A stretch of 64,000 nt of DNA from Microcoleus sp. AS-A8 (GTDB taxonomy: Bacteria; Cyanobacteriota; Cyanobacteriia; Cyanobacteriales; Coleofasciculaceae), in assembly GCA_039962225.1 (NCBI GenBank), contig JAMPKV010000001.1, forward strand, positions 310,001 through 374,000. The letters run 5' to 3'. Position numbers and translations under genes: made by a program. The notes beneath the pieces were generated by a model that worked only from the letters and a program-made list of their open reading frames with translations, made no database searches and was not told the DNA's origin. This document shows positions 1 through 64,000 of the stretch, in pieces (position 1 is the stretch's first letter; every line of letters begins with the position of its first letter).

Positions 1-151
1 ACTCATGCCTGTCAGGTCTTATGTTCGCTCCGCAGACTTTCACCGCTAATCCAGCGGCGAGAAGATTATGAGCGGCATTAATATCACCATCATGGTGCGT
101 TCCGCATTCCGGACAATCCCACTCTCTGATATTAAGCGGCCTTTTAGTCTT
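1..151 (-). pseudogene. tnpB: IS200/IS605-family TnpB C-terminal remnant
   Basis: The minus strand reads the end of a TnpB-type RNA-guided nuclease: a CPECG half zinc finger, then HHDGDINAAHN, which carries the family's last RuvC aspartate (DxNAAxN), then the usual LAAGLAVKVCG tail. The frame is closed by a stop just upstream, inside the end of the WD40 gene, and has no start codon, so all but the last ~50 codons are missing. It continues past base 1. It is a dead fragment abutting and slightly overlapping the 3' end of the neighbouring gene. The motif assignment is firm; how the truncation arose is not visible. Confidence 0.85.
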
Positions 152-1406
152 TTATTCCCCATACCCGAATCGTATGATCCCAACTACTACTGACGAGGGG
201 GTGTCCATCGGGCGTTATGGCAACAGTCGCAACAGCACCTTGATGTCCTGACAAGCTGTGCAGTTGTTTTCCGGTACTCAGATTCCACAGTTGAATGTTC
301 TCATCCCGACTGCAACTGATTAGCGTTTGCCCATCGGGACTGAACACCAGACTATTGACTTCGTCCCAATGTCCAACCAGAGTGTTGATCAGTTCTCCTG
401 TATCCAACTCCCATAGCTTGATGGTCTTATCCTGACTTCCACTTGCCAGTATCTTTCCATTAGGACTAATCGCCAGACATTTCACCCCGTCTGAATGTCC
501 AGTTAGGATATTAGCTGGGGCTTTGACTTTCGGGAGTCGCCACACCTTAATCGTATGGTCAGCACTACCACTCACCAGGATTTTCCCATTCGGTGTCAAG
601 GCGAGCGCTTTTACCCCAGCTTCATGTTCCTCTAAGTGGGCAATAAAGTTACGCGTCTCTAAATTCCACAGATGGATCGTACTGTCTTCACTGCCAGTAA
701 TCAGTATTTTCCCATTCCGGTTCATGGCAATACAGTTAATCGAATCAGAATGTCCCATGAAGCTATACATGAGTCCATCACCGATGCTTCGACTGGTGGG
801 AGAAATCGAATGATAGTTACCTATGGTGCTGAGATTCCAAACTATCGCCGTCTTGTCCCGACCGCCACTGACCAGAGTTTGCCCATCTTGACTTAAACAT
901 AGGGCATAAATTGAATCCGTATGTTTGGTAAGAGTACGGAGAATTTTGCCAGTTCCCAGGTGCCGTAGTGTAATCATGCGATCATTGCCGCCACTGGCCA
1001 TTATCTGCCCGTCGGGAGTAATCGCGATCGCATAAGTTGTCGATTTTACGGTGGAATATCGGTACAGGCATTGGAAGCGTTCGTAAGGATTATAATCCTG
1101 CAATGCTTGTATGACGATTGGCTCTTGAGAGCCTTGGAGTAACGAGTATGCCGTTCGCTGTACCTGCCAAGAAGGGTCTTTTAACGCCCCAATCACCAGT
1201 TCTAAGCCTTCAACGCCATAATTCAACGCCTCTTTGAGGGCATTCATTCGTTGCACAACATGGGACGGACTATCCCCAAGATGGCTTCGACTTAAGCGTT
1301 GCTTGACTCCTTGCAGTCCCCCCAAAATTGCCCCGTACAGGGGGGTTGGAGTTTGACCGCCAAGGACAACATCATAGGCTCTAGGCTGATTGCGATTGTA
1401 AGTCAT
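144..1406 (-). CDS. WD40 repeat protein (seven repeats)
   Basis: The 420-residue protein has an N-terminal helical, HEAT-like part (about residues 25-115; motifs such as NALKEALNYGVEGLELVIGA) and then seven WD40 repeats (about 120-420), enough to close one seven-bladed propeller. Repeats show the standard features: GH near the start, SPDGQTL/SPNGKIL turns and D-x-T-I-x-L/V-W ends, the last being DHTIRVWGIKD. There is no signal peptide, membrane segment or enzymatic domain, so it is most likely a cytosolic interaction scaffold; the partner is unknown. The stop codon coincides with a truncated tnpB remnant, so the very end of the gene may have been redefined by an IS event, although the last blade looks complete. 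Confidence 0.9.
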   Translation of the reverse strand: MTYNRNQPRAYDVVLGGQTPTPLYGAILGGLQGVKQRLSRSHLGDSPSHVVQRMNALKEALNYGVEGLELVIGALKDPSWQVQRTAYSLLQGSQEPIVIQALQDYNPYERFQCLYRYSTVKSTTYAIAITPDGQIMASGGNDRMITLRHLGTGKILRTLTKHTDSIYALCLSQDGQTLVSGGRDKTAIVWNLSTIGNYHSISPTSRSIGDGLMYSFMGHSDSINCIAMNRNGKILITGSEDSTIHLWNLETRNFIAHLEEHEAGVKALALTPNGKILVSGSADHTIKVWRLPKVKAPANILTGHSDGVKCLAISPNGKILASGSQDKTIKLWELDTGELINTLVGHWDEVNSLVFSPDGQTLISCSRDENIQLWNLSTGKQLHSLSGHQGAVATVAITPDGHPLVSSSWDHTIRVWGIKD

Positions 1407-1511
1407 CTCCGTTTGGAACTGGTACTATTACCAGTGTTAGCACTGCTCTGGAAATAACGCCGCTTTTCGCTGACACCTCTCAAACGCCCAGCGATCCTAG
1501 AACCCAGAATT

Positions 1512-1718
1512 TCACTGATTCAATGGATTCCAGGGAGCTAAATCACAAGGAAAGACAAAAATTTCTGCACCGTGAAGCAACGCCTGCTGGTAAAGCCGTA
1601 TCGCCTCCGCCAAACTAGAAAAAGTAATAGGAACCCATTGGTTCTCATAAGCACAGATGACGACTTTGGCGGTTGTGTAGTCTTCTCTCGGTAGTGGATT
1701 AGACCAACGTGAAATCAT
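1512..1718 (-). CDS. small hypothetical protein (68 aa)
   Basis: A 68-residue reading frame with an ATG preceded by AAGGGG about 11 bases upstream. The product is soluble, with aromatic residues at both ends, and has no motif I recognise. It lies on the same strand as the WD40 gene, about 100 bases upstream of it. Support is the ribosome-binding site and the lack of a better frame on either strand; I assign no function. Confidence 0.5.
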   Translation of the reverse strand: MISRWSNPLPREDYTTAKVVICAYENQWVPITFSSLAEAIRLYQQALLHGAEIFVFPCDLAPWNPLNQ

Positions 1719-1838
1719 GAGTGATGCCCCTTAATTTTTCTACATATATTCTTTATGACTGTCATACATAAGTATTACTCCCTGTCTAAAGGAATAAATC
1801 TAAAGAAGGATTTTTGTCGGTCTGTAGGCTTTGGCCTC

Positions 1839-2453
1839 TTAGGAAATTAGCTCACCATCACAAAGCATTAGAATCGTATTCAGAAACGCTTTTAATTCGG
1901 GACATACTACGGCAGCATCCCTAAGATTTTTGCCTTCTAATATGCGCTTTGCATCCCGTGGTTTAACATAGCTGTCTCGACATTTGCCCAATTCAAACAT
2001 TTCTTTAATGTGTTTAGACGGCGGTTTATTATGATTGACCTGCTCAGGTTGAGCACCGGGAGCTGACTTATCATGCTTCTTAGCCAGCTTTTGAATAGTC
2101 GGCCAAAAAGGTAAAAGCCAAGCTTCAAAATCATACTGTGCGGCATGAGGATGAAATTTAGGGTTATCTCCTACCCATCCTCTCATTTGGTTTTTAGCAT
2201 CTTCTGCATCCTCAAAATCCTTCTTCTTAGAGTCTGTGTAAACATCTGTAAGTGCTATCACAGCATCATAATTATTTATATCGAGATAATTTTCAACAAC
2301 ACGCCTGAGCTTGTCTTTTTTAGGAATGCGACCGTGGTACGGTTTAGGATCAAGTCTGGGCATCCGTTGTTCTAAGCGCGAACTCAGGAAACTCCGTAGA
2401 CTGGGCATAAAAGCCATTTCTGTTTTCCCTTCAACTAAAATGGCGATCCTCAT
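1839..2453 (-). CDS. DUF4276 (TOPRIM-like) protein, partner of the upstream ATPase
   Basis: The protein begins MRIAILVEGKTE, the glutamate-bearing first strand of a TOPRIM-like fold, followed by an acidic LTDVYTD motif near residue 75 and a FEAWLLPFW segment, the pattern of DUF4276 proteins. I chose this ATG rather than the in-frame start 30 bases upstream because it overlaps the ATPase stop as ATGA, a standard coupling junction. DUF4276 proteins often pair with AAA/SMC-like ATPases in two-gene modules resembling split OLD or AbiL-type defence systems, where the TOPRIM-like protein is thought to be the nuclease effector. That role is inferred from context and motif. Confidence 0.8.
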   Translation of the reverse strand: MRIAILVEGKTEMAFMPSLRSFLSSRLEQRMPRLDPKPYHGRIPKKDKLRRVVENYLDINNYDAVIALTDVYTDSKKKDFEDAEDAKNQMRGWVGDNPKFHPHAAQYDFEAWLLPFWPTIQKLAKKHDKSAPGAQPEQVNHNKPPSKHIKEMFELGKCRDSYVKPRDAKRILEGKNLRDAAVVCPELKAFLNTILMLCDGELIS

Positions 2454-3598
2454 GAGCGCCCTCCTATCACATTCATTGCCCAAAGCTCGTCTAAGCTATA
2501 GTCCTCTAGCCATTTTTCTAAATTTAGGGAGTCAGCCCAAGTCATGGTTGCTAACCCATCTTCAGCATCACAAACCAACACTTCGTTGGGTTCCAAGAAT
2601 CGGATCAGTCTATCTGAGTGGGTTGCTACAATCAGTTGAGTCCGTTGGGAAGCTTCTCGCATTAAATCAGCCAGCAGTTTCAACAACTCTGGATGTAAAC
2701 TGACTTCTGGTTCATCAATCAGGGTTACAGCAGTCAAATCTCGACTTTGCAGGAGTGTTACTAACCAGAGAAATCGTAATGTTCCCTCAGATAGTTGGTG
2801 CATGTAAAGGGGCTTGGAGAAATTTTTGTCTTTCCAAGTCATTGCTAAAGTTCCTGCTGCCACTGGAGGAAAGCCTAATCGTTCAAAATCTGGAAAGGCA
2901 GCTGCAAGCGTATCTTCTACTATTTCAAACCGATCCCGATCTGTTTCCCGGAGGTAATACAGGCAAGAGACTAAATCCTCTCCATTGGAACCTGGCATTG
3001 TTGCAGGGCGCATGGATTGAGGCAGACGAACTGGACTTTTAGAAGCAACATTCAATGCCCCATAAAAGGTGCATGAAGCTAATCGCTTACGGAGATTCTC
3101 CGGCTCCTGGTACATTTTGGGAACTTGAGAAAGAGAAGTTTCAAATGGATTATGTTCCCAATTGGGGCGCAATAGCTTTTGATCTTCGGGACTGAAATAC
3201 TTAACATCCAAACCACGAGAGTCAATGTGCTTGAAGGGTTCAACGGCATTAGGATTGTTTTTTTGGGTAAGTGTTTCTAGAGCAATTTCATATGACAAGC
3301 CTTTGGGAACAAGTTTAAGTTGGTAGTCTAGGGGTGCAAAACCTGGCACACTCATTGACAAGGAAATTGCGACACTATCTGCTTTGTCACGAGTCAATAT
3401 CTCACTCAGACCACTCAAATCGGAAATCTTCGACTCTAAGTGGCCTGTCGCGGATGCTGCCAGGAGAGAGAATATCTCTAAAAGGGAAGTTTTACCGACA
3501 CCATTAGCACCAATCATAACGGTTAGGGGTCGCATGTCGAATTGAACTGAAAATAAGCGACGGTACCCCTCAATGTTTATGTGTTCAAATGAGTTCAT
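2450..3598 (-). CDS. AAA/SMC-like ATPase (AAA_21 type)
   Basis: The 382-residue protein has an N-terminal strand with GYRRL, Walker A GANGVGKTS at residues 30-38, an ABC-like signature LSEGTLRFL near 270, Walker B LIDEPEVSLHPEL near 295, and an H-loop VATHSD near 325. This is the compact RecF/OLD-like ATPase fold without a long coiled coil. It has no TOPRIM domain of its own; the coupled downstream gene supplies one in trans, so the pair resembles a split OLD nuclease. The products probably act together as a nucleic-acid-sensing complex. Defence against phage or plasmids is the likeliest role but is inferred. Confidence 0.88.
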   Translation of the reverse strand: MNSFEHINIEGYRRLFSVQFDMRPLTVMIGANGVGKTSLLEIFSLLAASATGHLESKISDLSGLSEILTRDKADSVAISLSMSVPGFAPLDYQLKLVPKGLSYEIALETLTQKNNPNAVEPFKHIDSRGLDVKYFSPEDQKLLRPNWEHNPFETSLSQVPKMYQEPENLRKRLASCTFYGALNVASKSPVRLPQSMRPATMPGSNGEDLVSCLYYLRETDRDRFEIVEDTLAAAFPDFERLGFPPVAAGTLAMTWKDKNFSKPLYMHQLSEGTLRFLWLVTLLQSRDLTAVTLIDEPEVSLHPELLKLLADLMREASQRTQLIVATHSDRLIRFLEPNEVLVCDAEDGLATMTWADSLNLEKWLEDYSLDELWAMNVIGGRS

Positions 3599-3748
3599 AC
3601 TATTTCTTTGGCATGTCCATAACTACGGAAACGACTACAGCTACTGATTTCTACAATTCGTAAAATTTCATTCTCTAGTGTCTTATCCTCCTCTAGTGTA
3701 AATCTCTACTCTTGAACCTTTCCATCAGAGTTTTGGCAGCATACCATC

Positions 3749-5143
3749 ATGTTTCAGGCTACTCGCCGACGTTTGGCTCTTTGGTACACCGCTGTAACGG
3801 CAGTGCTGCTGTTGCTGTTTGCCACGGGTTTTTATTTATATGTTCGTAGCACCCTAATTGAGCGGGTGGATGACACTCTCGAACATGTGGTAGAAGTGGT
3901 GGAGCGATCGCTCGTAATCGAACCTGTACGATTGTCCGACATTCCCTTTCGAGTTAACGTTGAAGCCAGTTTTCGAGATAACGCCGACGCCGCAGAAGAT
4001 GACCACATTGACTTAGAGTGGTTTAGTCCTACGGGAGAGTTGTTATGGTCAACTCTATCCGAATCTCTGGAGATTTCCTTACACCCGAACGATACAGGCG
4101 AAACCGTACATTTATCCGCTGATCATCTGTTGCGACAGGTAACCAAACGGGTACAACTTGGGCGTTACGTTCTAGGCTATCTGCGAGTGAGCCATCCTTG
4201 GTTTGAGGTGACTAAGCCCATTCGCCAGCTCATTGTCGATCTCACCCTGGGTACAATTTTCATGGTAATGTCTGTTGCCGCGATCGGCTGGTTCCTTTCC
4301 GGACTGGCGATGAAGCCGGTGCGAGAATCTTACCAACGTCTGAAACAGTTTACAGCCGACGCCTCCCACGAGCTGAGAAATCCGATCGCGATGATTCAAA
4401 CCAATGTGCAGGTTGCCCTCGCAGATCCGGACTTGGAATCTCCCCTACAACGCCACCAACTTAAGGTAGTGGAACGGTTAACTCAACGACTGGGACGTTT
4501 GGTGAATGACCTCCTATTTTTAGCACGCGTAGATAGTGGCATAGTACAACCCCAATGGCAACCTGTCCCTCTGGATGCTTTACTGATGGAGGTGATCGAA
4601 GAACAACAGTTACTGGCGGCGGAAAAGGGGATTTCCCTGTCCTTACATTTTGTTGAAGCACCCAGCGAAGAATTTGCAGGGGAGCACTGCGCTATATTTC
4701 CGGCTTTATCAGACGATGCCTTTACGCTCTTAGGAGATTGGGATCAGCTTGCTCGCTTGTTTACCAATCTGGTGAGTAACGCCCTACAATATACCGTTGC
4801 CTCTACCGAGAATCCCAGTGAGGCATCTGTTCAGGTGGAATTGCAACAGTTAGAACGTCCTAGCCATGTTGGGGGGCGAAACAGCCCATCCCTACTGCGA
4901 GTACAAGTACGCGATACGGGCATCGGCATCTCAGAATCAGCATTGCCCCAGCTTTTTGACCGTTTCTATCGAGTCGATCCCGCCAGAAAACATGATACGG
5001 CAGCCGGTTCGGGGTTAGGATTAGCGATCGCTAAAGCCATCATCGAGAATCACCACGGTCAAATTCAGGTCGAAAGTATTCTCAATCAAGGCACAACTGT
5101 TACAGTCACTTTCCCGGTTTCTAAGCTAGATACACAAAATTAA
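3749..5143 (+). CDS. sensor histidine kinase (two TM, HisKA-HATPase)
   Basis: A 464-residue membrane kinase. One membrane segment lies near residues 9-30, a periplasmic domain of ~130 residues follows, and a second segment lies near 160-185 with a short linker. HisKA has SHELRNPIA with the phospho-acceptor at His207. HATPase motifs are NLVSNALQYT (N box), DTGIGI (G1) and GSGLGLAIAKAI (G2). All catalytic residues look intact. The layout resembles cyanobacterial RppB/ManS-type kinases, but the periplasmic domain gives no ligand. No response regulator lies on either side, so it is an orphan by position. The ATPase domain has an extended acidic loop between the N and G1 boxes. Confidence 0.93.
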   Translation: MFQATRRRLALWYTAVTAVLLLLFATGFYLYVRSTLIERVDDTLEHVVEVVERSLVIEPVRLSDIPFRVNVEASFRDNADAAEDDHIDLEWFSPTGELLWSTLSESLEISLHPNDTGETVHLSADHLLRQVTKRVQLGRYVLGYLRVSHPWFEVTKPIRQLIVDLTLGTIFMVMSVAAIGWFLSGLAMKPVRESYQRLKQFTADASHELRNPIAMIQTNVQVALADPDLESPLQRHQLKVVERLTQRLGRLVNDLLFLARVDSGIVQPQWQPVPLDALLMEVIEEQQLLAAEKGISLSLHFVEAPSEEFAGEHCAIFPALSDDAFTLLGDWDQLARLFTNLVSNALQYTVASTENPSEASVQVELQQLERPSHVGGRNSPSLLRVQVRDTGIGISESALPQLFDRFYRVDPARKHDTAAGSGLGLAIAKAIIENHHGQIQVESILNQGTTVTVTFPVSKLDTQN

Positions 5144-5589
5144 CTTTCTAACATTATTGAGAGACAAAATTTTACAAAGAACTTCACCGACAAGTGACAT
5201 GAACCCCTGGCTTAATCTCAGTTTAGATGCCAGAGGGAAAAAATTTGGAACACTTTGCTTGAGGGAGTTTCACTTCTTTGAAATATAGTCAAGCTCAACA
5301 TAAATTAAATTAACAAAGGCTTAAAAATATACCTTTTGGGCTGCTTCTTATGACGGATGCAGGAGCAAGCAATCGCTTGTATGGTTTGGGTATGTAACTG
5401 AAACACAAGAAGCAGATTTAAATCTTTACTAAAACAGGAGTATGTCCCTTTGGCCGCCGCTATAGCTTAAAAAAATCCGTAAATTGATAAATGCCTTTTA
5501 GAGTTTGCCGTTTACCGTTGGGAAGTGCCCGAATCATAAATTTGAGCGTTGGGTAGAATCAAAATGTTATTAAATCAAGGAGAAAATAG
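5144..5589 (+). other. 446-base gap with a candidate stem-loop
   Basis: No convincing reading frame is present. The one structured part is 5341-5415, where CTGCTTCTT pairs with AAGAAGCAG across 57 bases, with a smaller hairpin (CAAGC/GCTTG) inside. There is no T-tract, so it is not a simple terminator. The 3' end holds the ribosome-binding site of the DUF2267 gene and probably its promoter, neither of which I can place exactly. Confidence 0.4.
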
Positions 5590-6036
5590 ATGACTTTCAT
5601 GGAAACAGTCATGCGTAAGGGGCATTTAGAAAATGCCTTTGTGGCGAAAGATATCACGGAACTCGTGTTTCGTACAATGCGAGATTTGATGACAACAGAA
5701 GCCTCGGATCGGGTAGCCGTAGAACTCGAAGAGGAAAACGAAGTGGTACCCACAGAAGAATACAAACCATTACCCGACGAGGTAGGGGATTTATGGCGAG
5801 ATACTGACCCGGTTGTGGGATTTCTCAGCCGCATTGAAGGACCGATGAAATTCGATTCTGATTCTTTTCTGTTCCGACTTCGTCAAGAAGCTCACTTACC
5901 GGAAGGAATAGATTTAGAAACCGTCATCTGTGCAGTTTTCAGTGCAACTAAACATGAATTGTCAGAAGAACGAATTGAAGAAATTGCCAGTTTCTTACCC
6001 GAAAAAATTAGAAACATGTGGAATCAGGCGTCTTAG
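5590..6036 (+). CDS. DUF2267 family protein
   Basis: A 148-residue, acidic, soluble all-helical protein of the DUF2267 type. The C-terminal half (LRQEAHLPEGIDLETVICAV, then LSEERIEEIASFLPEKIRNMW) matches the family pattern of a helical repeat with an F/LP motif. The start is set by AAGGAG at 5577-5582, seven bases before the ATG. DUF2267 proteins are often small stress-associated proteins of unknown biochemistry; nothing in the sequence identifies a ligand or partner. It is a single gene, transcribed toward a converging gene. Confidence 0.8.
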   Translation: MTFMETVMRKGHLENAFVAKDITELVFRTMRDLMTTEASDRVAVELEEENEVVPTEEYKPLPDEVGDLWRDTDPVVGFLSRIEGPMKFDSDSFLFRLRQEAHLPEGIDLETVICAVFSATKHELSEERIEEIASFLPEKIRNMWNQAS

Positions 6037-6080
6037 AGCCTTAATGCCGCACTCATCAAGTGTCACATGAGGGAATTTTG

Positions 6081-6117
6081 GGTCATCGGTCATCGGTAAG
6101 GGGTAATGGGTAAAAGC
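6081..6117. repeat. short tandem heptamer-type repeat
   Basis: GGTCATC is repeated in tandem and followed by GGTAAGG/GGTAATGG/GTAAAAG variants in the gap between two converging genes. Short tandemly repeated repetitive sequences with about 7-base units are typical of filamentous cyanobacterial intergenic DNA. No function is shown. Confidence 0.6.
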
Positions 6118-6142
6118 AAGACTTTTGTAGTCTTTGTACAGA

Positions 6143-9004
6143 TTATCCTTGGTGCCTCAGACAATCGCGTCCCTCGGCTTTAGCCTGATACAGAGCTTTA
6201 TCCGCTGCCCCAATCAACTTTTGCGATGAAGCACACAGCCTGGGTATAGTAGTGGCAACCCCCAAACTGAGAGTGACGTACTTGCTCACGGGTGACTTGG
6301 CATGGGGAATTCTTAACCCTCGAACGCGCTGTCGAACCGTTTCAGCCACAAAAGCTGCACCTCTAGCATCTGTGTTCGGTAGAATTAGGGCAAATTCTTC
6401 TCCACCGTAACGAGCCACCAAATCAGGGGGACGCCTCACGCACTGACGGAGGACGGCGGCGACTTGTTGCAGACAAAAGTCTCCGGCGAGATGACCGTAG
6501 TTATCGTTGTAGAGCTTGAAATAATCGATATCACATAAAATTAGCGACAGGGGGCTTTGCTCCCGTGCTAACCGCCGCCACTCCTCGTGAAGATATTCAT
6601 CAAACCGCCGTCGGTTCGCCACTTGGGTAAGACCATCAATACTAGCAAGGCGCTGTAGCTCTTGATTGGCGGCTTCTAGCTGTTCAAATAACGAGGATTG
6701 CTGAATCGCGATCGCTACCTGAGTCGCCAAGGATTTAAGCAAATCAATTTCAATCGGCTGCCATTGCCTAGAGCCGCTACAATGATGAGCAATTAACAGT
6801 CCCCATAAAGCAGGGTCTTTATCTCCCTCTGGACGTAGCCGTTCCCCTTCTCCTCCTCTCTTCTGGCTGCTCACTCCATATAAAATGGGTACCACAAGAT
6901 TGGCTCTCACCTGTAACTGGCTGAGAAACTCGGCATAACAGGGTGTTAACCCGCTGGCCAAAATATCGACGATCGCCTGGATACGTCCTTGCTGGTAGGG
7001 TACGATTTGGTCGGCTCCAAAACAGGGGTCTTGAATCACCATATCTAAGGTGGCAAGATATTCAGGAGCGACAGACTCAACCACAACCGTTCCACTCCAG
7101 TCTGGATCAAAACGGTAAATGATCACCCGATCCGTGCGAAGAAACTGTCGCACTTCCTCGACAGTGGTGTTGAGAATCTCCCCCAGGTTCAGAGATTGAC
7201 GAATGCGATCGCACATTCCCGCAATCAAAAGTTCTTGTTGGAGATGTTGCCGCAAGGTATTTTCTGCCTTCGCTCTCTCGGTAACGTCCCGAAAGCTCCA
7301 GACTCGACCAATAATTTGGAAACCACTGCGTTGCGGTTGGGTAAAGCATTCAATAATTCGACCATCCGTTAATTCCAGTACATCATCACCTTCCGCATTG
7401 GGTTGAGCGTAAAACTGATTGACTCTGTCTAAAAAACTTTCCGGTTCTTTCAATTGCTCCTGGAAAAATCTGAATCGCTCTTGCCTTTCGGGCACCATCA
7501 AAATTTCCTGTGAAAGCCCCCACATTTCCACAAATTTTTGGTTGAAACTCACAATTTGGCCGGCTGTACTGACCGCAACAATTCCGTCAGTTGTAGAGTT
7601 AAGAGTCGCATTGAGCAGAGAAACGGATTGCTTGAGTTCTTCCTGAGCTTGGCTTTGGGCGGTAATGTCTCGAATGGCTGTTACTTTTACGAGGCGTCCT
7701 TGATAAGGAATTGCTTTACTGCGAATTTCAGCAGGGAATGTTGACCCATCTTTCTTGAGACAGCACGTTTCATACATTTGCTCACTATTCGAAGCTGTCA
7801 GCTGGGGTACACAACTCCGATATTCAGGAGCCAAAAATTCGGCGAGATTTCTGCCAATCACTTCCCCAGGTTCGTAACCAAATAACTGAGTAAAGTTACT
7901 GTTTACTTGGCATAAATTGCCCTGATCGATAATCAAAATTGCCTCAAATGTGGCCTCAGACAAGCATCGAAATTGCTCCTCACTTTCCTGTAGTGCTTCC
8001 TGTGCCCGTTGGTGACTGAGAATTTCTGTTTGTAGTTGCTCGTTCGTTTGAATAATTTCGCGCGTCCCTTCTGCGACTAATTCCTCAAGGTGCTGTTGGT
8101 AATTTCTAAGTTGGGCTTCAACCGTAGAACGCCGAAGAATTTCCTTTTGCAATTTTTCATTCGTTGTTGTGAGTTCGGCAGTCCGTACTTCTACCAATCT
8201 CTCCAGGTCATCATGGTATTCACTCACCAGGAATTGGTGGTGCTGTCTCATTTGCTTTTGAGTCAGGATGTGATCACACGCTTCAATCGTTAGGGCAACC
8301 AGAGTGGCGATCGCGGTGACAAAATTTTCTTCGATTAACGTCCACTGGCGTTGTACACCAATGTGTTCATGACAAACAATGCCGACCATCTGACCATTGA
8401 GCCAAATGGGTGCATCCAAGAAGGAGGTAATACCGTTTGGCGTGAGATAGGACTCCAATAATTCCTGGCTCCTAGAATCAGTCTGGGCATCGTGTATGGC
8501 AAGAGGGCATTCACTGGCTAACGCTTGGAAATAAACCGGATAATGTTCCGCCACCAGTTCCATGCCCGATGTATGACATCCCCGGCTGTGTTCATACAAG
8601 TCCAGACACTTCATCCGTATGTCCTGTGTGCCTTGAACCTGCCTTGCCGTGCCTGACGATTCCCCCCGCTCCAAGAAAGCCTCATTGACCTGGGGAAAGA
8701 ACCACATGGGTAGTCTTTGGCCTACAGCAATACCTTGATAGAGCCAAACGCTGACCCGTTCAACTTCCACAACATCGGCGACAACCTCAGTAATTTCCTG
8801 CAACGCCGCCTTTAAGTTGCCCCGGTCAATGGCCTGGCTTCTTGCCAGTGCCACCAGTGCCTGTGTCTGTCGGTTCAGGCGCTGTTTCAAGAGTTGCTTT
8901 TGCTGTTCAACAGCCTGGTGATGGGTCATATCTTCCCCGCCCGGGAAGAACATTAAGGAAATATCGGAAACCAAGGGCGAAGGGGTGTTGTCTGTGTTAC
9001 TCAC
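6143..9004 (-). CDS. GAF-PAS-PAS-GAF diguanylate cyclase (GGDEF)
   Basis: A 953-residue soluble signalling enzyme. Domains in order: GAF (about 50-245), a coiled-coil linker (255-340), PAS (350-455), a second PAS (465-580), a second GAF (595-780) and GGDEF (795-950). The active site is GGEEF at 867-871, preceded by RPPD five residues upstream, a product-inhibition I-site, so c-di-GMP synthesis with feedback control is expected. The second GAF follows the cyanobacteriochrome-type pattern (PYQQGRIQAIVDI, then RANLVVPIL) and has Cys689-Tyr690 where bilin-binding members have a Cys. A run of ~20 polar residues interrupts it after VPILYG, an apparent in-frame insertion. There is no membrane segment or EAL domain. 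Confidence 0.93.
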   Translation of the reverse strand: MSNTDNTPSPLVSDISLMFFPGGEDMTHHQAVEQQKQLLKQRLNRQTQALVALARSQAIDRGNLKAALQEITEVVADVVEVERVSVWLYQGIAVGQRLPMWFFPQVNEAFLERGESSGTARQVQGTQDIRMKCLDLYEHSRGCHTSGMELVAEHYPVYFQALASECPLAIHDAQTDSRSQELLESYLTPNGITSFLDAPIWLNGQMVGIVCHEHIGVQRQWTLIEENFVTAIATLVALTIEACDHILTQKQMRQHHQFLVSEYHDDLERLVEVRTAELTTTNEKLQKEILRRSTVEAQLRNYQQHLEELVAEGTREIIQTNEQLQTEILSHQRAQEALQESEEQFRCLSEATFEAILIIDQGNLCQVNSNFTQLFGYEPGEVIGRNLAEFLAPEYRSCVPQLTASNSEQMYETCCLKKDGSTFPAEIRSKAIPYQGRLVKVTAIRDITAQSQAQEELKQSVSLLNATLNSTTDGIVAVSTAGQIVSFNQKFVEMWGLSQEILMVPERQERFRFFQEQLKEPESFLDRVNQFYAQPNAEGDDVLELTDGRIIECFTQPQRSGFQIIGRVWSFRDVTERAKAENTLRQHLQQELLIAGMCDRIRQSLNLGEILNTTVEEVRQFLRTDRVIIYRFDPDWSGTVVVESVAPEYLATLDMVIQDPCFGADQIVPYQQGRIQAIVDILASGLTPCYAEFLSQLQVRANLVVPILYGVSSQKRGGEGERLRPEGDKDPALWGLLIAHHCSGSRQWQPIEIDLLKSLATQVAIAIQQSSLFEQLEAANQELQRLASIDGLTQVANRRRFDEYLHEEWRRLAREQSPLSLILCDIDYFKLYNDNYGHLAGDFCLQQVAAVLRQCVRRPPDLVARYGGEEFALILPNTDARGAAFVAETVRQRVRGLRIPHAKSPVSKYVTLSLGVATTIPRLCASSQKLIGAADKALYQAKAEGRDCLRHQG

Positions 9005-9474
9005 TCCTGTATCCTCACGTCTTGGGAAGAGCTGGGTGAAAAGCGAGTTCCTACTTTTTGGTAAGAAGCGATGTTAGTAGCGCACTAGGTTTTTTGATCA
9101 CGGTACTCTGGGCTTAACGTTGGATACTGTTGCATCCGCTTTACGCCAACGCCTTTAAAAGCCCTGCGCTAGCATCACGCTAGGAGTAGAGTTGGCTACG
9201 CTTGGCTGAGCTACGTGTCATAAAGAGGGTATCGCGCTTTGACCTCAACAGAAACGGTACAACCGTGAGCATTCCCGCCACGCTCAGGGTGAAGTATACA
9301 TATAAACTACCATCGTACCGAGTTTTATCCTCTTTGAGCGGCTCTCTCCTCTAGAGGTCGGGGCTGTCTTAGCTGCGGTATAGAAGAACGTAGCGTCTAT
9401 TAGATCGGCTACTGCGTGCGGTTCGTCGAGGACGGCTCACAATGGTAAATGAACTTTCCTTTATGGCCTAACTG
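9005..9474. other. 470-base gap, no gene seen
   Basis: It separates the divergent cyclase and mobA genes, so it must hold both promoters. I see no open frame with a credible start, no clear hairpin with a T-tract, and no tRNA fold. The GC-rich middle looks like decayed coding sequence but is not recognisable. Confidence 0.4.
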
Positions 9475-10083
9475 ATGAGGAAGACTCAATTACTATCTGC
9501 GATTATCCTGGCTGGAGGGCAGAGTTCTCGTATGGGTCAAGACAAAGCTCTGATTTCTCTCCAGGGTGTTCCGTTGCTGCGACGGGTTTGTGAAGTCGCT
9601 CTCCAGTGTGCGAGTGAAGTCTATGTGGTTACCCCTTGGCCTGATCGCTACCAAGACATCTTACCCGATGCGTGTCGCTTACTACAGGAAGTTCCTTTAC
9701 CCGGCAAAACCGAACCCCATGGCCCTCTCGTAGGATTTGCTCAAGGTCTGGCTCAAGTTAAAACAGATTGGGTACTCTTACTCGCCTGCGATTTACCCCA
9801 ACTACAGGTCAACGTTTTACAAGAGTGGGCAACGCAGCTAGAAAAGACGGACAAAAATGTCATTGCTCTGCTGCCGCGACATGCTAAAGGTTGGGAACCG
9901 TTGTGTGGTTTTTACAGACGCCAGTGTCTGCCAATACTCTCTCAATTTATCAACGAGGGAGGACGCTCGTTTCAGTCTTGGTTAGCGCAACATCCCGTCC
10001 AAGAACTGATGATTCAGGATACCCAACTCTTATTTAATTGCAACACTCCAGCTGACTTAGAACGCTTAGCCTCCTATCAATAA
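9475..10083 (+). CDS. mobA: molybdenum cofactor guanylyltransferase MobA
   Basis: The 202-residue enzyme attaches GMP from GTP to molybdopterin-Mo to form the bis-MGD-type cofactor used by enzymes such as nitrate reductase. The N terminus has the nucleotide-binding signature ILAGGQSSRMGQDKAL, followed by a basic/hydrophobic LLRRV. The mid-protein metal-binding segment reads LLACDLPQL, and the late GFYRRQCLP matches the family's substrate loop. Length is normal for MobA. It stands alone here; no other moa or moe gene is in the window. The start ATG lacks a strong Shine-Dalgarno, but the conserved motif begins only 11 residues in. Confidence 0.93.
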   Translation: MRKTQLLSAIILAGGQSSRMGQDKALISLQGVPLLRRVCEVALQCASEVYVVTPWPDRYQDILPDACRLLQEVPLPGKTEPHGPLVGFAQGLAQVKTDWVLLLACDLPQLQVNVLQEWATQLEKTDKNVIALLPRHAKGWEPLCGFYRRQCLPILSQFINEGGRSFQSWLAQHPVQELMIQDTQLLFNCNTPADLERLASYQ

Positions 10084-10477
10084 CACTGTTGAGCTGGCAG
10101 TTTCTAAAAAATGGGATTCTACCTATCAATACTATCTATTTCTTAAGAGTGAAGGGAATCCCTTCTGTAGAGTGAAGAGAATTGCTCAACAGGCTACTTA
10201 CCCTTAAGACGAAGACTAGATCGAGGTAAGCGATCGCCAAACTCAGCAATGGTTTACCCTCTTGCCCAACAGGCAACACTAGAGCGTGTGTACATTTTTT
10301 CAGGTAGACGCGTATCGGCTTTTCACAGCCTCCCACTCCAGGTTCACAGAGCGCACACGCCAGCAGAAAGATTGAGTTTTTTCCATCAAAGTTTGCACAT
10401 AGACCCTAGGCAAACGCCATGCCCACTATGGCGAACCAATTATTGAACGGACAGTTGAACGCGAAGGAGTAACAACC
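10084..10477. other. 394-base gap, no gene seen
   Basis: Open frames here lack codon character and family resemblance. The last 20 bases hold a good ribosome-binding site (GAAGGAG) for the next gene. A promoter is expected but I cannot place it. Confidence 0.4.
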
Positions 10478-11152
10478 ATGCTATTCAAAGACCGAAGGGC
10501 GGCAGGTCAACAACTGGCTGAGAAGCTAGCCGCCTATGCCAACCGCCCAAATGTTTTAGTGTTGGCGCTACCGAGAGGGGGTGTACCCGTCGCCTTTGAG
10601 GTTGCCCAAGCGCTTCATGTTCCCTTAGATGTTTTTCTGGTTCGCAAACTGGGTGTACCCGGTCAAGAAGAGTTGGCAATGGGGGCGCTGGCCTCTGGCG
10701 GTGTGCAAGTTCTCAATGACGAAGTGGTGCGATCGCTTCATCTGTCTGAAGCAACAATCCAGCAAGTGGCGACCCAAGAACAGCAAGAGCTAGAACGAAG
10801 AGAATGCCTTTATCGGGATGACCGTCCTGCCCCGGCTCTACAGGAATGCGCCGTTATTCTGATCGATGATGGTCTAGCCACGGGTGCAACCATGCGTGCA
10901 GCCGTCAAGGCGATTCGACAACAGCAACCGGCTCGGATTGTGGTTGCTGTACCGATTTCTTCACCAGAAACCTGCCAGGAATTGGCAGCGGAGGTAGACG
11001 AAATCATCTGCGCCATGACCCCCTCTCCTTTCCATAGCGTTGGTTACTGGTACAACAATTTTTCACAAACAACAGACCAAGAGGTTCGTGACTTACTCCA
11101 ACAGGCAACAACGAGGACTCAACCTTCAGCCGTTGGGGTGGCTGAGCTGTAA
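10478..11152 (+). CDS. phosphoribosyltransferase-family protein
   Basis: A 224-residue type I PRTase-fold protein. It opens with FKDRRAAGQQLAEKL and LALPRGGVPVAFEVAQAL, and carries the PRPP loop VILIDDGLATGATMRAAV near residues 127-144. The substrate-specific hood is not recognisable, so the base or other acceptor is unknown. It lies 20 bases upstream of the erythromycin-esterase-like gene on the same strand, presumably as an operon. This pairing is common in bacteria, where the PRTase-like protein may be regulatory or produce a modified metabolite. The start is supported by GGAG 12 bases upstream. Confidence 0.9.
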   Translation: MLFKDRRAAGQQLAEKLAAYANRPNVLVLALPRGGVPVAFEVAQALHVPLDVFLVRKLGVPGQEELAMGALASGGVQVLNDEVVRSLHLSEATIQQVATQEQQELERRECLYRDDRPAPALQECAVILIDDGLATGATMRAAVKAIRQQQPARIVVAVPISSPETCQELAAEVDEIICAMTPSPFHSVGYWYNNFSQTTDQEVRDLLQQATTRTQPSAVGVAEL

Positions 11153-11172
11153 AGCGTCAAAGGACGAGAACG

Positions 11173-12519
11173 ATGTTAGATTCTACAAAAACGAATATAA
11201 GTGATGTCGTGCGTCAGGCGGCTGTGCCTCTGACTGGCGCAGTTGAAGATTATGACTCATTGATGGATTTAATTGGTGATGCTCGCTTTGTTCTGATGGG
11301 TGAGGCGTCTCACGGAACACACGAATTCTATGAACAACGAGCTGAAATTACTAAGCGGCTGATTCGGGAAAAAGGCTTTACGGCTGTGGCGGTTGAAGCA
11401 GATTGGCCGGATGCCTACCGTGTGAACCGCTATGTGCGGGGGATGAACGGTGATGCGACCAGTACCGAGGCTCTGGCTGGCTTCGATCGCTTCCCCACCT
11501 GGATGTGGCGTAATACAGTTGTGGTCAACTTCGTGGATTGGCTACGAGAATACAATCACTCATTGCCACCCAACGTTGCCAAGACAGGCTTTTATGGGCT
11601 TGACCTTTATAGCATGTATGAGTCCATCAAAGCTGTTCTGGGGTATCTCGACAAGATTGACCCGGAAGCCGCCCAGAGGGCAAGGTATCGCTATTCTTGC
11701 TTGGAACATTTTGGTGAAGACAGCCAATCTTATGGATATGCTGCCAGTTTGGGCTTGAGTTCATCCTGTGAAGAGGAAGCGATTAACCAGCTAATGGAAT
11801 TGCAACGCCGCACGGCTGAGTTCTCGCAAGGGGATAGTCAGGTGGCAGAGGATGAGTTTTTCTATGCCCAGCAGAATGCACGGCTGGTGAAGAACGCTGA
11901 GGAATACTATCGTTCGATGTTTGGGGGGCGCGTGTCGTCGTGGAATTTGCGCGATCGCCACATGGCGGAAACTCTCGATCAGCTCGTTGCTCACTTGGAT
12001 CGACACGAGAATCGTAGTAAAGTCGTTGTCTGGGCGCACAACTCCCACCTTGGGGATGCACGCGCAACGGATATGGGGGCGTCTGGAGAATTGAATGTCG
12101 GTCAACTGGTGCGTCAACAGTATGGTAACGATGCTGTATTAATCGGCTTCAGCACCTACACGGGGACTGTTACCGCCGCTTCGGATTGGGGGGCACCGCC
12201 AGAGCGCAAGCGTGTCCGTCCGGCGTTAGCAGGCAGTTATGAAGCCTTGTTTCATGCTACAGAGTTGGCACAATTCTTGTTGAATCTGCGGGATAACGAT
12301 GAAGTTAGAGAGAGGCTGCGTCAGCGACGATTGGAACGTGCGATCGGTGTGATTTATCTTCCCCAAAGCGAGCGTATCAGCCACTACTTCAAGGCTCGTC
12401 TATCCGAGCAATTTGATGCAATGATCCACTTTGATGAAACACGAGCTTTAGAACCCCTAGAGCGCACGCCCCACTGGGAATCAGGCGAAGCACCGGAGAC
12501 TTATCCTTTCGGTTTTTAG
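11173..12519 (+). CDS. erythromycin esterase-like hydrolase
   Basis: A 448-residue member of the erythromycin esterase (Ere) superfamily. Family landmarks are intact: GEASHGTHEFY (catalytic His) near residue 45, VEADWPDAYRVN near 75, and VVWAHNSHLGDAR near 290. The final third has SYEALFH and IGVIYLPQSER, also typical. Many environmental members are not macrolide esterases, and the natural substrate is unknown. Being coupled to a PRTase-like gene argues for a housekeeping or stress metabolite rather than an antibiotic. It probably shares the upstream promoter; GGACGAGAACG precedes its ATG. Confidence 0.9.
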   Translation: MLDSTKTNISDVVRQAAVPLTGAVEDYDSLMDLIGDARFVLMGEASHGTHEFYEQRAEITKRLIREKGFTAVAVEADWPDAYRVNRYVRGMNGDATSTEALAGFDRFPTWMWRNTVVVNFVDWLREYNHSLPPNVAKTGFYGLDLYSMYESIKAVLGYLDKIDPEAAQRARYRYSCLEHFGEDSQSYGYAASLGLSSSCEEEAINQLMELQRRTAEFSQGDSQVAEDEFFYAQQNARLVKNAEEYYRSMFGGRVSSWNLRDRHMAETLDQLVAHLDRHENRSKVVVWAHNSHLGDARATDMGASGELNVGQLVRQQYGNDAVLIGFSTYTGTVTAASDWGAPPERKRVRPALAGSYEALFHATELAQFLLNLRDNDEVRERLRQRRLERAIGVIYLPQSERISHYFKARLSEQFDAMIHFDETRALEPLERTPHWESGEAPETYPFGF

Positions 12520-12647
12520 CAGTAAAGGTTGATATTTGCATCGCACAAGAAATCTCTACACTTGAAACCGGCTTTCTCAAACGATTGTTAGCTTACGCAG
12601 TAGGTAGACTCAGATCTGGCACCATTTTCAGTAAGCCCGAAAATCCG

Positions 12648-12758
12648 CCGTGGAATTAATTCCACGGCTCATAGTGAAAGTCCATTTCAATGGACTGAAA
12701 TTCCTACTCAGTTTTCTGCGAGAACACTTGATCGATCAGACAGTGGTTTTAACCACTG
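12648..12758. repeat. cluster of four palindromes
   Basis: Four unrelated perfect inverted repeats occur within 111 bases: CCGTGGAATTAATTCCACGG at 12648-12667, AGTCCATT/AATGGACT at 12679-12696 (2-base loop), TGATCGATCA at 12729-12738, and CAGTGGTT/AACCACTG at 12741-12758 (2-base loop). They lie in the gap 12520-13027, which holds no gene. None has a T-tract. They could be a mobile multi-hairpin repeat, an RNA structure or the debris of insertion-sequence ends. Confidence 0.7.
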
Positions 12759-12844
12759 GCGGGTTGTTGCCACTGGTGCAAGATGTAAGTAGACACAAAT
12801 AAATGATGGTATGTAAACCAACGTTAAGAAACTAAAATCCTTTT

Positions 12845-12900
12845 CCCTTCTGCCTTCTGCCTTCTGTCCTCTGTCCTCACTCTCATCTCCGGTCTGCCTT
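12845..12900. repeat. CCTTCTG/CCTCTGT heptamer repeat
   Basis: Several tandem copies of TTCTGCC and TCTGTCC variants run through the middle of the gap upstream of the acyltransferase gene. This is the classic cyanobacterial short tandem repeat; a second block is at 32099-32136. Confidence 0.7.
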
Positions 12901-13027
12901 GCCTCAACAGTAAATATTAATGCCGACCTACTTCTCCCAAGCTAGCTAAGATCAGCTATCGGGTAGAGGTATTGATGGCTCATTCACAATAAAGATAGGA
13001 CACGAGCAATAGCGACTATCCAACCGA

Positions 13028-14110
13028 ATGCAGCAATCCTCAGTTGATTCTTATCGATTTACTTGGTTTGATTGGTTTTGCCTCTGGTATCCTCCCGGTT
13101 GGCTGATTTTGTTCAACCGCCATTGGCAACACTATCATGCCGATCCGGATGGCTGGAATGGGTTGGAATATGCATTATTTTTGATTCCAGGGGGATTTTA
13201 CCTGGCGCTGCTGCTGCGCTGGTTACGCTTGGGTTGCCGTTCACCTGGTTCATCGGTTGCTCAGTTCGATCCAAACTATCAGAACGCCTTCCGGGATGAG
13301 ATTGTGGCACCGATTGTTCAGTATTATTTTCGTGCTGAATTACACCAGACGGAAAATCTGCCTCAAACTGAGCGATTGATGGTAGCCATGAATCATGCGG
13401 GGATGTGTTTTCCTTGGGACTTCATTACATTAGCTTATCTGTTAGGTCATACACGCGGTTGGGTTGTGCAACCCCTGGCAAGTGTTTCGTTATTTGAACA
13501 TCCTTGGGTGATTTGGTGGTTACCTCCTGGATGGTCGCAGGTTTTAGGGGGTGTGCGAGCAGAACTGAATGAGTTTGAAGCGGCAATAACTCATAAAACA
13601 GTTTTACTTTATCCACCCGAAGGCGTACATGGCCCTGGGAAAGGTTGGTCGAAGCGCTATCAGTTGGAGACGTTTCATCCGAGTTTTATTCAACTGTGCG
13701 ATCGCTACCGCCTTCCGATTCTGCCCGTAATTTGCCTCGGTAGTGAGTTGTTGCATCCTTGGGCGTTTAATGTCAAAAAATTAGCCAGACGAGTCTCCCT
13801 GCCCTTTCTGCCTATCTCACCGTTGATGTTTATCTTCTTACTGTTTCCATCAATGGGGGTTTGGGCAATGAGAACCCGCTTGAGTTATTACATTCAGCCT
13901 TTGTATGAATCTTGGACGGACGTAGCGTCAGATCAGACACTGAGGACTGAAACCTCTGAAGGTGGAACAGCGTTGAGAGTTCACCTAGGGCAATTGGCAG
14001 CACCACCGAGCATCAGGCGATCGCAAGCTTACCGAAACGCTCAACACTTGCGCGAAAAGCTGCAACATCAACTCTCCCGACTCTTAAGCCAAAAGTCCGA
14101 TACCCCGTAA
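13028..14110 (+). CDS. PlsC-like membrane acyltransferase
   Basis: A 360-residue protein with the glycerophospholipid acyltransferase layout: hydrophobic segments near residues 17-32 and 50-68, then MVAMNHAGMCFPWDF (NH...D block I, with wider spacing than the usual HX4D), a VLLYPPEGVHGPGKGW block like the PEGxR substrate block, and a hydrophobic segment near 265-285. The spacing is closer to the LPLAT/MGAT-like branch than to bacterial PlsC proper. It should transfer an acyl group from acyl-ACP or acyl-CoA to a glycerolipid or other alcohol at the membrane. The substrate cannot be read from sequence. It stands alone and runs toward a converging gene. Confidence 0.78.
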   Translation: MQQSSVDSYRFTWFDWFCLWYPPGWLILFNRHWQHYHADPDGWNGLEYALFLIPGGFYLALLLRWLRLGCRSPGSSVAQFDPNYQNAFRDEIVAPIVQYYFRAELHQTENLPQTERLMVAMNHAGMCFPWDFITLAYLLGHTRGWVVQPLASVSLFEHPWVIWWLPPGWSQVLGGVRAELNEFEAAITHKTVLLYPPEGVHGPGKGWSKRYQLETFHPSFIQLCDRYRLPILPVICLGSELLHPWAFNVKKLARRVSLPFLPISPLMFIFLLFPSMGVWAMRTRLSYYIQPLYESWTDVASDQTLRTETSEGGTALRVHLGQLAAPPSIRRSQAYRNAQHLREKLQHQLSRLLSQKSDTP

Positions 14111-14184
14111 TTAAACCCAAATTCCAATTTTGCTGGCTCAGGGAGCGGCACCTAAGGCGTTTAGCGTTGCCAACTGAGCTGCTG

Positions 14185-14514
14185 TTAGCCGTATTGTTGG
14201 GACAAAAGTACCATTGTTGATATCCCACGGGTGTTGGGGAGGGGATAGGTTTCTTGTTGGTAGTGGCGCAAAACAGCTTTAATATTTTGCTTCGAGACGG
14301 GTTCGCCGAAGGCTTGGGAGAGACTTCGCCACAGTTGGGAACCAACTTGTTTGATGTAGTCGTGTTGATAACCTAATTGCTCGGCAATCTCCTTGTAGGA
14401 GAGTCCAGCCCAAGTTTGCAGAAAGACTTCCGATTGAATGTCATTGAGTCTTTGTCTTTGGTGAGCAAAGCGTAAAAATGTATCGACGAAGGTGAGCGCT
14501 TCTTGTCCTGTCAT
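14185..14514 (-). CDS. stand-alone vMAP-N-like helical domain protein
   Basis: The 109-residue protein matches the N-terminal module found on many cyanobacterial NB-ARC/AAA/WD40 effector proteins (vWA-MoxR-associated protein N-terminal domain). Matching parts are EALTFVDTFLRF, LSYKEIAEQLGYQHDYIKQV, LWRSLSQAFGEPVSK and NIKAVLR. In typical proteins this ~80-residue module is followed by a large ATPase and repeats. Here the frame stops about 25 residues later, so it is either an adaptor or a truncated remnant. The helix-turn-helix-like core suggests protein-protein or DNA contacts; function is unproven. Confidence 0.7.
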   Translation of the reverse strand: MTGQEALTFVDTFLRFAHQRQRLNDIQSEVFLQTWAGLSYKEIAEQLGYQHDYIKQVGSQLWRSLSQAFGEPVSKQNIKAVLRHYQQETYPLPNTRGISTMVLLSQQYG

Positions 14515-14612
14515 TGCCAGTCATCTTGACGTAAGTCTTAAATTTACTGGGTTTTTCAGGCTGTAACACAGCAATACCTATAAAATTTACATCCTCCTTC
14601 TGGAGTATTTTA

Positions 14613-14958
14613 TTTTTCTCACTGACAGTGCGATCGGGTGTGGTTTTGATTAGGCTTCAAGCCACTGCAAATTGAACATCGTTGAGTCCTGAGTCAGTTT
14701 GGAGACGCACTGACGGCTTCTAGCTGCTCTGACGATCTGACATTTTTACGACTTTTTATCTGACTTTTATCTGACTTTTTCCGACTGCCAAGGCGTATAC
14801 CGAACAGTTAGCTTGGTTTCATCGTTATGGAAGAGATGAGGGTGAAAGATGCGTAAGCATTGCTTTCCGCAGGAATCGCTCTTTATCCGTAGCTTGAGAT
14901 CTAGGGAATTTACCAATCTTTACAAAAAAAACTCACTTTTTCTCACCGACAGTGCGAT
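14613..14958. repeat. direct repeat pair upstream of the peptidoglycan hydrolase
   Basis: Positions 14613-14634 and 14937-14958 match at 21 of 22 bases (core CTCACTGACAGTGCGAT, with one T/C change). The second copy is preceded by an AATCTTTACAAAA block that recurs upstream of the next gene. The gap 14515-15137 holds no gene; it also contains an ATCTGACTTTT tandem repeat near 14758-14782. Confidence 0.65.
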
Positions 14959-15015
14959 TGAGGGTGAGTTATTCGTTGAATTCAGGCAAAGCTCAAAAAG
15001 CTACTAACTGTTCGG
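14800..15015. repeat. 216-base segment bounded by 12-bp inverted repeats
   Basis: CCGAACAGTTAG at 14800-14811 returns as CTAACTGTTCGG at 15004-15015. No coding frame lies between. The geometry fits a small MITE-like element, but no target duplication is evident and only one copy is in the window. Confidence 0.4.
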
Positions 15016-15137
15016 AGTTCAATCGCAAATGTGCAGGAGCAGTCAACGAAAAAGAGTATTAGCCTGCACAAGCGGTTCAACGTGAGCGCCCATCTCACAG
15101 ATTGAACACAAGTTGTAAATTTTTAGGACTGATAAAA

Positions 15138-16853
15138 ATGAGTAAACTTTTTAATCAACTGGTCAAAGCCTACGCAGAAACGATTATTGAATTTCCTCAA
15201 CTTAAGGGGATTACTGTTGCTCAATGGCTCTTAGAATCTGGTCGAGGAACTAGCCGTCTCGCCACTGCACATCTTAATTTTGGTGGTTTGAAATGGCGCG
15301 ATGGAATGGAAGAATTTGCTACGCCTGTAAAATACGAAGCTAGTGATGGTAAAGACGAATATTGCAAGTTTGAAAGCCTAGAAAAGTTTATTAAAGGCTA
15401 CTGGCATTTTTTAGAGCGTTCTCCCTACGAAGGATGGCGTAATAATGTAAGTTCTGCGGAGGATTTTATTCGCTTCATTGCCCCCATTTATGCAGGGGAT
15501 AGCAATTATGTTTCTAAGGTTTTAAATGTGTATGTTGAGGCAAAACGACTCTTCGCTGATGCCGAGCATATAAATCATCATCATCCCGGAACCGCAGAAC
15601 CTGTTAGCAAACCACCGATCAAAGCTTTTATTCAAAGCCCCAATCATAGCAGTCGAGCGGGTGCTGATATTGATACAATTGTCGTTCACTATACAACCGC
15701 AGGGACTGTCTCTGGCACAATCGCACATTTTAAAAATCCTACATCACAAGTCTCTGCCCACTACGTTATTGATAAAAATGGCGACATCTATCAAATGGTA
15801 AAAGATTCCGATAAAGCTTGGCACGCTGCCAACGCCAATCGTACTACTATTGGGATTGAACACGTTGCTAAAGTAGGAGACCGATTAACAGAGATGCAGG
15901 AAAAATCATCCATCCACCTAATCAAGTGGTTGATGACAGAATATAAAATTCCCAAAGAAAATATCAAAGCTCATCAGCAGATTATCCCAACCAGTTGTCC
16001 AGGAAATATTTTTGGCGATGCTATTGACGATACGAACCTGCCAAAATTTAAGGCGTGGGTTGCCAAAAATTTCTCAAAGAAGGTAATGCGGACTCCAGAG
16101 CCATTAAGTCCATCTGGATTAGGACTTTATATTGTGCAACCAGGTGATACTCTTTCAGCTATAGCGGCTCGTCATGACATAACTTTGGATGCACTGAAAG
16201 CACTTAATTCTAGCATTCAAAATTTTAATCATATTTTTCCCGGTCAAAGAATCACTGTCGCACGGGTGGAGGGAGATGAGCATTTCATTTTCCCATCCAG
16301 TCGTCCCTTAAATCTCCCGATTACGATTGCTGAACATCAACTCAACTCTAGTAATTACCAAGAGTTTTCTCATCCACATCTAGGTAACATTACGATTACG
16401 GGTGGATATATGGAACCTCATGGTCATTCTGCTAAACCGGAAATAAAAGCTATCTTCTTGGATGGAACATCAAAAATCTTACCCAAATCTGAGCGCAATA
16501 TTGGCATTGATTATGTAGCCTCTGACCGCAAAGTGAAAGCTTGGTACGGCGGAATTGTCACGAAACAAGGCAAAGAAGGTGGTTATGGACGACGAGTTCA
16601 CATTCAACTTGACGTCACTTATGAATTTCAAGGCAAGAAATACCAAGTTTATCAGGCATTCGCTCACTTGCAAGCAATTTCGGTCAGTGTCGGACAAGTG
16701 GTAGGACAAGGTGGGCAAATTGGTATTATGGGAGGCTCAGGGGCTTCCTCAGATAATGACTATCCACTTCATGTGGACTTGAGTACGTACCTTTTTATCA
16801 ATGGTAATTTGGTTCAACTAAATCCCCAAGCTTTGGATAAACAGTTAGCTTAA
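15138..16853 (+). CDS. modular peptidoglycan hydrolase (glucosaminidase, amidase, LysM, M23-like)
   Basis: The 571-residue protein has four modules. Residues ~1-135 are glucosaminidase-like (GITVAQWLLESGRG, then HLNFGGLKW). Residues ~160-310 are an N-acetylmuramoyl-L-alanine amidase 2 domain, with zinc ligands in TIVVHYTTAG, KAWHAA and PTSCPG. A LysM follows near 330-380 (YIVQPGDTLSAIAARHDITL). The C-terminal part resembles an M23 fold (FAHLQ, LHVDLS), but the first zinc-binding HxxxD is not evident, so it may be inactive. There is no signal peptide, so export would be unconventional or the protein is lysin-like. I start at this ATG because AGGA lies 12 bases upstream; an in-frame TTG 36 bases earlier is less likely. 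Confidence 0.85.
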   Translation: MSKLFNQLVKAYAETIIEFPQLKGITVAQWLLESGRGTSRLATAHLNFGGLKWRDGMEEFATPVKYEASDGKDEYCKFESLEKFIKGYWHFLERSPYEGWRNNVSSAEDFIRFIAPIYAGDSNYVSKVLNVYVEAKRLFADAEHINHHHPGTAEPVSKPPIKAFIQSPNHSSRAGADIDTIVVHYTTAGTVSGTIAHFKNPTSQVSAHYVIDKNGDIYQMVKDSDKAWHAANANRTTIGIEHVAKVGDRLTEMQEKSSIHLIKWLMTEYKIPKENIKAHQQIIPTSCPGNIFGDAIDDTNLPKFKAWVAKNFSKKVMRTPEPLSPSGLGLYIVQPGDTLSAIAARHDITLDALKALNSSIQNFNHIFPGQRITVARVEGDEHFIFPSSRPLNLPITIAEHQLNSSNYQEFSHPHLGNITITGGYMEPHGHSAKPEIKAIFLDGTSKILPKSERNIGIDYVASDRKVKAWYGGIVTKQGKEGGYGRRVHIQLDVTYEFQGKKYQVYQAFAHLQAISVSVGQVVGQGGQIGIMGGSGASSDNDYPLHVDLSTYLFINGNLVQLNPQALDKQLA

Positions 16854-17011
16854 ACTGCGCTTTTAGTGCGATCGCCAACATAAGCACAGGAGCAGGCGAC
16901 CGCAGTGGGAAGGGGAAGGAGAAATTTTGAGATTGTCGCAAAAGCTCGATCTAAGGCTTGTTTAAAACGACAATTACTGCTTCCCCTTAGCTCAAAAACT
17001 GACTAATTGAC

Positions 17012-17063
17012 AAATCTTTAGACCTTACAAAAGTAACTTAATATTTTCTCAAGACAGAGCAAT
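17012..17063 (+). promoter_or_regulatory. shared upstream block, copy 2
   Basis: It contains AAATCTTTA, then ACCTTACAAAAGTAAC at 17022-17037, then TTTTCTCAAGACAGAGCAAT at 17044-17063. The middle 16 bases recur exactly upstream of the catalase-like gene, and the last part resembles the repeats upstream of the peptidoglycan hydrolase. It ends 49 bases before the patatin start, a plausible promoter or operator position. Confidence 0.45.
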
Positions 17064-17112
17064 TCCGAAATTCACATTGGGTTTCAAAACAACAAGAGCT
17101 TGAGGTTTCAGA

Positions 17113-19356
17113 ATGAAAAAAGGTATTTGGCTTTTGCTAGTGCTGGCAGCGATAGCAATATGGTGGGTAAGCCCCGACGCTCTCTGGAAATATCTTTTCT
17201 TCCTGCGCGTACCTATTTTGATGGGATTAGTGTTAATTTTTTTTCCGGTACTCGCTCAGTATTGGTTGCCAGCCATGCTGAAGAATTTATTTGTACTTCG
17301 TGGCAGCGGGCAAATAACATTCGTTATTGTAAGCGCGGTTAGTGCTGGAATGTCAGTAGTTTTGGCTACTTCCATCATTCTACATAATGCAGCTGCTCGT
17401 TTTGCTGTACCAGTAGCGATAGATATTCCTAAATTCTGGCAATATGTGATGGCGATTGCCTTAAGTTCATATATTTGCCTTACAACGATTGTCCTCTCAA
17501 AAGAAAACTCCAAGACAAAGCTGCAAGGTAATGCAATATTGTGGAGTACAGTTGCAGGTGGAGGATTGAGTATTGGACTTTTGTTTCTTGTCGATTTAAC
17601 AAGAAAATGGTTAGCCTCTAACGCTTACCTCAAAGAAATACTTGGTGGTATCGCCTCTTTAGCCAAACATGGAACAGCAGGCTATATCGAGCCTCAGAGC
17701 GGTGAGCTGACTTCGGGACATTTGGCAGCGCTCGCTTTTCTTGTAATTGGAACCGTTATTTACCTTGCTGTTGGTTTATTCTTTCATCCCAAATCAAAGT
17801 CACGCCGAGCCGAAGCCCCAGCTCTTTTATATGTGCTGCTGCTCATTTCGATAATTACACTGTTGTGTAGTGGTGCAACTTTCTATCTTGATTACTTTCG
17901 GGTTCCCCTCTTAATCCCATTTCTGGCTTACTCAGCTTTTACTTATTTTGCACTTGGCGTAGATCATCTTTTTGAACTCGATCCATTATCCGGAGATACT
18001 GGTGACAAGAAAGCAGTTGATGATAAGTCTAAAGATTTTGAACAAGTTCTAGCAAAACGTCTTGAACATCAAACAGGAGAACAAACTTTAGTAATTGTTT
18101 GTGCGAGTGGGGGTGGAATTCAAGCCGCAGGATGGACAGCTCAAGTGCTGAAAGGCTTACAGCAAGAGTTAGGAATAGGTTTCACCAAAGCAATAGGCTT
18201 GATTAGCGCTGTCTCAGGTGGATCGGTAGGGGCAATGTACTACCTAGATCGATTCAATACAGATGGTTTCTTAGAAGAATGCGAACAGAAAAGCTCTGAG
18301 AACATTAACAAAGGTAAGCAAAAAACTTATGAGAGAGCTACTAAGAATAGTTTTGATGCTGCTACCTCAGATACTTTAGATGCTGTTGGTTGGGGTTTCG
18401 CTTACCTAGATTTGTGGCGCTTCCTGGGATTTCCCTACCTTATTCGTCCTAAGTTCGATCGCGGTACAGCCGTTGAGACAGACTGGCAAGGGGAAATGAA
18501 AGATGGGCAAAAGGAAAGTAATAAATCAAAAACCCTAGGCACATGGCGCAAACAAATTTTTGATGGACAAATTCCCATTCCTGTATTCAATGCCACTTTA
18601 GTTGAAACGGGTGAGCGTTTTTTAATCACTCCCATGACTTTTGGCAAGGCTCCTGGGAAAAAATATATAGACTTCAATAGTCTTTTTGAAGGCTATGATA
18701 TGAAGGTTGTCACGGCTGCAAGACTATCAGCAACATTTCCCTATGTCTCTCCAATCTGCCGTCATAATCGGAAGGAACAGGAACTAGCAGATAAGAAGTA
18801 TCACTTTGCTGATGGTGGCTATTTCGATAACTCGGGTTTCGTAACTGCCGCAGAGTGGCTTGATGAACGACTTGATGAATGGCGAAAACCTGAGAGTTTA
18901 AATATCAGGCGGGTTCTTATTCTACAAATTAACGCCTTTCCTGAATCTCCTGCCAACGATAACGTACAAGGTAGTGGGGGCTGGTTTATGACAACATTAG
19001 GACCCTTACTGGCGATGTTTAAGGTACGAGATCCAGTCCTAGCCTCTCGAAATGCTAAGGAAGCAAAACTCCTTAAGGAACGATGGGAAAGATACAAAGA
19101 TCGCCTAGAGGAAAATCCAGTAGATATCCAATACTTCCCTATTTTCTTTCCCTCTAAACAAGATGCTCCCGAATTTTACGATAAGAGAGGTCGCTACCAA
19201 CCACCTTTGTCCTGGCGACTCACTGATGAAGAAAAGCAAGCTATCCAAGATGGCTGGACAGCAATAAAAGCAGGAAAAACCGTTCAAAAAATTAAAAAAT
19301 TGTGGCATGAGACCTGGAAGATGTCAGTCCCTACAGACCAGGTCGCAGACGATTAA
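17113..19356 (+). CDS. membrane-anchored patatin-like phospholipase
   Basis: The 747-residue protein has an N-terminal membrane domain of about eight hydrophobic segments (residues 1-290), followed by a patatin domain. The oxyanion loop ASGGGIQAAGW is near residue 332, the nucleophile elbow VSGGSVG near 367 (Ser in GxSxG), and the aspartate motif HFADGGYFDNSGF near 565. The Ser-Asp dyad looks complete, so lipid acyl hydrolysis at the inner or thylakoid membrane is expected, with the catalytic domain in the cytoplasm. The next gene encodes a catalase-like heme enzyme with the same upstream 16-mer, suggesting co-regulation and a lipid-derived hydroperoxide pathway (inference). Confidence 0.88.
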   Translation: MKKGIWLLLVLAAIAIWWVSPDALWKYLFFLRVPILMGLVLIFFPVLAQYWLPAMLKNLFVLRGSGQITFVIVSAVSAGMSVVLATSIILHNAAARFAVPVAIDIPKFWQYVMAIALSSYICLTTIVLSKENSKTKLQGNAILWSTVAGGGLSIGLLFLVDLTRKWLASNAYLKEILGGIASLAKHGTAGYIEPQSGELTSGHLAALAFLVIGTVIYLAVGLFFHPKSKSRRAEAPALLYVLLLISIITLLCSGATFYLDYFRVPLLIPFLAYSAFTYFALGVDHLFELDPLSGDTGDKKAVDDKSKDFEQVLAKRLEHQTGEQTLVIVCASGGGIQAAGWTAQVLKGLQQELGIGFTKAIGLISAVSGGSVGAMYYLDRFNTDGFLEECEQKSSENINKGKQKTYERATKNSFDAATSDTLDAVGWGFAYLDLWRFLGFPYLIRPKFDRGTAVETDWQGEMKDGQKESNKSKTLGTWRKQIFDGQIPIPVFNATLVETGERFLITPMTFGKAPGKKYIDFNSLFEGYDMKVVTAARLSATFPYVSPICRHNRKEQELADKKYHFADGGYFDNSGFVTAAEWLDERLDEWRKPESLNIRRVLILQINAFPESPANDNVQGSGGWFMTTLGPLLAMFKVRDPVLASRNAKEAKLLKERWERYKDRLEENPVDIQYFPIFFPSKQDAPEFYDKRGRYQPPLSWRLTDEEKQAIQDGWTAIKAGKTVQKIKKLWHETWKMSVPTDQVADD

Positions 19357-19457
19357 TCACTTAATTTATGGGGCGATCGCACCTCGTCACCTCTTCACCC
19401 GAAAACAGCAGATGAGGGGTTGAGAAGCGATCGCCTTTACCCCTAGTTCGACAACTT

Positions 19458-19485
19458 GCAAATTTACAAACCTTACAAAAGTAAC
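19458..19485 (+). promoter_or_regulatory. shared upstream block, copy 3
   Basis: ACCTTACAAAAGTAAC at 19470-19485 repeats exactly the 16-mer at 17022-17037, preceded by a similar CAAATTTACAA segment. It ends nine bases before the catalase-like ATG, so it overlaps where a ribosome-binding site would be. A translational or leader-level role is as likely as an operator. Confidence 0.45.
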
Positions 19486-19494
19486 CCTATTATC

Positions 19495-20559
19495 ATGGCA
19501 GAAGCACCCTTAGAGTTAGGCAAAGAATATCCAGCACAAGAAGAAGAAGCCCTGATTGAAAAAATATTGGCAATCAGTAAATTCTCGATGCAACAAAGAC
19601 CTCATCCCCCCATGCTGAGAGATCAGCATCCCAAGAGTCACGGCTACGTTCAGGGGGAGTTCATCGTTGAAGAAGATATCCCTGCAAATATGAAAGTTGG
19701 GGTTTTTAAGGAATCTAAAACTTATCCGATCTGGATTCGTTTTTCTAATGGCGGGAGCGATCGCAATCCGGAGACTGGAGATTTTGTGCCTGATACAGTC
19801 GGTGATGTTCGCGGGATGGCTATCAAGCTGATGGATGTCGAAGGTGAAATGGTACTCCCTGATTCTGAGCATCAAGGAGAGCAAGATTTTATTCTCATGA
19901 ATAATCCCACTTTCTTTATTCGTGATGTTCAGGGCTACATGGACTTTTTCCCTGTTGTCAAAGCGATGAGAGAGAAAAAAATTATTTTCAAACCAGGCGA
20001 ACCGCCCGACGTACCCGCCGAACTACAAGAAAAATTTCAAGCCGTGGCTTACGCCTTCCCCATGCTTCAGAAAATTAGAGCAAAACTAACTACCAGTCCG
20101 TTAGAAATTCCCTACTGGAGTGCCACTCCCTACAAATTGGGCAATCAAGCCATAAAATTTTCTGTGGTTCCCCATGTCACGGGCGAAAGCTTCAATCCAG
20201 ACAATGCTGCTGATAAAAGTAATTATCTGCGGGACGCAATGACCCAACATTTGGCTAGTCAAGATGCTTGTTTTGATTTTAAAATTCAACTGCAAAAAGA
20301 TGCAGTCAAGATGCCCATTGAAGACCCAACAGTTGAGTGGGATGAGCAGGAATCTCCTTATGTCAAGGTAGCAACAATTAGAATTCCCGCGCAAAATTTT
20401 AACACCGAGGAACGCAAGTGCTTTGATGAAAAGCAATCGTTTTCTCCCTGGCATACTCTGCCAGAGCATCAACCCTTAGGAGGAGTTAATCGCGCTCGTA
20501 AGCGAATTTACGGGGAACTGGCTAAGTTCCGAAATGGCACAAATCAAAGTAATAGATAA
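19495..20559 (+). CDS. catalase-like heme protein (minicatalase/allene-oxide-synthase type)
   Basis: The ~354-residue protein is far shorter than true catalases (~480) and matches the mini-catalase branch that includes catalase-related allene oxide synthases. The distal heme histidine lies in HGYVQGEF near residue 49. The arginine-rich WIRFSNGG and VRGMAIKLMD follow, as in catalase (RFS and GNN-like strands), and FILMNNPTFFIRD supplies the Asn region. The proximal heme tyrosine sits in RKRIYGEL near 335 with an Arg four residues before it. It may act on fatty-acid hydroperoxides rather than H2O2. An in-frame TTG 39 bases upstream is unlikely to be the start. Confidence 0.85.
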   Translation: MAEAPLELGKEYPAQEEEALIEKILAISKFSMQQRPHPPMLRDQHPKSHGYVQGEFIVEEDIPANMKVGVFKESKTYPIWIRFSNGGSDRNPETGDFVPDTVGDVRGMAIKLMDVEGEMVLPDSEHQGEQDFILMNNPTFFIRDVQGYMDFFPVVKAMREKKIIFKPGEPPDVPAELQEKFQAVAYAFPMLQKIRAKLTTSPLEIPYWSATPYKLGNQAIKFSVVPHVTGESFNPDNAADKSNYLRDAMTQHLASQDACFDFKIQLQKDAVKMPIEDPTVEWDEQESPYVKVATIRIPAQNFNTEERKCFDEKQSFSPWHTLPEHQPLGGVNRARKRIYGELAKFRNGTNQSNR

Positions 20560-20631
20560 GTTTAGCTGATTCAGGTATAGCCCTGTGGCTAGTGTCCGGA
20601 GCGCGATCGCTGATAGTATCCCTAAGATCAA

Positions 20632-22527
20632 CTAATTAGATGCAACAATTTCAAGGGCTTGGTTTAAAGTTCGCGAGGCTTGTTCAGTTTGTCCGGTTGA
20701 TGTTAACTCATGAGCGATCGCAGCCAACGTCGAGGCTTGATAGTATTTATTTTTCAAGCTTTGGGTGACTTGTATCGCTTTATCGAAATCTCCCGATTCA
20801 GCCAACAGTTGAGCGATGCTACGCAACAACAAGGCTTTAAAAGATTCATCTTTAATGTCTTGAGCCAGTTGCAAAGCTTGGTCGATTTTTCCCCTTATAG
20901 CCAACTCATTAGTGATGCTACGCAGCGCTGAGCTTTTGGAGGATTCAAGTGGCAGGGATTGGGCGACTTGTATAGCTTGATTGAGTTTTCCCGATGCAGC
21001 CAATTGTTGAGCGAGGCTATGTAACACTTGGGCTTTGGAGGATTCATCTTTAATGTCTTGAGCCAGTTGCAAAGCTTGGTCGATTTTTCCCGATGCAGCC
21101 AACTGTTGAGCGATGTTAAACAACGTTGCGCCTTGGGCGGATTCATCTTTAATGTTTTGAGTCAGTTGCAGGGCTTGCTCAATTTTTCCCGATGCAGCTA
21201 ACTGTTCGGCGAGGCTACGCAACGCTGAGTCTTTGTGAGATTGATCTTGAATCTGTTGAGTCAGTTGCAGGGCTTGGTCGATTTTTCCCGATGAAGCCAA
21301 CTTGGCAACAATGCTAACCAAGTCTAAGTTTTTGGAGGATTGATCTTGAATCTGTTGAGCCACTTCCAGAGCTTGGTCGAACTTTTCCGATGAAACTAAG
21401 CGATTAGCAATCCTAGATAACGCTGAGTCTTTGTAGGATTGAGCTTGAATCTGTTGAGTCAGTTGCAGGGCTTGCTCAATTTTTCCCGATGAAGCCAACT
21501 CGGCAACGATGCCATGCAATGTTGAGTCTTTTTCAGCTTGAGCGGGGATGGTTTGGGCGAGTTTTAGGGCTGGGTTAATTTTTCCCGATAAAAGCAACTG
21601 TTGAGCAATGCTAGACAACATTGAGGCTCTGGAGGATTCATCGGGTATGGTTTGGGTTATTTGTAGGGCTTGGTCGATTTTTCCCAATGCAGCCAGCAGA
21701 GAAACGATGCTAGATAACGCTGAATTTTTGGAAGATTTCTCTTGAATCTGTTGAGCCACTTGCAGAGCAAGAGTGGGGTCGAATTTTTCCGATGAAGTTA
21801 ACTTGAAAACGATGCCAGACAACGCCACGTCTTTGGTAGATTCATCGTGGAAGGTTTGAGCCAATTGTACGGCTTGGTCGATTTTTCCTGATGAGATCAA
21901 GTAGTCAGCGATGCCATGCAAGGTTGATTTTTTGAAGGATTCATCTGGGATGGTTTGGGCAACCTGTAGGGCTTGGTCAATTTTTCCCGATAAAGCCAAG
22001 TGTCCAGTGATGCTAGACAACGCTTCACCTGTGGAGTACTCATCTTTAATCTTTTGAGCCAGTTGTAGGGCTTGGTTGATTTTTCCCGATGCAGCCAACT
22101 TGGAAGCGATGCCAGACAACGCCACGTCTTTGGTGGATTGCTCTTGAATCTGTTGAGCTAGTTGTAGGGCTTGGTTGATTTTTCCCGATGCAGCCAACTT
22201 GGAAGCGATCTCAGACAACACGATGTCTTTGGAGGATTCATCTGGGATAGTTTGAGCCACTTGCAGAGCTTGGTCAATTTTTCCCAATGAAATCAACTGG
22301 AAAGCGATCGCAAACAGTGCTTCGGCTTTTCCCGATTCATCTCTCCTCGCTTGGGCTACCTGTTCACCTTGTGCGGATGAAGCTTCCACTAGAACATCGG
22401 CTTGGACAATTTTACTTTCATCCCTTGTTGAAAGTTCAGCAGGATTTAAGGATGCACTCACCCCATGCTGAGGCGTCAGGACTGCAAATAGTGTAATCAG
22501 GGTGAGGAGGTAGGGTTGAGTTCCCAT
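20632..22527 (-). CDS. exported 33-residue helical-repeat protein, paralogue 1
   Basis: The 631-residue protein has a signal peptide (about residues 1-25, hydrophobic TLITLFAVL) and then about 16 tandem 33-residue repeats of the type SGKIDQALQLAQ-I-ESxK-xxL-IAxxLA. The period and pattern resemble TPR (34 residues) but are one residue short, predicting a helix-pair solenoid. No catalytic domain is present. It should be periplasmic or secreted and probably binds proteins or polymer. Two paralogues lie directly upstream on the same strand. DNA repeats inside the gene are close enough to recombine, so copy number may vary between strains. Confidence 0.85.
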   Translation of the reverse strand: MGTQPYLLTLITLFAVLTPQHGVSASLNPAELSTRDESKIVQADVLVEASSAQGEQVAQARRDESGKAEALFAIAFQLISLGKIDQALQVAQTIPDESSKDIVLSEIASKLAASGKINQALQLAQQIQEQSTKDVALSGIASKLAASGKINQALQLAQKIKDEYSTGEALSSITGHLALSGKIDQALQVAQTIPDESFKKSTLHGIADYLISSGKIDQAVQLAQTFHDESTKDVALSGIVFKLTSSEKFDPTLALQVAQQIQEKSSKNSALSSIVSLLAALGKIDQALQITQTIPDESSRASMLSSIAQQLLLSGKINPALKLAQTIPAQAEKDSTLHGIVAELASSGKIEQALQLTQQIQAQSYKDSALSRIANRLVSSEKFDQALEVAQQIQDQSSKNLDLVSIVAKLASSGKIDQALQLTQQIQDQSHKDSALRSLAEQLAASGKIEQALQLTQNIKDESAQGATLFNIAQQLAASGKIDQALQLAQDIKDESSKAQVLHSLAQQLAASGKLNQAIQVAQSLPLESSKSSALRSITNELAIRGKIDQALQLAQDIKDESFKALLLRSIAQLLAESGDFDKAIQVTQSLKNKYYQASTLAAIAHELTSTGQTEQASRTLNQALEIVASN

Positions 22528-22557
22528 GGGAAGTTAATTGCATTGATGGCTGATTCA

Positions 22558-22677
22558 GCTATGTCTCTGAGCTTAGAGGACTTATGCACCAATTTAGCGA
22601 TCGCCTGCCTCCTCACCTTATCCACTCTAATTAGCTGCTATGTTTCTCAGCTTAGAGGACTGATGCAACAATCTAGC
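22558..22677. repeat. imperfect ~41-base direct repeat upstream of paralogue 1
   Basis: Segments 22558-22599 and 22637-22677 are near copies sharing GCTTAGAGGACT, ATGCA and CAAT-TAGC, 79 bases apart. They lie just upstream of the minus-strand gene start, in its promoter/leader region, and may be paired regulator sites or a local duplication. Confidence 0.6.
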
Positions 22678-22726
22678 TGTAGCTCTCGCTATCAGGCTAT
22701 TAGCTTTACATGACAGGCACACAAGG

Positions 22727-24217
22727 CTAATTAGTTTCGACAATCTTAAGGGCTGGTTTGATGGCTTGAGACGCTAGTTCCGTTTGTCCCGCTTTTACCA
22801 AATCGTTCGCTAGCTGAGCCAACGTCCAAGCTTTTTCATTCTCATATGTGATAGTGTTTGCCATTTGTAAGGCTGGGTTATATTGTTTTGCTTCAGTTAA
22901 CACCATCACTGTTTCAGAGAACCATCTATCGGGTATGGAATTGCGATCATCAATGGTAGAAACTACTTGCACGGCATCTGCTATTTTTCCAGCCTCAGCC
23001 AAATTAGTAGCTATGTAAACAAACGCCATAGCTTTATGAGTGCGATCCTTGATGGTAGAAGCCACCTCTTTGGCTCGGTCATATTGCCCAGCTTTAGCCA
23101 AGCTGTCAGTGATGCTACGCAATGCAAAAGCTTTATTGTCGCCATCCTTCATGGTAGAAGCTAACTGCAAGGCTCGGTCAAGTTGTCCGGATGAAGCAAA
23201 ACTGATGGCAATTTTAGACAACATAGACTGGTGTTCCGTAGAGCCAACTTTAATCGTCTTTGCCATCTGCAAGACTTGCTCTAATTGTCTCGGCTCAGTC
23301 AAACTTTCGGCAAAACGAGCCAAGGCTAGGGGTTTAGCCGGGTTACTCTGGAGAGTATTTACTAGCTGCAAGGCACGGTCAAACTGTCCCGATGAAGCCA
23401 GACTGCTTGCGATCGCACCTAATGCATTAGCTTTATGGTAGCTATCGAGCTGATTTACCAGTTGCAAAGCTCGGTCGATTTGTCCCGATGAAGCCAACTT
23501 CTCAACGATGTCAACAAATGCCCCGTGTTTGTAACTTTTCGTGTCAGCGGTTGGTATGGTATTTGCTATTTTCAAGGCTTGCTCGTACTCACCCGCCTCA
23601 GCCAAGGTACTAGCCGTGTGACTCAATAGATTAACTTTGTTAGCGTCAAGCTTGATTGTATTTGCCACCTGTAAGGCTTGGTCTATTTGTCCTGCTTTAA
23701 CCAAACTGGAAACTATTTTAGTTAAGACCCGTAATTTATTCAGGTCATCCTTGATGGTATCGTTAACCAGCTTCATGGCTTGGTCATGTTTTCCCGTCCT
23801 CGCCAAGTTCTCAGCTACGCCACCCAACGCAATAGCTTTCTCATCGGGATGTCGGATTGTATTGGCTAGCTGCAAGGCGCGATCGATTTGTCCTCCCTTA
23901 GCCAAACTGCTGGCTACCATAGCCAACGCCATGTCTTTGAAACCGCAATACTTCATCCTATCTACCAGCTCTAGGGCTTGATCGTATTGTCCTACCGCAG
24001 CCAAATACCAAGCTATGCTAATCAACGGTCGCTCTTTCATCACGATGTTGCGATCGCTCTCAGAGGAAATTTCCCCTGGCAAGGGTTGGCAGGCCGGTTG
24101 CGCGGCAGCTTGCTTAACATCTACCTGTGCTGAGGATGGGGATTTTGGATAAATTGAGGCGATACCGACTAGGGCACAGAGACTGACAAGTGCTAGGAAG
24201 ACGTTTCGAGGTTGCAT
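22727..24217 (-). CDS. exported 33-residue helical-repeat protein, paralogue 2
   Basis: The ~496-residue protein starts MQPRNVFLALVSLCALVG, a signal peptide nearly the same as paralogue 3, then a low-complexity linker (residues ~25-60) and about 12 repeats of 33 residues (AGQIDQALQVANTI, then K-xxL-IASTLAE/SSGQ). I place the start at this ATG, not the in-frame GTG nine bases upstream, because paralogue 3 begins at the matching codon. The repeat face uses AN-I-D instead of the AQ-I-ES of paralogue 1, so paralogues 2 and 3 are closer to each other. Export and a scaffold role are inferred. Confidence 0.85.
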   Translation of the reverse strand: MQPRNVFLALVSLCALVGIASIYPKSPSSAQVDVKQAAAQPACQPLPGEISSESDRNIVMKERPLISIAWYLAAVGQYDQALELVDRMKYCGFKDMALAMVASSLAKGGQIDRALQLANTIRHPDEKAIALGGVAENLARTGKHDQAMKLVNDTIKDDLNKLRVLTKIVSSLVKAGQIDQALQVANTIKLDANKVNLLSHTASTLAEAGEYEQALKIANTIPTADTKSYKHGAFVDIVEKLASSGQIDRALQLVNQLDSYHKANALGAIASSLASSGQFDRALQLVNTLQSNPAKPLALARFAESLTEPRQLEQVLQMAKTIKVGSTEHQSMLSKIAISFASSGQLDRALQLASTMKDGDNKAFALRSITDSLAKAGQYDRAKEVASTIKDRTHKAMAFVYIATNLAEAGKIADAVQVVSTIDDRNSIPDRWFSETVMVLTEAKQYNPALQMANTITYENEKAWTLAQLANDLVKAGQTELASQAIKPALKIVETN

Positions 24218-24275
24218 AGCATTCACTTGAAGTAGAAGGTTCAGTAATTTCCAGACAAGAGTGGGCTTGACACCC

Positions 24276-25682
24276 TTATGGGCGTACTATTTGATCAAAT
24301 CCAACAATCTCAAAGGCTGGTTTGATGGCTTGAGAAGCTAATTCTGTTTGTCCCGCTTGTACCAACTTGTTCGCCAGCCAACCCAACGTCCAAGCTTTTT
24401 CATTCTCATCCCCCATCGCGTTTGCCATCTGTAAGGCTGAGTTGTATTGTTTTGCATCAGTTAACTGCATCACAATGTAATTGAGCCTTTCATCGGCTCT
24501 GGAAGAGCGATCCTCAATGGTAGAAACGACTTGCAAGGCATCTGCAACTCGTCCAGCCTCAGCCAATCTGGTAGCTATATAAACAAACGCCCCAGCTTTA
24601 TGAGTGCCATCCTTGATGGTAGAAGCGACCTCTTTGGCACGGTCATATTGCCCAGCTTTAGCCAAACCGCTGACGATGTTACGCAACACCTCAGATTTAT
24701 CCTTGTCACCTTTGACGGTAGCCGCTAGCTGCAAGGCACGGTCAAGTTGTCCGGCTCTAGCAAAACTGAAGCCAATGTGAGACAACATTAAACGCTGTCC
24801 CCCAGAGTCAGCTTTAATCGTCTTTGCCAGTTGCAAGACTTGCTCTAATTGTCTGGCATCAGTTAAAGTCTCAGCCAAACGAGCTAAGGCTACGGGTTTG
24901 GCAGACTCAATCTCGATAGTTTTTACTAGCTGCAAGCCACGGTCAAACTGTCCCGATGAAGCTAAGGTGCTAGCAATGCGACTCAATGCACTAGCTTTAT
25001 ACTCGCCATTGAGCTGATTTGCCACTTGCAAGCTACGGTCAAACTGTCCCGATGAAGCCAAGGTGCTAGCGATGTGACTCCATGCACTAGCTTTATAGAC
25101 GCCATCGAGCCGATTTGCCACTTGCAAAGCACGGTCAAACTGTCCCGATGAAGCCAAGGTGCTAGCGATGTTAGCAAATGCCTGGTGTTGGGAAGTTTTC
25201 GCCTCATCGGTATTGGCTATGGTATTTGCTATTTGCAGAGCTTGCTCGTAGTTTCCCGCTTCAGCCAAGGTGTCAACGATACGAACCAAGGCAGCCCCTT
25301 TCATACCATTATTCTTGATTGAATTTGCCACTTGTAAGGCTCGATCGATTTGTCCCGCTTGAGCCAAACTGTAAACTGTATCGTACTCCCGTGCCCGCTC
25401 GAACTTGATACCGCAATTCTGCATCTTATCTAGCAGTTCTTGGGCTTGGTCATTCTGTCCTACCGCAGCCAAATACCCACCTAGGTTAACCAACGGTCGC
25501 TGTTTCATCAGGATGCGATCGCATTCAGAGGAAGTTTCCCCTGGCAAGGGTTGGCGAACTTGTTGCGCCGTAGCTTTCTTAACATCTACCTGTGCTGAGG
25601 ATTGGGATTTTGGATAAATTGAGGCGATACCAACGAGAGTACAGAGGCTGACAACTGCCAGGAAGACGTTTCGAGGTCGCAT
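24276..25682 (-). CDS. exported 33-residue helical-repeat protein, paralogue 3
   Basis: The 468-residue protein has signal peptide MRPRNVFLAVVSLCTLVG, then about 11 repeats of 33 residues. Three central copies (about 24950-25160, core ASTLASSGQFDR-LQVAN) are almost identical in protein and DNA, indicating recent expansion. The 5' flank (CTACTTCAGGCGAACGCT) also resembles that of paralogue 2, so the duplication included the leader. The 58-base gap suggests co-transcription with paralogue 2. It diverges from the H-subunit gene upstream. The cysteine in the signal region lacks a proper lipobox, so I do not call it a lipoprotein. Confidence 0.85.
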   Translation of the reverse strand: MRPRNVFLAVVSLCTLVGIASIYPKSQSSAQVDVKKATAQQVRQPLPGETSSECDRILMKQRPLVNLGGYLAAVGQNDQAQELLDKMQNCGIKFERAREYDTVYSLAQAGQIDRALQVANSIKNNGMKGAALVRIVDTLAEAGNYEQALQIANTIANTDEAKTSQHQAFANIASTLASSGQFDRALQVANRLDGVYKASAWSHIASTLASSGQFDRSLQVANQLNGEYKASALSRIASTLASSGQFDRGLQLVKTIEIESAKPVALARLAETLTDARQLEQVLQLAKTIKADSGGQRLMLSHIGFSFARAGQLDRALQLAATVKGDKDKSEVLRNIVSGLAKAGQYDRAKEVASTIKDGTHKAGAFVYIATRLAEAGRVADALQVVSTIEDRSSRADERLNYIVMQLTDAKQYNSALQMANAMGDENEKAWTLGWLANKLVQAGQTELASQAIKPAFEIVGFDQIVRP

Positions 25683-25839
25683 AGCGTTCGCCTGAAGTAG
25701 GAGGTTCAGTATTTCTAGACAGGATTAACGGTATAGATGTTTCAGTCGTTAGCGTTTGGTGGAATTCAATCGCGTCCAGCCGGTTGTAAGCAGATAGCGC
25801 CCTTAAGATCGAAATACACAGAGTTTTCGGGCTTGGGGC

Positions 25840-28800
25840 ATGAAACGCATCGTCTTGATTGCTGGGTTTGAATCGTTCAACGCTGACTTGTACCGCAAAG
25901 CGGCTCATCTGGCACAACAGCGCTGTCCTGAGTTGGATATTCGGGTTTTTAGCGAGCGCTCCCTCACCACCGAACCTGCTGCTGTTGAAGAAGCACTCAA
26001 AGACGCTGATGTCTTCTTCGGCAGTCTGATATTCGATTACGACCAAGTGCTGTGGCTGCGAGAACGAGTGCAACACATCCCCATTCGCCTCGTTTTCGAG
26101 TCTGCCCTCGAATTAATGAGTCTTACCCAAATCGGTGCGTTCAAAATTGGGGATAAGCCTAAGGGTATGCCCAAACCCGTTAAATTTATCCTCGACAAAT
26201 TCAGCAATGGGCGAGAGGAAGATAAACTCGCCGGTTACATCAGCTTCTTAAAAGTTGGCCCCAAGCTACTCAAATACATCCCTGCCAAAAAAGTTCAAGA
26301 CTTACGCAACTGGCTGATTATCTACGGATATTGGAATGCAGGCGGCGCGGATAACGTGGCGTCAATGTTTTGGACGCTAGCCGAAAAATACCTGGGGTTA
26401 AAAGTGGGAGAGATTCCCCCCCCTGTGGAAACTCCCAACATGGGATTGCTGCATCCTGACTATGCCAATTACTTTGAATCCCCTCGCCACTATCTGGAAT
26501 GGTATCGCCAAGCCAAGCCAGAAACCTGGCATTTGCCGGTGGTGGGAATCTTGCTGTATCGCAAGCATGTTGTCACCAAGCAGCCTTATATTCCCCAACT
26601 GATTCGCCACTTTGAAAACGCGGGTTTGATTCCAGTGCCGATTTTTATTAATGGCGTGGAAGGGCATGTTGCCGTGCGAGATTGGATGACATCGACGCAC
26701 GAAACCAGCCAACGCAAACTGGGTAATGTGGAAACACCCTCTCTTTCTCATGAGTCAGTCGAGGTAGATGCGATTGTTTCGACGATTGGCTTTCCCTTAG
26801 TCGGGGGGCCGGCGGGTTCGATGGAAGCAGGGCGTCAGGTGGAAGTCGCCAAGCGCATCCTCTCGGCTAAAAATGTGCCTTATTTCGTTGCCGCCCCCCT
26901 GTTGATTCAGGATATTCACTCTTGGACGCGCCAGGGAATTGGGGGGTTGCAAAGTGTTGTCTTATATGCATTGCCTGAATTAGATGGAGCAATCGACCCT
27001 GTACCTCTCGGTGGGTTGGTAGGAGAAGATATCTATCTGATTCCGGAACGGGTGAAGCGGTTAACCGGACGCCTTAAGCGCTGGATTGCCCTACGCAAGA
27101 CATCACCGACTGAAAAGAAAATTGCGATTATTCTGTATGGCTTCCCACCTGGGTACGGGGCAACAGGGACAGCGGCTTTATTAAATGTACCGCGATCGCT
27201 CCTGAATTTGCTCCAGTCTCTCAAAGACCAAGGGTACAACGTTGGGGACTTACCGGAAGATGGGGAAGAACTAATTCGCTGGGTGAAACAAGCGGATGAG
27301 AACCCCTCCCCGATCCTCCCCGTACAAGGGGAGGGAGCAAGATTATTCCCCTCCGTTAACGGGGGGGTTAGGGGGGGTTCCACCGTTAATGCCCAAACTC
27401 TAGAAAAATGGCTGGGTTACCTCCTCACTACCCGAATCGAGAAGCAGTGGAAATCCCTTACAGGAACGGGTATTAAAACATATGGGGATGAATTACAAAT
27501 TGGGGGCATTGAGTTAGGAAATATCTGGATTGGGGTGCAACCGCCCCTCGGTATTTCAGGTGATCCGATGCGGCTGATGTTTGAACGGGATATGACACCT
27601 CATCCTCAATATGCCGCATTCTATAAATGGTTACAGAATGACTTTAAGCCTGATGCTGTGGTTCACTTTGGAATGCACGGTACGGTTGAATGGTTACCGG
27701 GTTCTCCGTTAGGAAATACGGGCTATTCTTGGCCTGATATTCTCTTGGGAGATATGCCCCATCTTTATATTTATGCGGCTAATAATCCCTCCGAGTCAAT
27801 TTTGGCGAAACGTCGGGGCTATGGGGTGCTGATTTCCCACAATGTACCACCTTATGGTCGGGCGGGATTGTATAAAGAATTAATGGCACTGCGGGATTTA
27901 ATTTCGGAATATCGGGAAGATTCTGAGAAGAATTATGCCCTCAAAGAGGTAATTTGCAAGAAGATTGTGGACACGGGCTTAGAGGCAGATTGTCCGTTTG
28001 AGGAGGCGAAGAAGTTGGGGATGGCTTTTACGCCGGAGAATGCGCGGATGTTTAGCGTTCATGCTTTTAATGATTATTTGGTGAAGTTGTATGAGTATTT
28101 GCAGGTTGTAGAACAACGTCTGTTTTCATCGGGATTACATACTTTAGGTGAGGTACCAGATTCGGAAGGATTGACATCTTACCTGGAAGCTTATTTTGGA
28201 GAGGAGTTGTCACAAGAAGTGGTGGAGGCAATTGCGGAGGGAAGAATTGAACCACAGAGACACGGAGAACGTAGAGAAGTGGGTTTGGAGAGGTTAGAGG
28301 AGGGATTGAAGATTCGTGAGTTGTTGATGCAAACTAGCGATGAGTTGACGAATCTTTTACGAGGGTTGAATGGCGAGTATATTCCGCCTGCACCAGGGGG
28401 TGATTTGTTGCGCGATGGGTTGGGTGTATTGCCGACAGGGCGGAATATTCATGCGTTAGATCCCTATCGGATGCCATCCCCTGCGGCGTATGAACGGGGG
28501 AGAGAAATTGGACAAAAAATTATCACCCAGCACTTACAAGAACAGGGTGAGTATCCGGAAACAGTGGCGGTGATGTTGTGGGGATTGGATGCGATTAAAA
28601 CGAAGGGGGAATCGCTGGGTATTCTGCTGGAATTAGTGGGAGCAGAACCCGTAAAAGAAGGGACGGGGAGAATTGTGCGGTATGAGTTGAAACCGTTGGC
28701 AGAGGTTGGGCATCCTCGGATTGATGTGTTAGCCAATCTTTCGGGTATTTTTCGAGATAGTTTTGTCAATATTATTGAATTGCTGGATGACTTATTCAAA

Positions 28801-29610
28801 CGGGCAGCGGAAGCAGAGGAATCGGAGGAGCAGAATTTTATCCGCAAACATGCTTTGGCGTTGCGATCGCAAGGTATAAATAATGCCTCTGCGCGATTAT
28901 TTTCTAACCCGACTGGGGATTTTGGTTCTCTGGTAAATGACCAAGTTGTAGATGGAAATTGGGAAAATGGCGATGAGTTAGGGAATACCTGGCAAAGCCG
29001 CAATTCCTTTAGTTACGGCAGACAAGATAAAGGACAAGCGCGTCCGGAAATTCTTAACCAACTGCTGAAAACCACCAATCGCATTGTGCAAGAAATTGAC
29101 TCCGTGGAATATGGATTAACGGATATTCAGGAATACTATGCGAATACGGGAGGGTTGAAGAAGGCAGCGGAACAAAAACAAGGGAAAAAAGTTAGCGCTA
29201 GTTTTGTGGAAAGCTTCTCGAAAGACACCACACCCCGAAAATTAGAAGATTTGCTGCGTTTGGAATATCGCACAAAGTTATTGAATCCAAAATGGGCAGA
29301 TGCGATGGCGAATCAAGGTTCTGGCGGTGCTTATGAAATCTCGCAACGGATGACAGCGTTAATAGGTTGGGGGGGTACGGTTGATTTTACCGATTCTTGG
29401 GTGTACGACCAAGCGGCGGATACTTATGCGTTAGATGCAGAGATGGCGAATAAGTTGCGAGAGGCAAATTCTGAGGCATTTCGGAATGTTGTAGGTAGGA
29501 TGTTGGAGGCGCATGGGCGAGGATTTTGGCAACCGAGTGAAGAGAAGTTGCAAAAGTTGCAATCGTTGTATGAGTTGACGGATGAGGAATTGGAAGGGGT
29601 GAGGGTGTAG
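25840..29610 (+). CDS. bchH: magnesium chelatase H-subunit paralogue (BchH/ChlH/CobN family)
   Basis: The 1256-residue porphyrin-binding subunit would insert Mg into protoporphyrin IX with ChlI and ChlD. Family landmarks run throughout: VFFGSLIFDYDQV, ARNWLI-like DLRNWLIIYGYW, LPELDGAIDPVPLGG, HFGMHGTVEWLPGSPLG, LDPYRMPSPAAYERG and the C-terminal GGAYEISQRMTALIGWGGTVDF. The N terminus (MKRIVLIAGFESFNADLY) differs from the ~1330-residue main cyanobacterial ChlH, so this looks like the second, BchH-like paralogue; the main copy should be elsewhere. Two runs of repeat-derived residues (about 487-516 and 802-815) interrupt it in frame. Ends and motifs are intact, so it is probably still functional. 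No other chelatase gene adjoins it. Confidence 0.88.
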   Translation: MKRIVLIAGFESFNADLYRKAAHLAQQRCPELDIRVFSERSLTTEPAAVEEALKDADVFFGSLIFDYDQVLWLRERVQHIPIRLVFESALELMSLTQIGAFKIGDKPKGMPKPVKFILDKFSNGREEDKLAGYISFLKVGPKLLKYIPAKKVQDLRNWLIIYGYWNAGGADNVASMFWTLAEKYLGLKVGEIPPPVETPNMGLLHPDYANYFESPRHYLEWYRQAKPETWHLPVVGILLYRKHVVTKQPYIPQLIRHFENAGLIPVPIFINGVEGHVAVRDWMTSTHETSQRKLGNVETPSLSHESVEVDAIVSTIGFPLVGGPAGSMEAGRQVEVAKRILSAKNVPYFVAAPLLIQDIHSWTRQGIGGLQSVVLYALPELDGAIDPVPLGGLVGEDIYLIPERVKRLTGRLKRWIALRKTSPTEKKIAIILYGFPPGYGATGTAALLNVPRSLLNLLQSLKDQGYNVGDLPEDGEELIRWVKQADENPSPILPVQGEGARLFPSVNGGVRGGSTVNAQTLEKWLGYLLTTRIEKQWKSLTGTGIKTYGDELQIGGIELGNIWIGVQPPLGISGDPMRLMFERDMTPHPQYAAFYKWLQNDFKPDAVVHFGMHGTVEWLPGSPLGNTGYSWPDILLGDMPHLYIYAANNPSESILAKRRGYGVLISHNVPPYGRAGLYKELMALRDLISEYREDSEKNYALKEVICKKIVDTGLEADCPFEEAKKLGMAFTPENARMFSVHAFNDYLVKLYEYLQVVEQRLFSSGLHTLGEVPDSEGLTSYLEAYFGEELSQEVVEAIAEGRIEPQRHGERREVGLERLEEGLKIRELLMQTSDELTNLLRGLNGEYIPPAPGGDLLRDGLGVLPTGRNIHALDPYRMPSPAAYERGREIGQKIITQHLQEQGEYPETVAVMLWGLDAIKTKGESLGILLELVGAEPVKEGTGRIVRYELKPLAEVGHPRIDVLANLSGIFRDSFVNIIELLDDLFKRAAEAEESEEQNFIRKHALALRSQGINNASARLFSNPTGDFGSLVNDQVVDGNWENGDELGNTWQSRNSFSYGRQDKGQARPEILNQLLKTTNRIVQEIDSVEYGLTDIQEYYANTGGLKKAAEQKQGKKVSASFVESFSKDTTPRKLEDLLRLEYRTKLLNPKWADAMANQGSGGAYEISQRMTALIGWGGTVDFTDSWVYDQAADTYALDAEMANKLREANSEAFRNVVGRMLEAHGRGFWQPSEEKLQKLQSLYELTDEELEGVRV
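27298..27392. repeat. in-frame GC-rich hairpin repeat inside the chelatase gene
   Basis: Two hairpins lie side by side: CCTCCCC/GGGGAGG at 27315-27334 and CCCCTCCGTTAACGGGGGGG at 27348-27367. Repeats of this CCCCTCCC/GGGGGGTTAGGGGGG type normally lie between genes. Here they encode NPSPILPVQGEGARLF and SVNGGVRGGS within the protein, where the family has only a short linker before the TLEKWLGYLL motif. Confidence 0.75.
28242..28284. repeat. second in-frame repeat insertion in the chelatase gene
   Basis: The segment ACCACAGAGACACGGAGAAC is the start of the widespread ACAGAGACACAGAG-type intergenic repeat and here encodes EPQRHGERRE in a helical linker of the H subunit. The reading frame is kept. 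Confidence 0.6.
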
Positions 29611-29679
29611 AAAACTATGGAAGTCTATACTGCCTAATAGTCGCTATACGGGCTAGCTTTGGGATATCAGGAAACTACT

Positions 29680-30672
29680 ATGCAGCCAGAACAACAACAG
29701 CAATTTATCGAGGATTTTGGTGGACGTGCAAAAGACCATCTCTATACGATGGAACAATGTTTATTGAATCTACAAAAGACCAAAGAAATAGAGGTAGTCT
29801 ATCAGATACTGCGTGCCATCCACTCGATTAATGAGGGGGCAGCAGTGGTTGGGTTAAGTAGTATTAATCAAACAGCTCATCGCTTCCAAAAAAATCTCGA
29901 AGCTTTAAGAGATTATCCAGTTGAATTTGATCAAAAACTTGAGTCGCTATTTCTGCAAATTGTTGATGCTTTGTATTTATTGGTGAATAAATTAGAGGAA
30001 CCATTTGGACTGACTGAAAACGAGGCTAGTAAGATTATTTCGGATACAGAACCCGTATTTCAAGCTCTGAAGGCTCACTTAGATCTTCTAATCAATCCTC
30101 AGGTACCCTTTGCTGAAATAGAGCAAATATTTCCCCTCAAAAGTGCGGTACAAAACGCAGCTGATGAGTATAGCAAGCAAGCAGAGGTAATTATCGATGG
30201 TAGGGAAACCTTAATCCCAGAATCGATCCTGAAACAGTTACCCAGGTTGCTGACTCACTTGGTTAATAATGCCATTGCTCACGGAATAGAGTTACCCGAG
30301 GCGCGGCAGGCAGCAGGCAAATCGCCAGTGGGTCAGATTGTGCTTCGTGCCTTCCGCCAAGGTAACAAGATTGTGATTTCGTTTACTGATGATGGTGCTG
30401 GAATTGATGTGGAACGGGTGAAAGCTAAGGCGATTGAAAAGGAACTGATTAAAATTGATGAAGCTCAAAGTCTATCCACAATACAGGTGTATGAACTCCT
30501 CTACTGTCCCGATTTTAGTACTAAGGACGAGCGGGATTTGAGAGCAGGGCTAGGGTTTGGTTTAGATGTAATTCGCACAGAACTGACTAAACTAGGAGGG
30601 GTCATTAGCACCGATTCTAAATCAGGAAAAGGAACAAATTTTACTATTGTTTACCCTGAAAAAATTATTTAA
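29680..30672 (+). CDS. CheA-like Hpt-HATPase protein
   Basis: The ~330-residue protein opens with an Hpt-like helical bundle (RAIHSINEGAAVVGLSSINQ, with the candidate phospho-acceptor His near residue 47) and ends with a CheA-type HATPase (LTHLVNNAIAHGIELPEAR, DDGAGIDVERV, GLGFGLDVIRTELTKLGG). The dimerisation, CheW and receiver domains of a full CheA are absent, and no che genes are nearby. It may be a small histidine kinase for a separate phosphorelay. I start at this ATG, with CAGGAAA seven to eight bases upstream, rather than the TTG 21 bases earlier. Confidence 0.82.
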   Translation: MQPEQQQQFIEDFGGRAKDHLYTMEQCLLNLQKTKEIEVVYQILRAIHSINEGAAVVGLSSINQTAHRFQKNLEALRDYPVEFDQKLESLFLQIVDALYLLVNKLEEPFGLTENEASKIISDTEPVFQALKAHLDLLINPQVPFAEIEQIFPLKSAVQNAADEYSKQAEVIIDGRETLIPESILKQLPRLLTHLVNNAIAHGIELPEARQAAGKSPVGQIVLRAFRQGNKIVISFTDDGAGIDVERVKAKAIEKELIKIDEAQSLSTIQVYELLYCPDFSTKDERDLRAGLGFGLDVIRTELTKLGGVISTDSKSGKGTNFTIVYPEKII

Positions 30673-31033
30673 AAATAATGGAAATGAATACTGATTAACC
30701 GCCTAGGCAAACGTTTGATGGCTCGATTATCTTTTTACTTAAACAACTGAGAAATGAGTACCCGAAGCAATTACAAGGTGTAACCTCTCTAGAGAAAGAT
30801 TTTGAAACGAAGCAGCAAAACTACGTTGCGCTCGCACGCCGCTGATTCCGTTCGATCTTTTGATACTACCTCTACCTCGAAGGTATAATAATTGCTCCTC
30901 ATCAAGTGGGGCAGATGGGGCAGGTGGAACAAAAATGCTGGAATTGAGCCGTATCCAGATAGAATCATCTTTGGAACTTCCTCACATCTATTCAGCGTCA
31001 TTGAAAAAGTAAAGATTAGGTGAATATTCGTCT
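30673..31033. other. 361-base gap, no gene seen
   Basis: The only open frame is a poor minus-strand one without family resemblance. The segment TACCTCGAAGGTA (about 30874-30887) is a small imperfect palindrome. The promoter of the downstream amidase is presumably here. Confidence 0.35.
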
Positions 31034-31987
31034 ATGAAACAATATCTCGTAAGTCTTATATTCCTATTAGCTTTGTGGTTAACAGTAATAATTGTGAGTC
31101 CGAAGACGGGACGAACAGAATTGGTTAGTGATAACGAGTTTGGAGTACCCCATCAGTTATCCCCTAACTCCAGTAGCGATTCCAAAAATCTGGCTCCAGC
31201 TGTTCCATCCAGGTGTGCTCTACAGCCAGAACTCAATAAACAGACATGGAATCAATTCAGTGATATTGAGCTTCAGCCCATTACCCTTTCTCGCTTTAGG
31301 AAACTTGGCAGTGAAGTCAATCCATCTACAGGGGAACCTATGAATAGACAAGGTCTTTTAAGACTATTTAACAATTCTCCATCCCAACCCATCGAATCCG
31401 TTGCTGTAGCCCATCCAACAAACTATGGAGAACGTTTTCTGAATGACTTATATGGTAAACCTGCCCAATACGCTCCCATTGTTGTGATTCATGAAACCGT
31501 TGGTTCAGCTAGGAGTGCCATTAATTTATTCCAAACTCCACATCCACTGGATTCGCAACAAGTGAGCTATCACGCACTGATTAAACGCTCCGGTGAAATT
31601 GTTTATATTGTGCCTCCAGACATGAGAGCTTTTGGGGCGGGGAACTCGGTTTTTGAGGGAGAAAATAGACGAGAAACCGTAAAAACCAGTCCTGAACATC
31701 CTCCCTCAGTCAACAATTTTGCCTATCATGTATCTCTAGAAACACCAAGAGATGGCAATAATAATCGCCGACGACATAGTGGTTATACCAAGGCTCAATA
31801 CCAATCACTGGCCTGGTTAATCGCCAAAACAGGAGTCCCTGATTACCGGATTACAACTCATAAAGCTGTAGATCGTTCCGGTCAAAGAGGCGATCCACGA
31901 AGCTTTAACAAAGAGAATTTTTTGAACTTACTACAGGCTCAGCCTAGGACGAAGGAGATTGTAATTGATTGCCAACCCCCCTTATAA
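31034..31987 (+). CDS. secreted N-acetylmuramoyl-L-alanine amidase (Amidase_2)
   Basis: The 317-residue protein has a signal peptide (residues 1-28, LIFLLALWLTVIIVS). The ~170-residue PGRP-like amidase domain holds IVVIHETVGSARSAINLF (first zinc His), then VSYHALIKRSGEIVYIVPP and ITTHKAVDRSGQRGDP (late zinc His and Asp-rich loop). It should cleave the amide between MurNAc and the stem peptide in the periplasm. Residues ~30-130 are a variable linker without motifs. It is a single gene; the 15-kb hydrolase is a separate, multi-domain relative with no signal peptide. Confidence 0.88.
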   Translation: MKQYLVSLIFLLALWLTVIIVSPKTGRTELVSDNEFGVPHQLSPNSSSDSKNLAPAVPSRCALQPELNKQTWNQFSDIELQPITLSRFRKLGSEVNPSTGEPMNRQGLLRLFNNSPSQPIESVAVAHPTNYGERFLNDLYGKPAQYAPIVVIHETVGSARSAINLFQTPHPLDSQQVSYHALIKRSGEIVYIVPPDMRAFGAGNSVFEGENRRETVKTSPEHPPSVNNFAYHVSLETPRDGNNNRRRHSGYTKAQYQSLAWLIAKTGVPDYRITTHKAVDRSGQRGDPRSFNKENFLNLLQAQPRTKEIVIDCQPPL

Positions 31988-32098
31988 ACCTGATCAACGA
32001 CTACCTTGGTAAAGATATTTGACTGCAACTTGGTATAGCTGTAGCCATAAGAGTTAGGACTTTCTTTAACGGCCCAAACGACCACATAGCAGTAAAAA

Positions 32099-32136
32099 CC
32101 CTTCTGCCCTTTGCCCTGTGTCTTCTGCCTTTTGCT
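32099..32136. repeat. CTTCTGCC heptamer repeat
   Basis: Copies of CTTCTGCC and TTTGCCC variants lie in the gap between the amidase and the converging tamB-like gene. The sequence is of the same family as the block at 12845-12900. Confidence 0.65.
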
Positions 32137-32197
32137 ATATAAACAGAGAATCTCCGGTCAGCACTCTGTCTTGATTTACCAAGCCAATTTGTATCAC

Positions 32198-35100
32198 CTA
32201 AAATCGAGTTTCATACTCAACCACCGCCCGACTATCGCCCGAAAAATCAGTTGAACCTCGCAGAAGCGTCTTCTCATTGACTCGATAACGCAGACCAAAC
32301 TGAGCCGCTTGATCGGTCGTCAACTCTTTCGACACAGAAACCGAGAGATTACGACCGATGTCAACCCCAGCTTCAGCATTCAGTCCTAAAGCCGAGGATC
32401 GCCGTTTTTCATTTGTAATAATCGTGGGGGATAGACGAAACTCACTCAATCCCAAGGCGTCGCCGATAATATTTTGTACATTACCGAGCAATGCTGACCC
32501 TGCAAGGTTGACCAAACCCAGTGTGGTATCTCCTCGACCTAATGTATCAACAAAGCTACCCCCCAAGAGCGCCACGATTTCTGATTTGTTGCGGGATGGG
32601 GAACTAGTGAGTTCCAGATTATCCGTAAGCTGGCTGGCGGGGCCTTCCACCTTAGCCTGAATACGAACAGTTTGTAGGCTACCCACACCCGTCAGTGACG
32701 GAGCATCGTTAATCTCAGCGGATAGGGGGTCACTTGCAAGTCGCCGTTGCGTGCCTTCTGATACCGATGCCACGAGGCGCACATTGAGGATGGGGTCTAG
32801 TCCTTGCTTGCGTGTAAACTGGGCTGTATTTTCATAACCCCGTGCCAAGCGGAACTGGGTGGTAAAGAGATTGACTTGACCGCGCTTGATATCAATAGTC
32901 CCCTCCGGTTCGATGTTACCCAAAGAGCCATTCAGGGTGAGTGTACCATCGGCGAGGAAATTCAAGATGGGAGCTTTCGTAATTTGGACGTTTCTATCCA
33001 GCTTTAGCCTTAAGTTATCGAACTCAACGCGGTTCGATGAGGTAGAATCACCCCCAATCCCACCGCCACCACCGCCACCGCCACCACCAGTAGCTGCCGT
33101 TTGCTCAGCCAGGGACACATCTCCATTAAATAGGGTGACTTCACCCCCAATTTTAGGGTTGAGTGCCGTGCCAGCGATCGCGACGTTTCCTTGAACCCGA
33201 CCCCGATAAAGTCCTTTCAGGTTTAATCCCAGTTCACCAATATCTATCGCAATGCGCTGGTCTTGAGAACCCCCCTGAGAAATCGGGAGAGCTCCCACTG
33301 CCGTTACACTACCCCCACTGTACTGACCCGTCAGCGTTTCAACAATCTCAATCGTATTAAAGTTGAACCCGACTTTACCCTTGACATTGGTTAGGGGATC
33401 GGGGAGTGCAGACGCTTGAATGGTGGCATTCTCGATATTCGCACTTCCCTGGGCAACCAGTTGTTCCGGTCGATTGGTCTGCTGATTCAAGATTCCAGAA
33501 ACCTCAACTTGTACAGCACCTGTGCCATCCACCCAGCTCACTTGCCCCCCTGTAAACAGATTCAACAGGGCAATTCCATCATTTTGGACATTGATGTTGA
33601 GGTTGAGTTTGTCCGACGCCGGTGCGACAGTGGCAACCGGTAGCATAAAGGGAATACTACCGCCAATACTCAGGGGATTTTCCGACTCGGCAAGCAGGAG
33701 TTCGCTATTAAAGTTGAGACGGGCGTCGTTGTAACTAAAAGTACTCAGCGCTCTCTGAACATTAGTCTGGTTGAGCGTTGCATCAGCGAGGGTAATTACC
33801 CCTCTGGCTTGGGGATTTTTAATGCTACCGGAGAGTGTAGCGGTAGCGTTCAACAAACCGGTGAAGCCAACCAGATTGGGCGGTACGTTGGGAACTTTGG
33901 AAAGAACCGTTTGGAGTTGGTCAATTGGAATATTCTGTAATTGAAGCTGACCCGATTGTGCTTCGCCACCTATGGTTCCGGAATAGGAGATGAGACTGTT
34001 TCCGGATTGAATGCGTAGGGGTAACAGGGAAAGAACTCCATTTTCAAATCTCCCTTCACCCAGCACACTCACCTGGCTAATGTTGTAGGTATCCCATTTC
34101 CAATCTTGACCTTCAATATTAATTTGGGTGCTGATACCCGTAGCCAAAGAGCCATCTACAGTTACGGAACCCGTGAAGCGACCTTGGAGTTCGGCAATGT
34201 CGGGTAAGACAGATGAGGCTTCCCGTTGCTCACGTTGCTGTTCCTCCAATGCCTTGATTTCTGAAAGACGCCGTAGCTGAGTTTGCAGGGGTACATCGTC
34301 CAAGAGGATGGGTGTAACCAGAGTGCCGCCCTGAGAATTGAAGCTGAGATTCGCCGGGGTAACGTTAATCAGTTGAAACGCTTGCAAGGCGGCGACAACA
34401 ACCGGGAGTTCTCCCTGCTTGACAGTAAGTTTAACGTTTTGGAATTGAGGGCCAGCCGCTGTCCGGGAAATTTTACCCGAAAGCAAGTATTCATTATCAA
34501 GGGGTTGGGAGGAGTCGCTGCGGCGGGCGTTAAAGATCGGGCCTGTGATCGCAATATTATTGAGAGAAACCTCGAACGTCTTCAGGTTAACATCCAAGCT
34601 GCCGGAGATGTCTCCTTTCAACGGTTGGGTCGCGATCGCAGGGGGTACAGGAGTAAACTCTTTGAGTAGGGCGATCGGGAATTTCTGGGTGCTTACTTGT
34701 AACACATCTCCTTGCCGCTGGCCTTGAGCAATCGTCTCACCCCGCTTAATATCAAACGAGACGGGTTGGTAGTCGGAGCCAAGTGCCACCGCAATTCGGT
34801 CATTGGCACCCGCCAGATTCAGGTTCAATCCCTGTCCTGCTGCTGTATTGACACTCCCCGTCAGTGGAGATTCAAACGCCAGACCCTCGACGGCAAAATC
34901 TCGCAGTGCGATCGTGCCATTCACATTGGGAGCCGTCACGCTGCCTGCAATGCGACCGTTAAAATCCGCTTGTCCCGCTACATTGGTCGCAGTGGGAAAA
35001 TTGGCTGATAGTTGTTTTAAGTTCAAGTTGTTGGCTTGAACATTAAGATCGAACCCCTGAATCGCTTGTAAACCCTGATTGGCGAGGTTGACATTAACTA

Positions 35101-38100
35101 CGCCATTGGCCTGAAATCCTTCTGCGGTCGCCTGTTGAATTTGCAACTGTTGCTGTTGACCGTTCCAATCAATCACAGCCGTGAGCGAACGATCAATTAA
35201 AGCAATCCCTTCACTAAAATTCACTTGCCCACGAGCCTGGATGGCATTGGGAGAAAGGGCGGCTAAAGAACCAGAGACATCCAATTGACCATTCAAGCGT
35301 CCTCGTAAATCCGGGGAGAAACTCGCTAAGGGGACATCGGCTGCCTCAACATTCGCCTGAAAACGTCCCTCACGAAGTTGCACATTAGAAGCATTGATGG
35401 TGCCTTCAGCCACATTCAATCGTCCAGAACCGCTTCCCTGAATCGTGGAGGGACTCAAGTTATTCAAGGAACCCGCTAGATTAAAGTCTCCCGTGAGAGC
35501 ACCGCGAAACTGGGGGGGTACCTGCGCCAGACGTTCGACTTGTACCCCAGAGGCTTGGACTTGGGCGGTAAAATTCCCATTGGCCAGTTGGATGTTGCTT
35601 GCCCTGATGGTGCCGCCAGCGACATTCAAACTCCCCGAACCACTGCCTTGAAGGGTGGCAGGACTCAAGTTCGCTACATTACCCGCCAGATTAAAGGTAC
35701 CCGAAAGCGACCCCCGGACTTGGGGGGGAACATTACCTAGACGCTCTACGGGTACCCCAGAGGCTTGAACTTGTGCCGTGAAGTTACCATTGGCCAGTTG
35801 TACGTTGGTTGCCCTGAGTGTCCCTCCGCCTATATTCAAACTCCCTGAACCGCTCGCTTGAAGGGTCGCAGGACTCAAGTTCGCTACATTACCCGCCAGA
35901 TTAAAGGTACCCGAAAGCGGCCCCCGGACTTGGGGGGGAACATTGCCGAGACGCTCTACGGGTACCCCAGAGGCTTGAACTTGGGCCGTAAAGTTACCAT
36001 TCGCCAGTTGCACATTGGTTGCCCTGAGTGTCCCTCCGGCTATATTCAAACTCCCCGAACCACTGCCTTGAAGGGTCGCAGGACTCAAGTTCGCTAAATC
36101 ACCTGCCAGATTAAAGGTACCGGAAAGAGGCCCCCGGATTTGGGGCGGGACTTTTGCCAAACGCTGTACCTCGACCCCAGAGGCTTGAACTTGTGCCGTG
36201 AAGCGACCCTCTGCTAGTTGGAGGTTAGTTGCCCGAATTGTCCCGCCAGCGACATTCAATCTGCCAGTACCCGTTCCCTGAATTGTAGCCATGCTCAACT
36301 CGGTTAAAGGGCCTGAAAGATTAAAGTTGCCGGAAACAGGCCCCCGGAGTTGAGGTGGAACTGTCGCGAGACGCTGTACCTCAACCCCAGAGGCTTGAAC
36401 TTGTGCCGTGAAGCGACCCTCTGCCAGTTGCACATTCGTTGCCCTCACCGTCCCTCCGGCCAGATTCAAACTGCCTGTGCCACTGCCCTGAATTTTCGCT
36501 GTACTAAACTCCGTCAGTGGGCCAGAAAGGGTAAAGTTACCGGAAACGGGAGCGCGAAACTGAGGGGGAACCTCTGCCAGACGCCCTACCTGTAGATCCG
36601 AGGCTTGGACTTGTGCTGTAAAGCGACCATTCGCCAGTTGGATATTTGTCGCTCGAACTTTGCCGCCAGCGAGATTTAAACTTCCGCTACCACTGCCCTG
36701 AATCGTGGCAGCAGTGATGTTCGTCAGAGGGCCAGAAATCCGCAAGTTGCCTGAAACCGGGACACGAAACTGGGGGGGGACTTCTGCTAGACGCCCTACC
36801 TGTAAATCCGAGGCTTGGACTTGTGCGGTGAAGCGTTTTTGGGTGGCCTGGATATCCCTAACAGCCACGAAACCCTCGGCGATTTTGAGATTGGCTGAAC
36901 CTGTAGCTCGCACATTATCGGCATCATTGAGGGAACCGACAACTTGCGTTCGACCAGAAATCAGACCGAGGGGAACTGGGGGTTTAAAATCGTAAGTTAA
37001 GGCGATCGCATCTCCCGGCAGGTTATTCCCCTGGAAGTTGAAGGTCACACCCCCGCCCTTAGAACCGAGTTGTACCTGCCCGTTGCCAGTCACCAAACCG
37101 CCTAAGCTGGGCAAGGCGCGCAGGTTGCTCACTGATAACGTGGAACCCACGACACCAAAGTCAGAGGCGATCACCCGAAATTTCACCTTATCAATTTGAG
37201 CCACATTCGTGGTGGTAAACTTACCCGAAACAACGGGTTTATTCGGAGTCCCAGTTACCTGAAGGTCAGCTTTTAGTTGGGCTGAGGCGAGTACAGGCAA
37301 GGTTTTGATATTAAAAGTTCGTAAAGCCTGCGGCAATTGAATCGCCTGAGTCTGCGCTGATAAGTTAAAGCCCGCTTGGGTATCTATGGTTCCATTGGCT
37401 TGGGCGGGTATTTGACCAAATAGTGTGTTGACTTTCTCTAACCGAATTTGCGTGCCTTTAAAACGCAACTGACCGGTTGTATTGGCAAAGGACTGGGGCA
37501 AAGGATCGAGTTGGGCTGTAACGTTTTTCAGGCCAGCGGTGCCCAAAAACGTCAATGGCTTTTTAGGTATGGATTTAACTTCCAGATTGCCATTGATCGC
37601 TCCGGCTTGTAAAATCAGCGGCAACTGGATTAAGCGACCGACCTCTGGAGCACTGAGGTCATTGCCCAAAATGGCGGCATTGATTTCTCCTGTGGCGGGA
37701 ATGGTATTTCCGCTAATGGTGAGATTTCCCCCAGCCGCCAACTGCCCGCCTGTATCAAACTTAATTAGCTTATTGTTATTGAGGAAAAGAGCCTTTCCGG
37801 AGGACAGAGAGAGGGGAATGGGTTTCTTCGAGTTCCCCGATGCTCCCCTCGGTACCAAGACAACATCGGCATCCCGTACCCGCAAGACGTTGAGTTTGAT
37901 ATCGAGCTGACCTTTCGGTAACGTTTGAAGGTCGAGGTCAAACCACCTTCCGTCTTGAGCCTGTTCGAGGTAGACTTTGGGCTTGACTAGGGTGATATCA
38001 AGGGGTAAGGTGCGATTGGTCAGCAGCGGCAGTAACTTAAAGGACACCTCTACTGCTTCAGCGGTAGCGCGATCGGAGTCTGTGGCGGTTGCAGGTAAGC

Positions 38101-38389
38101 TGGAGGCACCAAACCGTAAGCCCGTGGGGGAAAAGCCTTCGACACGCCCCAGGTTGACTGGACGATTGATGAGCTTACTAACCGTCGTCTCGACCTGTGG
38201 TGCTAATTGTCGGTAGACAAAAAACCATACCCATGTTAAACCTCCTCCAATCCCAGACAACAAAATTAGGCTGAGAACAATCGCTAAACGCTGCCAGTGC
38301 CGTCGCCTCTGCACAGATGTAGAGGGCTGTTCGGGTGGGTTTTCAGAAGTGGGTTCCGGTTCGTTGCCTGGATTTGGGGCGTTGGTCAT
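32198..38389 (-). CDS. tamB: TamB/DUF490-family translocation and assembly protein
   Basis: The 2063-residue protein has a proline-rich N-terminal tail, one membrane anchor (residues ~32-56, LAIVLSLILLSGIGGG), then a very long beta-helical region and a C-terminal DUF490/TamB domain (SEFRLSPTIITNEK, then LLRGSTDFSGDSRAVVEYETRF). Homologues span the periplasm between inner and outer membranes and work with Omp85 proteins or in lipid transport; plant TIC236 is the chloroplast relative. Residues ~505-1070 hold about seven tandem ~70-residue repeats. A glycine run of about ten sits near residue 1770. No Omp85 gene is adjacent. Confidence 0.9.
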   Translation of the reverse strand: MTNAPNPGNEPEPTSENPPEQPSTSVQRRRHWQRLAIVLSLILLSGIGGGLTWVWFFVYRQLAPQVETTVSKLINRPVNLGRVEGFSPTGLRFGASSLPATATDSDRATAEAVEVSFKLLPLLTNRTLPLDITLVKPKVYLEQAQDGRWFDLDLQTLPKGQLDIKLNVLRVRDADVVLVPRGASGNSKKPIPLSLSSGKALFLNNNKLIKFDTGGQLAAGGNLTISGNTIPATGEINAAILGNDLSAPEVGRLIQLPLILQAGAINGNLEVKSIPKKPLTFLGTAGLKNVTAQLDPLPQSFANTTGQLRFKGTQIRLEKVNTLFGQIPAQANGTIDTQAGFNLSAQTQAIQLPQALRTFNIKTLPVLASAQLKADLQVTGTPNKPVVSGKFTTTNVAQIDKVKFRVIASDFGVVGSTLSVSNLRALPSLGGLVTGNGQVQLGSKGGGVTFNFQGNNLPGDAIALTYDFKPPVPLGLISGRTQVVGSLNDADNVRATGSANLKIAEGFVAVRDIQATQKRFTAQVQASDLQVGRLAEVPPQFRVPVSGNLRISGPLTNITAATIQGSGSGSLNLAGGKVRATNIQLANGRFTAQVQASDLQVGRLAEVPPQFRAPVSGNFTLSGPLTEFSTAKIQGSGTGSLNLAGGTVRATNVQLAEGRFTAQVQASGVEVQRLATVPPQLRGPVSGNFNLSGPLTELSMATIQGTGTGRLNVAGGTIRATNLQLAEGRFTAQVQASGVEVQRLAKVPPQIRGPLSGTFNLAGDLANLSPATLQGSGSGSLNIAGGTLRATNVQLANGNFTAQVQASGVPVERLGNVPPQVRGPLSGTFNLAGNVANLSPATLQASGSGSLNIGGGTLRATNVQLANGNFTAQVQASGVPVERLGNVPPQVRGSLSGTFNLAGNVANLSPATLQGSGSGSLNVAGGTIRASNIQLANGNFTAQVQASGVQVERLAQVPPQFRGALTGDFNLAGSLNNLSPSTIQGSGSGRLNVAEGTINASNVQLREGRFQANVEAADVPLASFSPDLRGRLNGQLDVSGSLAALSPNAIQARGQVNFSEGIALIDRSLTAVIDWNGQQQQLQIQQATAEGFQANGVVNVNLANQGLQAIQGFDLNVQANNLNLKQLSANFPTATNVAGQADFNGRIAGSVTAPNVNGTIALRDFAVEGLAFESPLTGSVNTAAGQGLNLNLAGANDRIAVALGSDYQPVSFDIKRGETIAQGQRQGDVLQVSTQKFPIALLKEFTPVPPAIATQPLKGDISGSLDVNLKTFEVSLNNIAITGPIFNARRSDSSQPLDNEYLLSGKISRTAAGPQFQNVKLTVKQGELPVVVAALQAFQLINVTPANLSFNSQGGTLVTPILLDDVPLQTQLRRLSEIKALEEQQREQREASSVLPDIAELQGRFTGSVTVDGSLATGISTQINIEGQDWKWDTYNISQVSVLGEGRFENGVLSLLPLRIQSGNSLISYSGTIGGEAQSGQLQLQNIPIDQLQTVLSKVPNVPPNLVGFTGLLNATATLSGSIKNPQARGVITLADATLNQTNVQRALSTFSYNDARLNFNSELLLAESENPLSIGGSIPFMLPVATVAPASDKLNLNINVQNDGIALLNLFTGGQVSWVDGTGAVQVEVSGILNQQTNRPEQLVAQGSANIENATIQASALPDPLTNVKGKVGFNFNTIEIVETLTGQYSGGSVTAVGALPISQGGSQDQRIAIDIGELGLNLKGLYRGRVQGNVAIAGTALNPKIGGEVTLFNGDVSLAEQTAATGGGGGGGGGGIGGDSTSSNRVEFDNLRLKLDRNVQITKAPILNFLADGTLTLNGSLGNIEPEGTIDIKRGQVNLFTTQFRLARGYENTAQFTRKQGLDPILNVRLVASVSEGTQRRLASDPLSAEINDAPSLTGVGSLQTVRIQAKVEGPASQLTDNLELTSSPSRNKSEIVALLGGSFVDTLGRGDTTLGLVNLAGSALLGNVQNIIGDALGLSEFRLSPTIITNEKRRSSALGLNAEAGVDIGRNLSVSVSKELTTDQAAQFGLRYRVNEKTLLRGSTDFSGDSRAVVEYETRF
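35180..36870 (-). repeat. tandem 210-bp repeats within tamB
   Basis: About seven tandem copies of a 210-base unit, plus a degenerate one at the C-terminal side, encode repeats of 70 residues (VQLANGNFTAQVQASGV, then RLGNVPPQVRG, GTFNLAG, LSPATLQGSGSGSLN, AGGTLRATN). The central two (about 35650-36080) are almost identical. Unit boundaries are approximate. Confidence 0.85.
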
Positions 38390-38883
38390 GTTAGTCTTGT
38401 CTCGCGCCTCACATTACAAAAAGCATTGCGGTTGCTGGCGTAATCCATCCTACTAGTAGGAGTACTTTTCAATACTGATAAAACCAGTCCAATTAAAGCT
38501 GGGTTTGCAAATATTAATCAAGAATACGCCACTGGACTCCACACCGAATATTCATGGCTTCAGCAAAGGAACTCATTTTTGAGTCCCCAAACTCTCAACG
38601 CCGAGTACCTCGTCATGAGTTTTGAAGTAGGTTGTGTTCCAAGAAAAGACCTCTCTTGGTTTAACCTCTGCACACTTCTAAAGACGCTATTTGGGGTAAG
38701 GGGGGTTCCCTATAAAACCTGATCCATTCCTCTGATTCACCGAAACCTTGCTCCAGGTATGCCATTGAGAGGCATCTCAGCTTAGACCAAAAACAAAGGG
38801 TTCCCACTCACTCACTTGGATTGGAAGGGAACCTATTGGAATATTATTGAAAATCGAAGATGAGGATATAAAGTGTTGATTGT
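38390..38883. other. 494-base gap upstream of tamB
   Basis: No gene is visible. A perfect palindrome CCTACTAGTAGG lies at 38449-38460, 60 bases before the tamB start, where an operator could be. The remainder is unremarkable. Confidence 0.4.
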
Positions 38884-40524
38884 TTAGTAGCTACCCTTGA
38901 GCATACTACTAAAGATATTGAAGTTTTTGTCAATCGAATTGATTAAACCCACTGCATTGGAGAGCGATCGTGGTGGATTAGAAATCAGAGTATCCTCAGC
39001 AATTAAACGATTAAAATCCACTTTAACTTCGCCTGAACGCTCTGTTTTTCCATCACTCTCATAAAACTTGACCCCCGCCAACTGCATAAGTTTGATAAAT
39101 TCCTGAGCCATAATCCCATAGCCAATGGTCGTTGGATGAATCCCATCGAGTGAGAATAACCCCCCACTGGTACGACCCTTGGGGCCTGAACGATAGAAGC
39201 GAGAATCTGGCACCGGTGACAGCGCTTGCAGTTGAGGTGGCAACTGATACTCGCCCCCCACTTTGTCCCACCAATGGGGTCTAGCTTCGGGGTCTTCAAT
39301 ATAGCGTCGAGAGGCTAAGCGATCAAGTAAGCCAGCGGTTTCAAATAAATACCAATCTCTACCTTCGTTGCGGCCTTGGCGTACCACTTCTGTAATGTAG
39401 TCGTTGTACTGGTCAATCGCGCAATCAATCGCCCTCGCTTCAGGCCCTGTGATCTTCGGATGCTTCTTGGGGTCAAAATCATCGTCGCTAATCCACGGCA
39501 ATGTGTAGAAGGGGAAGTAGCGAGACCCTGGGTCGGCTTTGTTACCCTGAGTATCTTTATTGACACCACGAGCAAAAGGCGCGATCGTGACGTGAGGCAC
39601 CGTTCCCCAAATCACATGACGGGCACGGATTTTCTTGACTTCCGTGACCAGCTTATCCAGTTCTGCCTTAAAGTGAATCGGACGCCAAACGGTATAGCGG
39701 TCATTAATTGCCATATCGTCATAACCCTCAGCCGTCCACTTCACATTGAAGGTGAGAATACTGCCTAGAGCATTATTTGAACCGATGAGAATAATCAGCG
39801 TTTCAATCCCATCTCCGTCCAGGGTTTCTGTTGTTCCCACCTGCGAGAGTGCTGCCGCTGCCTGTAGGGGCGTGAGGGCGTTGCCGCGTATATCTCGTGC
39901 TGTGTTCAACACTCGTATAGCCGCACGTTCGTTGTGATATTCGACAACCTGCCGCAAATAATCATCCTTTGCCGGATTCTGATCTAAAACTCTTTGACAG
40001 GTTTGTGCTGTGCCTGAGAGGGTATTGCGTAGATCCCATCCATAAACGGCTAAGTTGTGGTTGATCTTTCCGCTAGGATCGGGTGGAATGGAGCCAGAAC
40101 CACGCTCCCAATAATCTTCTACTTCATCTAAGTAATTACGTACAAGGGATAAGAAAGAAGGAAATTCCCACCAATCGATGGTTTCACCTAACTTATTTTC
40201 TATCTGTCGAACTAGGTGCTCTAAGTTGAGTGGTAGTCCATTTCCTGGCCCCTCATAGGTTGGATAACGGAACTGATTCCACCCCAATTCTGTGGCAATT
40301 ATTCTGGGATAGGAGAGATTTGTATTAAAAATTGCTCCACTTTGAAAGCCCTGAGTTAGAGAGTCCCCAATGGTAACCAGACGATGTCGGGGAGTTCCTT
40401 GTCTATTTACATTAACAGCGATACCAAGGGTTGGGTCTGTAACAGGTTCACGCGCCTGTGCACGAATTACGACATCCTCCGGCGTTTTAGGGTCGAGCAT
40501 GTCAGAGGTGACGGGTTTTGCCAT
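38884..40524 (-). CDS. SGNH/GDSL-family hydrolase
   Basis: The 546-residue protein has the SGNH blocks: I, VTIGDSLTQGFQSG near residue 50 (nucleophile Ser); III, LIILIGSNNALGS near 245 (Asn); and V, LDGIHPTTIGYGIMAQEF near 470 (Asp-His). No signal peptide or membrane segment is present. It should be an esterase or lipase with unknown substrate. The middle third (residues ~120-230) is an unusual helical insert beyond the ~200-residue core. It lies upstream of tamB on the same strand but with a 494-base gap, so co-transcription is doubtful. Confidence 0.85.
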   Translation of the reverse strand: MAKPVTSDMLDPKTPEDVVIRAQAREPVTDPTLGIAVNVNRQGTPRHRLVTIGDSLTQGFQSGAIFNTNLSYPRIIATELGWNQFRYPTYEGPGNGLPLNLEHLVRQIENKLGETIDWWEFPSFLSLVRNYLDEVEDYWERGSGSIPPDPSGKINHNLAVYGWDLRNTLSGTAQTCQRVLDQNPAKDDYLRQVVEYHNERAAIRVLNTARDIRGNALTPLQAAAALSQVGTTETLDGDGIETLIILIGSNNALGSILTFNVKWTAEGYDDMAINDRYTVWRPIHFKAELDKLVTEVKKIRARHVIWGTVPHVTIAPFARGVNKDTQGNKADPGSRYFPFYTLPWISDDDFDPKKHPKITGPEARAIDCAIDQYNDYITEVVRQGRNEGRDWYLFETAGLLDRLASRRYIEDPEARPHWWDKVGGEYQLPPQLQALSPVPDSRFYRSGPKGRTSGGLFSLDGIHPTTIGYGIMAQEFIKLMQLAGVKFYESDGKTERSGEVKVDFNRLIAEDTLISNPPRSLSNAVGLINSIDKNFNIFSSMLKGSY

Positions 40525-40654
40525 ATTGTCTTTTTACTCCAGAGTCGGCATTCGTTACAGGATAATCCACCGATACTCAGGTAAAATGCAGAATTTACAT
40601 TACAAAATGTGATTCTGAATGCTCATACCAGAGCATTCATGGAAAGATGTTTGT

Positions 40655-41005
40655 CTATGTACGAACCCGCCAGACTTGACCCCGATATTTTCCAGTTATT
40701 TTATCCTGACCCACCTCAATCGGGGGAGTAGTTGCTTCATACTTAGCGCCACGATAAATGAGTTGGGTTTTTTTGTTCTCCTGAGACTCGGCTACGGATT
40801 CAGAAGGCAAAAAGTATTGTCTATTGCTCAGCAATACTAGGATCAGAAGTAAACACTGGAGCGGCCAAGGGGCACAAAGCAAACTCAAGAATAAGCTGAT
40901 CACTAAAATTGAACTGGCGAGAGTAGCGATTCCATCCGAGGAATTTCTACAGATATAGGCACAAAGTAGGACAGTCACCAATGAAATTATGAAAACCCAT
41001 AACAT
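40655..41005 (-). CDS. DUF4278 membrane protein
   Basis: The 116-residue protein has two membrane segments (LWVFIISLVTVLLCAYIC and ATLASSILVISLFLSLL, about residues 2-60) and a C-terminal DUF4278 motif (LIYRGAKYE, then GKYRGQVWRVR). I place the start at this ATG because GGAGGGA lies eight bases upstream; the in-frame ATG 15 bases earlier overlaps that ribosome-binding site. DUF4278 is a small cyanobacterial domain with unknown role, often on short membrane proteins. It stands alone, downstream of nothing obvious. Confidence 0.75.
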   Translation of the reverse strand: MLWVFIISLVTVLLCAYICRNSSDGIATLASSILVISLFLSLLCAPWPLQCLLLILVLLSNRQYFLPSESVAESQENKKTQLIYRGAKYEATTPPIEVGQDKITGKYRGQVWRVRT

Positions 41006-41358
41006 ACCTATTCCCTCCATTACTAGGAGCAGAAGCTTGTATTGAAATGATGGCTAATGATCATCTACCTTTATATCACCTAATAGGATTAAATCTTCTT
41101 GGCGTGTGAATCTACCCTAATAGGGTACAGTTTAGATTTTTTTAAATAAAAATTATTACATTTTAACTTTAAACAGGGAGAAGCCGAAAGAGTACTAAAC
41201 TCTTATTGTTAAGACACGATACTCCCATTGCCACTCTCAGAAGGCTGAACCTCTCCTCCTCACCCAGCGAGCTGCTTTTTCTGGTGCTACAGCGCAGTCG
41301 CCTTTGTTCCAACACGGCAAGCGGCAACGGGGGCATGAATTATCTTCTAGAGCAATCC
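41006..41358. other. 353-base gap, AT-rich, no certain gene
   Basis: The minus strand has a frame without an initiation codon (41220-41357) encoding a cysteine-rich SCPRCRLPCWNKGDC stretch; lacking a start, it is not called. The AT-rich 41100-41180 region probably holds the DUF4278 gene promoter. Confidence 0.3.
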
Positions 41359-41520
41359 TTATGCTTTACCACTGTTGCTATCAGAATCGCAAGCTTCTGT
41401 GAAAGCCCAATCTGGATCTTCCTCTCTACGGGGATCTGTCTTAAAATTGGGCTTGGGTTTAGAGGTAGAAAAGCCCACCAATGCGGAAAGACCAAGAACA
41501 ACAATAGCTATGATTTCCAT
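41359..41520 (-). CDS. 53-residue single-span membrane peptide
   Basis: A small reading frame starts ATG at 41520 with GAGG about 12 bases upstream. The product starts MEIIAIVVLGLSALVGFST, a single membrane span, and then has a charged tail (KPKPNFKTDPRREEDPDWAF). This layout is common in cyanobacterial small membrane proteins. I do not recognise the family. It is isolated, on the same strand as the DUF4278 gene. Confidence 0.45.
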   Translation of the reverse strand: MEIIAIVVLGLSALVGFSTSKPKPNFKTDPRREEDPDWAFTEACDSDSNSGKA

Positions 41521-42250
41521 TTGTTCTGCCTCAAAAATTGATATTTCAACGATGGAAAGCGTTCGACGAGTTAAACAGCTACAATACGTAACGCCTTGTA
41601 GAGAGCAACTAGGGTCTTGTGGCAGATGCGAACGAAATTCTTTGAAGACTCATCCTATTAGAAGAGTGAATGCTCTAGTGACTCGGTAGTGCATGGGTCG
41701 AGCTAAAAATTGGCTGATAGATATAGGCTGTAGGAGTCTTGAGTACTGAGTAACATCCACCGATCGCTCTAGGGAATTGTTCAGAAAAAAGATTGGTTGT
41801 CTCTTTACCCATCAAGTCGGCGACTTAAAACCCTGCCAGAGATATCCCTGCTGCGTTCCTGACTCAATACTCAGGACTTTCATCGTAGAATTCCCAGTCG
41901 GTAGGATGAACTTGGATTCATTATGCTACCTTTTACAGGGACGGCAACTAATTTCGGGAGAATTAATCAAAAGCTTTTTATTCTCCTCAAAGCATTATGT
42001 AATTTTCATAAAACTTAGGCTCTTCAGGAACAATTGGCAGCGATCGCACATCTAAATGTTTCTCTTCACATCCTCTGCGGATGGGTTGGCGATCGCTTCC
42101 TGAGCCATGTGACTTTTAATCTAACCCTTCAGCCCACGCTGAAGCCGAACTTAACGTTTATATAACAATCTGTAACAATTAATATAGCCTAGCGCCACGG
42201 GTGCCTGCGGCTGTAAAGCCTTTAAGCCATTGTCAAATCATACAAGCCCG
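41521..42250. other. 730-base gap, mostly featureless
   Basis: No credible gene. A perfect hairpin CTTCAGC-CCAC-GCTGAAG at 42127-42144 resembles the palindromes at 12648-12758. The right side is AT-rich (ATATAACAATCTGTAACAAT) and may be the promoter of the truncated aldo/keto reductase. Confidence 0.35.
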
Positions 42251-42535
42251 ATGAACCTATCCGCATCAAGCCGACTTCAATTCACCCCAGATTTGAATAT
42301 CTGTAGTGTCTTAAACGGCATGTGGCAAGTATCGGGTGCACACGGACGCATTGACTCACAGCGCGCTATCGAGAGTATGTTCCAGTATATGGATGCAGGC
42401 TTTACGACTTGGGACTTAGCCGACCATTATGGCCCAGCAGAAGACTTTATTGGAGAATTTCGGCGTCAACTTATCAATACTCGTGGGAAAGAGCGACTCA
42501 AGTTATCGATAGATGCTTTTGATAGCTTAGAATAG
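42251..42535 (+). pseudogene. truncated aldo/keto reductase
   Basis: The ~94-residue frame is the start of an aldo/keto reductase: ICSVLNGMWQVSGAHGRID, then FTTWDLADHYGPAEDFIGEF with the Asp of the catalytic tetrad and the expected Tyr. Family members are ~300-340 residues. After GKERLKLSI the homology ends and a stop follows, so the Lys and His residues and most of the barrel are missing. The break is ~200 bases left of the transposon end, consistent with disruption and decay at the insertion site, but not proof of it. It is not expected to be active. Confidence 0.8.
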
Positions 42536-42734
42536 TTATTTATTTATCGATTACAAGGAAATTTAATACAATAGAAATTATCTATTAATTGCCTCCTTTT
42601 TCTATTCTGTTTCATCTTTATTTTTACCTTTAAATTTATATTTAATTTACTACTTGATAGCTAATGCTGTCACCTCAGAACTCCTTAGCCGCTAATAAAA
42701 ATACTAAGCTGCCTCACCAAGCAATCAAGGTTTT

Positions 42735-42925
42735 TGTCACTACAACCATAAGTTGAGCAAAACTACAACCATAAGTTGAGCATAAGAGCCGCTGTAATAG
42801 GCATTCTCTTGTTCAGGAGAATATATCCCGATCTCCATTTAACAACCATAAGTTGAGCAAAAAGAGAAATCCTAGGCATAAGTTGGCACAAAATCGCAAA
42901 CCGTATCCCCGACAAAAACCATAGG
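42735..42925 (+). promoter_or_regulatory. transposon left end with TnsB-type binding sites
   Basis: The 18-base core ACAACCATAAGTTGAGCA occurs exactly at 42742-42759, 42765-42782 and 42842-42859 (the first two within 21-base copies starting ACT). Degenerate copies are at 42873-42890 (GCATAAGTTGGCACA) and 42914-42925 (AAACCATAGGT). Same-orientation repeats, the outermost two 23 bases apart, are the arrangement of TnsB sites in Tn7-like left ends. They lie between a truncated gene and tnsAB. Confidence 0.82.
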
Positions 42926-43214
42926 TATTAGACCAACTCTCACCTCAGTCCGACCAGCGACTGAGGAGCTACCCTGCTCATCTTCAAGTGAGCATAGCTA
43001 TCTTCATTTGTAAAGGAAATTGTAATACTTCTCAATAAAAAGCCTTTTAAGTAGAGGAAACTTATTTTAAATTATGGAAGTTTTTGCCTATATTCAAGGA
43101 ATCACTCAACCTATTAATTGACCACCTGTGTAGCACTCGTAAAATTCTCATCAGTTTCAAACCCAGCTAGGTGAGGAACAAACCGTTAGTTCAGGAGTAA
43201 GAGGAGACTGGTGG

Positions 43215-46010
43215 ATGCTCACTGAAGATGAGTTCAAAAACTGGTGTCGCCGCCTTAATATGACGGAACTAGCGAGGAAGAGCATAGAAATAATTCGCTC
43301 ATCCGAACCATCGCGGCTTGTTGGCGGGGGTAGAAAGAACGTTTCAGGACGCTATCCCAGCCGCAAGATGAGGAGAACGATTCAGTTCGAGTCACACCGT
43401 AACGAGCTAGCGCATATCTATAAACTAGAGCATGACCAAGATGTGCTGGAGTACTACGACCAGCCTCCCCCCATTGAACTTATTTACCTGAGTAAGTCAG
43501 GACGACGCATTCGCCAGTTACACACGCCGGACTTTTTCGTCATTCGGAAAAACACCGCAGGCTGGGAAGAGTGCAAGACACAAGAGGAGTTACTCAAAAA
43601 AGCACAGGAGAGTCCGAACCGTTACCAGCTCACAGAGCCTGGTAAGTGGCAATGCCCTCCAGGTGAAGAGTACGCACACGCATTGGGTTTGTACTACTGT
43701 TTTCGCTCATCTGCTGAAATTGATTGGATATTCCAGAGAAACTTTGTTTGGCTGGAGGATTACTTTCAAGCCAAGTTGCCACAAGTAGATGAGGAGGTGT
43801 CTCGTGCCGTCCTTTCAGTTGTAGAAGCCGAGCCGGGAATTGTCCTAACCGACTTACTCAATCGTGTTGAGCAAGCTAAGGTCGATGACCTCAATATCCT
43901 GATTGCTACTGATCGAGTGTACGTTGACCTCAGTGCAGTTCCCTTGAGGCAGCCGGAGCAGGTGCAAGTTTTTCTCGACCAAGAAGAAGCTTTCACTTAT
44001 GCTCAAGTGACCAAGATTGCTCCCCCAACGTCTGTAAGCCAAATTTGCGCCGTTAAAGTTAGTGCCGGAACACCAATATCCTGGGATGGTGCAAACTGGC
44101 AGATTGTTAATACGGGGAACACCTCGATTGGACTATTGAAAGACAATGACGATTTTATCCAACTACCCAATAAGGTGTTCGAGGATTTAGTTGAGAAAGG
44201 ACAAATCACGGGGCTTCTAGCCCAAACCGAATCAAGCCTTAATGCTGAAGTTGAGGAAATACTCCGCAAAGCCAGTAAGAGAGACCGGGAAGAAGCCAAT
44301 CGTCGCTACAAAACGATTGAACCCTTCCTCAATCGCAACTCATCCACCAAACCTAATAGCTCCGAACGTCGTTGGATTGCGAGCTACCGAGAAGCCGAAA
44401 AGATTTACCAGCGAGGCTTCATCGGACTCCTACCGAACCATCAACAGAAGGGAAATTACCAGCCAAAAATCAGTGAAGAAGTCCGAACCCTGATGGAGGC
44501 GTTTATTGAGGACAAGTATGAAACCCTCAAGCAGCAGTCAATCAGCCGAATTTACTGGTCTTTTAAAGAAGAATGCATCCAACAAGGAATTAAGCACCCA
44601 AGCTACGAATTGTTTCGTAAAACCGTTCACGGGCGTCCTGCTTATCAGAAAACTCTAAAGCGCCAGGGACATCGAGCCGCTTATCAAGAGGAACTGTTCT
44701 ACTGGCGCTTGGACAGAGAAAAAACACCTCCCCACGGTGAACGTCCGTTTGAAATCTGCCACATCGACCACACCGAAGCCGATGTTGAGTTAGTCAGCTC
44801 AATTATGGCGACTCTTGGCGGTGACTTAGAGTTCTTGTGTGATGGTAACGGCAATAAAGCGCGTCCCTGGTTAACCTTATTGATGGACGCTTACTCAAGG
44901 CGAATACTTGCTGCTTACTTGACTTTCGATCCACCCAGCTACCGCTCCTGCATGATGGTTTTGAGAATTTGCGTCCAACGCTTTGGTCGCCTTCCCCAAA
45001 TCATCGTGGTAGATAATGGTGCAGAATTTAACAGCAGCGACTTTGAAACCCTCCTCGCTTACTACCGATGCACTAAGAAACAAAGACCATCAGCTAAGGG
45101 ACGTTTTGGTTCAGTCATTGAACGCTTCTTTGGGGTTGCCAACCAGGAGTTTTGGCACAATCTAAAGGGCAACACCCAGATTATGCGAAATGTTCGGCAG
45201 GTAACCAAAGGCGTCAATCCGAAAAATCAGGCAGTCTGGACGCTGGGCAAGGTATACGAATACCTGTGTGAATATGTTTATGAAGTGTATGAAGCCTCAC
45301 CTCATCCTGCCTTAAGGCAGAGTCCTAGAGATGCCTTCAAGGCTGGCCTAGCCAGAGGAGGTAGTCGAGACCATTTGCTCATTTCTCCAGACGAGTTTCG
45401 GCTACTATCGCTCCCCTCACCAACAGACCGAGAAGGCAAAAGAAAAGTTACGCGGCAAGGGGTAAAAATTAACCACCTCTACTACTGGCACAAATCCTTC
45501 AGTGGGATAAAGGTTCGGGATACAGATGTAGAAGTGAAATATGAGCCATTCGATATCACTGTGGCTTATGCCTACGTCAATAAAGAGTGGGTGAAATGTT
45601 CTTCAGGTTACCTCCAAGAACTCCAAGGTCACTCAGTACGAGAGTTGATGATTGCTACCGCTGAACTAAAAAAGCTTAACGAGATTCAAAATCGGCAATT
45701 TACTGAAATCACAGGCAAAAAACTTGCTCAGTTCTTTGCCTCTGTAGAAAAGGAAGAGGTTGCTTTATCGCCACCTTCACGAGAGGCGAAAAAAGCTGTG
45801 CTAGCGCAGCGCAAGCGGGATTTGGAAGTCAAGCCGGTACATGCACTGATTGACGGTGATTATGTGGAACAAGATACTGATTCTTCTGTAGACCATCTTG
45901 AAGAGTCTAAAAGCTATGAAAGTGAAAGTTTACCCCTGTCCACAGAGTCTATTCCGCTGGATGATGAGGATGATGATTTTGAAAATTTTCAACCTCTAGA
46001 GGAATGGTGA
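43215..46010 (+). CDS. tnsAB: TnsA-TnsB fusion transposase
   Basis: The 931-residue protein fuses two Tn7 functions. Residues ~40-190 are a TnsA-like endonuclease with catalytic Glu64 (HRNEL), Asp106 (HTPDFFV) and Glu119-x-Lys121 (EECKT). Residues ~500-690 are a TnsB/Mu-type DDE integrase with Asp518 (HIDHTEAD), Asp600 (VVDNGAEF) and Glu636 (SVIERFFG), spacing D-35-E. Between them is a TnsB helix-turn-helix region, and an acidic tail ends the protein. With both nucleases intact, cut-and-paste rather than cointegrate transposition is expected. TnsAB fusions are known in cyanobacterial Tn7-like and type I-B CAST elements, not in type V-K. GAGGAG lies nine bases before the ATG. Confidence 0.9.
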   Translation: MLTEDEFKNWCRRLNMTELARKSIEIIRSSEPSRLVGGGRKNVSGRYPSRKMRRTIQFESHRNELAHIYKLEHDQDVLEYYDQPPPIELIYLSKSGRRIRQLHTPDFFVIRKNTAGWEECKTQEELLKKAQESPNRYQLTEPGKWQCPPGEEYAHALGLYYCFRSSAEIDWIFQRNFVWLEDYFQAKLPQVDEEVSRAVLSVVEAEPGIVLTDLLNRVEQAKVDDLNILIATDRVYVDLSAVPLRQPEQVQVFLDQEEAFTYAQVTKIAPPTSVSQICAVKVSAGTPISWDGANWQIVNTGNTSIGLLKDNDDFIQLPNKVFEDLVEKGQITGLLAQTESSLNAEVEEILRKASKRDREEANRRYKTIEPFLNRNSSTKPNSSERRWIASYREAEKIYQRGFIGLLPNHQQKGNYQPKISEEVRTLMEAFIEDKYETLKQQSISRIYWSFKEECIQQGIKHPSYELFRKTVHGRPAYQKTLKRQGHRAAYQEELFYWRLDREKTPPHGERPFEICHIDHTEADVELVSSIMATLGGDLEFLCDGNGNKARPWLTLLMDAYSRRILAAYLTFDPPSYRSCMMVLRICVQRFGRLPQIIVVDNGAEFNSSDFETLLAYYRCTKKQRPSAKGRFGSVIERFFGVANQEFWHNLKGNTQIMRNVRQVTKGVNPKNQAVWTLGKVYEYLCEYVYEVYEASPHPALRQSPRDAFKAGLARGGSRDHLLISPDEFRLLSLPSPTDREGKRKVTRQGVKINHLYYWHKSFSGIKVRDTDVEVKYEPFDITVAYAYVNKEWVKCSSGYLQELQGHSVRELMIATAELKKLNEIQNRQFTEITGKKLAQFFASVEKEEVALSPPSREAKKAVLAQRKRDLEVKPVHALIDGDYVEQDTDSSVDHLEESKSYESESLPLSTESIPLDDEDDDFENFQPLEEW

Positions 46011-47200
46011 TGGCAACTAAGCAGGGATTCCCACCAGAATTACTCACTCAATCAACACAAAAGCGCTTAGATTACTTCAAGGCTCCCGGTAAAACCGTAA
46101 GGCACCGGAATCTGGAATTAGTGTATAACCAAGTTTTGCGTGCCATTCGAGAACCAGCAGGAGCTTCGATAATTCTAGTCATGGGGCCATCCGGTGTAGG
46201 AAAAACCACATTACTGCGCTTGGTCGAGAAAAATATTCTTGAGGAAAGCTTGCCACAGATGGAACTCGACCCCGGTTGGATTCCGATTGTCTGTGTTGAG
46301 GCAGTTGCACCAGGTAAGGATACTTTCAGGTGGAAAGACTTCTATAAACGTACCCTGATTGCTATCGATGAACCACTGATTCAGGAGAAAATTAGCTATA
46401 CCGAAGACGGTATCCGCCGTGATAGCGAAGGGAAACTTATTGTTAAGTCAAGGGCAACTGAAGATAGCTTGCGTTTAGCGATGGAGCAAGCGTTGTCTCA
46501 CCGTAGACCCTACACTCTAGCGGTAGATGAATTTCAGGATATTGGTAAGATGGCTAGCCAAAAGGTTTTGGAAGCTCACATGGACTCTATTAAGTCAGCC
46601 GTGAATACGACCAAAATTCCCTGGACTGGGTTTGGGACTTATCAACTTCTGGACTTCCTCGAACTGAGTCCCCAATTAAGCCGACGTACTCGGATTATTC
46701 ACTTGCCTCGCTACCGCCTAGAGGACGAGAAGGATATTGAGGCGTTTAAAGAAGCTCTAAAACATTTGCTGTATCGGATGCCATTACCAGAAACACCCCG
46801 CCTAGTGAACAAATACTGGGAGTACTGCTACGAACGTAGCATTGGCTGTATTGGTACACTTAAAGATTGGCTGGTACAAGCACTTGACCTCGCTCTTGAA
46901 GAAAAAGCAACGACTCTCACCCTTAATCATCTCGAAAAAACAGCAAAGTTAACCTCTGAGTGCATACAAATGGCAAAAGATGCGATCGAGGGTGAAGAAA
47001 GGCTGACTGATAGTAAAGAGAGCCAACGCCAATTGCGTGAACTTCTCAACCCAAAGAAACAAAAAGTTCAGGAAGCTCAAACTAACTCAGGTAAAGACGA
47101 TAAGCAAGAGAACAACGGTAGCAAGTCAAAGGGTTCGAGCAGACGACGAGTGGGTCAACGCAATCCCAAGCGAGACCCAGTAGCAAGTGAATCATTATGA
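46010..47200 (+). CDS. tnsC: TnsC-type AAA+ transposition regulator
   Basis: The ~396-residue ATPase has Walker A VMGPSGVGKTTL near residues 57-68, Walker B LAVDEFQDIG near 170, and a TWFG/TGFGTYQLL sensor region near 205. It should form filaments on target DNA and hand target information from TniQ (or Cascade) to TnsAB. The last ~75 residues are a charged, Lys/Gln-rich tail. The start is the ATG that overlaps the tnsAB stop as TGATG, with AGAGGA six bases upstream; the ATG six bases earlier lies on the ribosome-binding site. The end overlaps tniQ by four bases (ATGA). Confidence 0.88.
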   Translation: MATKQGFPPELLTQSTQKRLDYFKAPGKTVRHRNLELVYNQVLRAIREPAGASIILVMGPSGVGKTTLLRLVEKNILEESLPQMELDPGWIPIVCVEAVAPGKDTFRWKDFYKRTLIAIDEPLIQEKISYTEDGIRRDSEGKLIVKSRATEDSLRLAMEQALSHRRPYTLAVDEFQDIGKMASQKVLEAHMDSIKSAVNTTKIPWTGFGTYQLLDFLELSPQLSRRTRIIHLPRYRLEDEKDIEAFKEALKHLLYRMPLPETPRLVNKYWEYCYERSIGCIGTLKDWLVQALDLALEEKATTLTLNHLEKTAKLTSECIQMAKDAIEGEERLTDSKESQRQLRELLNPKKQKVQEAQTNSGKDDKQENNGSKSKGSSRRRVGQRNPKRDPVASESL

Positions 47201-48216
47201 GTGTTGATGAATCCACTTCGGTGGAGATGTGGGATTTGCAAAAACCCGCTATTCCACCGCGTAGCCGTCTTTATCACTTAGAACCTATTGGAGTGGGGAC
47301 ACCCTATACAGAAAGCTTAAGCAGTTATCTCTGTCGATTAGCTCAGGAGCATTGTGTTACCTCTGGGAAACTGATTGTAGGAGAAATTGCTCCACAGATG
47401 ATGGGTGAAGGATATAAGGTTACTTTCATTAAAAAGAATGTTAGTACCATTTTCAGTAACAGTGATGCCAAGCCAGCCATTAATGGGATGAGGGAAAAGA
47501 CGCAATCTCTTATCCAAGCTTTAAAAGAGCTAACTCAGCGTAAAGACTTAGTGTTTTTAAGCCTTTTAACTTGGAAAGGAGTAATTAATGAGCGAGAATT
47601 ATTTCGTCAATATCGAGCCTGGTGTCCTCAGTGTAATGAGCAATGGCGACAAGAGAAGAAGGTGATTTATGAACCTTTACTGTGGTCTTTTCGACAGGTT
47701 GATGCTTGTCTGAATCACAACTGTCTCTTAGTTAATGAATGTCCCTACTGTAGTTCCCGCTTACCTGTGATTGCTAATTCCTTACAACTAGGGTTTTGTT
47801 CTCGTTGTAAGCGTTGGCTGGGAAGCCAAAAAGACGAGAGTCAAGTATTAACAGCTGATGAACTGGCGTGGAATCAGTACAAGATAAAGAGTATTGGGGA
47901 TTTGATTGCAGTTGCTCCTAAATTAGAGTATCAGCCTACTCTTGACGCTTTGAATAAAAAGTTCCAGCTTATTTTATTTTGTTTTGAAAGAGCCGTTAAT
48001 CAAGATTTGACTCAGTTTATTAGCTTGGGCAAGATTATGGAGCAACTGAAGATAGCCTTAACTCAACATTATGATAAGCCTTTTCATCTGAGCAACTTAG
48101 TTATTCCAGTTTGTTATCAAACTGATATATCTATCACTCAATTATTTTTAGAAGAATTTAATTTATTAAGTGAAATTTTACTGAGGAATTTTAAGATAAA
48201 TTACAGGCTTACTTAA
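47197..48216 (+). CDS. tniQ: TniQ/TnsD-family target selector
   Basis: The 339-residue protein opens with the TniQ signature YTESLSSYLCRLAQEH near residue 35 and has zinc-finger pairs WCPQCNEQW, CLNHNCLLVNECPYCSSRLP and GFCSRCKRWLG (about 140-215). The length lies between short V-K TniQ (~170) and long TnsD (>450). It may be the TniQ that joins Cascade, or a TnsD that recognises a fixed attachment site; type I-B CASTs usually have both. The C-terminal ~125 residues are helical without known motifs. The four-base overlap with tnsC shows translational coupling. Confidence 0.85.
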   Translation: MSVDESTSVEMWDLQKPAIPPRSRLYHLEPIGVGTPYTESLSSYLCRLAQEHCVTSGKLIVGEIAPQMMGEGYKVTFIKKNVSTIFSNSDAKPAINGMREKTQSLIQALKELTQRKDLVFLSLLTWKGVINERELFRQYRAWCPQCNEQWRQEKKVIYEPLLWSFRQVDACLNHNCLLVNECPYCSSRLPVIANSLQLGFCSRCKRWLGSQKDESQVLTADELAWNQYKIKSIGDLIAVAPKLEYQPTLDALNKKFQLILFCFERAVNQDLTQFISLGKIMEQLKIALTQHYDKPFHLSNLVIPVCYQTDISITQLFLEEFNLLSEILLRNFKINYRLT

Positions 48217-48253
48217 CCTGTATTGTTGATTTTTGACAAGATTCGGCGATCGC

Positions 48254-50092
48254 TCAATAATTCGTCACTATCCCCCCATGTAGGCTACTGCCGTTACCGT
48301 TTTTATACTCCGCCACGGATGGCTCAAACGGTTCAAGGATTAAATTCTTGCCCATTGCCTTGCCAACTAACTCCATTAAGGCTTTTGTCCGTGCCGCGAA
48401 AAATCCCTCAAAGTCGTCTTGGCGCAGAAACTCTGGCTCAATAGTGTGCGATCGCAACATCTCATCCAGTTTCTCTGGCGAGGTTCCCGACATCTCAAAC
48501 TCCTTGAGATAAACCGAAGGCGCTTTGGAGCCGATTTTTTTATTCGTTTTCGCGCTTAAGGGGGTGCGATTGACCAAGCAGTTGTATTTTTTCGGGTCAA
48601 TGTCATGCTTTCGACACCACGAAACTGGGAAGATGTGGTGCGATTCTACCCTTTGTTCAAAATAAAGTACGTCATTAATTTCTTCCCCCGTACTCCAATC
48701 CACTGCCCCAGATAGGCGCAATAGCGCTGACAAGCCTTGGTAGACCGCACCATAGCGTTTTCTGGCATTTAGGAGCCGCTCTACCGAGAATCTGGCAGAA
48801 GTCACCGTCGTTGGCATGGCACCGCTGAATAACCAAAGGGGTATCTCCACTAAGTCACAGGCGGCTCGCACCTCCCCGCGTAGATACAGCTCTCCAAACA
48901 TCCCACACGATAACCAACGCGCTAATTGAGAACGAACTCGTTCGCTATCCGATCGCTTTCCCAGTACAGTTAAAATTGCCGCCATTGCCACTAATTGGAT
49001 GGGGTATGCCAAATGGTTAGCGTCAAAGATTTTCTGGGCGTGCAGGAATCGGGCGGCTTCCTCAAACCCTCTGGTGATGGGGTCTGCCCAAGTCTGGTAT
49101 TCTTCGGTTGAGAGTTTCAAAACTTCTGAGCGCCGACAGCTAACACCGGGTAATTTCTCGGAAACTATGCCTGCACGAAAGGCATCTTGGCGACGGGCAT
49201 AAGAAGCTGCTAAGGTGACGGCTTGAAGAAAATCTGTATTCCTTAAAGAACGCAAGGCTTTAAAAGACATCAGGTGAACCTCTCGGCGCTTCCAATCGTC
49301 ACGCAGACTGAAGTTGTCAGCACAGTAACTAGCCGTCATCAGGTCGAAAAAATTGAGGTCGCACCCGGAGGTGTTGGTATCTTCAAAGACCTGGCAAACG
49401 GCGTCTTTTGGCAAGGAGTCTCGCAATTGGATGACCGGCATCTGATAATGCTCGAATTTTTTGAGGATTTCCAGCTCTAAGGTATCCAGGAGTTTGAGTT
49501 TTTCGCTATCGTATCCCCAAAATTTAGAGTATTTGCTTCTCCATTCCGAAAAAAAGAAGACCTTTGATAGGGGGAACAGTCCGATTAAATATTCTTGGCA
49601 TGGTGTAGAAAAATCAATTACCCCATGAGCTGTTCGCAGCTTTTTTGATTCAGGTAAGGCGAGAATTGCTTCTTTTCGGTCGGTATTGGGGTCGAGGGAT
49701 TTTTCAATGTCCAGGTAGTACCACTTGCGGCTGAGTTTGTTGCTGTTGGAGTCTTTAACCAGGACGGGTTGCTCGGATAGCAGCACCATGAACAGGGTGG
49801 TTAAACGCTGTTGCCCGTCGAGAATTAATAAGTTGGGTGCAGGGGATTGCTGTAGCGTCGCGCCATTGAGCAGGCGAGGCTTGAACCGCACTTGAGGATT
49901 ACCTTGTTGGAGTAGCATGACCGCACCAACGGGGTAAGCCAGGGATAGGCTCGTCAGCAGCCTTTTGACGCGAGCATCATCCCAAACCCAATCCCGCTGG
50001 AAATCCGGCAGTTGGATGCGTCCGATTTTGATGTCTTTGAGGATATCCAGCAGAGGATATTTGGTGATGTCGAAGGTGCTAATCGAGTTCAT
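48254..50092 (-). CDS. DUF262/HNH-type protein (GmrSD-like)
   Basis: The 612-residue protein has an N-terminal DUF262 domain (IQLPDFQRDWVWDDARVKRLL, then ILDGQQRLTTLF near residue 90), the ParB-like nucleotide-binding/hydrolysis fold of GmrS. The C-terminal part has an HNH/DUF1524-like VESHHIFPVSWC near 475 and NRTPLSAKTNKKIGSKAPS. This is the fused architecture of GmrSD-type modification-dependent restriction systems that cleave modified phage DNA. It is the first cargo gene inside the transposon, converging on tniQ. Key motifs look intact. Defence function is inferred from family and setting. Confidence 0.85.
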   Translation of the reverse strand: MNSISTFDITKYPLLDILKDIKIGRIQLPDFQRDWVWDDARVKRLLTSLSLAYPVGAVMLLQQGNPQVRFKPRLLNGATLQQSPAPNLLILDGQQRLTTLFMVLLSEQPVLVKDSNSNKLSRKWYYLDIEKSLDPNTDRKEAILALPESKKLRTAHGVIDFSTPCQEYLIGLFPLSKVFFFSEWRSKYSKFWGYDSEKLKLLDTLELEILKKFEHYQMPVIQLRDSLPKDAVCQVFEDTNTSGCDLNFFDLMTASYCADNFSLRDDWKRREVHLMSFKALRSLRNTDFLQAVTLAASYARRQDAFRAGIVSEKLPGVSCRRSEVLKLSTEEYQTWADPITRGFEEAARFLHAQKIFDANHLAYPIQLVAMAAILTVLGKRSDSERVRSQLARWLSCGMFGELYLRGEVRAACDLVEIPLWLFSGAMPTTVTSARFSVERLLNARKRYGAVYQGLSALLRLSGAVDWSTGEEINDVLYFEQRVESHHIFPVSWCRKHDIDPKKYNCLVNRTPLSAKTNKKIGSKAPSVYLKEFEMSGTSPEKLDEMLRSHTIEPEFLRQDDFEGFFAARTKALMELVGKAMGKNLILEPFEPSVAEYKNGNGSSLHGGIVTNY

Positions 50093-50210
50093 TCAAACAG
50101 GGAGCGATCGCTACTACTTTTGGCAAACTACTCCCCATCTTTCGTGCAGGTCAAGAGTTCAAGAAAAAGTCTTGTCAATTTGACAAAATTGTTGGCAAAA
50201 CACGGATGAA

Positions 50211-50495
50211 TTAACCTTGTTGTCTGTTTGAGTGCCACTGTTCTAAGAGCGGGTGAACTTGAGAAGCGTTTTCCAACAAAAAATCCGCTACTGCCATTAT
50301 TCTCTGGTAAGGAAGCCCTGCTTCTCGGCGGCTGGTTCTTCCCCCTAACCAATGGTTCGTGGTTGATTGCGAGACGCAGCAGATTTGAGCTAATTCTAAT
50401 GACCCGAATCCCCAGCGATGGCTAAACACTTGGGGAGACATGAACATCTGATTGTGGAGTTGGAGGACTTGTTGACGTGCCTCTGGTTCAGACAT
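50211..50495 (-). CDS. small helix-turn-helix-like protein
   Basis: The 94-residue protein has a helix-turn-helix-like core (LELAQICCVSQSTTNHWLGG, residues ~32-51) followed by YQRIMAVADFLLEN. It may be a DNA-binding regulator or an adaptor to the gene upstream. It follows the 96-residue gene by 13 bases, so the two form an operon, read away from the C-box region. Confidence 0.6.
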   Translation of the reverse strand: MSEPEARQQVLQLHNQMFMSPQVFSHRWGFGSLELAQICCVSQSTTNHWLGGRTSRREAGLPYQRIMAVADFLLENASQVHPLLEQWHSNRQQG

Positions 50496-50508
50496 GATGA
50501 TTGCTGTC

Positions 50509-50799
50509 TCAAGCTATTGGGGGTGGATTTAGCGCTTCGATATCTTCTTCAAAGGCAAAGTCATAATGCGTGATGGAGTGAGAAGGACTTCGTTGATCGA
50601 GGAGAATCAAGTAGTGAAGACCTGTGACTGAGCAGCTAGCGGAGTGAGTGTAGACAACACCAAGGATGCAACCAAAGTCAGGATTGGGGACTTGACGCCA
50701 GCGCACCTGTTCGCCGAGTTGAAACTGTTGTCGGGGAACGTGTTCAGGAACGACCTCTGGCAGAGCAAATGGCGGCAGGTGGGAGGGGATATCAGGCAT
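50509..50799 (-). CDS. conserved hypothetical (96 aa)
   Basis: The 96-residue protein has a beta-rich middle (FQLGEQVRWRQVPNPDFGCILGVVYT), a pattern seen in small cyanobacterial proteins with an SH3-like fold, and an acidic end. I do not recognise a function. It is the first gene of a minus-strand pair that diverges from the C-protein-like gene, so both may share the operators at 50836-50869. Confidence 0.6.
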   Translation of the reverse strand: MPDIPSHLPPFALPEVVPEHVPRQQFQLGEQVRWRQVPNPDFGCILGVVYTHSASCSVTGLHYLILLDQRSPSHSITHYDFAFEEDIEALNPPPIA

Positions 50800-50835
50800 A
50801 GCTAAGTTCCCGAAAGCAATTTGCTTTATTTTATT

Positions 50836-50869
50836 ACTTATAGTCTATAAAGCTTAACTTATTGTCTAT
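50836..50869. promoter_or_regulatory. C-box-like direct repeat operator
   Basis: ACTTATAGTCTAT (50836-50848) and ACTTATTGTCTAT (50857-50869) are 21 bases apart, i.e. two helical turns, matching at 12 of 13. ACTTATAGT resembles the GACTTATAGTC C-box of restriction-modification controllers. The pair lies between divergent genes, 35 bases before the XRE start. Confidence 0.65.
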
Positions 50870-50903
50870 GGACTCATGACTCGCACTTTCTGACAATCGT
50901 GCG

Positions 50904-51167
50904 GTGAGTCAAAAACAACAATCAGAAATTAACAAGCGTTTTGGGAAAGCCATCAGGCGGCGTCGGCGAGAATTAGACCTATCTCAAGAGGAACTTGCCG
51001 AGCGGGCTGAGCTTCACCAAACCTATATTTCAGACATTGAGAGAGGAGGACGTAATCCTTCTCTAGAGAATGTTGAGAAGCTAGCTAAAGCACTGGATAT
51101 ATCTATTACTCGTCTATTTATTGAGTATGGTGTTGAGGTGGAGAGTGAGCCGGAGAAAGGTGATTGA
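50904..51167 (+). CDS. XRE-family controller (C-protein-like)
   Basis: The 87-residue protein is a single XRE helix-turn-helix: AIRRRRRELDLSQEELAERA, then LHQTYISDIERGGRNPSLENV. This closely follows the C-protein pattern of restriction-modification controllers (YISDIERG, N-SL-N). The GTG start has no strong Shine-Dalgarno, as in some leaderless C genes. The two upstream C-box-like repeats would allow autoregulation and control of the divergent operon. Its natural target may be the type I R-M operon at 55.6-61 kb or the DUF262 gene; that link is a guess. Confidence 0.85.
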   Translation: MSQKQQSEINKRFGKAIRRRRRELDLSQEELAERAELHQTYISDIERGGRNPSLENVEKLAKALDISITRLFIEYGVEVESEPEKGD

Positions 51168-51578
51168 CTGTTGAACGATGGGTTACACCACACGCGCTCG
51201 TACCACCGTTGAGCTAAACCATCATCATCGTTGGTGAAGTAGGAAGAATCCTTTATTCATTCGCTTGTTCCGGTAGAGATAAGCGTAAACAGATTCCCCA
51301 GACCCACCAGAACGCTTTTTCCAATAGATGGACATTTGTAGTATCCAAATCTGCATACTACAAATCCTAATCAGCTATATGGCTTCATTGATAGTACAAT
51401 TGTTCTATTCAAGCCTCAAGAGCCAAATCCTTTACATTTTTCAAACGAAATTGTTAAGATTATAAGTTTTACTTGAATATATACAATCAAGTGAAGTAAT
51501 GAAGAGGCTCTTGCAAAGATGCTTGCTTGTACCTATGCTGAACCCCAAGTTGCCTAGTACTCAGAAGGCGAAAGAGCC
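51168..51578. other. 411-base gap with a 10-bp inverted repeat and a tRNA-like piece
   Basis: TTTGTAGTAT at 51335-51344 pairs with ATACTACAAA at 51355-51364 (10-base loop); no T-tract follows, so an operator for the Panacea antitoxin gene is more likely than a terminator. At 51174-51232 the minus strand shows a D-arm-like TTTAGCTCAACGGTGGTA and flanking AACGATG/CATCGTT arms, perhaps a tRNA fragment. Neither is certain. Confidence 0.5.
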
Positions 51579-52064
51579 ATGTTAGACCAACTTATAAAGT
51601 ATTTCGTGTACGCGACAAGAGGACATATCACTAAAACCCAACTCGTCAAATTCTTGTATTTAGCCGATCTTTACTCTGTCAAATGGACAGGAAAGCAGCT
51701 TACTAAACTAGACTGGTATTACTATCTGCATGGACCTTGGCATGAAGATATAGATGCGGCTCTAGCTAAAATGAACGGTAAGGAAATTCTCCAAGACTCA
51801 GAGGGGGACGCTGTGCTGATTAGACTTGGTCCAGAAGCAGCTAATGCCGAGGAACTTGAATTACCTGCAAGTCTCAAGTTAATACTTGAGAACATTAGGA
51901 GAGAGTGGGCAGGTGCAGGTCAGGATAGAATTAAGCAATTACTTGACTATGTTTATAGCACTGCTCCGATGCTGGAGGTTAAGGAGGCACATAAGCCAGA
52001 AGAGAAAGTGCCCCTTAACCTAGAAAAGGAGAGAGAGAGATTAATTCAGGAATTAGACCAATAA
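51579..52064 (+). CDS. Panacea-domain (DUF4065) antitoxin
   Basis: The 161-residue protein carries the Panacea/SocA domain: KTQLVKFLYLADLYSVKWTG, WYYYLHGPWHEDIDAAL. Panacea proteins are exchangeable antitoxins that neutralise many toxin folds in adjacent genes. The last ~30 residues form a Glu/Lys-rich helix that could be the toxin-neutralising part. The toxin-like gene starts six bases downstream on the same strand, the standard antitoxin-first layout. Autoregulation from the 51335-51364 palindrome is possible. Confidence 0.85.
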   Translation: MLDQLIKYFVYATRGHITKTQLVKFLYLADLYSVKWTGKQLTKLDWYYYLHGPWHEDIDAALAKMNGKEILQDSEGDAVLIRLGPEAANAEELELPASLKLILENIRREWAGAGQDRIKQLLDYVYSTAPMLEVKEAHKPEEKVPLNLEKERERLIQELDQ

Positions 52065-52070
52065 AGCAAA

Positions 52071-52679
52071 GTGTCTGGACAGAAACCCCCCCGACAAGGT
52101 TGGATCTACTATATAAATCCTCACAGGGTAGTTCTTAGATGTAAGTTGAGTCATACTTACATCTACGACTTACCCGAACCAGGTGAAGTTGAATGTCAAC
52201 ATCACTCTTGCCAACTGAAGATTAACTCTAGCCGAGTTTTCCGGGGAGGTCATCCCCACATCGTTTGGACAAGTAAGCAATTTCAAGATGGCTCTAACTA
52301 TATAGATACATTTACACTTATTCCATTGACTTCAAGTGAACGAAATAAAGGTCTACCAACAACATGGCCTATTAAAGCCACCAGTAAAAATGGTCTTGAT
52401 GAAGATTCTTTTGCCCTAGTTCACCAGATATGCACAGTTGATGCTAACTCTTTCAAAGACTCAAATGGAGATTGGTTAATCCGGATTGGTCAACTAGAAA
52501 AACCAGATAGGGGAGCTATAGAAGAGCGTTTAAAGTTTTTTTTGGGAATACATGAAACTCCTAATGAAGACTGGTTTGTTCAAAATGCAACTCCAGAACT
52601 TTTGAAGAAAGTGTACTTTAATCTATCAGAGGATGACCAAAACAGAGTATTAGAGGAATTAATAGATGATATGCATTAA
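52071..52679 (+). CDS. PemK/MazF-like toxin of the Panacea pair
   Basis: The 202-residue protein follows the PemK/MazF beta-barrel order: PRQGWIYYINPHRV (G-I-Y start), HIVWTSKQFQ, IDTFTLIPLTSSER (the P-L-T/S strand), then a GLDEDSFALVHQICTVDANSF segment that matches the 'S-v-q-q-v-tid' strand. It is about twice the usual MazF length, with a cysteine/histidine-bearing insert (CKLSH, CQHHSC) near residues 22-50. It should be a ribonuclease if active. It uses a GTG start, immediately after the Panacea gene. The toxin call rests on pattern and position; no catalytic Arg/Thr can be named with certainty. Confidence 0.72.
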   Translation: MSGQKPPRQGWIYYINPHRVVLRCKLSHTYIYDLPEPGEVECQHHSCQLKINSSRVFRGGHPHIVWTSKQFQDGSNYIDTFTLIPLTSSERNKGLPTTWPIKATSKNGLDEDSFALVHQICTVDANSFKDSNGDWLIRIGQLEKPDRGAIEERLKFFLGIHETPNEDWFVQNATPELLKKVYFNLSEDDQNRVLEELIDDMH

Positions 52680-52693
52680 AGACGTTGGCTTTA

Positions 52694-52850
52694 ATGCGAT
52701 CGCACACCTCCCTCTCCCCAAAACACGATCGCATCCTCTCATCCTGCCAAAATACGATCGCACTTCTCCCTTTCCCCAAAAAGCGTCGCATCCCCTCATC
52801 CTCCTTCCTCAACCCAATCGCATCCCTTCATCCTGCCAAACGCAGTGACT
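52694..52850. repeat. HIP1-phased 29-base tandem repeat, block 1
   Basis: Units begin CGATCGCA and alternate between two types: ACCTCCCTCTCCCCAAAA and CCCTCATCCTGCCAAAA. The period is 29 bases for about five units, decaying to the right. It follows the toxin gene. The pattern is repeated at 55472-55605, and a degraded piece is at 54166-54240. Confidence 0.8.
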
Positions 52851-52961
52851 TCAAATAACCCAGCAATTAGGGCGGCAGGTCAGACTACTAGAATCTCACT
52901 TAAGTACAATTCTATCCTACTGAATTATACTTTTTGACCTAAAAGTATAATTTGACGCTAC

Positions 52962-54131
52962 TTAGCCAATGATTTTTAAAACTTCCGGTGCGAGAAAAAC
53001 TTTATTGTAGGAGGCTTCTCCTGCTTGTACTAAAATACCCGCGTTAACGAGTTTCTCGACGTTTTGTTGTGCAGATCGATAGCTGACATCCAGGATAGCC
53101 TGAGCGTTGGGAATGGTGAGTACGGGTGACTCAAACAAACTATCTGCCAGACGTGGCACTAGAGCCGAAGCACGGGCTTGTGTTAACAGTTGCCGCCACT
53201 CTAGTTGTAAATCTTGTAACCGTTTCGCTCGAACAACAGCATCTCTGGACTGTTCTGTTACACCGCGTAAAAAGAATAATAGCCAGTCACGCCACGCTCC
53301 ACGTTGACTCACACCAAGCAATAGCTCATAGTAGTCTTGCCGATGGCGCTCAAAAAACGCACTTAGATAGAGCAAGGGTAGTGGCAGCAAGTTCCAACTC
53401 AATAGCAGAAGCGAGATGAGTAGTCGCCCGATACGTCCGTTACCGTCCAGAAAGGGATGGATAGTTTCAAATTGGTAGTGAATCAGACCAATGCGGATAA
53501 GCGGTGGGTAGGCACAATCGCTGTTGAGGTATGATTCTAACTCATCAAGACATCCCAACATTTCTGGCACTGGAGGAGGAATAAAGCGGGCATCATTCAT
53601 GCTTCTCCCGTGTGAACCAATCCAGTTTTGAAGGCGACGGAACTCTCCGGGAGTAGCTGTCTCACCACGCACGCCGTCTACTAACCGTTCATGGAGTTCA
53701 CACATCAGACGTTTGCATACAGGCAGAGTATTGAGTCGCTCTAAGCCGTATTCCAGTGTACGCACGTAATTGAGTACTTCTTTCACATCAGATTCTGGTG
53801 GGGGAGGAACAATACCAGGAAGCGTTAGCTGTCCAGTCTCATAGGCATAGAGATTGGCAATATCTGCCTGTGTACCTTCGATGCGCGAGGAGAGAACTGC
53901 CTCACGACGAATGAATGGACGGATGAGAAGATTAGGATTAGGCATGGTGCGCCCTAATCCTGCAAGTTCTCCCAGAGCGCGATCAGCCTCAGATAGCGTA
54001 CACACAATTTCTGTATCAAGTTGCAGCGCTGGTGCTAGGGGTTTGGGTACAAACGCAAAGCAGGGATTTTCATTCTGTCCAATTGGTACCAACTCCCCTG
54101 TAGGGCTATTTTGAAAGTGTTCTGGGTTCAT
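52962..54131 (-). CDS. Fic-family protein (class II inhibitory motif)
   Basis: The 389-residue protein has the Fic active site TIHPFLDGNGRIGRLLISL near residue 200, complete with His, Asp/Asn and both Arg. The N-terminal part has SSRIEGTQAD near 83-92, an (S/T)xxxE(G/N) helix that blocks the active site in class II Fic proteins. A C-terminal winged-helix region (SYRSAQQNVEKLVNAGIL) may bind DNA. It should transfer AMP from ATP to protein hydroxyls under self-inhibition. I start at MNPEHFQN; the 38 residues upstream in frame are encoded by repeat-like DNA and are unlikely. Confidence 0.88.
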   Translation of the reverse strand: MNPEHFQNSPTGELVPIGQNENPCFAFVPKPLAPALQLDTEIVCTLSEADRALGELAGLGRTMPNPNLLIRPFIRREAVLSSRIEGTQADIANLYAYETGQLTLPGIVPPPPESDVKEVLNYVRTLEYGLERLNTLPVCKRLMCELHERLVDGVRGETATPGEFRRLQNWIGSHGRSMNDARFIPPPVPEMLGCLDELESYLNSDCAYPPLIRIGLIHYQFETIHPFLDGNGRIGRLLISLLLLSWNLLPLPLLYLSAFFERHRQDYYELLLGVSQRGAWRDWLLFFLRGVTEQSRDAVVRAKRLQDLQLEWRQLLTQARASALVPRLADSLFESPVLTIPNAQAILDVSYRSAQQNVEKLVNAGILVQAGEASYNKVFLAPEVLKIIG

Positions 54132-54632
54132 CCTGATTTTTGTATCAGAGCGTAGATAGCACAGCGATAATCGATCGCTTCTCTTTCCATCTTGCCAAGC
54201 ATGATTGCATGTCTTTATCCTGCCAAATGCGCTCACATCCAGCAACTACAGCAGGTTAATGCTTGGGAAGCTTTGCTGGAGAAGTTGAAAGGGATTGACA
54301 GTAAATGAGCAATTTACCTAGCGGCGATAGCTCCGCTTCACGCATCCCTTCATCTAGCAAGTGCTTGTACTTTCAAACCTTATTATTTGTTAGATTACTT
54401 AAAACTTTTAAAAATAAGCTTTTTATTTATTTTTATAATAAAAATTGAACATTTTATTATAAAATGTTACAATAAAATGTTATTGATATAGAGATAAGGG
54501 GTTATGCAGAGAGTAATATATCTTATTTTAGTACATTAGTATCTATATCCTATTATTTTTGTTGTGTAAACAATCAAAAAAATAAGTTAGGGAGGGTAAT
54601 CTACTATATATTCTTAACGGAGGAATCTTCCA
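54132..54632. other. 501-base AT-rich gap with operator-like palindromes
   Basis: AACATTTTA-TTA-TAAAATGTT at 54448-54468 is a perfect 9-bp inverted repeat, and a third half-site TAAAATGTT follows at 54473-54481. They lie ~150 bases upstream of the gene pair at 54633. The left side holds degraded HIP1-type repeat (54166-54240). No coding frame is credible. Confidence 0.55.
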
Positions 54633-54992
54633 GTGTTTGTAAAAGACAAAAGAATGGCAAGAATAGCAAAATCGGCTTTTAAAAAAGGTGTAGCCTCAAG
54701 TAATTCTAGTTTCACGGAATTGAATCTAGAAAAACTTAAGGGTTCTTTGTCTTACTTTTCATATTTATATTCAAATGGGGAAATAAGCGATAAGACATAT
54801 AAGGCTCTAGTTCGTCATGCCTGCTCTATTTTTATTGAAAATGAAGTAGAAGAAAGACTTCAAGAAGCTCTAGAGCGTAAGCTATCGCAGTTTTTGCGCT
54901 CTAAATTGTTTTCTTTTGTTGAAGAAGAATTTTCTAACATTGAAAGAGTTGATTATGGCTCAGAGGTATTGAGGCTTTTGAGGAGCAAATAG
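54633..54992 (+). CDS. unknown protein of a two-gene membrane pair (119 aa)
   Basis: The 119-residue, basic, mostly helical protein has no motif I recognise. The GTG start is set by GGAGG nine bases upstream. The core (ISDKTYKALVRHACSIFIENEVEERLQEALERKLSQF) is amphipathic and may form a coiled coil. It ends one base before the ATG of the membrane gene, so the two are co-translated. Transposon cargo context and the operator upstream suggest a regulated accessory pair such as a toxin-antitoxin or phage-exclusion module, without proof. Confidence 0.6.
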   Translation: MFVKDKRMARIAKSAFKKGVASSNSSFTELNLEKLKGSLSYFSYLYSNGEISDKTYKALVRHACSIFIENEVEERLQEALERKLSQFLRSKLFSFVEEEFSNIERVDYGSEVLRLLRSK

Positions 54993-54993
54993 T

Positions 54994-55443
54994 ATGTCTG
55001 AAAAGAAGCCTGAATCTAATGAAAGTTCAGATAGTAATAGGGAAGAAGAAAGGGAAGGAGGAGATTTAGAGAATATTACTGCTGAACTAGAGAACCTTCC
55101 TCCAGAAGTAAAGAGAGTTATGGAAGCAACTCTCTCAATGCAGCGCATTTCTATGCCTTTGACATCCTCCTTTCAAGAAAAAATTACTGGAGAGCATATT
55201 TCAACAATACTTGAGAGTGTAGAAAAAGATAGTGAAAGAGTATTTAAAGACACTCAAGAAGCTCGAAAATATTCTGTAATATATATTGTTATTATTTTGT
55301 TATTTTTTAGCTTTTTGACGGTTTTCTTAGTGAATAAAGATGTAGCTATTTATCAAGATATACTCAAAGTGCTTATCATATTTGGCGGTGGTTTTGGTAG
55401 TGGAATTGGTTTCAAGGGATATATGGACAGGAAAAATAGATAA
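54994..55443 (+). CDS. unknown two-span membrane protein of the pair (149 aa)
   Basis: The 149-residue protein has an acidic N-terminal part (residues ~1-40), a helix (EHISTILESVEKDSERVFKD), then two membrane segments (YSVIYIVIILLFFSFLTVF and IYQDILKVLIIFGGGFGSG). GAGGAG lies about eight bases before the ATG, inside the end of the partner gene. The shape, a soluble sensor part and two C-terminal spans, is common in membrane effectors of defence systems, but I do not recognise the family. Confidence 0.65.
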   Translation: MSEKKPESNESSDSNREEEREGGDLENITAELENLPPEVKRVMEATLSMQRISMPLTSSFQEKITGEHISTILESVEKDSERVFKDTQEARKYSVIYIVIILLFFSFLTVFLVNKDVAIYQDILKVLIIFGGGFGSGIGFKGYMDRKNR

Positions 55444-55471
55444 CTTTGTGTCCTAGTGGTACTTTAAATCC

Positions 55472-55605
55472 GCGATCGCACTTCTGCCTCTCCCCAAAAC
55501 CCGATCGCACCCCCTCATCCTCCCCAAAAACGCGATCGCACACCTCCCTCTCCCCAAAAAGCGATCGCATCCCCTCATCCTCCCGAAAATCGCATCCCTC
55601 TTTCC
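55472..55605. repeat. HIP1-phased tandem repeat, block 2
   Basis: Four to five units alternate in the same A-B-A-B order as block 1: GCGATCGCACACCTCCCTCT then GCGATCGCATCCCCTCATCC, spaced 29-31 bases. It lies between a plus-strand gene end and the converging hsdS, where a bidirectional terminator would be expected. It is not a CRISPR array, since the whole unit repeats. Confidence 0.8.
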
Positions 55606-55607
55606 CC

Positions 55608-56780
55608 TCACAGTTCTCCCTTCAAGGCTTTGTCAAGGATAGAAGGTAGCAGGGCATCTACTTTTTCAATTGCGTCTGCTCTCAAAGTGTGCATCTCATT
55701 CACTTTGGCTTGGAGATTGTCAAGAAAAGCAGCAATCCTGTGCTGTTCTGGGATAGGTGGTACAAATGTCACATGTTTTTTTAGCAGTTCTTTCCTTACC
55801 CCAGTTTGTCCTGACGTTCGTTGTGAATCATCTACGACTTTTTTGTGTAAAATTGGTTCTTGCAGAAGATAAAAAAGAAAGTTTTTGGACAACTTACGTT
55901 CGTCTGGAACTGCTTTCATTAAAGCAACATTATATGCACCTTCAATACCTCGAAGAATTTGAAACACTGGAGGACCATATCTACCAATCATTACATCTTC
56001 TGCATTACAAAATCTTCTCACTGAATTTTTATGGACATAAGTTATATAATCATCCGATTTATAATCTCTAATTTGAATTAATCTTACATAATCGGGAATT
56101 TCTTCATAAGAGAAATTCATTTTGGGGGGTTGTGAACCACCCTGAAAATCACATATTTCGCCTAATCTGATTTGAAATTTTCCTTGACTTGCTGCTGCTT
56201 TAAATATGTGTCCAATATTTTGTACAAGGAGTGTGGCTGCTTCTTCCTCCGCTCGCTTGCGTAGTCTTCGCGCCTCCTCAATCTTTCCCGCCACTTCCTC
56301 AACCTGCGCTACAATCCTTAGCTGCTCCTCTAAAGGAGGTAGTGGGATTTCCTGCTTGGCAAACTGGGCTATGTTTAGAGTGCGATTACGTCCCGCAGAA
56401 CCAGGTGATACTCTCCTGAGAACCTCTAACCCTGACTGAGAACGGAAGAACAGCCGTAGGTACTCAACACTGCATTGATTTCCAATAGGAGTGTAGGTTA
56501 CAAAGCGGTGTGAACCTATCATTCCTGCTTCTGCTTCACTGGCAACTGCAACAGCTCCTTCCCAGGCAAACACATTGTTAAACACAATATCGCCTGGTTG
56601 AATCTGCAAGACGCGCTTATTTCCTAATGAAGCTCCTACAACCGGAGTTTTGTGAAATATTCCCTTACCAAACGAACGAATACCAATTTCGGCATACGTT
56701 TCAGTTGGGTCTAACTTCAACCAACGTCGTTGAAGCTGAAGTATTTTGTCTAATCGCACCAGTGACCAATGTTTACTCAT
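55608..56780 (-). CDS. hsdS: type I restriction-modification specificity subunit
   Basis: The 390-residue HsdS has two target-recognition halves, each ending in a conserved helix: QFAKQEIPLPPLEEQLRIVAQ near residue 155 and LLKKHVTFVPPIPEQHRIAAF near 345. Each TRD reads half of a bipartite DNA site. The N-terminal TRD starts WSLVRLDKILQL. Length is normal. The ATG overlaps the hsdM end by eight bases. Both TRDs look intact, so the enzyme should have its own specificity; the site cannot be read from sequence. Confidence 0.9.
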   Translation of the reverse strand: MSKHWSLVRLDKILQLQRRWLKLDPTETYAEIGIRSFGKGIFHKTPVVGASLGNKRVLQIQPGDIVFNNVFAWEGAVAVASEAEAGMIGSHRFVTYTPIGNQCSVEYLRLFFRSQSGLEVLRRVSPGSAGRNRTLNIAQFAKQEIPLPPLEEQLRIVAQVEEVAGKIEEARRLRKRAEEEAATLLVQNIGHIFKAAASQGKFQIRLGEICDFQGGSQPPKMNFSYEEIPDYVRLIQIRDYKSDDYITYVHKNSVRRFCNAEDVMIGRYGPPVFQILRGIEGAYNVALMKAVPDERKLSKNFLFYLLQEPILHKKVVDDSQRTSGQTGVRKELLKKHVTFVPPIPEQHRIAAFLDNLQAKVNEMHTLRADAIEKVDALLPSILDKALKGEL

Positions 56781-58593
56781 TCCCCTTGCCTGCTAAAACT
56801 TGCTGAATCTCTGCCATGATTTCAGCCACCCGCCTATCCTTCTCCAAAATATCGGCTAATAACTGCTCAGGCGGTAAATGCTCAAAATCCTCCTGGCGAT
56901 TCGGGTTTTTGCGGTCAAGATTGTAAATCGCCCAGTAAATTGCATCCCCCTTCGCTTGCTCATCCTTAGCAATTTCGCGCTGACGTTGCTCCTCGGAACG
57001 AGCCTGTGTTATCTCATCCTTCAGCCCCTCAATCTGACTTTTAATTCGCTTAATTTCTTCTTTCGGTGAAAAGTCCAGAATCAAATTCTGCAAACTCTGA
57101 ATTTTCTCCTCTAACTCCTTAGCACTCTTAGCACATTGATTCGCCATTTCCTCGGCTTCCTTCGCCGCATCCCTATGGGGAGTTGCTTCAGCTATTGCCT
57201 TGTCATACGCCTCTCTAAAGTTATACTTCCAGGCTTGTTCATTCTCCTCTCGGTTTTTCCACCAAGCTAAACAATCAGCAAACTCTTCATACTGCAACGG
57301 TTTAGTCTTCGTGTAAGTCTTCCGTCCTTCTGGCAGAGGTAACTCGTAGTACCAAATCTCCTCAGTTCTGCCAGAACGGTCAAAAAATAACAGATTGGTC
57401 GGAATACTGGTATAAGGAGCAAACACCCCATTCGGCAAGCGCACAATCGTATGCAGGTTAAACTCTTTGAGTAATTCTTCCTTAATTCGACCGCAGATAC
57501 CATCACCGAATAAAACCCCATTGGGGAAAACTATACCTGCTCTCCCTGGTTTCGGTTTTTGTTTCAGCAACCGCATAATCAACTGGAGAAATAGCAGCGC
57601 TGTCTCGTTTGTGCGTTTATCCGGTGGAAAATTCTTTTGAATCTTGCCTTCCTCTTCCCCACCAAAGGGAGGATTCGTGAGGATAATATCGACCTGGTTT
57701 TTTATCCCCAACTCCGTGAGCGAATGGCGCAGACTGTTCTTATCATCAATATCGGGGTATTCAAACCCATGCAAGAGCAAATTCATCTGCGCCAGCATAT
57801 AGGGTAGAGACTTCGCCTCACCCCCGGCAATCGTCGCTTGAACAATCTCCAAATCTTGGGGAAGCTTACATTGCTGTTTCAGATACTCGTAAGCTTCCAC
57901 CAAAAAGCCACCCGTACCGCAAGCGGGGTCAAAAATACTTTCCCCGATTTGAGGTTCCATCACCTCAACCATAAACCGGACAACGGAACGGGGTGTATAA
58001 AACTCGCCTGAATCTCCTGCTGCGTCCCGCATCTCCTTGAGCATGGACTCGTAGAAGGTGCTGAGGATATTCACCTCTTCTGAATCATTGAAGTGAATAT
58101 CGTTAACCAGATTGATTACCTCCCGCAGCAGCGCACCGCTATCCATGCGGTTATTAACGCCTTTGAAAACTTTAGCAATTACATCCTCGCGACCCTTACC
58201 CGTAATGCTCTGAAGACTCCGCAAATAAGCAAAAAGCCCTTTGCAGCGAGTGCCATCCGGCAACGTTACCTCATCATTATTGATGAAGCTCTTCAACTGG
58301 TCGCCGCTCATTCCCTCATCATTTGCCGCCCAATCTCGCCAGCGATAGGGATATTCAATCGCAGGTTTAAAGGGTTCCGTCCGTTCTAAATCTAAACTTG
58401 CCTCTTCCTCCCGCAACTGCTCGGAATCATCCAACAGTTTTAAAAACAAAATCCAAGTCAACTGCGGCAAGCGGTCGAGTTCTCCATTGAGTCCCTTATC
58501 CTTCCGCATGATGTCCCGCGCTGACTTAATCTTGCTTCCAAGCTTCTGTGCGGTCGTTACAGGTTTATCTTGCTTTTTGGTTTGTTTCGCCAT
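56773..58593 (-). CDS. hsdM: type I restriction-modification DNA methyltransferase subunit
   Basis: The ~606-residue HsdM is an N6-adenine methyltransferase. Motif I DPACGTGGFLVEAYEYL is near residue 220 and motif IV DIILTNPPFGGEEE near 300. A helical N-terminal domain (GLNGELDRLPQLTWILFLKL) and a long coiled-coil C terminus (residues ~480-550) give the usual HsdS contacts. Position suggests the start is ATG (MAKQTKKQ) rather than the TTG one codon upstream, with AGGCGG as ribosome-binding site. It lies between hsdR and hsdS and should form M2S1 and R2M2S1 complexes. Confidence 0.92.
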   Translation of the reverse strand: MAKQTKKQDKPVTTAQKLGSKIKSARDIMRKDKGLNGELDRLPQLTWILFLKLLDDSEQLREEEASLDLERTEPFKPAIEYPYRWRDWAANDEGMSGDQLKSFINNDEVTLPDGTRCKGLFAYLRSLQSITGKGREDVIAKVFKGVNNRMDSGALLREVINLVNDIHFNDSEEVNILSTFYESMLKEMRDAAGDSGEFYTPRSVVRFMVEVMEPQIGESIFDPACGTGGFLVEAYEYLKQQCKLPQDLEIVQATIAGGEAKSLPYMLAQMNLLLHGFEYPDIDDKNSLRHSLTELGIKNQVDIILTNPPFGGEEEGKIQKNFPPDKRTNETALLFLQLIMRLLKQKPKPGRAGIVFPNGVLFGDGICGRIKEELLKEFNLHTIVRLPNGVFAPYTSIPTNLLFFDRSGRTEEIWYYELPLPEGRKTYTKTKPLQYEEFADCLAWWKNREENEQAWKYNFREAYDKAIAEATPHRDAAKEAEEMANQCAKSAKELEEKIQSLQNLILDFSPKEEIKRIKSQIEGLKDEITQARSEEQRQREIAKDEQAKGDAIYWAIYNLDRKNPNRQEDFEHLPPEQLLADILEKDRRVAEIMAEIQQVLAGKGNE

Positions 58594-58601
58594 CAATCCG
58601 C

Positions 58602-60992
58602 CTATGCCGTGTACAACAAAATTTGCAGTTGCTTCACTGCTTCCCTCAGTTGGTCAGTGCCTCCAAAGTGCTGGGCAATCTTAGACACATTGCCATATTT
58701 TCCAAACTCTTTGTTAACTTTGAAAGCCCCTGGAATTTTCAACTGCCCGATGCCATCCTCTGCATACTTGTCCAATAGCGTTTCCAAAATCTCTCTGGCT
58801 TCAGCCCCATACTGCTCAAAAAAGTCCGGTTTCTGACGGCGCAACTGTTCCGCCCGTTGTCGGCAAGTCAGCACAGGCGCACCAAAGGCGATATGACACA
58901 ACAAGTCAAAGGGGTCTGCATCCGGTTGGTTAGTCGCTGCTTTCAACTCATCAAAATCAATATTCCGCTCCGCTAACCTATCAATAATTTCATTCCGTTG
59001 CGTCGGGTCAGCCCACCTTTGCTGTATTTCTAGGGTAGAACGGTAAAGCGTGCGAACCTGCTCTTTAGTATGGTCAATCAACCGAGAAGGGACGAGGCGA
59101 TTCGTATTGGCATCGAGTTCATAGACGACTTCCCCAACAATCTCATCATGTCCCGTATCCACAAAAAGTTTCCTAGGTAGCTCATCCTCATCTTCTGGGA
59201 TACCCCTAAAACCGGAAGGTTCCTCTCCCTCCTCATCTTCTTCGTCAAGCGGTTCTGCCTCGCTACCGTTCTCAGGTACGTCAAAAATCTGCGCTTGGTC
59301 GTCTATTTCCTCATTCTCAATTTCGTCCGGTTCATCATCAAATTCTGGGTCATCAAACAGAACCGTGCTTTTCGTATAGTCAAGGATAGTAAAGGATGTC
59401 TTGCCGTACTCCTCACAAACACGGGTGCCGCGTCCGATAATCTGCTTGAAATCCGTCATTGACCGAATCACACGAGCTAGAACAATATTCTTGCAAGTCG
59501 GTACGTCTACTCCCGTTGTCAGCAGCTTCGAGGTAACAGCAATGACGTGCGTCTGCTTCTGCTTGTCCATAAACTCAAACAGATGTGCCTTACCAACCTT
59601 GCCTGCATCAGATGTGATGCGACACACGTAGTTAGGATTATCCTTAGTGATGTCATTGTTGAGGTTGTTCAACGCCTTCCGCATTTCCTTAACGTGGTCT
59701 TCATCGACACAGAAGACTATTGTCTTAGCAAAGCGGTCAGTTTTCTTGAGAAAATCGGTAATGTGACGAGCGATCGCCCAAGTCCGCACTTTTCGGACAA
59801 GTCTCCGCTCAAAATCCCCTGTGAGAAAATACTCATTCGGAATCTCGCGCCCATAGCGTTCCACATCCTCCGCACTCGGACGCCAACCATCCCTATCCGA
59901 TTTCGTGCTAATCCGATGCACCCGATAGGGCGCTAAGAAACCATCCTCAATTCCCTGCTTTAGCGAGTAGATGTAAAGCGGGTTGCCAAAGTATTTATAG
60001 GTATCAACATTATCATCCCGCAACGGTGTCGCCGTTAGCCCTAGCTGGTAAGCAGGCTGGAAATACTCCAGAATTTCCCGCCAGTTGCTCTCCTCGCGTG
60101 AGCTTCCTCGGTGACATTCATCCACGATAATCAGGTCAAAAAAACCCGGACTGTATTCTTTGTAGAGTCCGGGGCGGTTTTTGTCTTTTGCGATCGCCTG
60201 ATAAATCGCAAAGTAAATCTCGCGACTCTTGTTAGCTGTCCCTTGAATCTTATGGATTTTATCCTCACTAAAGGCGTTAAAGTCCTTGAGAATCGGGTCA
60301 TCCACCAACACATTCCTATCTGCCAAAAACAGAATTCTGGGAGGACGAACTTCTCCGGTTCGATTCCAACCCATATTCGACAGCTTCCAGCAGATTTGAA
60401 ACGCCACGCTGGTTTTCCCAGTCCCCGTCGCCATCGTCAGCAGCAGGCGCTTGTCACCTTTAAGAATTCCCTCGACTGCCCGATTAATCGCAATCCGCTG
60501 GTAGTAGCGAGGGACTCGTTGATTGGTCAAACTAAAGGGAGTCAGCAGTTTCCCAGCTACATCATCACCCAATTCCTCAGAGTCTTTCAATCGCTGCCAA
60601 AGGTCACCGGGACTGGGAAATGAATCCATCACCTCAGACTGCAATCCCGTAGTGAAGTCGTACTCTACAATGCCCGTACCGTTAGTAGAATAGGCAAACT
60701 TGACCCCCAGAATCTGGGCATAGTCCTTAGCCTGTTCCAGTCCCTCGTCAGGTGATTTTCTTGCACGCTTTGCTTCCACTACAGCAAGCGGAAAATCGCG
60801 GGTGTAGCAAAGGAGATAATCAGCATACTTTCTTTCACCACGAGGTTTGCGCCTATTTTTAGGTCGGATGCGTCCGTCCGTGAAATAATACTGCTCTGTG
60901 TAAAAAGGCGGTGAATCTGCTCTCCTTCCCCAGCCTGCCGTTTCTAGTTTCGGCTCAACATACTCGCGGCAAGTATTCGCTTCATTGCTCAT
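58602..60992 (-). CDS. hsdR: type I restriction enzyme translocase/nuclease subunit
   Basis: The 796-residue HsdR has an N-terminal nuclease domain (YADYLLCYTRDFPLAVVEAKR: D and ExK motif). Walker A MATGTGKTSVAFQI is near residue 185 and a DECH box (IVDECHRGSSREE) near 295; helicase motif VI is near 520 (QIIGRGTRV). The size and DECH box fit the EcoEI-like group, shorter than EcoKI HsdR. An acidic linker (residues ~560-640) separates the helicase from the C-terminal HsdM-binding helices. It is the first gene of the operon R-M-S, eight bases before hsdM. Confidence 0.92.
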   Translation of the reverse strand: MSNEANTCREYVEPKLETAGWGRRADSPPFYTEQYYFTDGRIRPKNRRKPRGERKYADYLLCYTRDFPLAVVEAKRARKSPDEGLEQAKDYAQILGVKFAYSTNGTGIVEYDFTTGLQSEVMDSFPSPGDLWQRLKDSEELGDDVAGKLLTPFSLTNQRVPRYYQRIAINRAVEGILKGDKRLLLTMATGTGKTSVAFQICWKLSNMGWNRTGEVRPPRILFLADRNVLVDDPILKDFNAFSEDKIHKIQGTANKSREIYFAIYQAIAKDKNRPGLYKEYSPGFFDLIIVDECHRGSSREESNWREILEYFQPAYQLGLTATPLRDDNVDTYKYFGNPLYIYSLKQGIEDGFLAPYRVHRISTKSDRDGWRPSAEDVERYGREIPNEYFLTGDFERRLVRKVRTWAIARHITDFLKKTDRFAKTIVFCVDEDHVKEMRKALNNLNNDITKDNPNYVCRITSDAGKVGKAHLFEFMDKQKQTHVIAVTSKLLTTGVDVPTCKNIVLARVIRSMTDFKQIIGRGTRVCEEYGKTSFTILDYTKSTVLFDDPEFDDEPDEIENEEIDDQAQIFDVPENGSEAEPLDEEDEEGEEPSGFRGIPEDEDELPRKLFVDTGHDEIVGEVVYELDANTNRLVPSRLIDHTKEQVRTLYRSTLEIQQRWADPTQRNEIIDRLAERNIDFDELKAATNQPDADPFDLLCHIAFGAPVLTCRQRAEQLRRQKPDFFEQYGAEAREILETLLDKYAEDGIGQLKIPGAFKVNKEFGKYGNVSKIAQHFGGTDQLREAVKQLQILLYTA

Positions 60993-61241
60993 GCTTTATC
61001 ATTCCAGCCAACCAGTGGCACTATGGCACTACCCCTTAGTGTTCCCACCCAGGAAGGCGCAAATCACTTCCAACTATTCTGACTTTTTTATTGACTTTTA
61101 GCCATGAATATGCACGACGATCTCAGTTAAAGTCTATGAGCAATGAGCGATCGATCCTTCACCGTCAATCCCTCCCAACTTCGACCGCATTTCCTGCCAT
61201 GTCTCAATCTACTGCTGTAGTTGCTGGATGCGACGCCCTAC

Positions 61242-61646
61242 TCATTCGTCGCTGGGATTTTCATCAATCTCTCTTGCTAGTTCTTTAACGGTGTTAGCCC
61301 AGTGCCAACTTGTATCGCCTCCCATCAGAAGCCAGCGAATCCAGTCCACAGAAGGATAGTTTTGATTGTCCCACCCTGGCTTCTCCTTATCTATTTCGGC
61401 ATTTTCAAAAAAATCCAGTATCTCATCAATATCTTCGGACGTTACTCGCTTGCCATCTGCAAGGGCTTGGGGCAACCTTAATTTTTTGTCCCCGCCATAT
61501 CGCTCATAGAGACGAAGACCTAACTTCGCCGCATTTTGTACTGAAAGTGGCGCAATCACGCTACCGTCTTCCTCCTGGCGGCTGGCGAGGAGGATAGACA
61601 AGGATAGGGCTGCAATTTGGATTGGAATAATACTAGATGCCAGCAT
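61242..61646 (-). CDS. hypothetical protein upstream of hsdR (134 aa)
   Basis: The 134-residue protein has a short hydrophobic N terminus (PIQIAALSLSILLASRQ) and an acidic, Trp-rich C-terminal half (SVDWIRWLLMGGDTSWHWANTV). I do not recognise the family. It is on the same strand as the R-M operon, 249 bases upstream of hsdR, so co-transcription is possible but not shown. Coding support is the length and lack of a better frame; moderate confidence. Confidence 0.5.
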   Translation of the reverse strand: MLASSIIPIQIAALSLSILLASRQEEDGSVIAPLSVQNAAKLGLRLYERYGGDKKLRLPQALADGKRVTSEDIDEILDFFENAEIDKEKPGWDNQNYPSVDWIRWLLMGGDTSWHWANTVKELAREIDENPSDE

Positions 61647-62153
61647 TTTCAGTTGTCAGGATGGAGGACGCGAACGGCAGTCAGCCCAACCAATATCAAT
61701 AAGGTTTCTGACGTTTTGCGATCGTAGCAAACGGCAGAAAACAATTGGAACACTCCCGACAAATATTTTGTCAAGACCACACTATTTTTACCATTGTCCA
61801 CCCAAACTTGGCTGAGCAACGCCTATAAACATAAAGCCACGAAGCACATATAGTGGGCATAACCCACGCGTAAAAATCGGCTCTGAGCAACGCCTATAGA
61901 CATAAAGCCACGAAGCACAGCCCTTCTCAAACGCCTAGTTAGCTAAGGGCTTACAGCCAATTTTACAAGCATCTCTCTGAGACGCTGCCTGAAGTTACAA
62001 ATATTCTTTAAGTTAGTGATTCTCTCAATAGCTCAAATCCATATTCCACAGTACTTTCAGAGAATTGCAAGCACCGTCAATCGTTCCTCAAACTCTGAAT
62101 CACTCACTCAATAAGCTTTACAGCCATTTTTCCTGATTCAATCTACTCATCAT
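61647..62153. other. 507-base gap downstream of cas5
   Basis: No credible gene. This is where a CRISPR array would be expected for the minus-strand cas operon. It holds the 37-nt direct repeat pair at 61812-61919, a hairpin GTGGG-CATAA-CCCAC at 61853-61867 inside the interval, and GCCCTT/AAGGGC arms at 61920-61950. Nothing else stands out. Confidence 0.5.
61812..61919. CRISPR. candidate two-repeat CRISPR-like array (uncertain)
   Basis: Positions 61812-61848 and 61883-61919 are 37-base copies with one mismatch (start CTGAGCAACGCCTATAAACA, end GCCACGAAGCACA). The interval is 34 bases, the right size for a type I spacer, and the site is ~240 bases downstream of cas5. Against it: only two copies, no GAAAC/GAAAG repeat end, and the 'spacer' is largely a GTGGG/CCCAC hairpin, as in dispersed cyanobacterial palindromes. 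Confidence 0.35.
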
Positions 62154-62801
62154 TCACAGATGCTTGCAAAAAGGAACTGAAATTGTCGTCCAAGAAGACT
62201 CTGGTGGAGACTGAGTAGATATTTCCTGCAACCTATAACGCAGCCAGCGTGTTCCCCTTGAGCCAACATGGTCAACCCAATAGGGTAAAGTAATTAATCC
62301 TTCATCATCTCGAATCAACCACCGCCTAGACTCACCCCGATAATCATCCGATACCAATTTCACCACGTTAACCAAATCATTACTCTCTCCCAGGTACAAG
62401 CAGCCAAATCGCTGAACAGAAGTAGGATGCATCAGTGCTTGTTCTACCCTTTCGGCAAGAGTCGGCTGTACTCGCTCTTCTCCAGACGCTACCCAAACCA
62501 TAAACTTGATATCCGTCAGTATCTCTTGGTACTCAAGTATGGTGTTTCTAGAATCGCTGTAATCTTTTACTTTAAAACGGTGCAACTTCCGTAGTACCTT
62601 AGATTTTCTCGGTTGAGACAGCATGGCTATGGCTAGCTGTACTCCACAATGTTTGTAAGCATCTGTTTCTCCCACTAAAGAAAGCAACATTCCATAGACA
62701 GTTGACGGAGGAGGAACGGGATAAGTTTTGCCATATTCTCTCGCGTGAGATTGACGGAACGTAGCAAAAGGAACTTCAACATAGAGAGCTATCAAACTCA
62801 T
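62154..62801 (-). CDS. cas5: Cas5, type I Cascade subunit
   Basis: The 215-residue protein starts with the Cas5 RAMP pattern LIALYVEVPFATFRQSHAREYGKT, then PVPPPSTVYGMLLSLVGE, the glycine-bearing loop that caps the 5' handle of crRNA. The style resembles the Cas5 of type I-B/MYXAN sets rather than I-E or I-C. It sits last in the operon; the ATG overlaps the cas7 stop by four bases (ATGA). A separate Cas6 would be needed to cut pre-crRNA, and is not in the window. Confidence 0.82.
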   Translation of the reverse strand: MSLIALYVEVPFATFRQSHAREYGKTYPVPPPSTVYGMLLSLVGETDAYKHCGVQLAIAMLSQPRKSKVLRKLHRFKVKDYSDSRNTILEYQEILTDIKFMVWVASGEERVQPTLAERVEQALMHPTSVQRFGCLYLGESNDLVNVVKLVSDDYRGESRRWLIRDDEGLITLPYWVDHVGSRGTRWLRYRLQEISTQSPPESSWTTISVPFCKHL

Positions 62802-63730
62802 GATGATGGTTGAAACTCAGTTAAATCTAAATCTCTAGCAATAACTCGTTTTAAATCAGCAACGGCTTGTTCTCTACCTAGAAATATATGAGCATCTTTG
62901 AGATGTAGATTTTTAGCAATCTTACCCCCAATCCACAGCTCATTTCCATCAATATCTTCTACTTCAACTTGTTCAATCAAGTCAGAAGATATGATGGGTT
63001 CTACTTCTAATGAATGTTGTTCAAAACAATAGAAAAAATGGGGCGAGTTTTTTTGAGTCCAGCGAAACACCATACTTTCAGGAGAAAAATCATAGCAAAA
63101 CACATTATTGTGTCCCCCTACTTTACGGATAGACATCAATCCATCTATAACAGCAAAAATTCGAGACTTGTCTTTGAGGTGATTGGGGTCTAGCGCAAAT
63201 CCATATTGATAACGGGTATTATGATATTCGTGGAAATGAAGCGATGTTCTGTCTTTGTCTCCTCCACTCTTAGCATTAAACGTCCTAGTTCTATTGTAGG
63301 GAGTTAAAGAAATCGCACGATTCACTCCTAATGCTCCTAATCGTGAGATTGACTTACCTTTAGTTTTTTTGCTTCTTTTTCCGTTATCCTGTTTACCTTG
63401 AGTTTCTGAGTCTTCTTCAATTATTTCTTCTTTCGCAGCTTCAGTCTTCATGTAACCTAATACATCATCATCAATAAATCGAACAGGATCAAAATCTTCA
63501 TCAATTAATATATTTTTGAAAGTATCCGCATTCCAAAAGCGATTTACTGCATAACATTGTTGTTGCCAATAGTAACGTAATGCCCAACGGATAGCATCCC
63601 CAGACACTGTGGAATGCTCCTTATCGTGCCACAAAAGTGTCTTGATAAAAGACACATTTCCTTTTGATTGTCCATGATTCAGTGAGGCAGAACCATAGTG
63701 AGTTAATAGGTTTCCGAATAACTGGTACAT
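62798..63730 (-). CDS. cas7: Cas7 (DevR/Cst2-like) Cascade backbone
   Basis: The 310-residue protein has the DevR/Cst2-type Cas7 order: GNLLTHYGSASLNHGQSKGN at the start, AIRWALRYYWQQQ, GALGVNRAISLTPYNRTRTFNAK, HFHEYHNTRYQYGF, and GLMSIRKVGGHNNVF near the end. It has a long charged insert (residues ~115-150) rich in Lys/Glu. Cas7 coats the spacer part of the crRNA in Cascade. It is 13 bases downstream of the cas8 C-terminal gene and overlaps cas5. Family assignment is firm at the level of Cas7; subtype I-B is an inference. Confidence 0.82.
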   Translation of the reverse strand: MYQLFGNLLTHYGSASLNHGQSKGNVSFIKTLLWHDKEHSTVSGDAIRWALRYYWQQQCYAVNRFWNADTFKNILIDEDFDPVRFIDDDVLGYMKTEAAKEEIIEEDSETQGKQDNGKRSKKTKGKSISRLGALGVNRAISLTPYNRTRTFNAKSGGDKDRTSLHFHEYHNTRYQYGFALDPNHLKDKSRIFAVIDGLMSIRKVGGHNNVFCYDFSPESMVFRWTQKNSPHFFYCFEQHSLEVEPIISSDLIEQVEVEDIDGNELWIGGKIAKNLHLKDAHIFLGREQAVADLKRVIARDLDLTEFQPSS

Positions 63731-63743
63731 AACATTGATTAAT

Positions 63744-64000
63744 CTAGAATTGACTTTCTGGAGTTAACTCAGACTTTTGACTAAATTCTTCTGATGGTTT
63801 TTGGCTTGGTTTATAACTGGCTAAAGCAATCAATACTAAATTCCTAGCTTTTTCCCAAGAAATTTGCCCCGTCAAAAGGGGTAATATAGATTCCCACTGG
63901 TCGTATAATGCAGAATTAAGACCTGCTCTGGAGAGAAAATCAGACAGAAAATCGTTAAAGGATTGCTGGTCATAGCATCGCCCCAGTTCTCCTCTAATTC
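63744..64000 (-). CDS. cas8: C-terminal part of Cas8-like Cascade large subunit (partial)
   Basis: Only the last ~85 residues are in the window. They are helical (QQSFNDFLSDFLSRAGLNSA, then GQISWEKARNLVLIALASYK) and end with an acidic tail. Position just upstream of cas7-cas5 on the same strand fits the large subunit, Cas8a/Cmx8-like in type I-B/MYXAN sets, but no diagnostic motif lies in this fragment. Cas6 is the alternative. The gene runs beyond base 64000. Confidence 0.5.
   Translation of the reverse strand, partial: IRGELGRCYDQQSFNDFLSDFLSRAGLNSALYDQWESILPLLTGQISWEKARNLVLIALASYKPSQKPSEEFSQKSELTPESQF

Follow-up and report, generated by a model that had tools for sequence, protein, structure and literature searches.

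A Tn7-like element, very probably a type I-B2 CAST, beside the tRNA-Val(GAC) gene of Microcoleus sp. AS-A8

What do several copies of one short sequence, all in the same orientation and lying beside a truncated gene, mark in the genome of Microcoleus sp. AS-A8 (G000)? The window analysed here, a stretch of 64,000 nucleotides (positions 310,001 to 374,000 of contig JAMPKV010000001.1, C1 below), holds the 18-bp sequence ACAACCATAAGTTGAGCA in three exact plus-strand copies, at 42742-42759, 42765-42782 and 42842-42859. The initial annotation read these, together with two degenerate copies and a TGT outside the first, as TnsB-type sites forming the left end of a transposon. We consider it very probable that they are binding sites for TnsB and that the element whose left end they form is a type I-B2 CAST homed to a tRNA-Val(GAC) gene.

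Two inverted ends and a neighbouring tRNA gene

The pattern search confirmed the reported arrangement of sites. The window contains no further match to ACAACCATAAGTTGAGCA at up to three mismatches, and 100 dinucleotide shuffles of the window gave a mean of 0.05 matches (maximum 1), with three matches in none of them. The TGT stands at 42735-42737, and two degenerate plus-strand sites, placed by eye, lie at about 42872-42889 (core GGCATAAGTTGGCA) and about 42915-42932 (core AAAACCATAGGT); both cores are the same in a congener, G001. The left end as a whole, a 25-bp tip TGTCACTACAACCATAAGTTGAGCA with five TnsB-type sites, occupies 42735-42932 on the plus strand. Its boundary had been claimed to be precise to the base, and alignment with the left end found in G001 (88% identity over 361 columns) supports this, since the homology begins at most one base from the tip (42734) while the flanks outside it differ.

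Used as a probe, the left-end sequence led to its partner, as the annotation had anticipated. Exact ACAACCATAAGTTGAGCA occurs four times in the genome, namely as the three left-end copies and one inverted copy at C1:377613-377630, where the whole left tip (42735-42759) recurs exactly and inverted, at G000:C1:377613-377637, beyond the window. The right end consists of three sites, the inverted exact copy and two near copies (one and three mismatches) oriented opposite to it. From tip to tip the element measures 24,903 bp, of which the final 3.6 kb lie past the window edge, and the right tip (C1:377637) is 32 nt from the 3' end of a tRNA-Val(GAC) gene that a tRNA scan places on the minus strand at G000:C1:377670-377743.

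Two outcomes had been named as speaking against a transposon end, the lack of an inverted copy within about 100 kb and copies spread through the genome without tns genes. Neither was encountered: the inverted copy is 24.9 kb away, and six matches occur outside the element (one with two mismatches, five with three), against eight genome matches at up to three mismatches for a control in which the pattern was read backwards. Three of the six fall in two lone right ends adjoining tRNA genes.

The gene beside the left end is truncated, as annotated, but it was not broken by this insertion. This plus-strand aldo/keto reductase ORF (42230-42535, Pfam) lies outside the element and matches positions 3-57 of a 291-position profile; its homology extends no further than 42493, which leaves about 240 bp before the left end, and we rejected it as a victim of the insertion. 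The 509 bp at 42226-42734, which include this gene, have no match at the G001 locus, where the conserved flank ends at about 42225. In the 19 relatives with a match to the aldo/keto reductase piece, this match and the tRNA-Val match are on different contigs, most of these genomes being fragmented drafts. The annotation had also proposed comparison with an empty site, and none was found: among 56 relatives only G001 showed both a long left flank and the tRNA side, and there the site is occupied by a type V-K element. The tRNA tracts of seven further relatives were covered by tRNA scan only.

Gene content and class of the element

In agreement with a Tn7-like reading, tnsAB, tnsC, tniQ and tnsD all lie between the two ends. 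The tnsAB gene (43215-46010, plus strand; Pfam and structure-chain match) is a single 931-aa ORF in which a TnsA endonuclease is fused to a TnsB DDE transposase (TnsA-like N domain, rve, Mu-transpos_C). Residues 5-872 of the 931 match 9bw1 (chain 9bw1_M, E 1.7e-278), and D518, D600 and E636, with a D-E gap of 35 residues, presumably form the TnsB catalytic triad, an assignment from motifs. On the same strand follow tnsC (46004-47200; Pfam, motif), encoding an AAA+ ATPase of the TniB family with the Walker A motif GPSGVGKT, and tniQ (47197-48216), a short form of 339 aa that, among solved chains, comes closest to the TniQ of 8fcu (E 2.2e-105). Outside the window, tnsD (G000:C1:376102-377511, plus strand) adjoins the right end and encodes 469 aa, of which residues 20-466 match 8v32/9bw1 (E 4.7e-144). 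A TnsB-type DDE transposase with a TnsC-type AAA+ ATPase, and inverted ends that carry site arrays (five sites left, three right) and TGT tips, mark the element as Tn7-like.

Four cas genes lie on the minus strand. They are cas5 of the Cmx5/DevS type (62154-62801) and cas7 of the Cst2/DevR type (62798-63730), both found by profile match; cas8 (profile and structure-chain match), of which 63744-64000 falls in the window and which extends in full over G000:C1:373744-375342; and, outside the window, cas6 (G000:C1:375294-375944). The Cas8 is of the I-B/MYXAN type, with 8fcj as its best solved match (E 3.8e-143), and a Cas11 chain matches its residues 403-517. The closest solved chains for TnsAB, TnsD, TniQ and Cas8 (9bw1, 8v32, 8fcu and 8fcj) come from entries that we take to be those of PmcCAST. 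Within the 19 element ORFs covered by Pfam, no Cas3 or Cas1/2 was found; the remaining listed ORFs, which mostly overlap others, and shorter ORFs fall outside this set.

A repeat search identified a two-repeat CRISPR on the minus strand at 61812-61918, with 36-nt repeats that differ at one base and a single 35-nt spacer. At up to three mismatches, the repeat occurs in its own genome at this locus only, twice. Similar repeats, judged by eye, are present in all seven other examined islands that hold tnsAB and cas8, which supports reading this two-repeat locus as an array. The spacer matched only itself in its own genome, nothing among phages, and one plasmid sequence at chance level (E 4), and its exact 31-nt core had no match in viral contigs. 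Rfam returned no match for window positions 40000-64000.

The cargo, assigned by Pfam, comprises a GmrSD_N-domain protein (48254-50092, minus strand), SocA/Panacea-like and PemK-like genes (51579-52679, plus strand) that could possibly form a toxin-antitoxin pair, a Fic-domain protein (52962-54245, minus strand) and the type I restriction-modification genes hsdS, hsdM and hsdR (55608-60992, minus strand). Inside its ORF, the GmrSD_N-type gene shares 78% DNA identity with L059:5894-7561, which belongs to the cargo of the V-K element in G001.

A TnsA-TnsB fusion, a short TniQ with a longer TnsD, Cas5/7/8/6 with a CRISPR array, and an insertion next to a tRNA gene together place the element with the type I-B2 CASTs, a known class that it extends. 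According to the accessible text of PMC11406308 and PMC10293859, the type I-B2 element PmcCAST / Tn7744 likewise has a TnsA-TnsB fusion, a short TniQ, a longer tRNA-targeting TnsD and a type I-B Cas complex, and its published target plasmid carries a tRNA-Val gene (PMC10293859). The window copy differs from PmcCAST in having no target duplication, and its own cargo includes type I restriction, GmrSD_N and Fic genes. Type I-D CASTs (CyCAST, McCAST) are also alike, as far as the accessible accounts go, in their fused TnsA-TnsB, their TniQ and TnsD, their attachment to tRNA genes and their insertion 30-33 nt beyond the tRNA (for CyCAST, PMC10293859), but they have a Cas10d-type complex, whereas the Cas8 here is of the I-B/MYXAN type.

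The closest TnsAB in our sample of the order (64% identical) belongs to an element in G382 (L113:4662-16001), which also has TnsC, two TniQ/TnsD proteins and a GmrSD_N-like gene close by. It differs in lying at tRNA-Ala(GGC) and in showing no recognised cas gene in 16 kb, where ORFs of 100 aa or more were considered; its left end was not located. TnsAB ancestry alone is therefore insufficient to call a CAST, and the G382 element combines a related transposase with a different targeting module.

Could the repeats instead be the ends of an unrelated IS21-like insertion sequence? We regard this as very improbable. In its favour, on a Geobacteraceae-labelled MAG contig (L163:3760-3840) an end with the 21-bp pattern is close to a gene that has rve and Mu-transpos_C_2 domains and that we take for an IS21-type transposase; either this end code is common to element families or the contig is mis-binned. 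In the window element, however, only 480 bp lie between the left tip and the start of tnsAB, and 126 bp between the end of tnsD and the right tip, which itself is beside the tRNA gene; the 19 element ORFs covered by Pfam include no other transposase. The MAG end, read by eye, has one forward and two reverse sites.

The sequence itself shows the anatomy of the element, its ends, its distance from the tRNA, its gene families, the likely catalytic residues and the CRISPR repeats common to related islands, whereas its activity, the division of labour among its proteins and the target of its crRNA are inferred. The TnsB part of TnsAB would bind the sites of both ends, five on the left and three on the right, and join the 3' ends, and the TnsA part would cut the other strands, so that the element would move by cut and paste. 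TnsC would couple TnsAB to the target selector. TnsD would bind the tRNA gene and set the right end about 32 nt past its 3' end, leaving the tRNA intact. RNA-guided jumps to other DNA would be steered by TniQ together with the Cas5/7/8/6 complex, which would use the crRNA from the two-repeat array.

The missing target duplication

The initial annotation had suggested looking for a 5-bp target duplication outside both ends, the signature of a simple, unrearranged insertion. It is absent: the flanks read GTTTT on the left and GTCAG on the right, and only the first two of the five bases agree. We compared six elements with both ends placed, comprising the I-B2 elements of G000 (the window copy), G320, G295 and G091 and the V-K elements of G001 and of contig C4 of G000, with flanks read by eye from the printed sequence. 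An exact duplication is present in one of the six (the C4 V-K element), four of five bases match in G091, and none is found in the other four, although the rows for G295, whose left tip is degenerate, and for G320, whose left tip was placed by eye, are both weak. The C4 V-K element served as a positive control; it has AGTGA on both sides (its far tip, read by eye, differs by one base), which indicates that a duplication can be detected when present. As four of the six elements have none, its loss is not peculiar to the window copy. Left out of this count were G383, with only a chance-like shared 10-mer, G180, G358, G312 and a deleted G001 element whose ends are of two types.

A missing duplication implies that at least one flank was altered once the element had integrated; the likeliest cause is recombination between insertions that followed one another at a reused site. 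The island would then be a mosaic, in which left and right ends of different insertions of the same family at this site were later joined by recombination or deletion, and we think this the probable history. The mismatched flanks, with similar mismatches in G320 and G295, point to it, subject to the weakness of those two rows, and so does the deleted G001 element at tRNA-Val(CAC) (G001:C1:4218492-4227566). This derivative keeps the left end described here, has a right end that by eye is of a different type, and contains nothing that matches the tnsABC and cas part. It has lost internal DNA at least twice, and two of the deletion junctions show overlaps of 12 and 11 bp. Against a mosaic speak the exact agreement of the 25-bp tips and a full gene set such as a single element would have. 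It is possible, but in our judgement less likely, that there was one plain insertion and that point mutation, or some small local change in the left flank, removed its duplication. This would fit the four matching bases in G091, as slow decay would give, and the 509 bp beside the left end that are unmatched at the G001 locus do indicate that one flank changed; yet at the window element only two of five bases agree, right beside tips that show no difference at all. A large inversion between two islands was ruled out as the cause, both flanks of the site being syntenic in G001. Even as a mosaic, the island may still be mobile, given its identical tips.

Insertions and scars at tRNA genes in the genus and order

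In G001, which belongs to the same genus, both flanks of the site are syntenic (78-89% DNA identity), and between them lies an 18,260-bp type V-K CAST with Cas12k, TnsB, TnsC and TniQ, flanked by no target duplication. A 17-nt stretch by a CRISPR-like repeat in this element exactly matches the 3' part of tRNA-Val(GAC). Ahead of the protospacer stands GGTT, and the distance from this presumed PAM to the start of the right end is 62 bp; V-K insertions fall 60-66 bp from the PAM. The V-K element shares with the window element the same tRNA-Val(GAC) gene, syntenic flanks, Tn7-like genes and a GmrSD_N-type cargo gene, and differs in its Cas12k effector, its TnsB without TnsA and its short tRNA-matching spacer in place of TnsD; its right end lies 44 nt from the tRNA, against 32 in the window element. 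Targeting would thus rely on TnsD in the one and on a guide RNA in the other, so that two modes, a DNA-binding protein and a 17-nt guide RNA, would arrive at one tRNA gene and one chromosomal locus in two species of one genus.

Each half of this picture is already known: in the accessible text of PMC11406308, most att sites of V-K elements are tRNA genes, while I-B2 elements use a tRNA-targeting TnsD. The sharing of one locus is the added comparison. We found no report of an I-B2/V-K pair at one tRNA locus in the accessible text of the literature searched (including PMC10293859, PMC11406308 and PMC8649781), which does not prove that none has been published.

Seven other fetched islands hold tnsAB and cas8 (G320, G091, G295, G383, G180, G358 and G312). 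Three of them (G320, G091, G295) have an inverted partner end at tRNA-Val(GAC), with tnsD at most 3 kb from the tRNA; G383 has tRNA-Val(UAC) near its tnsD, and no tRNA was found within the fetched stretches of G180, G358 and G312. The islands at tRNA-Val(GAC) differ in their end sites, which read CATAAGTTGAGCA in the window element, AAAGTTTG..TTTTGCC in G320 and G295, and AAACTCTGGTTTTGCC in G091.

To find relics, we used the 21-bp tip, at up to two mismatches, to search 388 genomes from the order, which gave 12 matches in nine genomes. Half of these lie within 1.5 kb of a tRNA gene. One is the right end of the window element itself; the other five are lone right ends at a distance of 31-33 nt from tRNA-Val(CAC) in G000, G008, G057 and G079 and from tRNA-Leu(UAA) in G000; the lone end of G008 keeps a tnsD tail. 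The other six, with no tRNA within 1.5 kb, are the left ends of G000 and G001 and matches in G244, G125, G214 and G037. TnsAB is found at E up to 1e-100 in 61 of the 388 genomes; G008, G057 and G079 are not among them, a threshold that leaves room for weaker or other transposases, and G000 has one full TnsAB, that of the window.

The genome of the window element also has Cas12k matches on contigs C4, C10, C48 and C27. V-K CASTs lie on G000:C4:90001-130000 near tRNA-Pro(CGG) and on G000:C10:1-14000 near tRNA-Val(UAC), and in each a 17-nt stretch by a CRISPR-like repeat matches its tRNA. All three tRNA-Val genes met in G000 (GAC, CAC and UAC, in a tRNA list that is not exhaustive) have a Tn7-like insertion or scar.

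It is conceivable, if rather doubtful, that protein-homing I-B2 and RNA-homing V-K CASTs contest the tRNA-Val genes of this genus as landing pads and displace each other there, with lone right ends at the exact homing distance, mismatched duplications and hybrid islands as scars of this turnover, and that lone right ends keep tRNA sites closed by target immunity. With natural matched ends, att sites and occupants at hand, one can ask whether one CAST type shuts out the other and whether an end left behind prevents renewed insertion.

Around the two lone right ends of G000, no tns gene was recognised by eye among the listed ORFs. Both ends carry a GTTGTCC variant of the site, one at G000:C1:144170-144349, 33 nt downstream of tRNA-Val(CAC), and the other at G000:C5:176513-176699, 32 nt downstream of tRNA-Leu(UAA).
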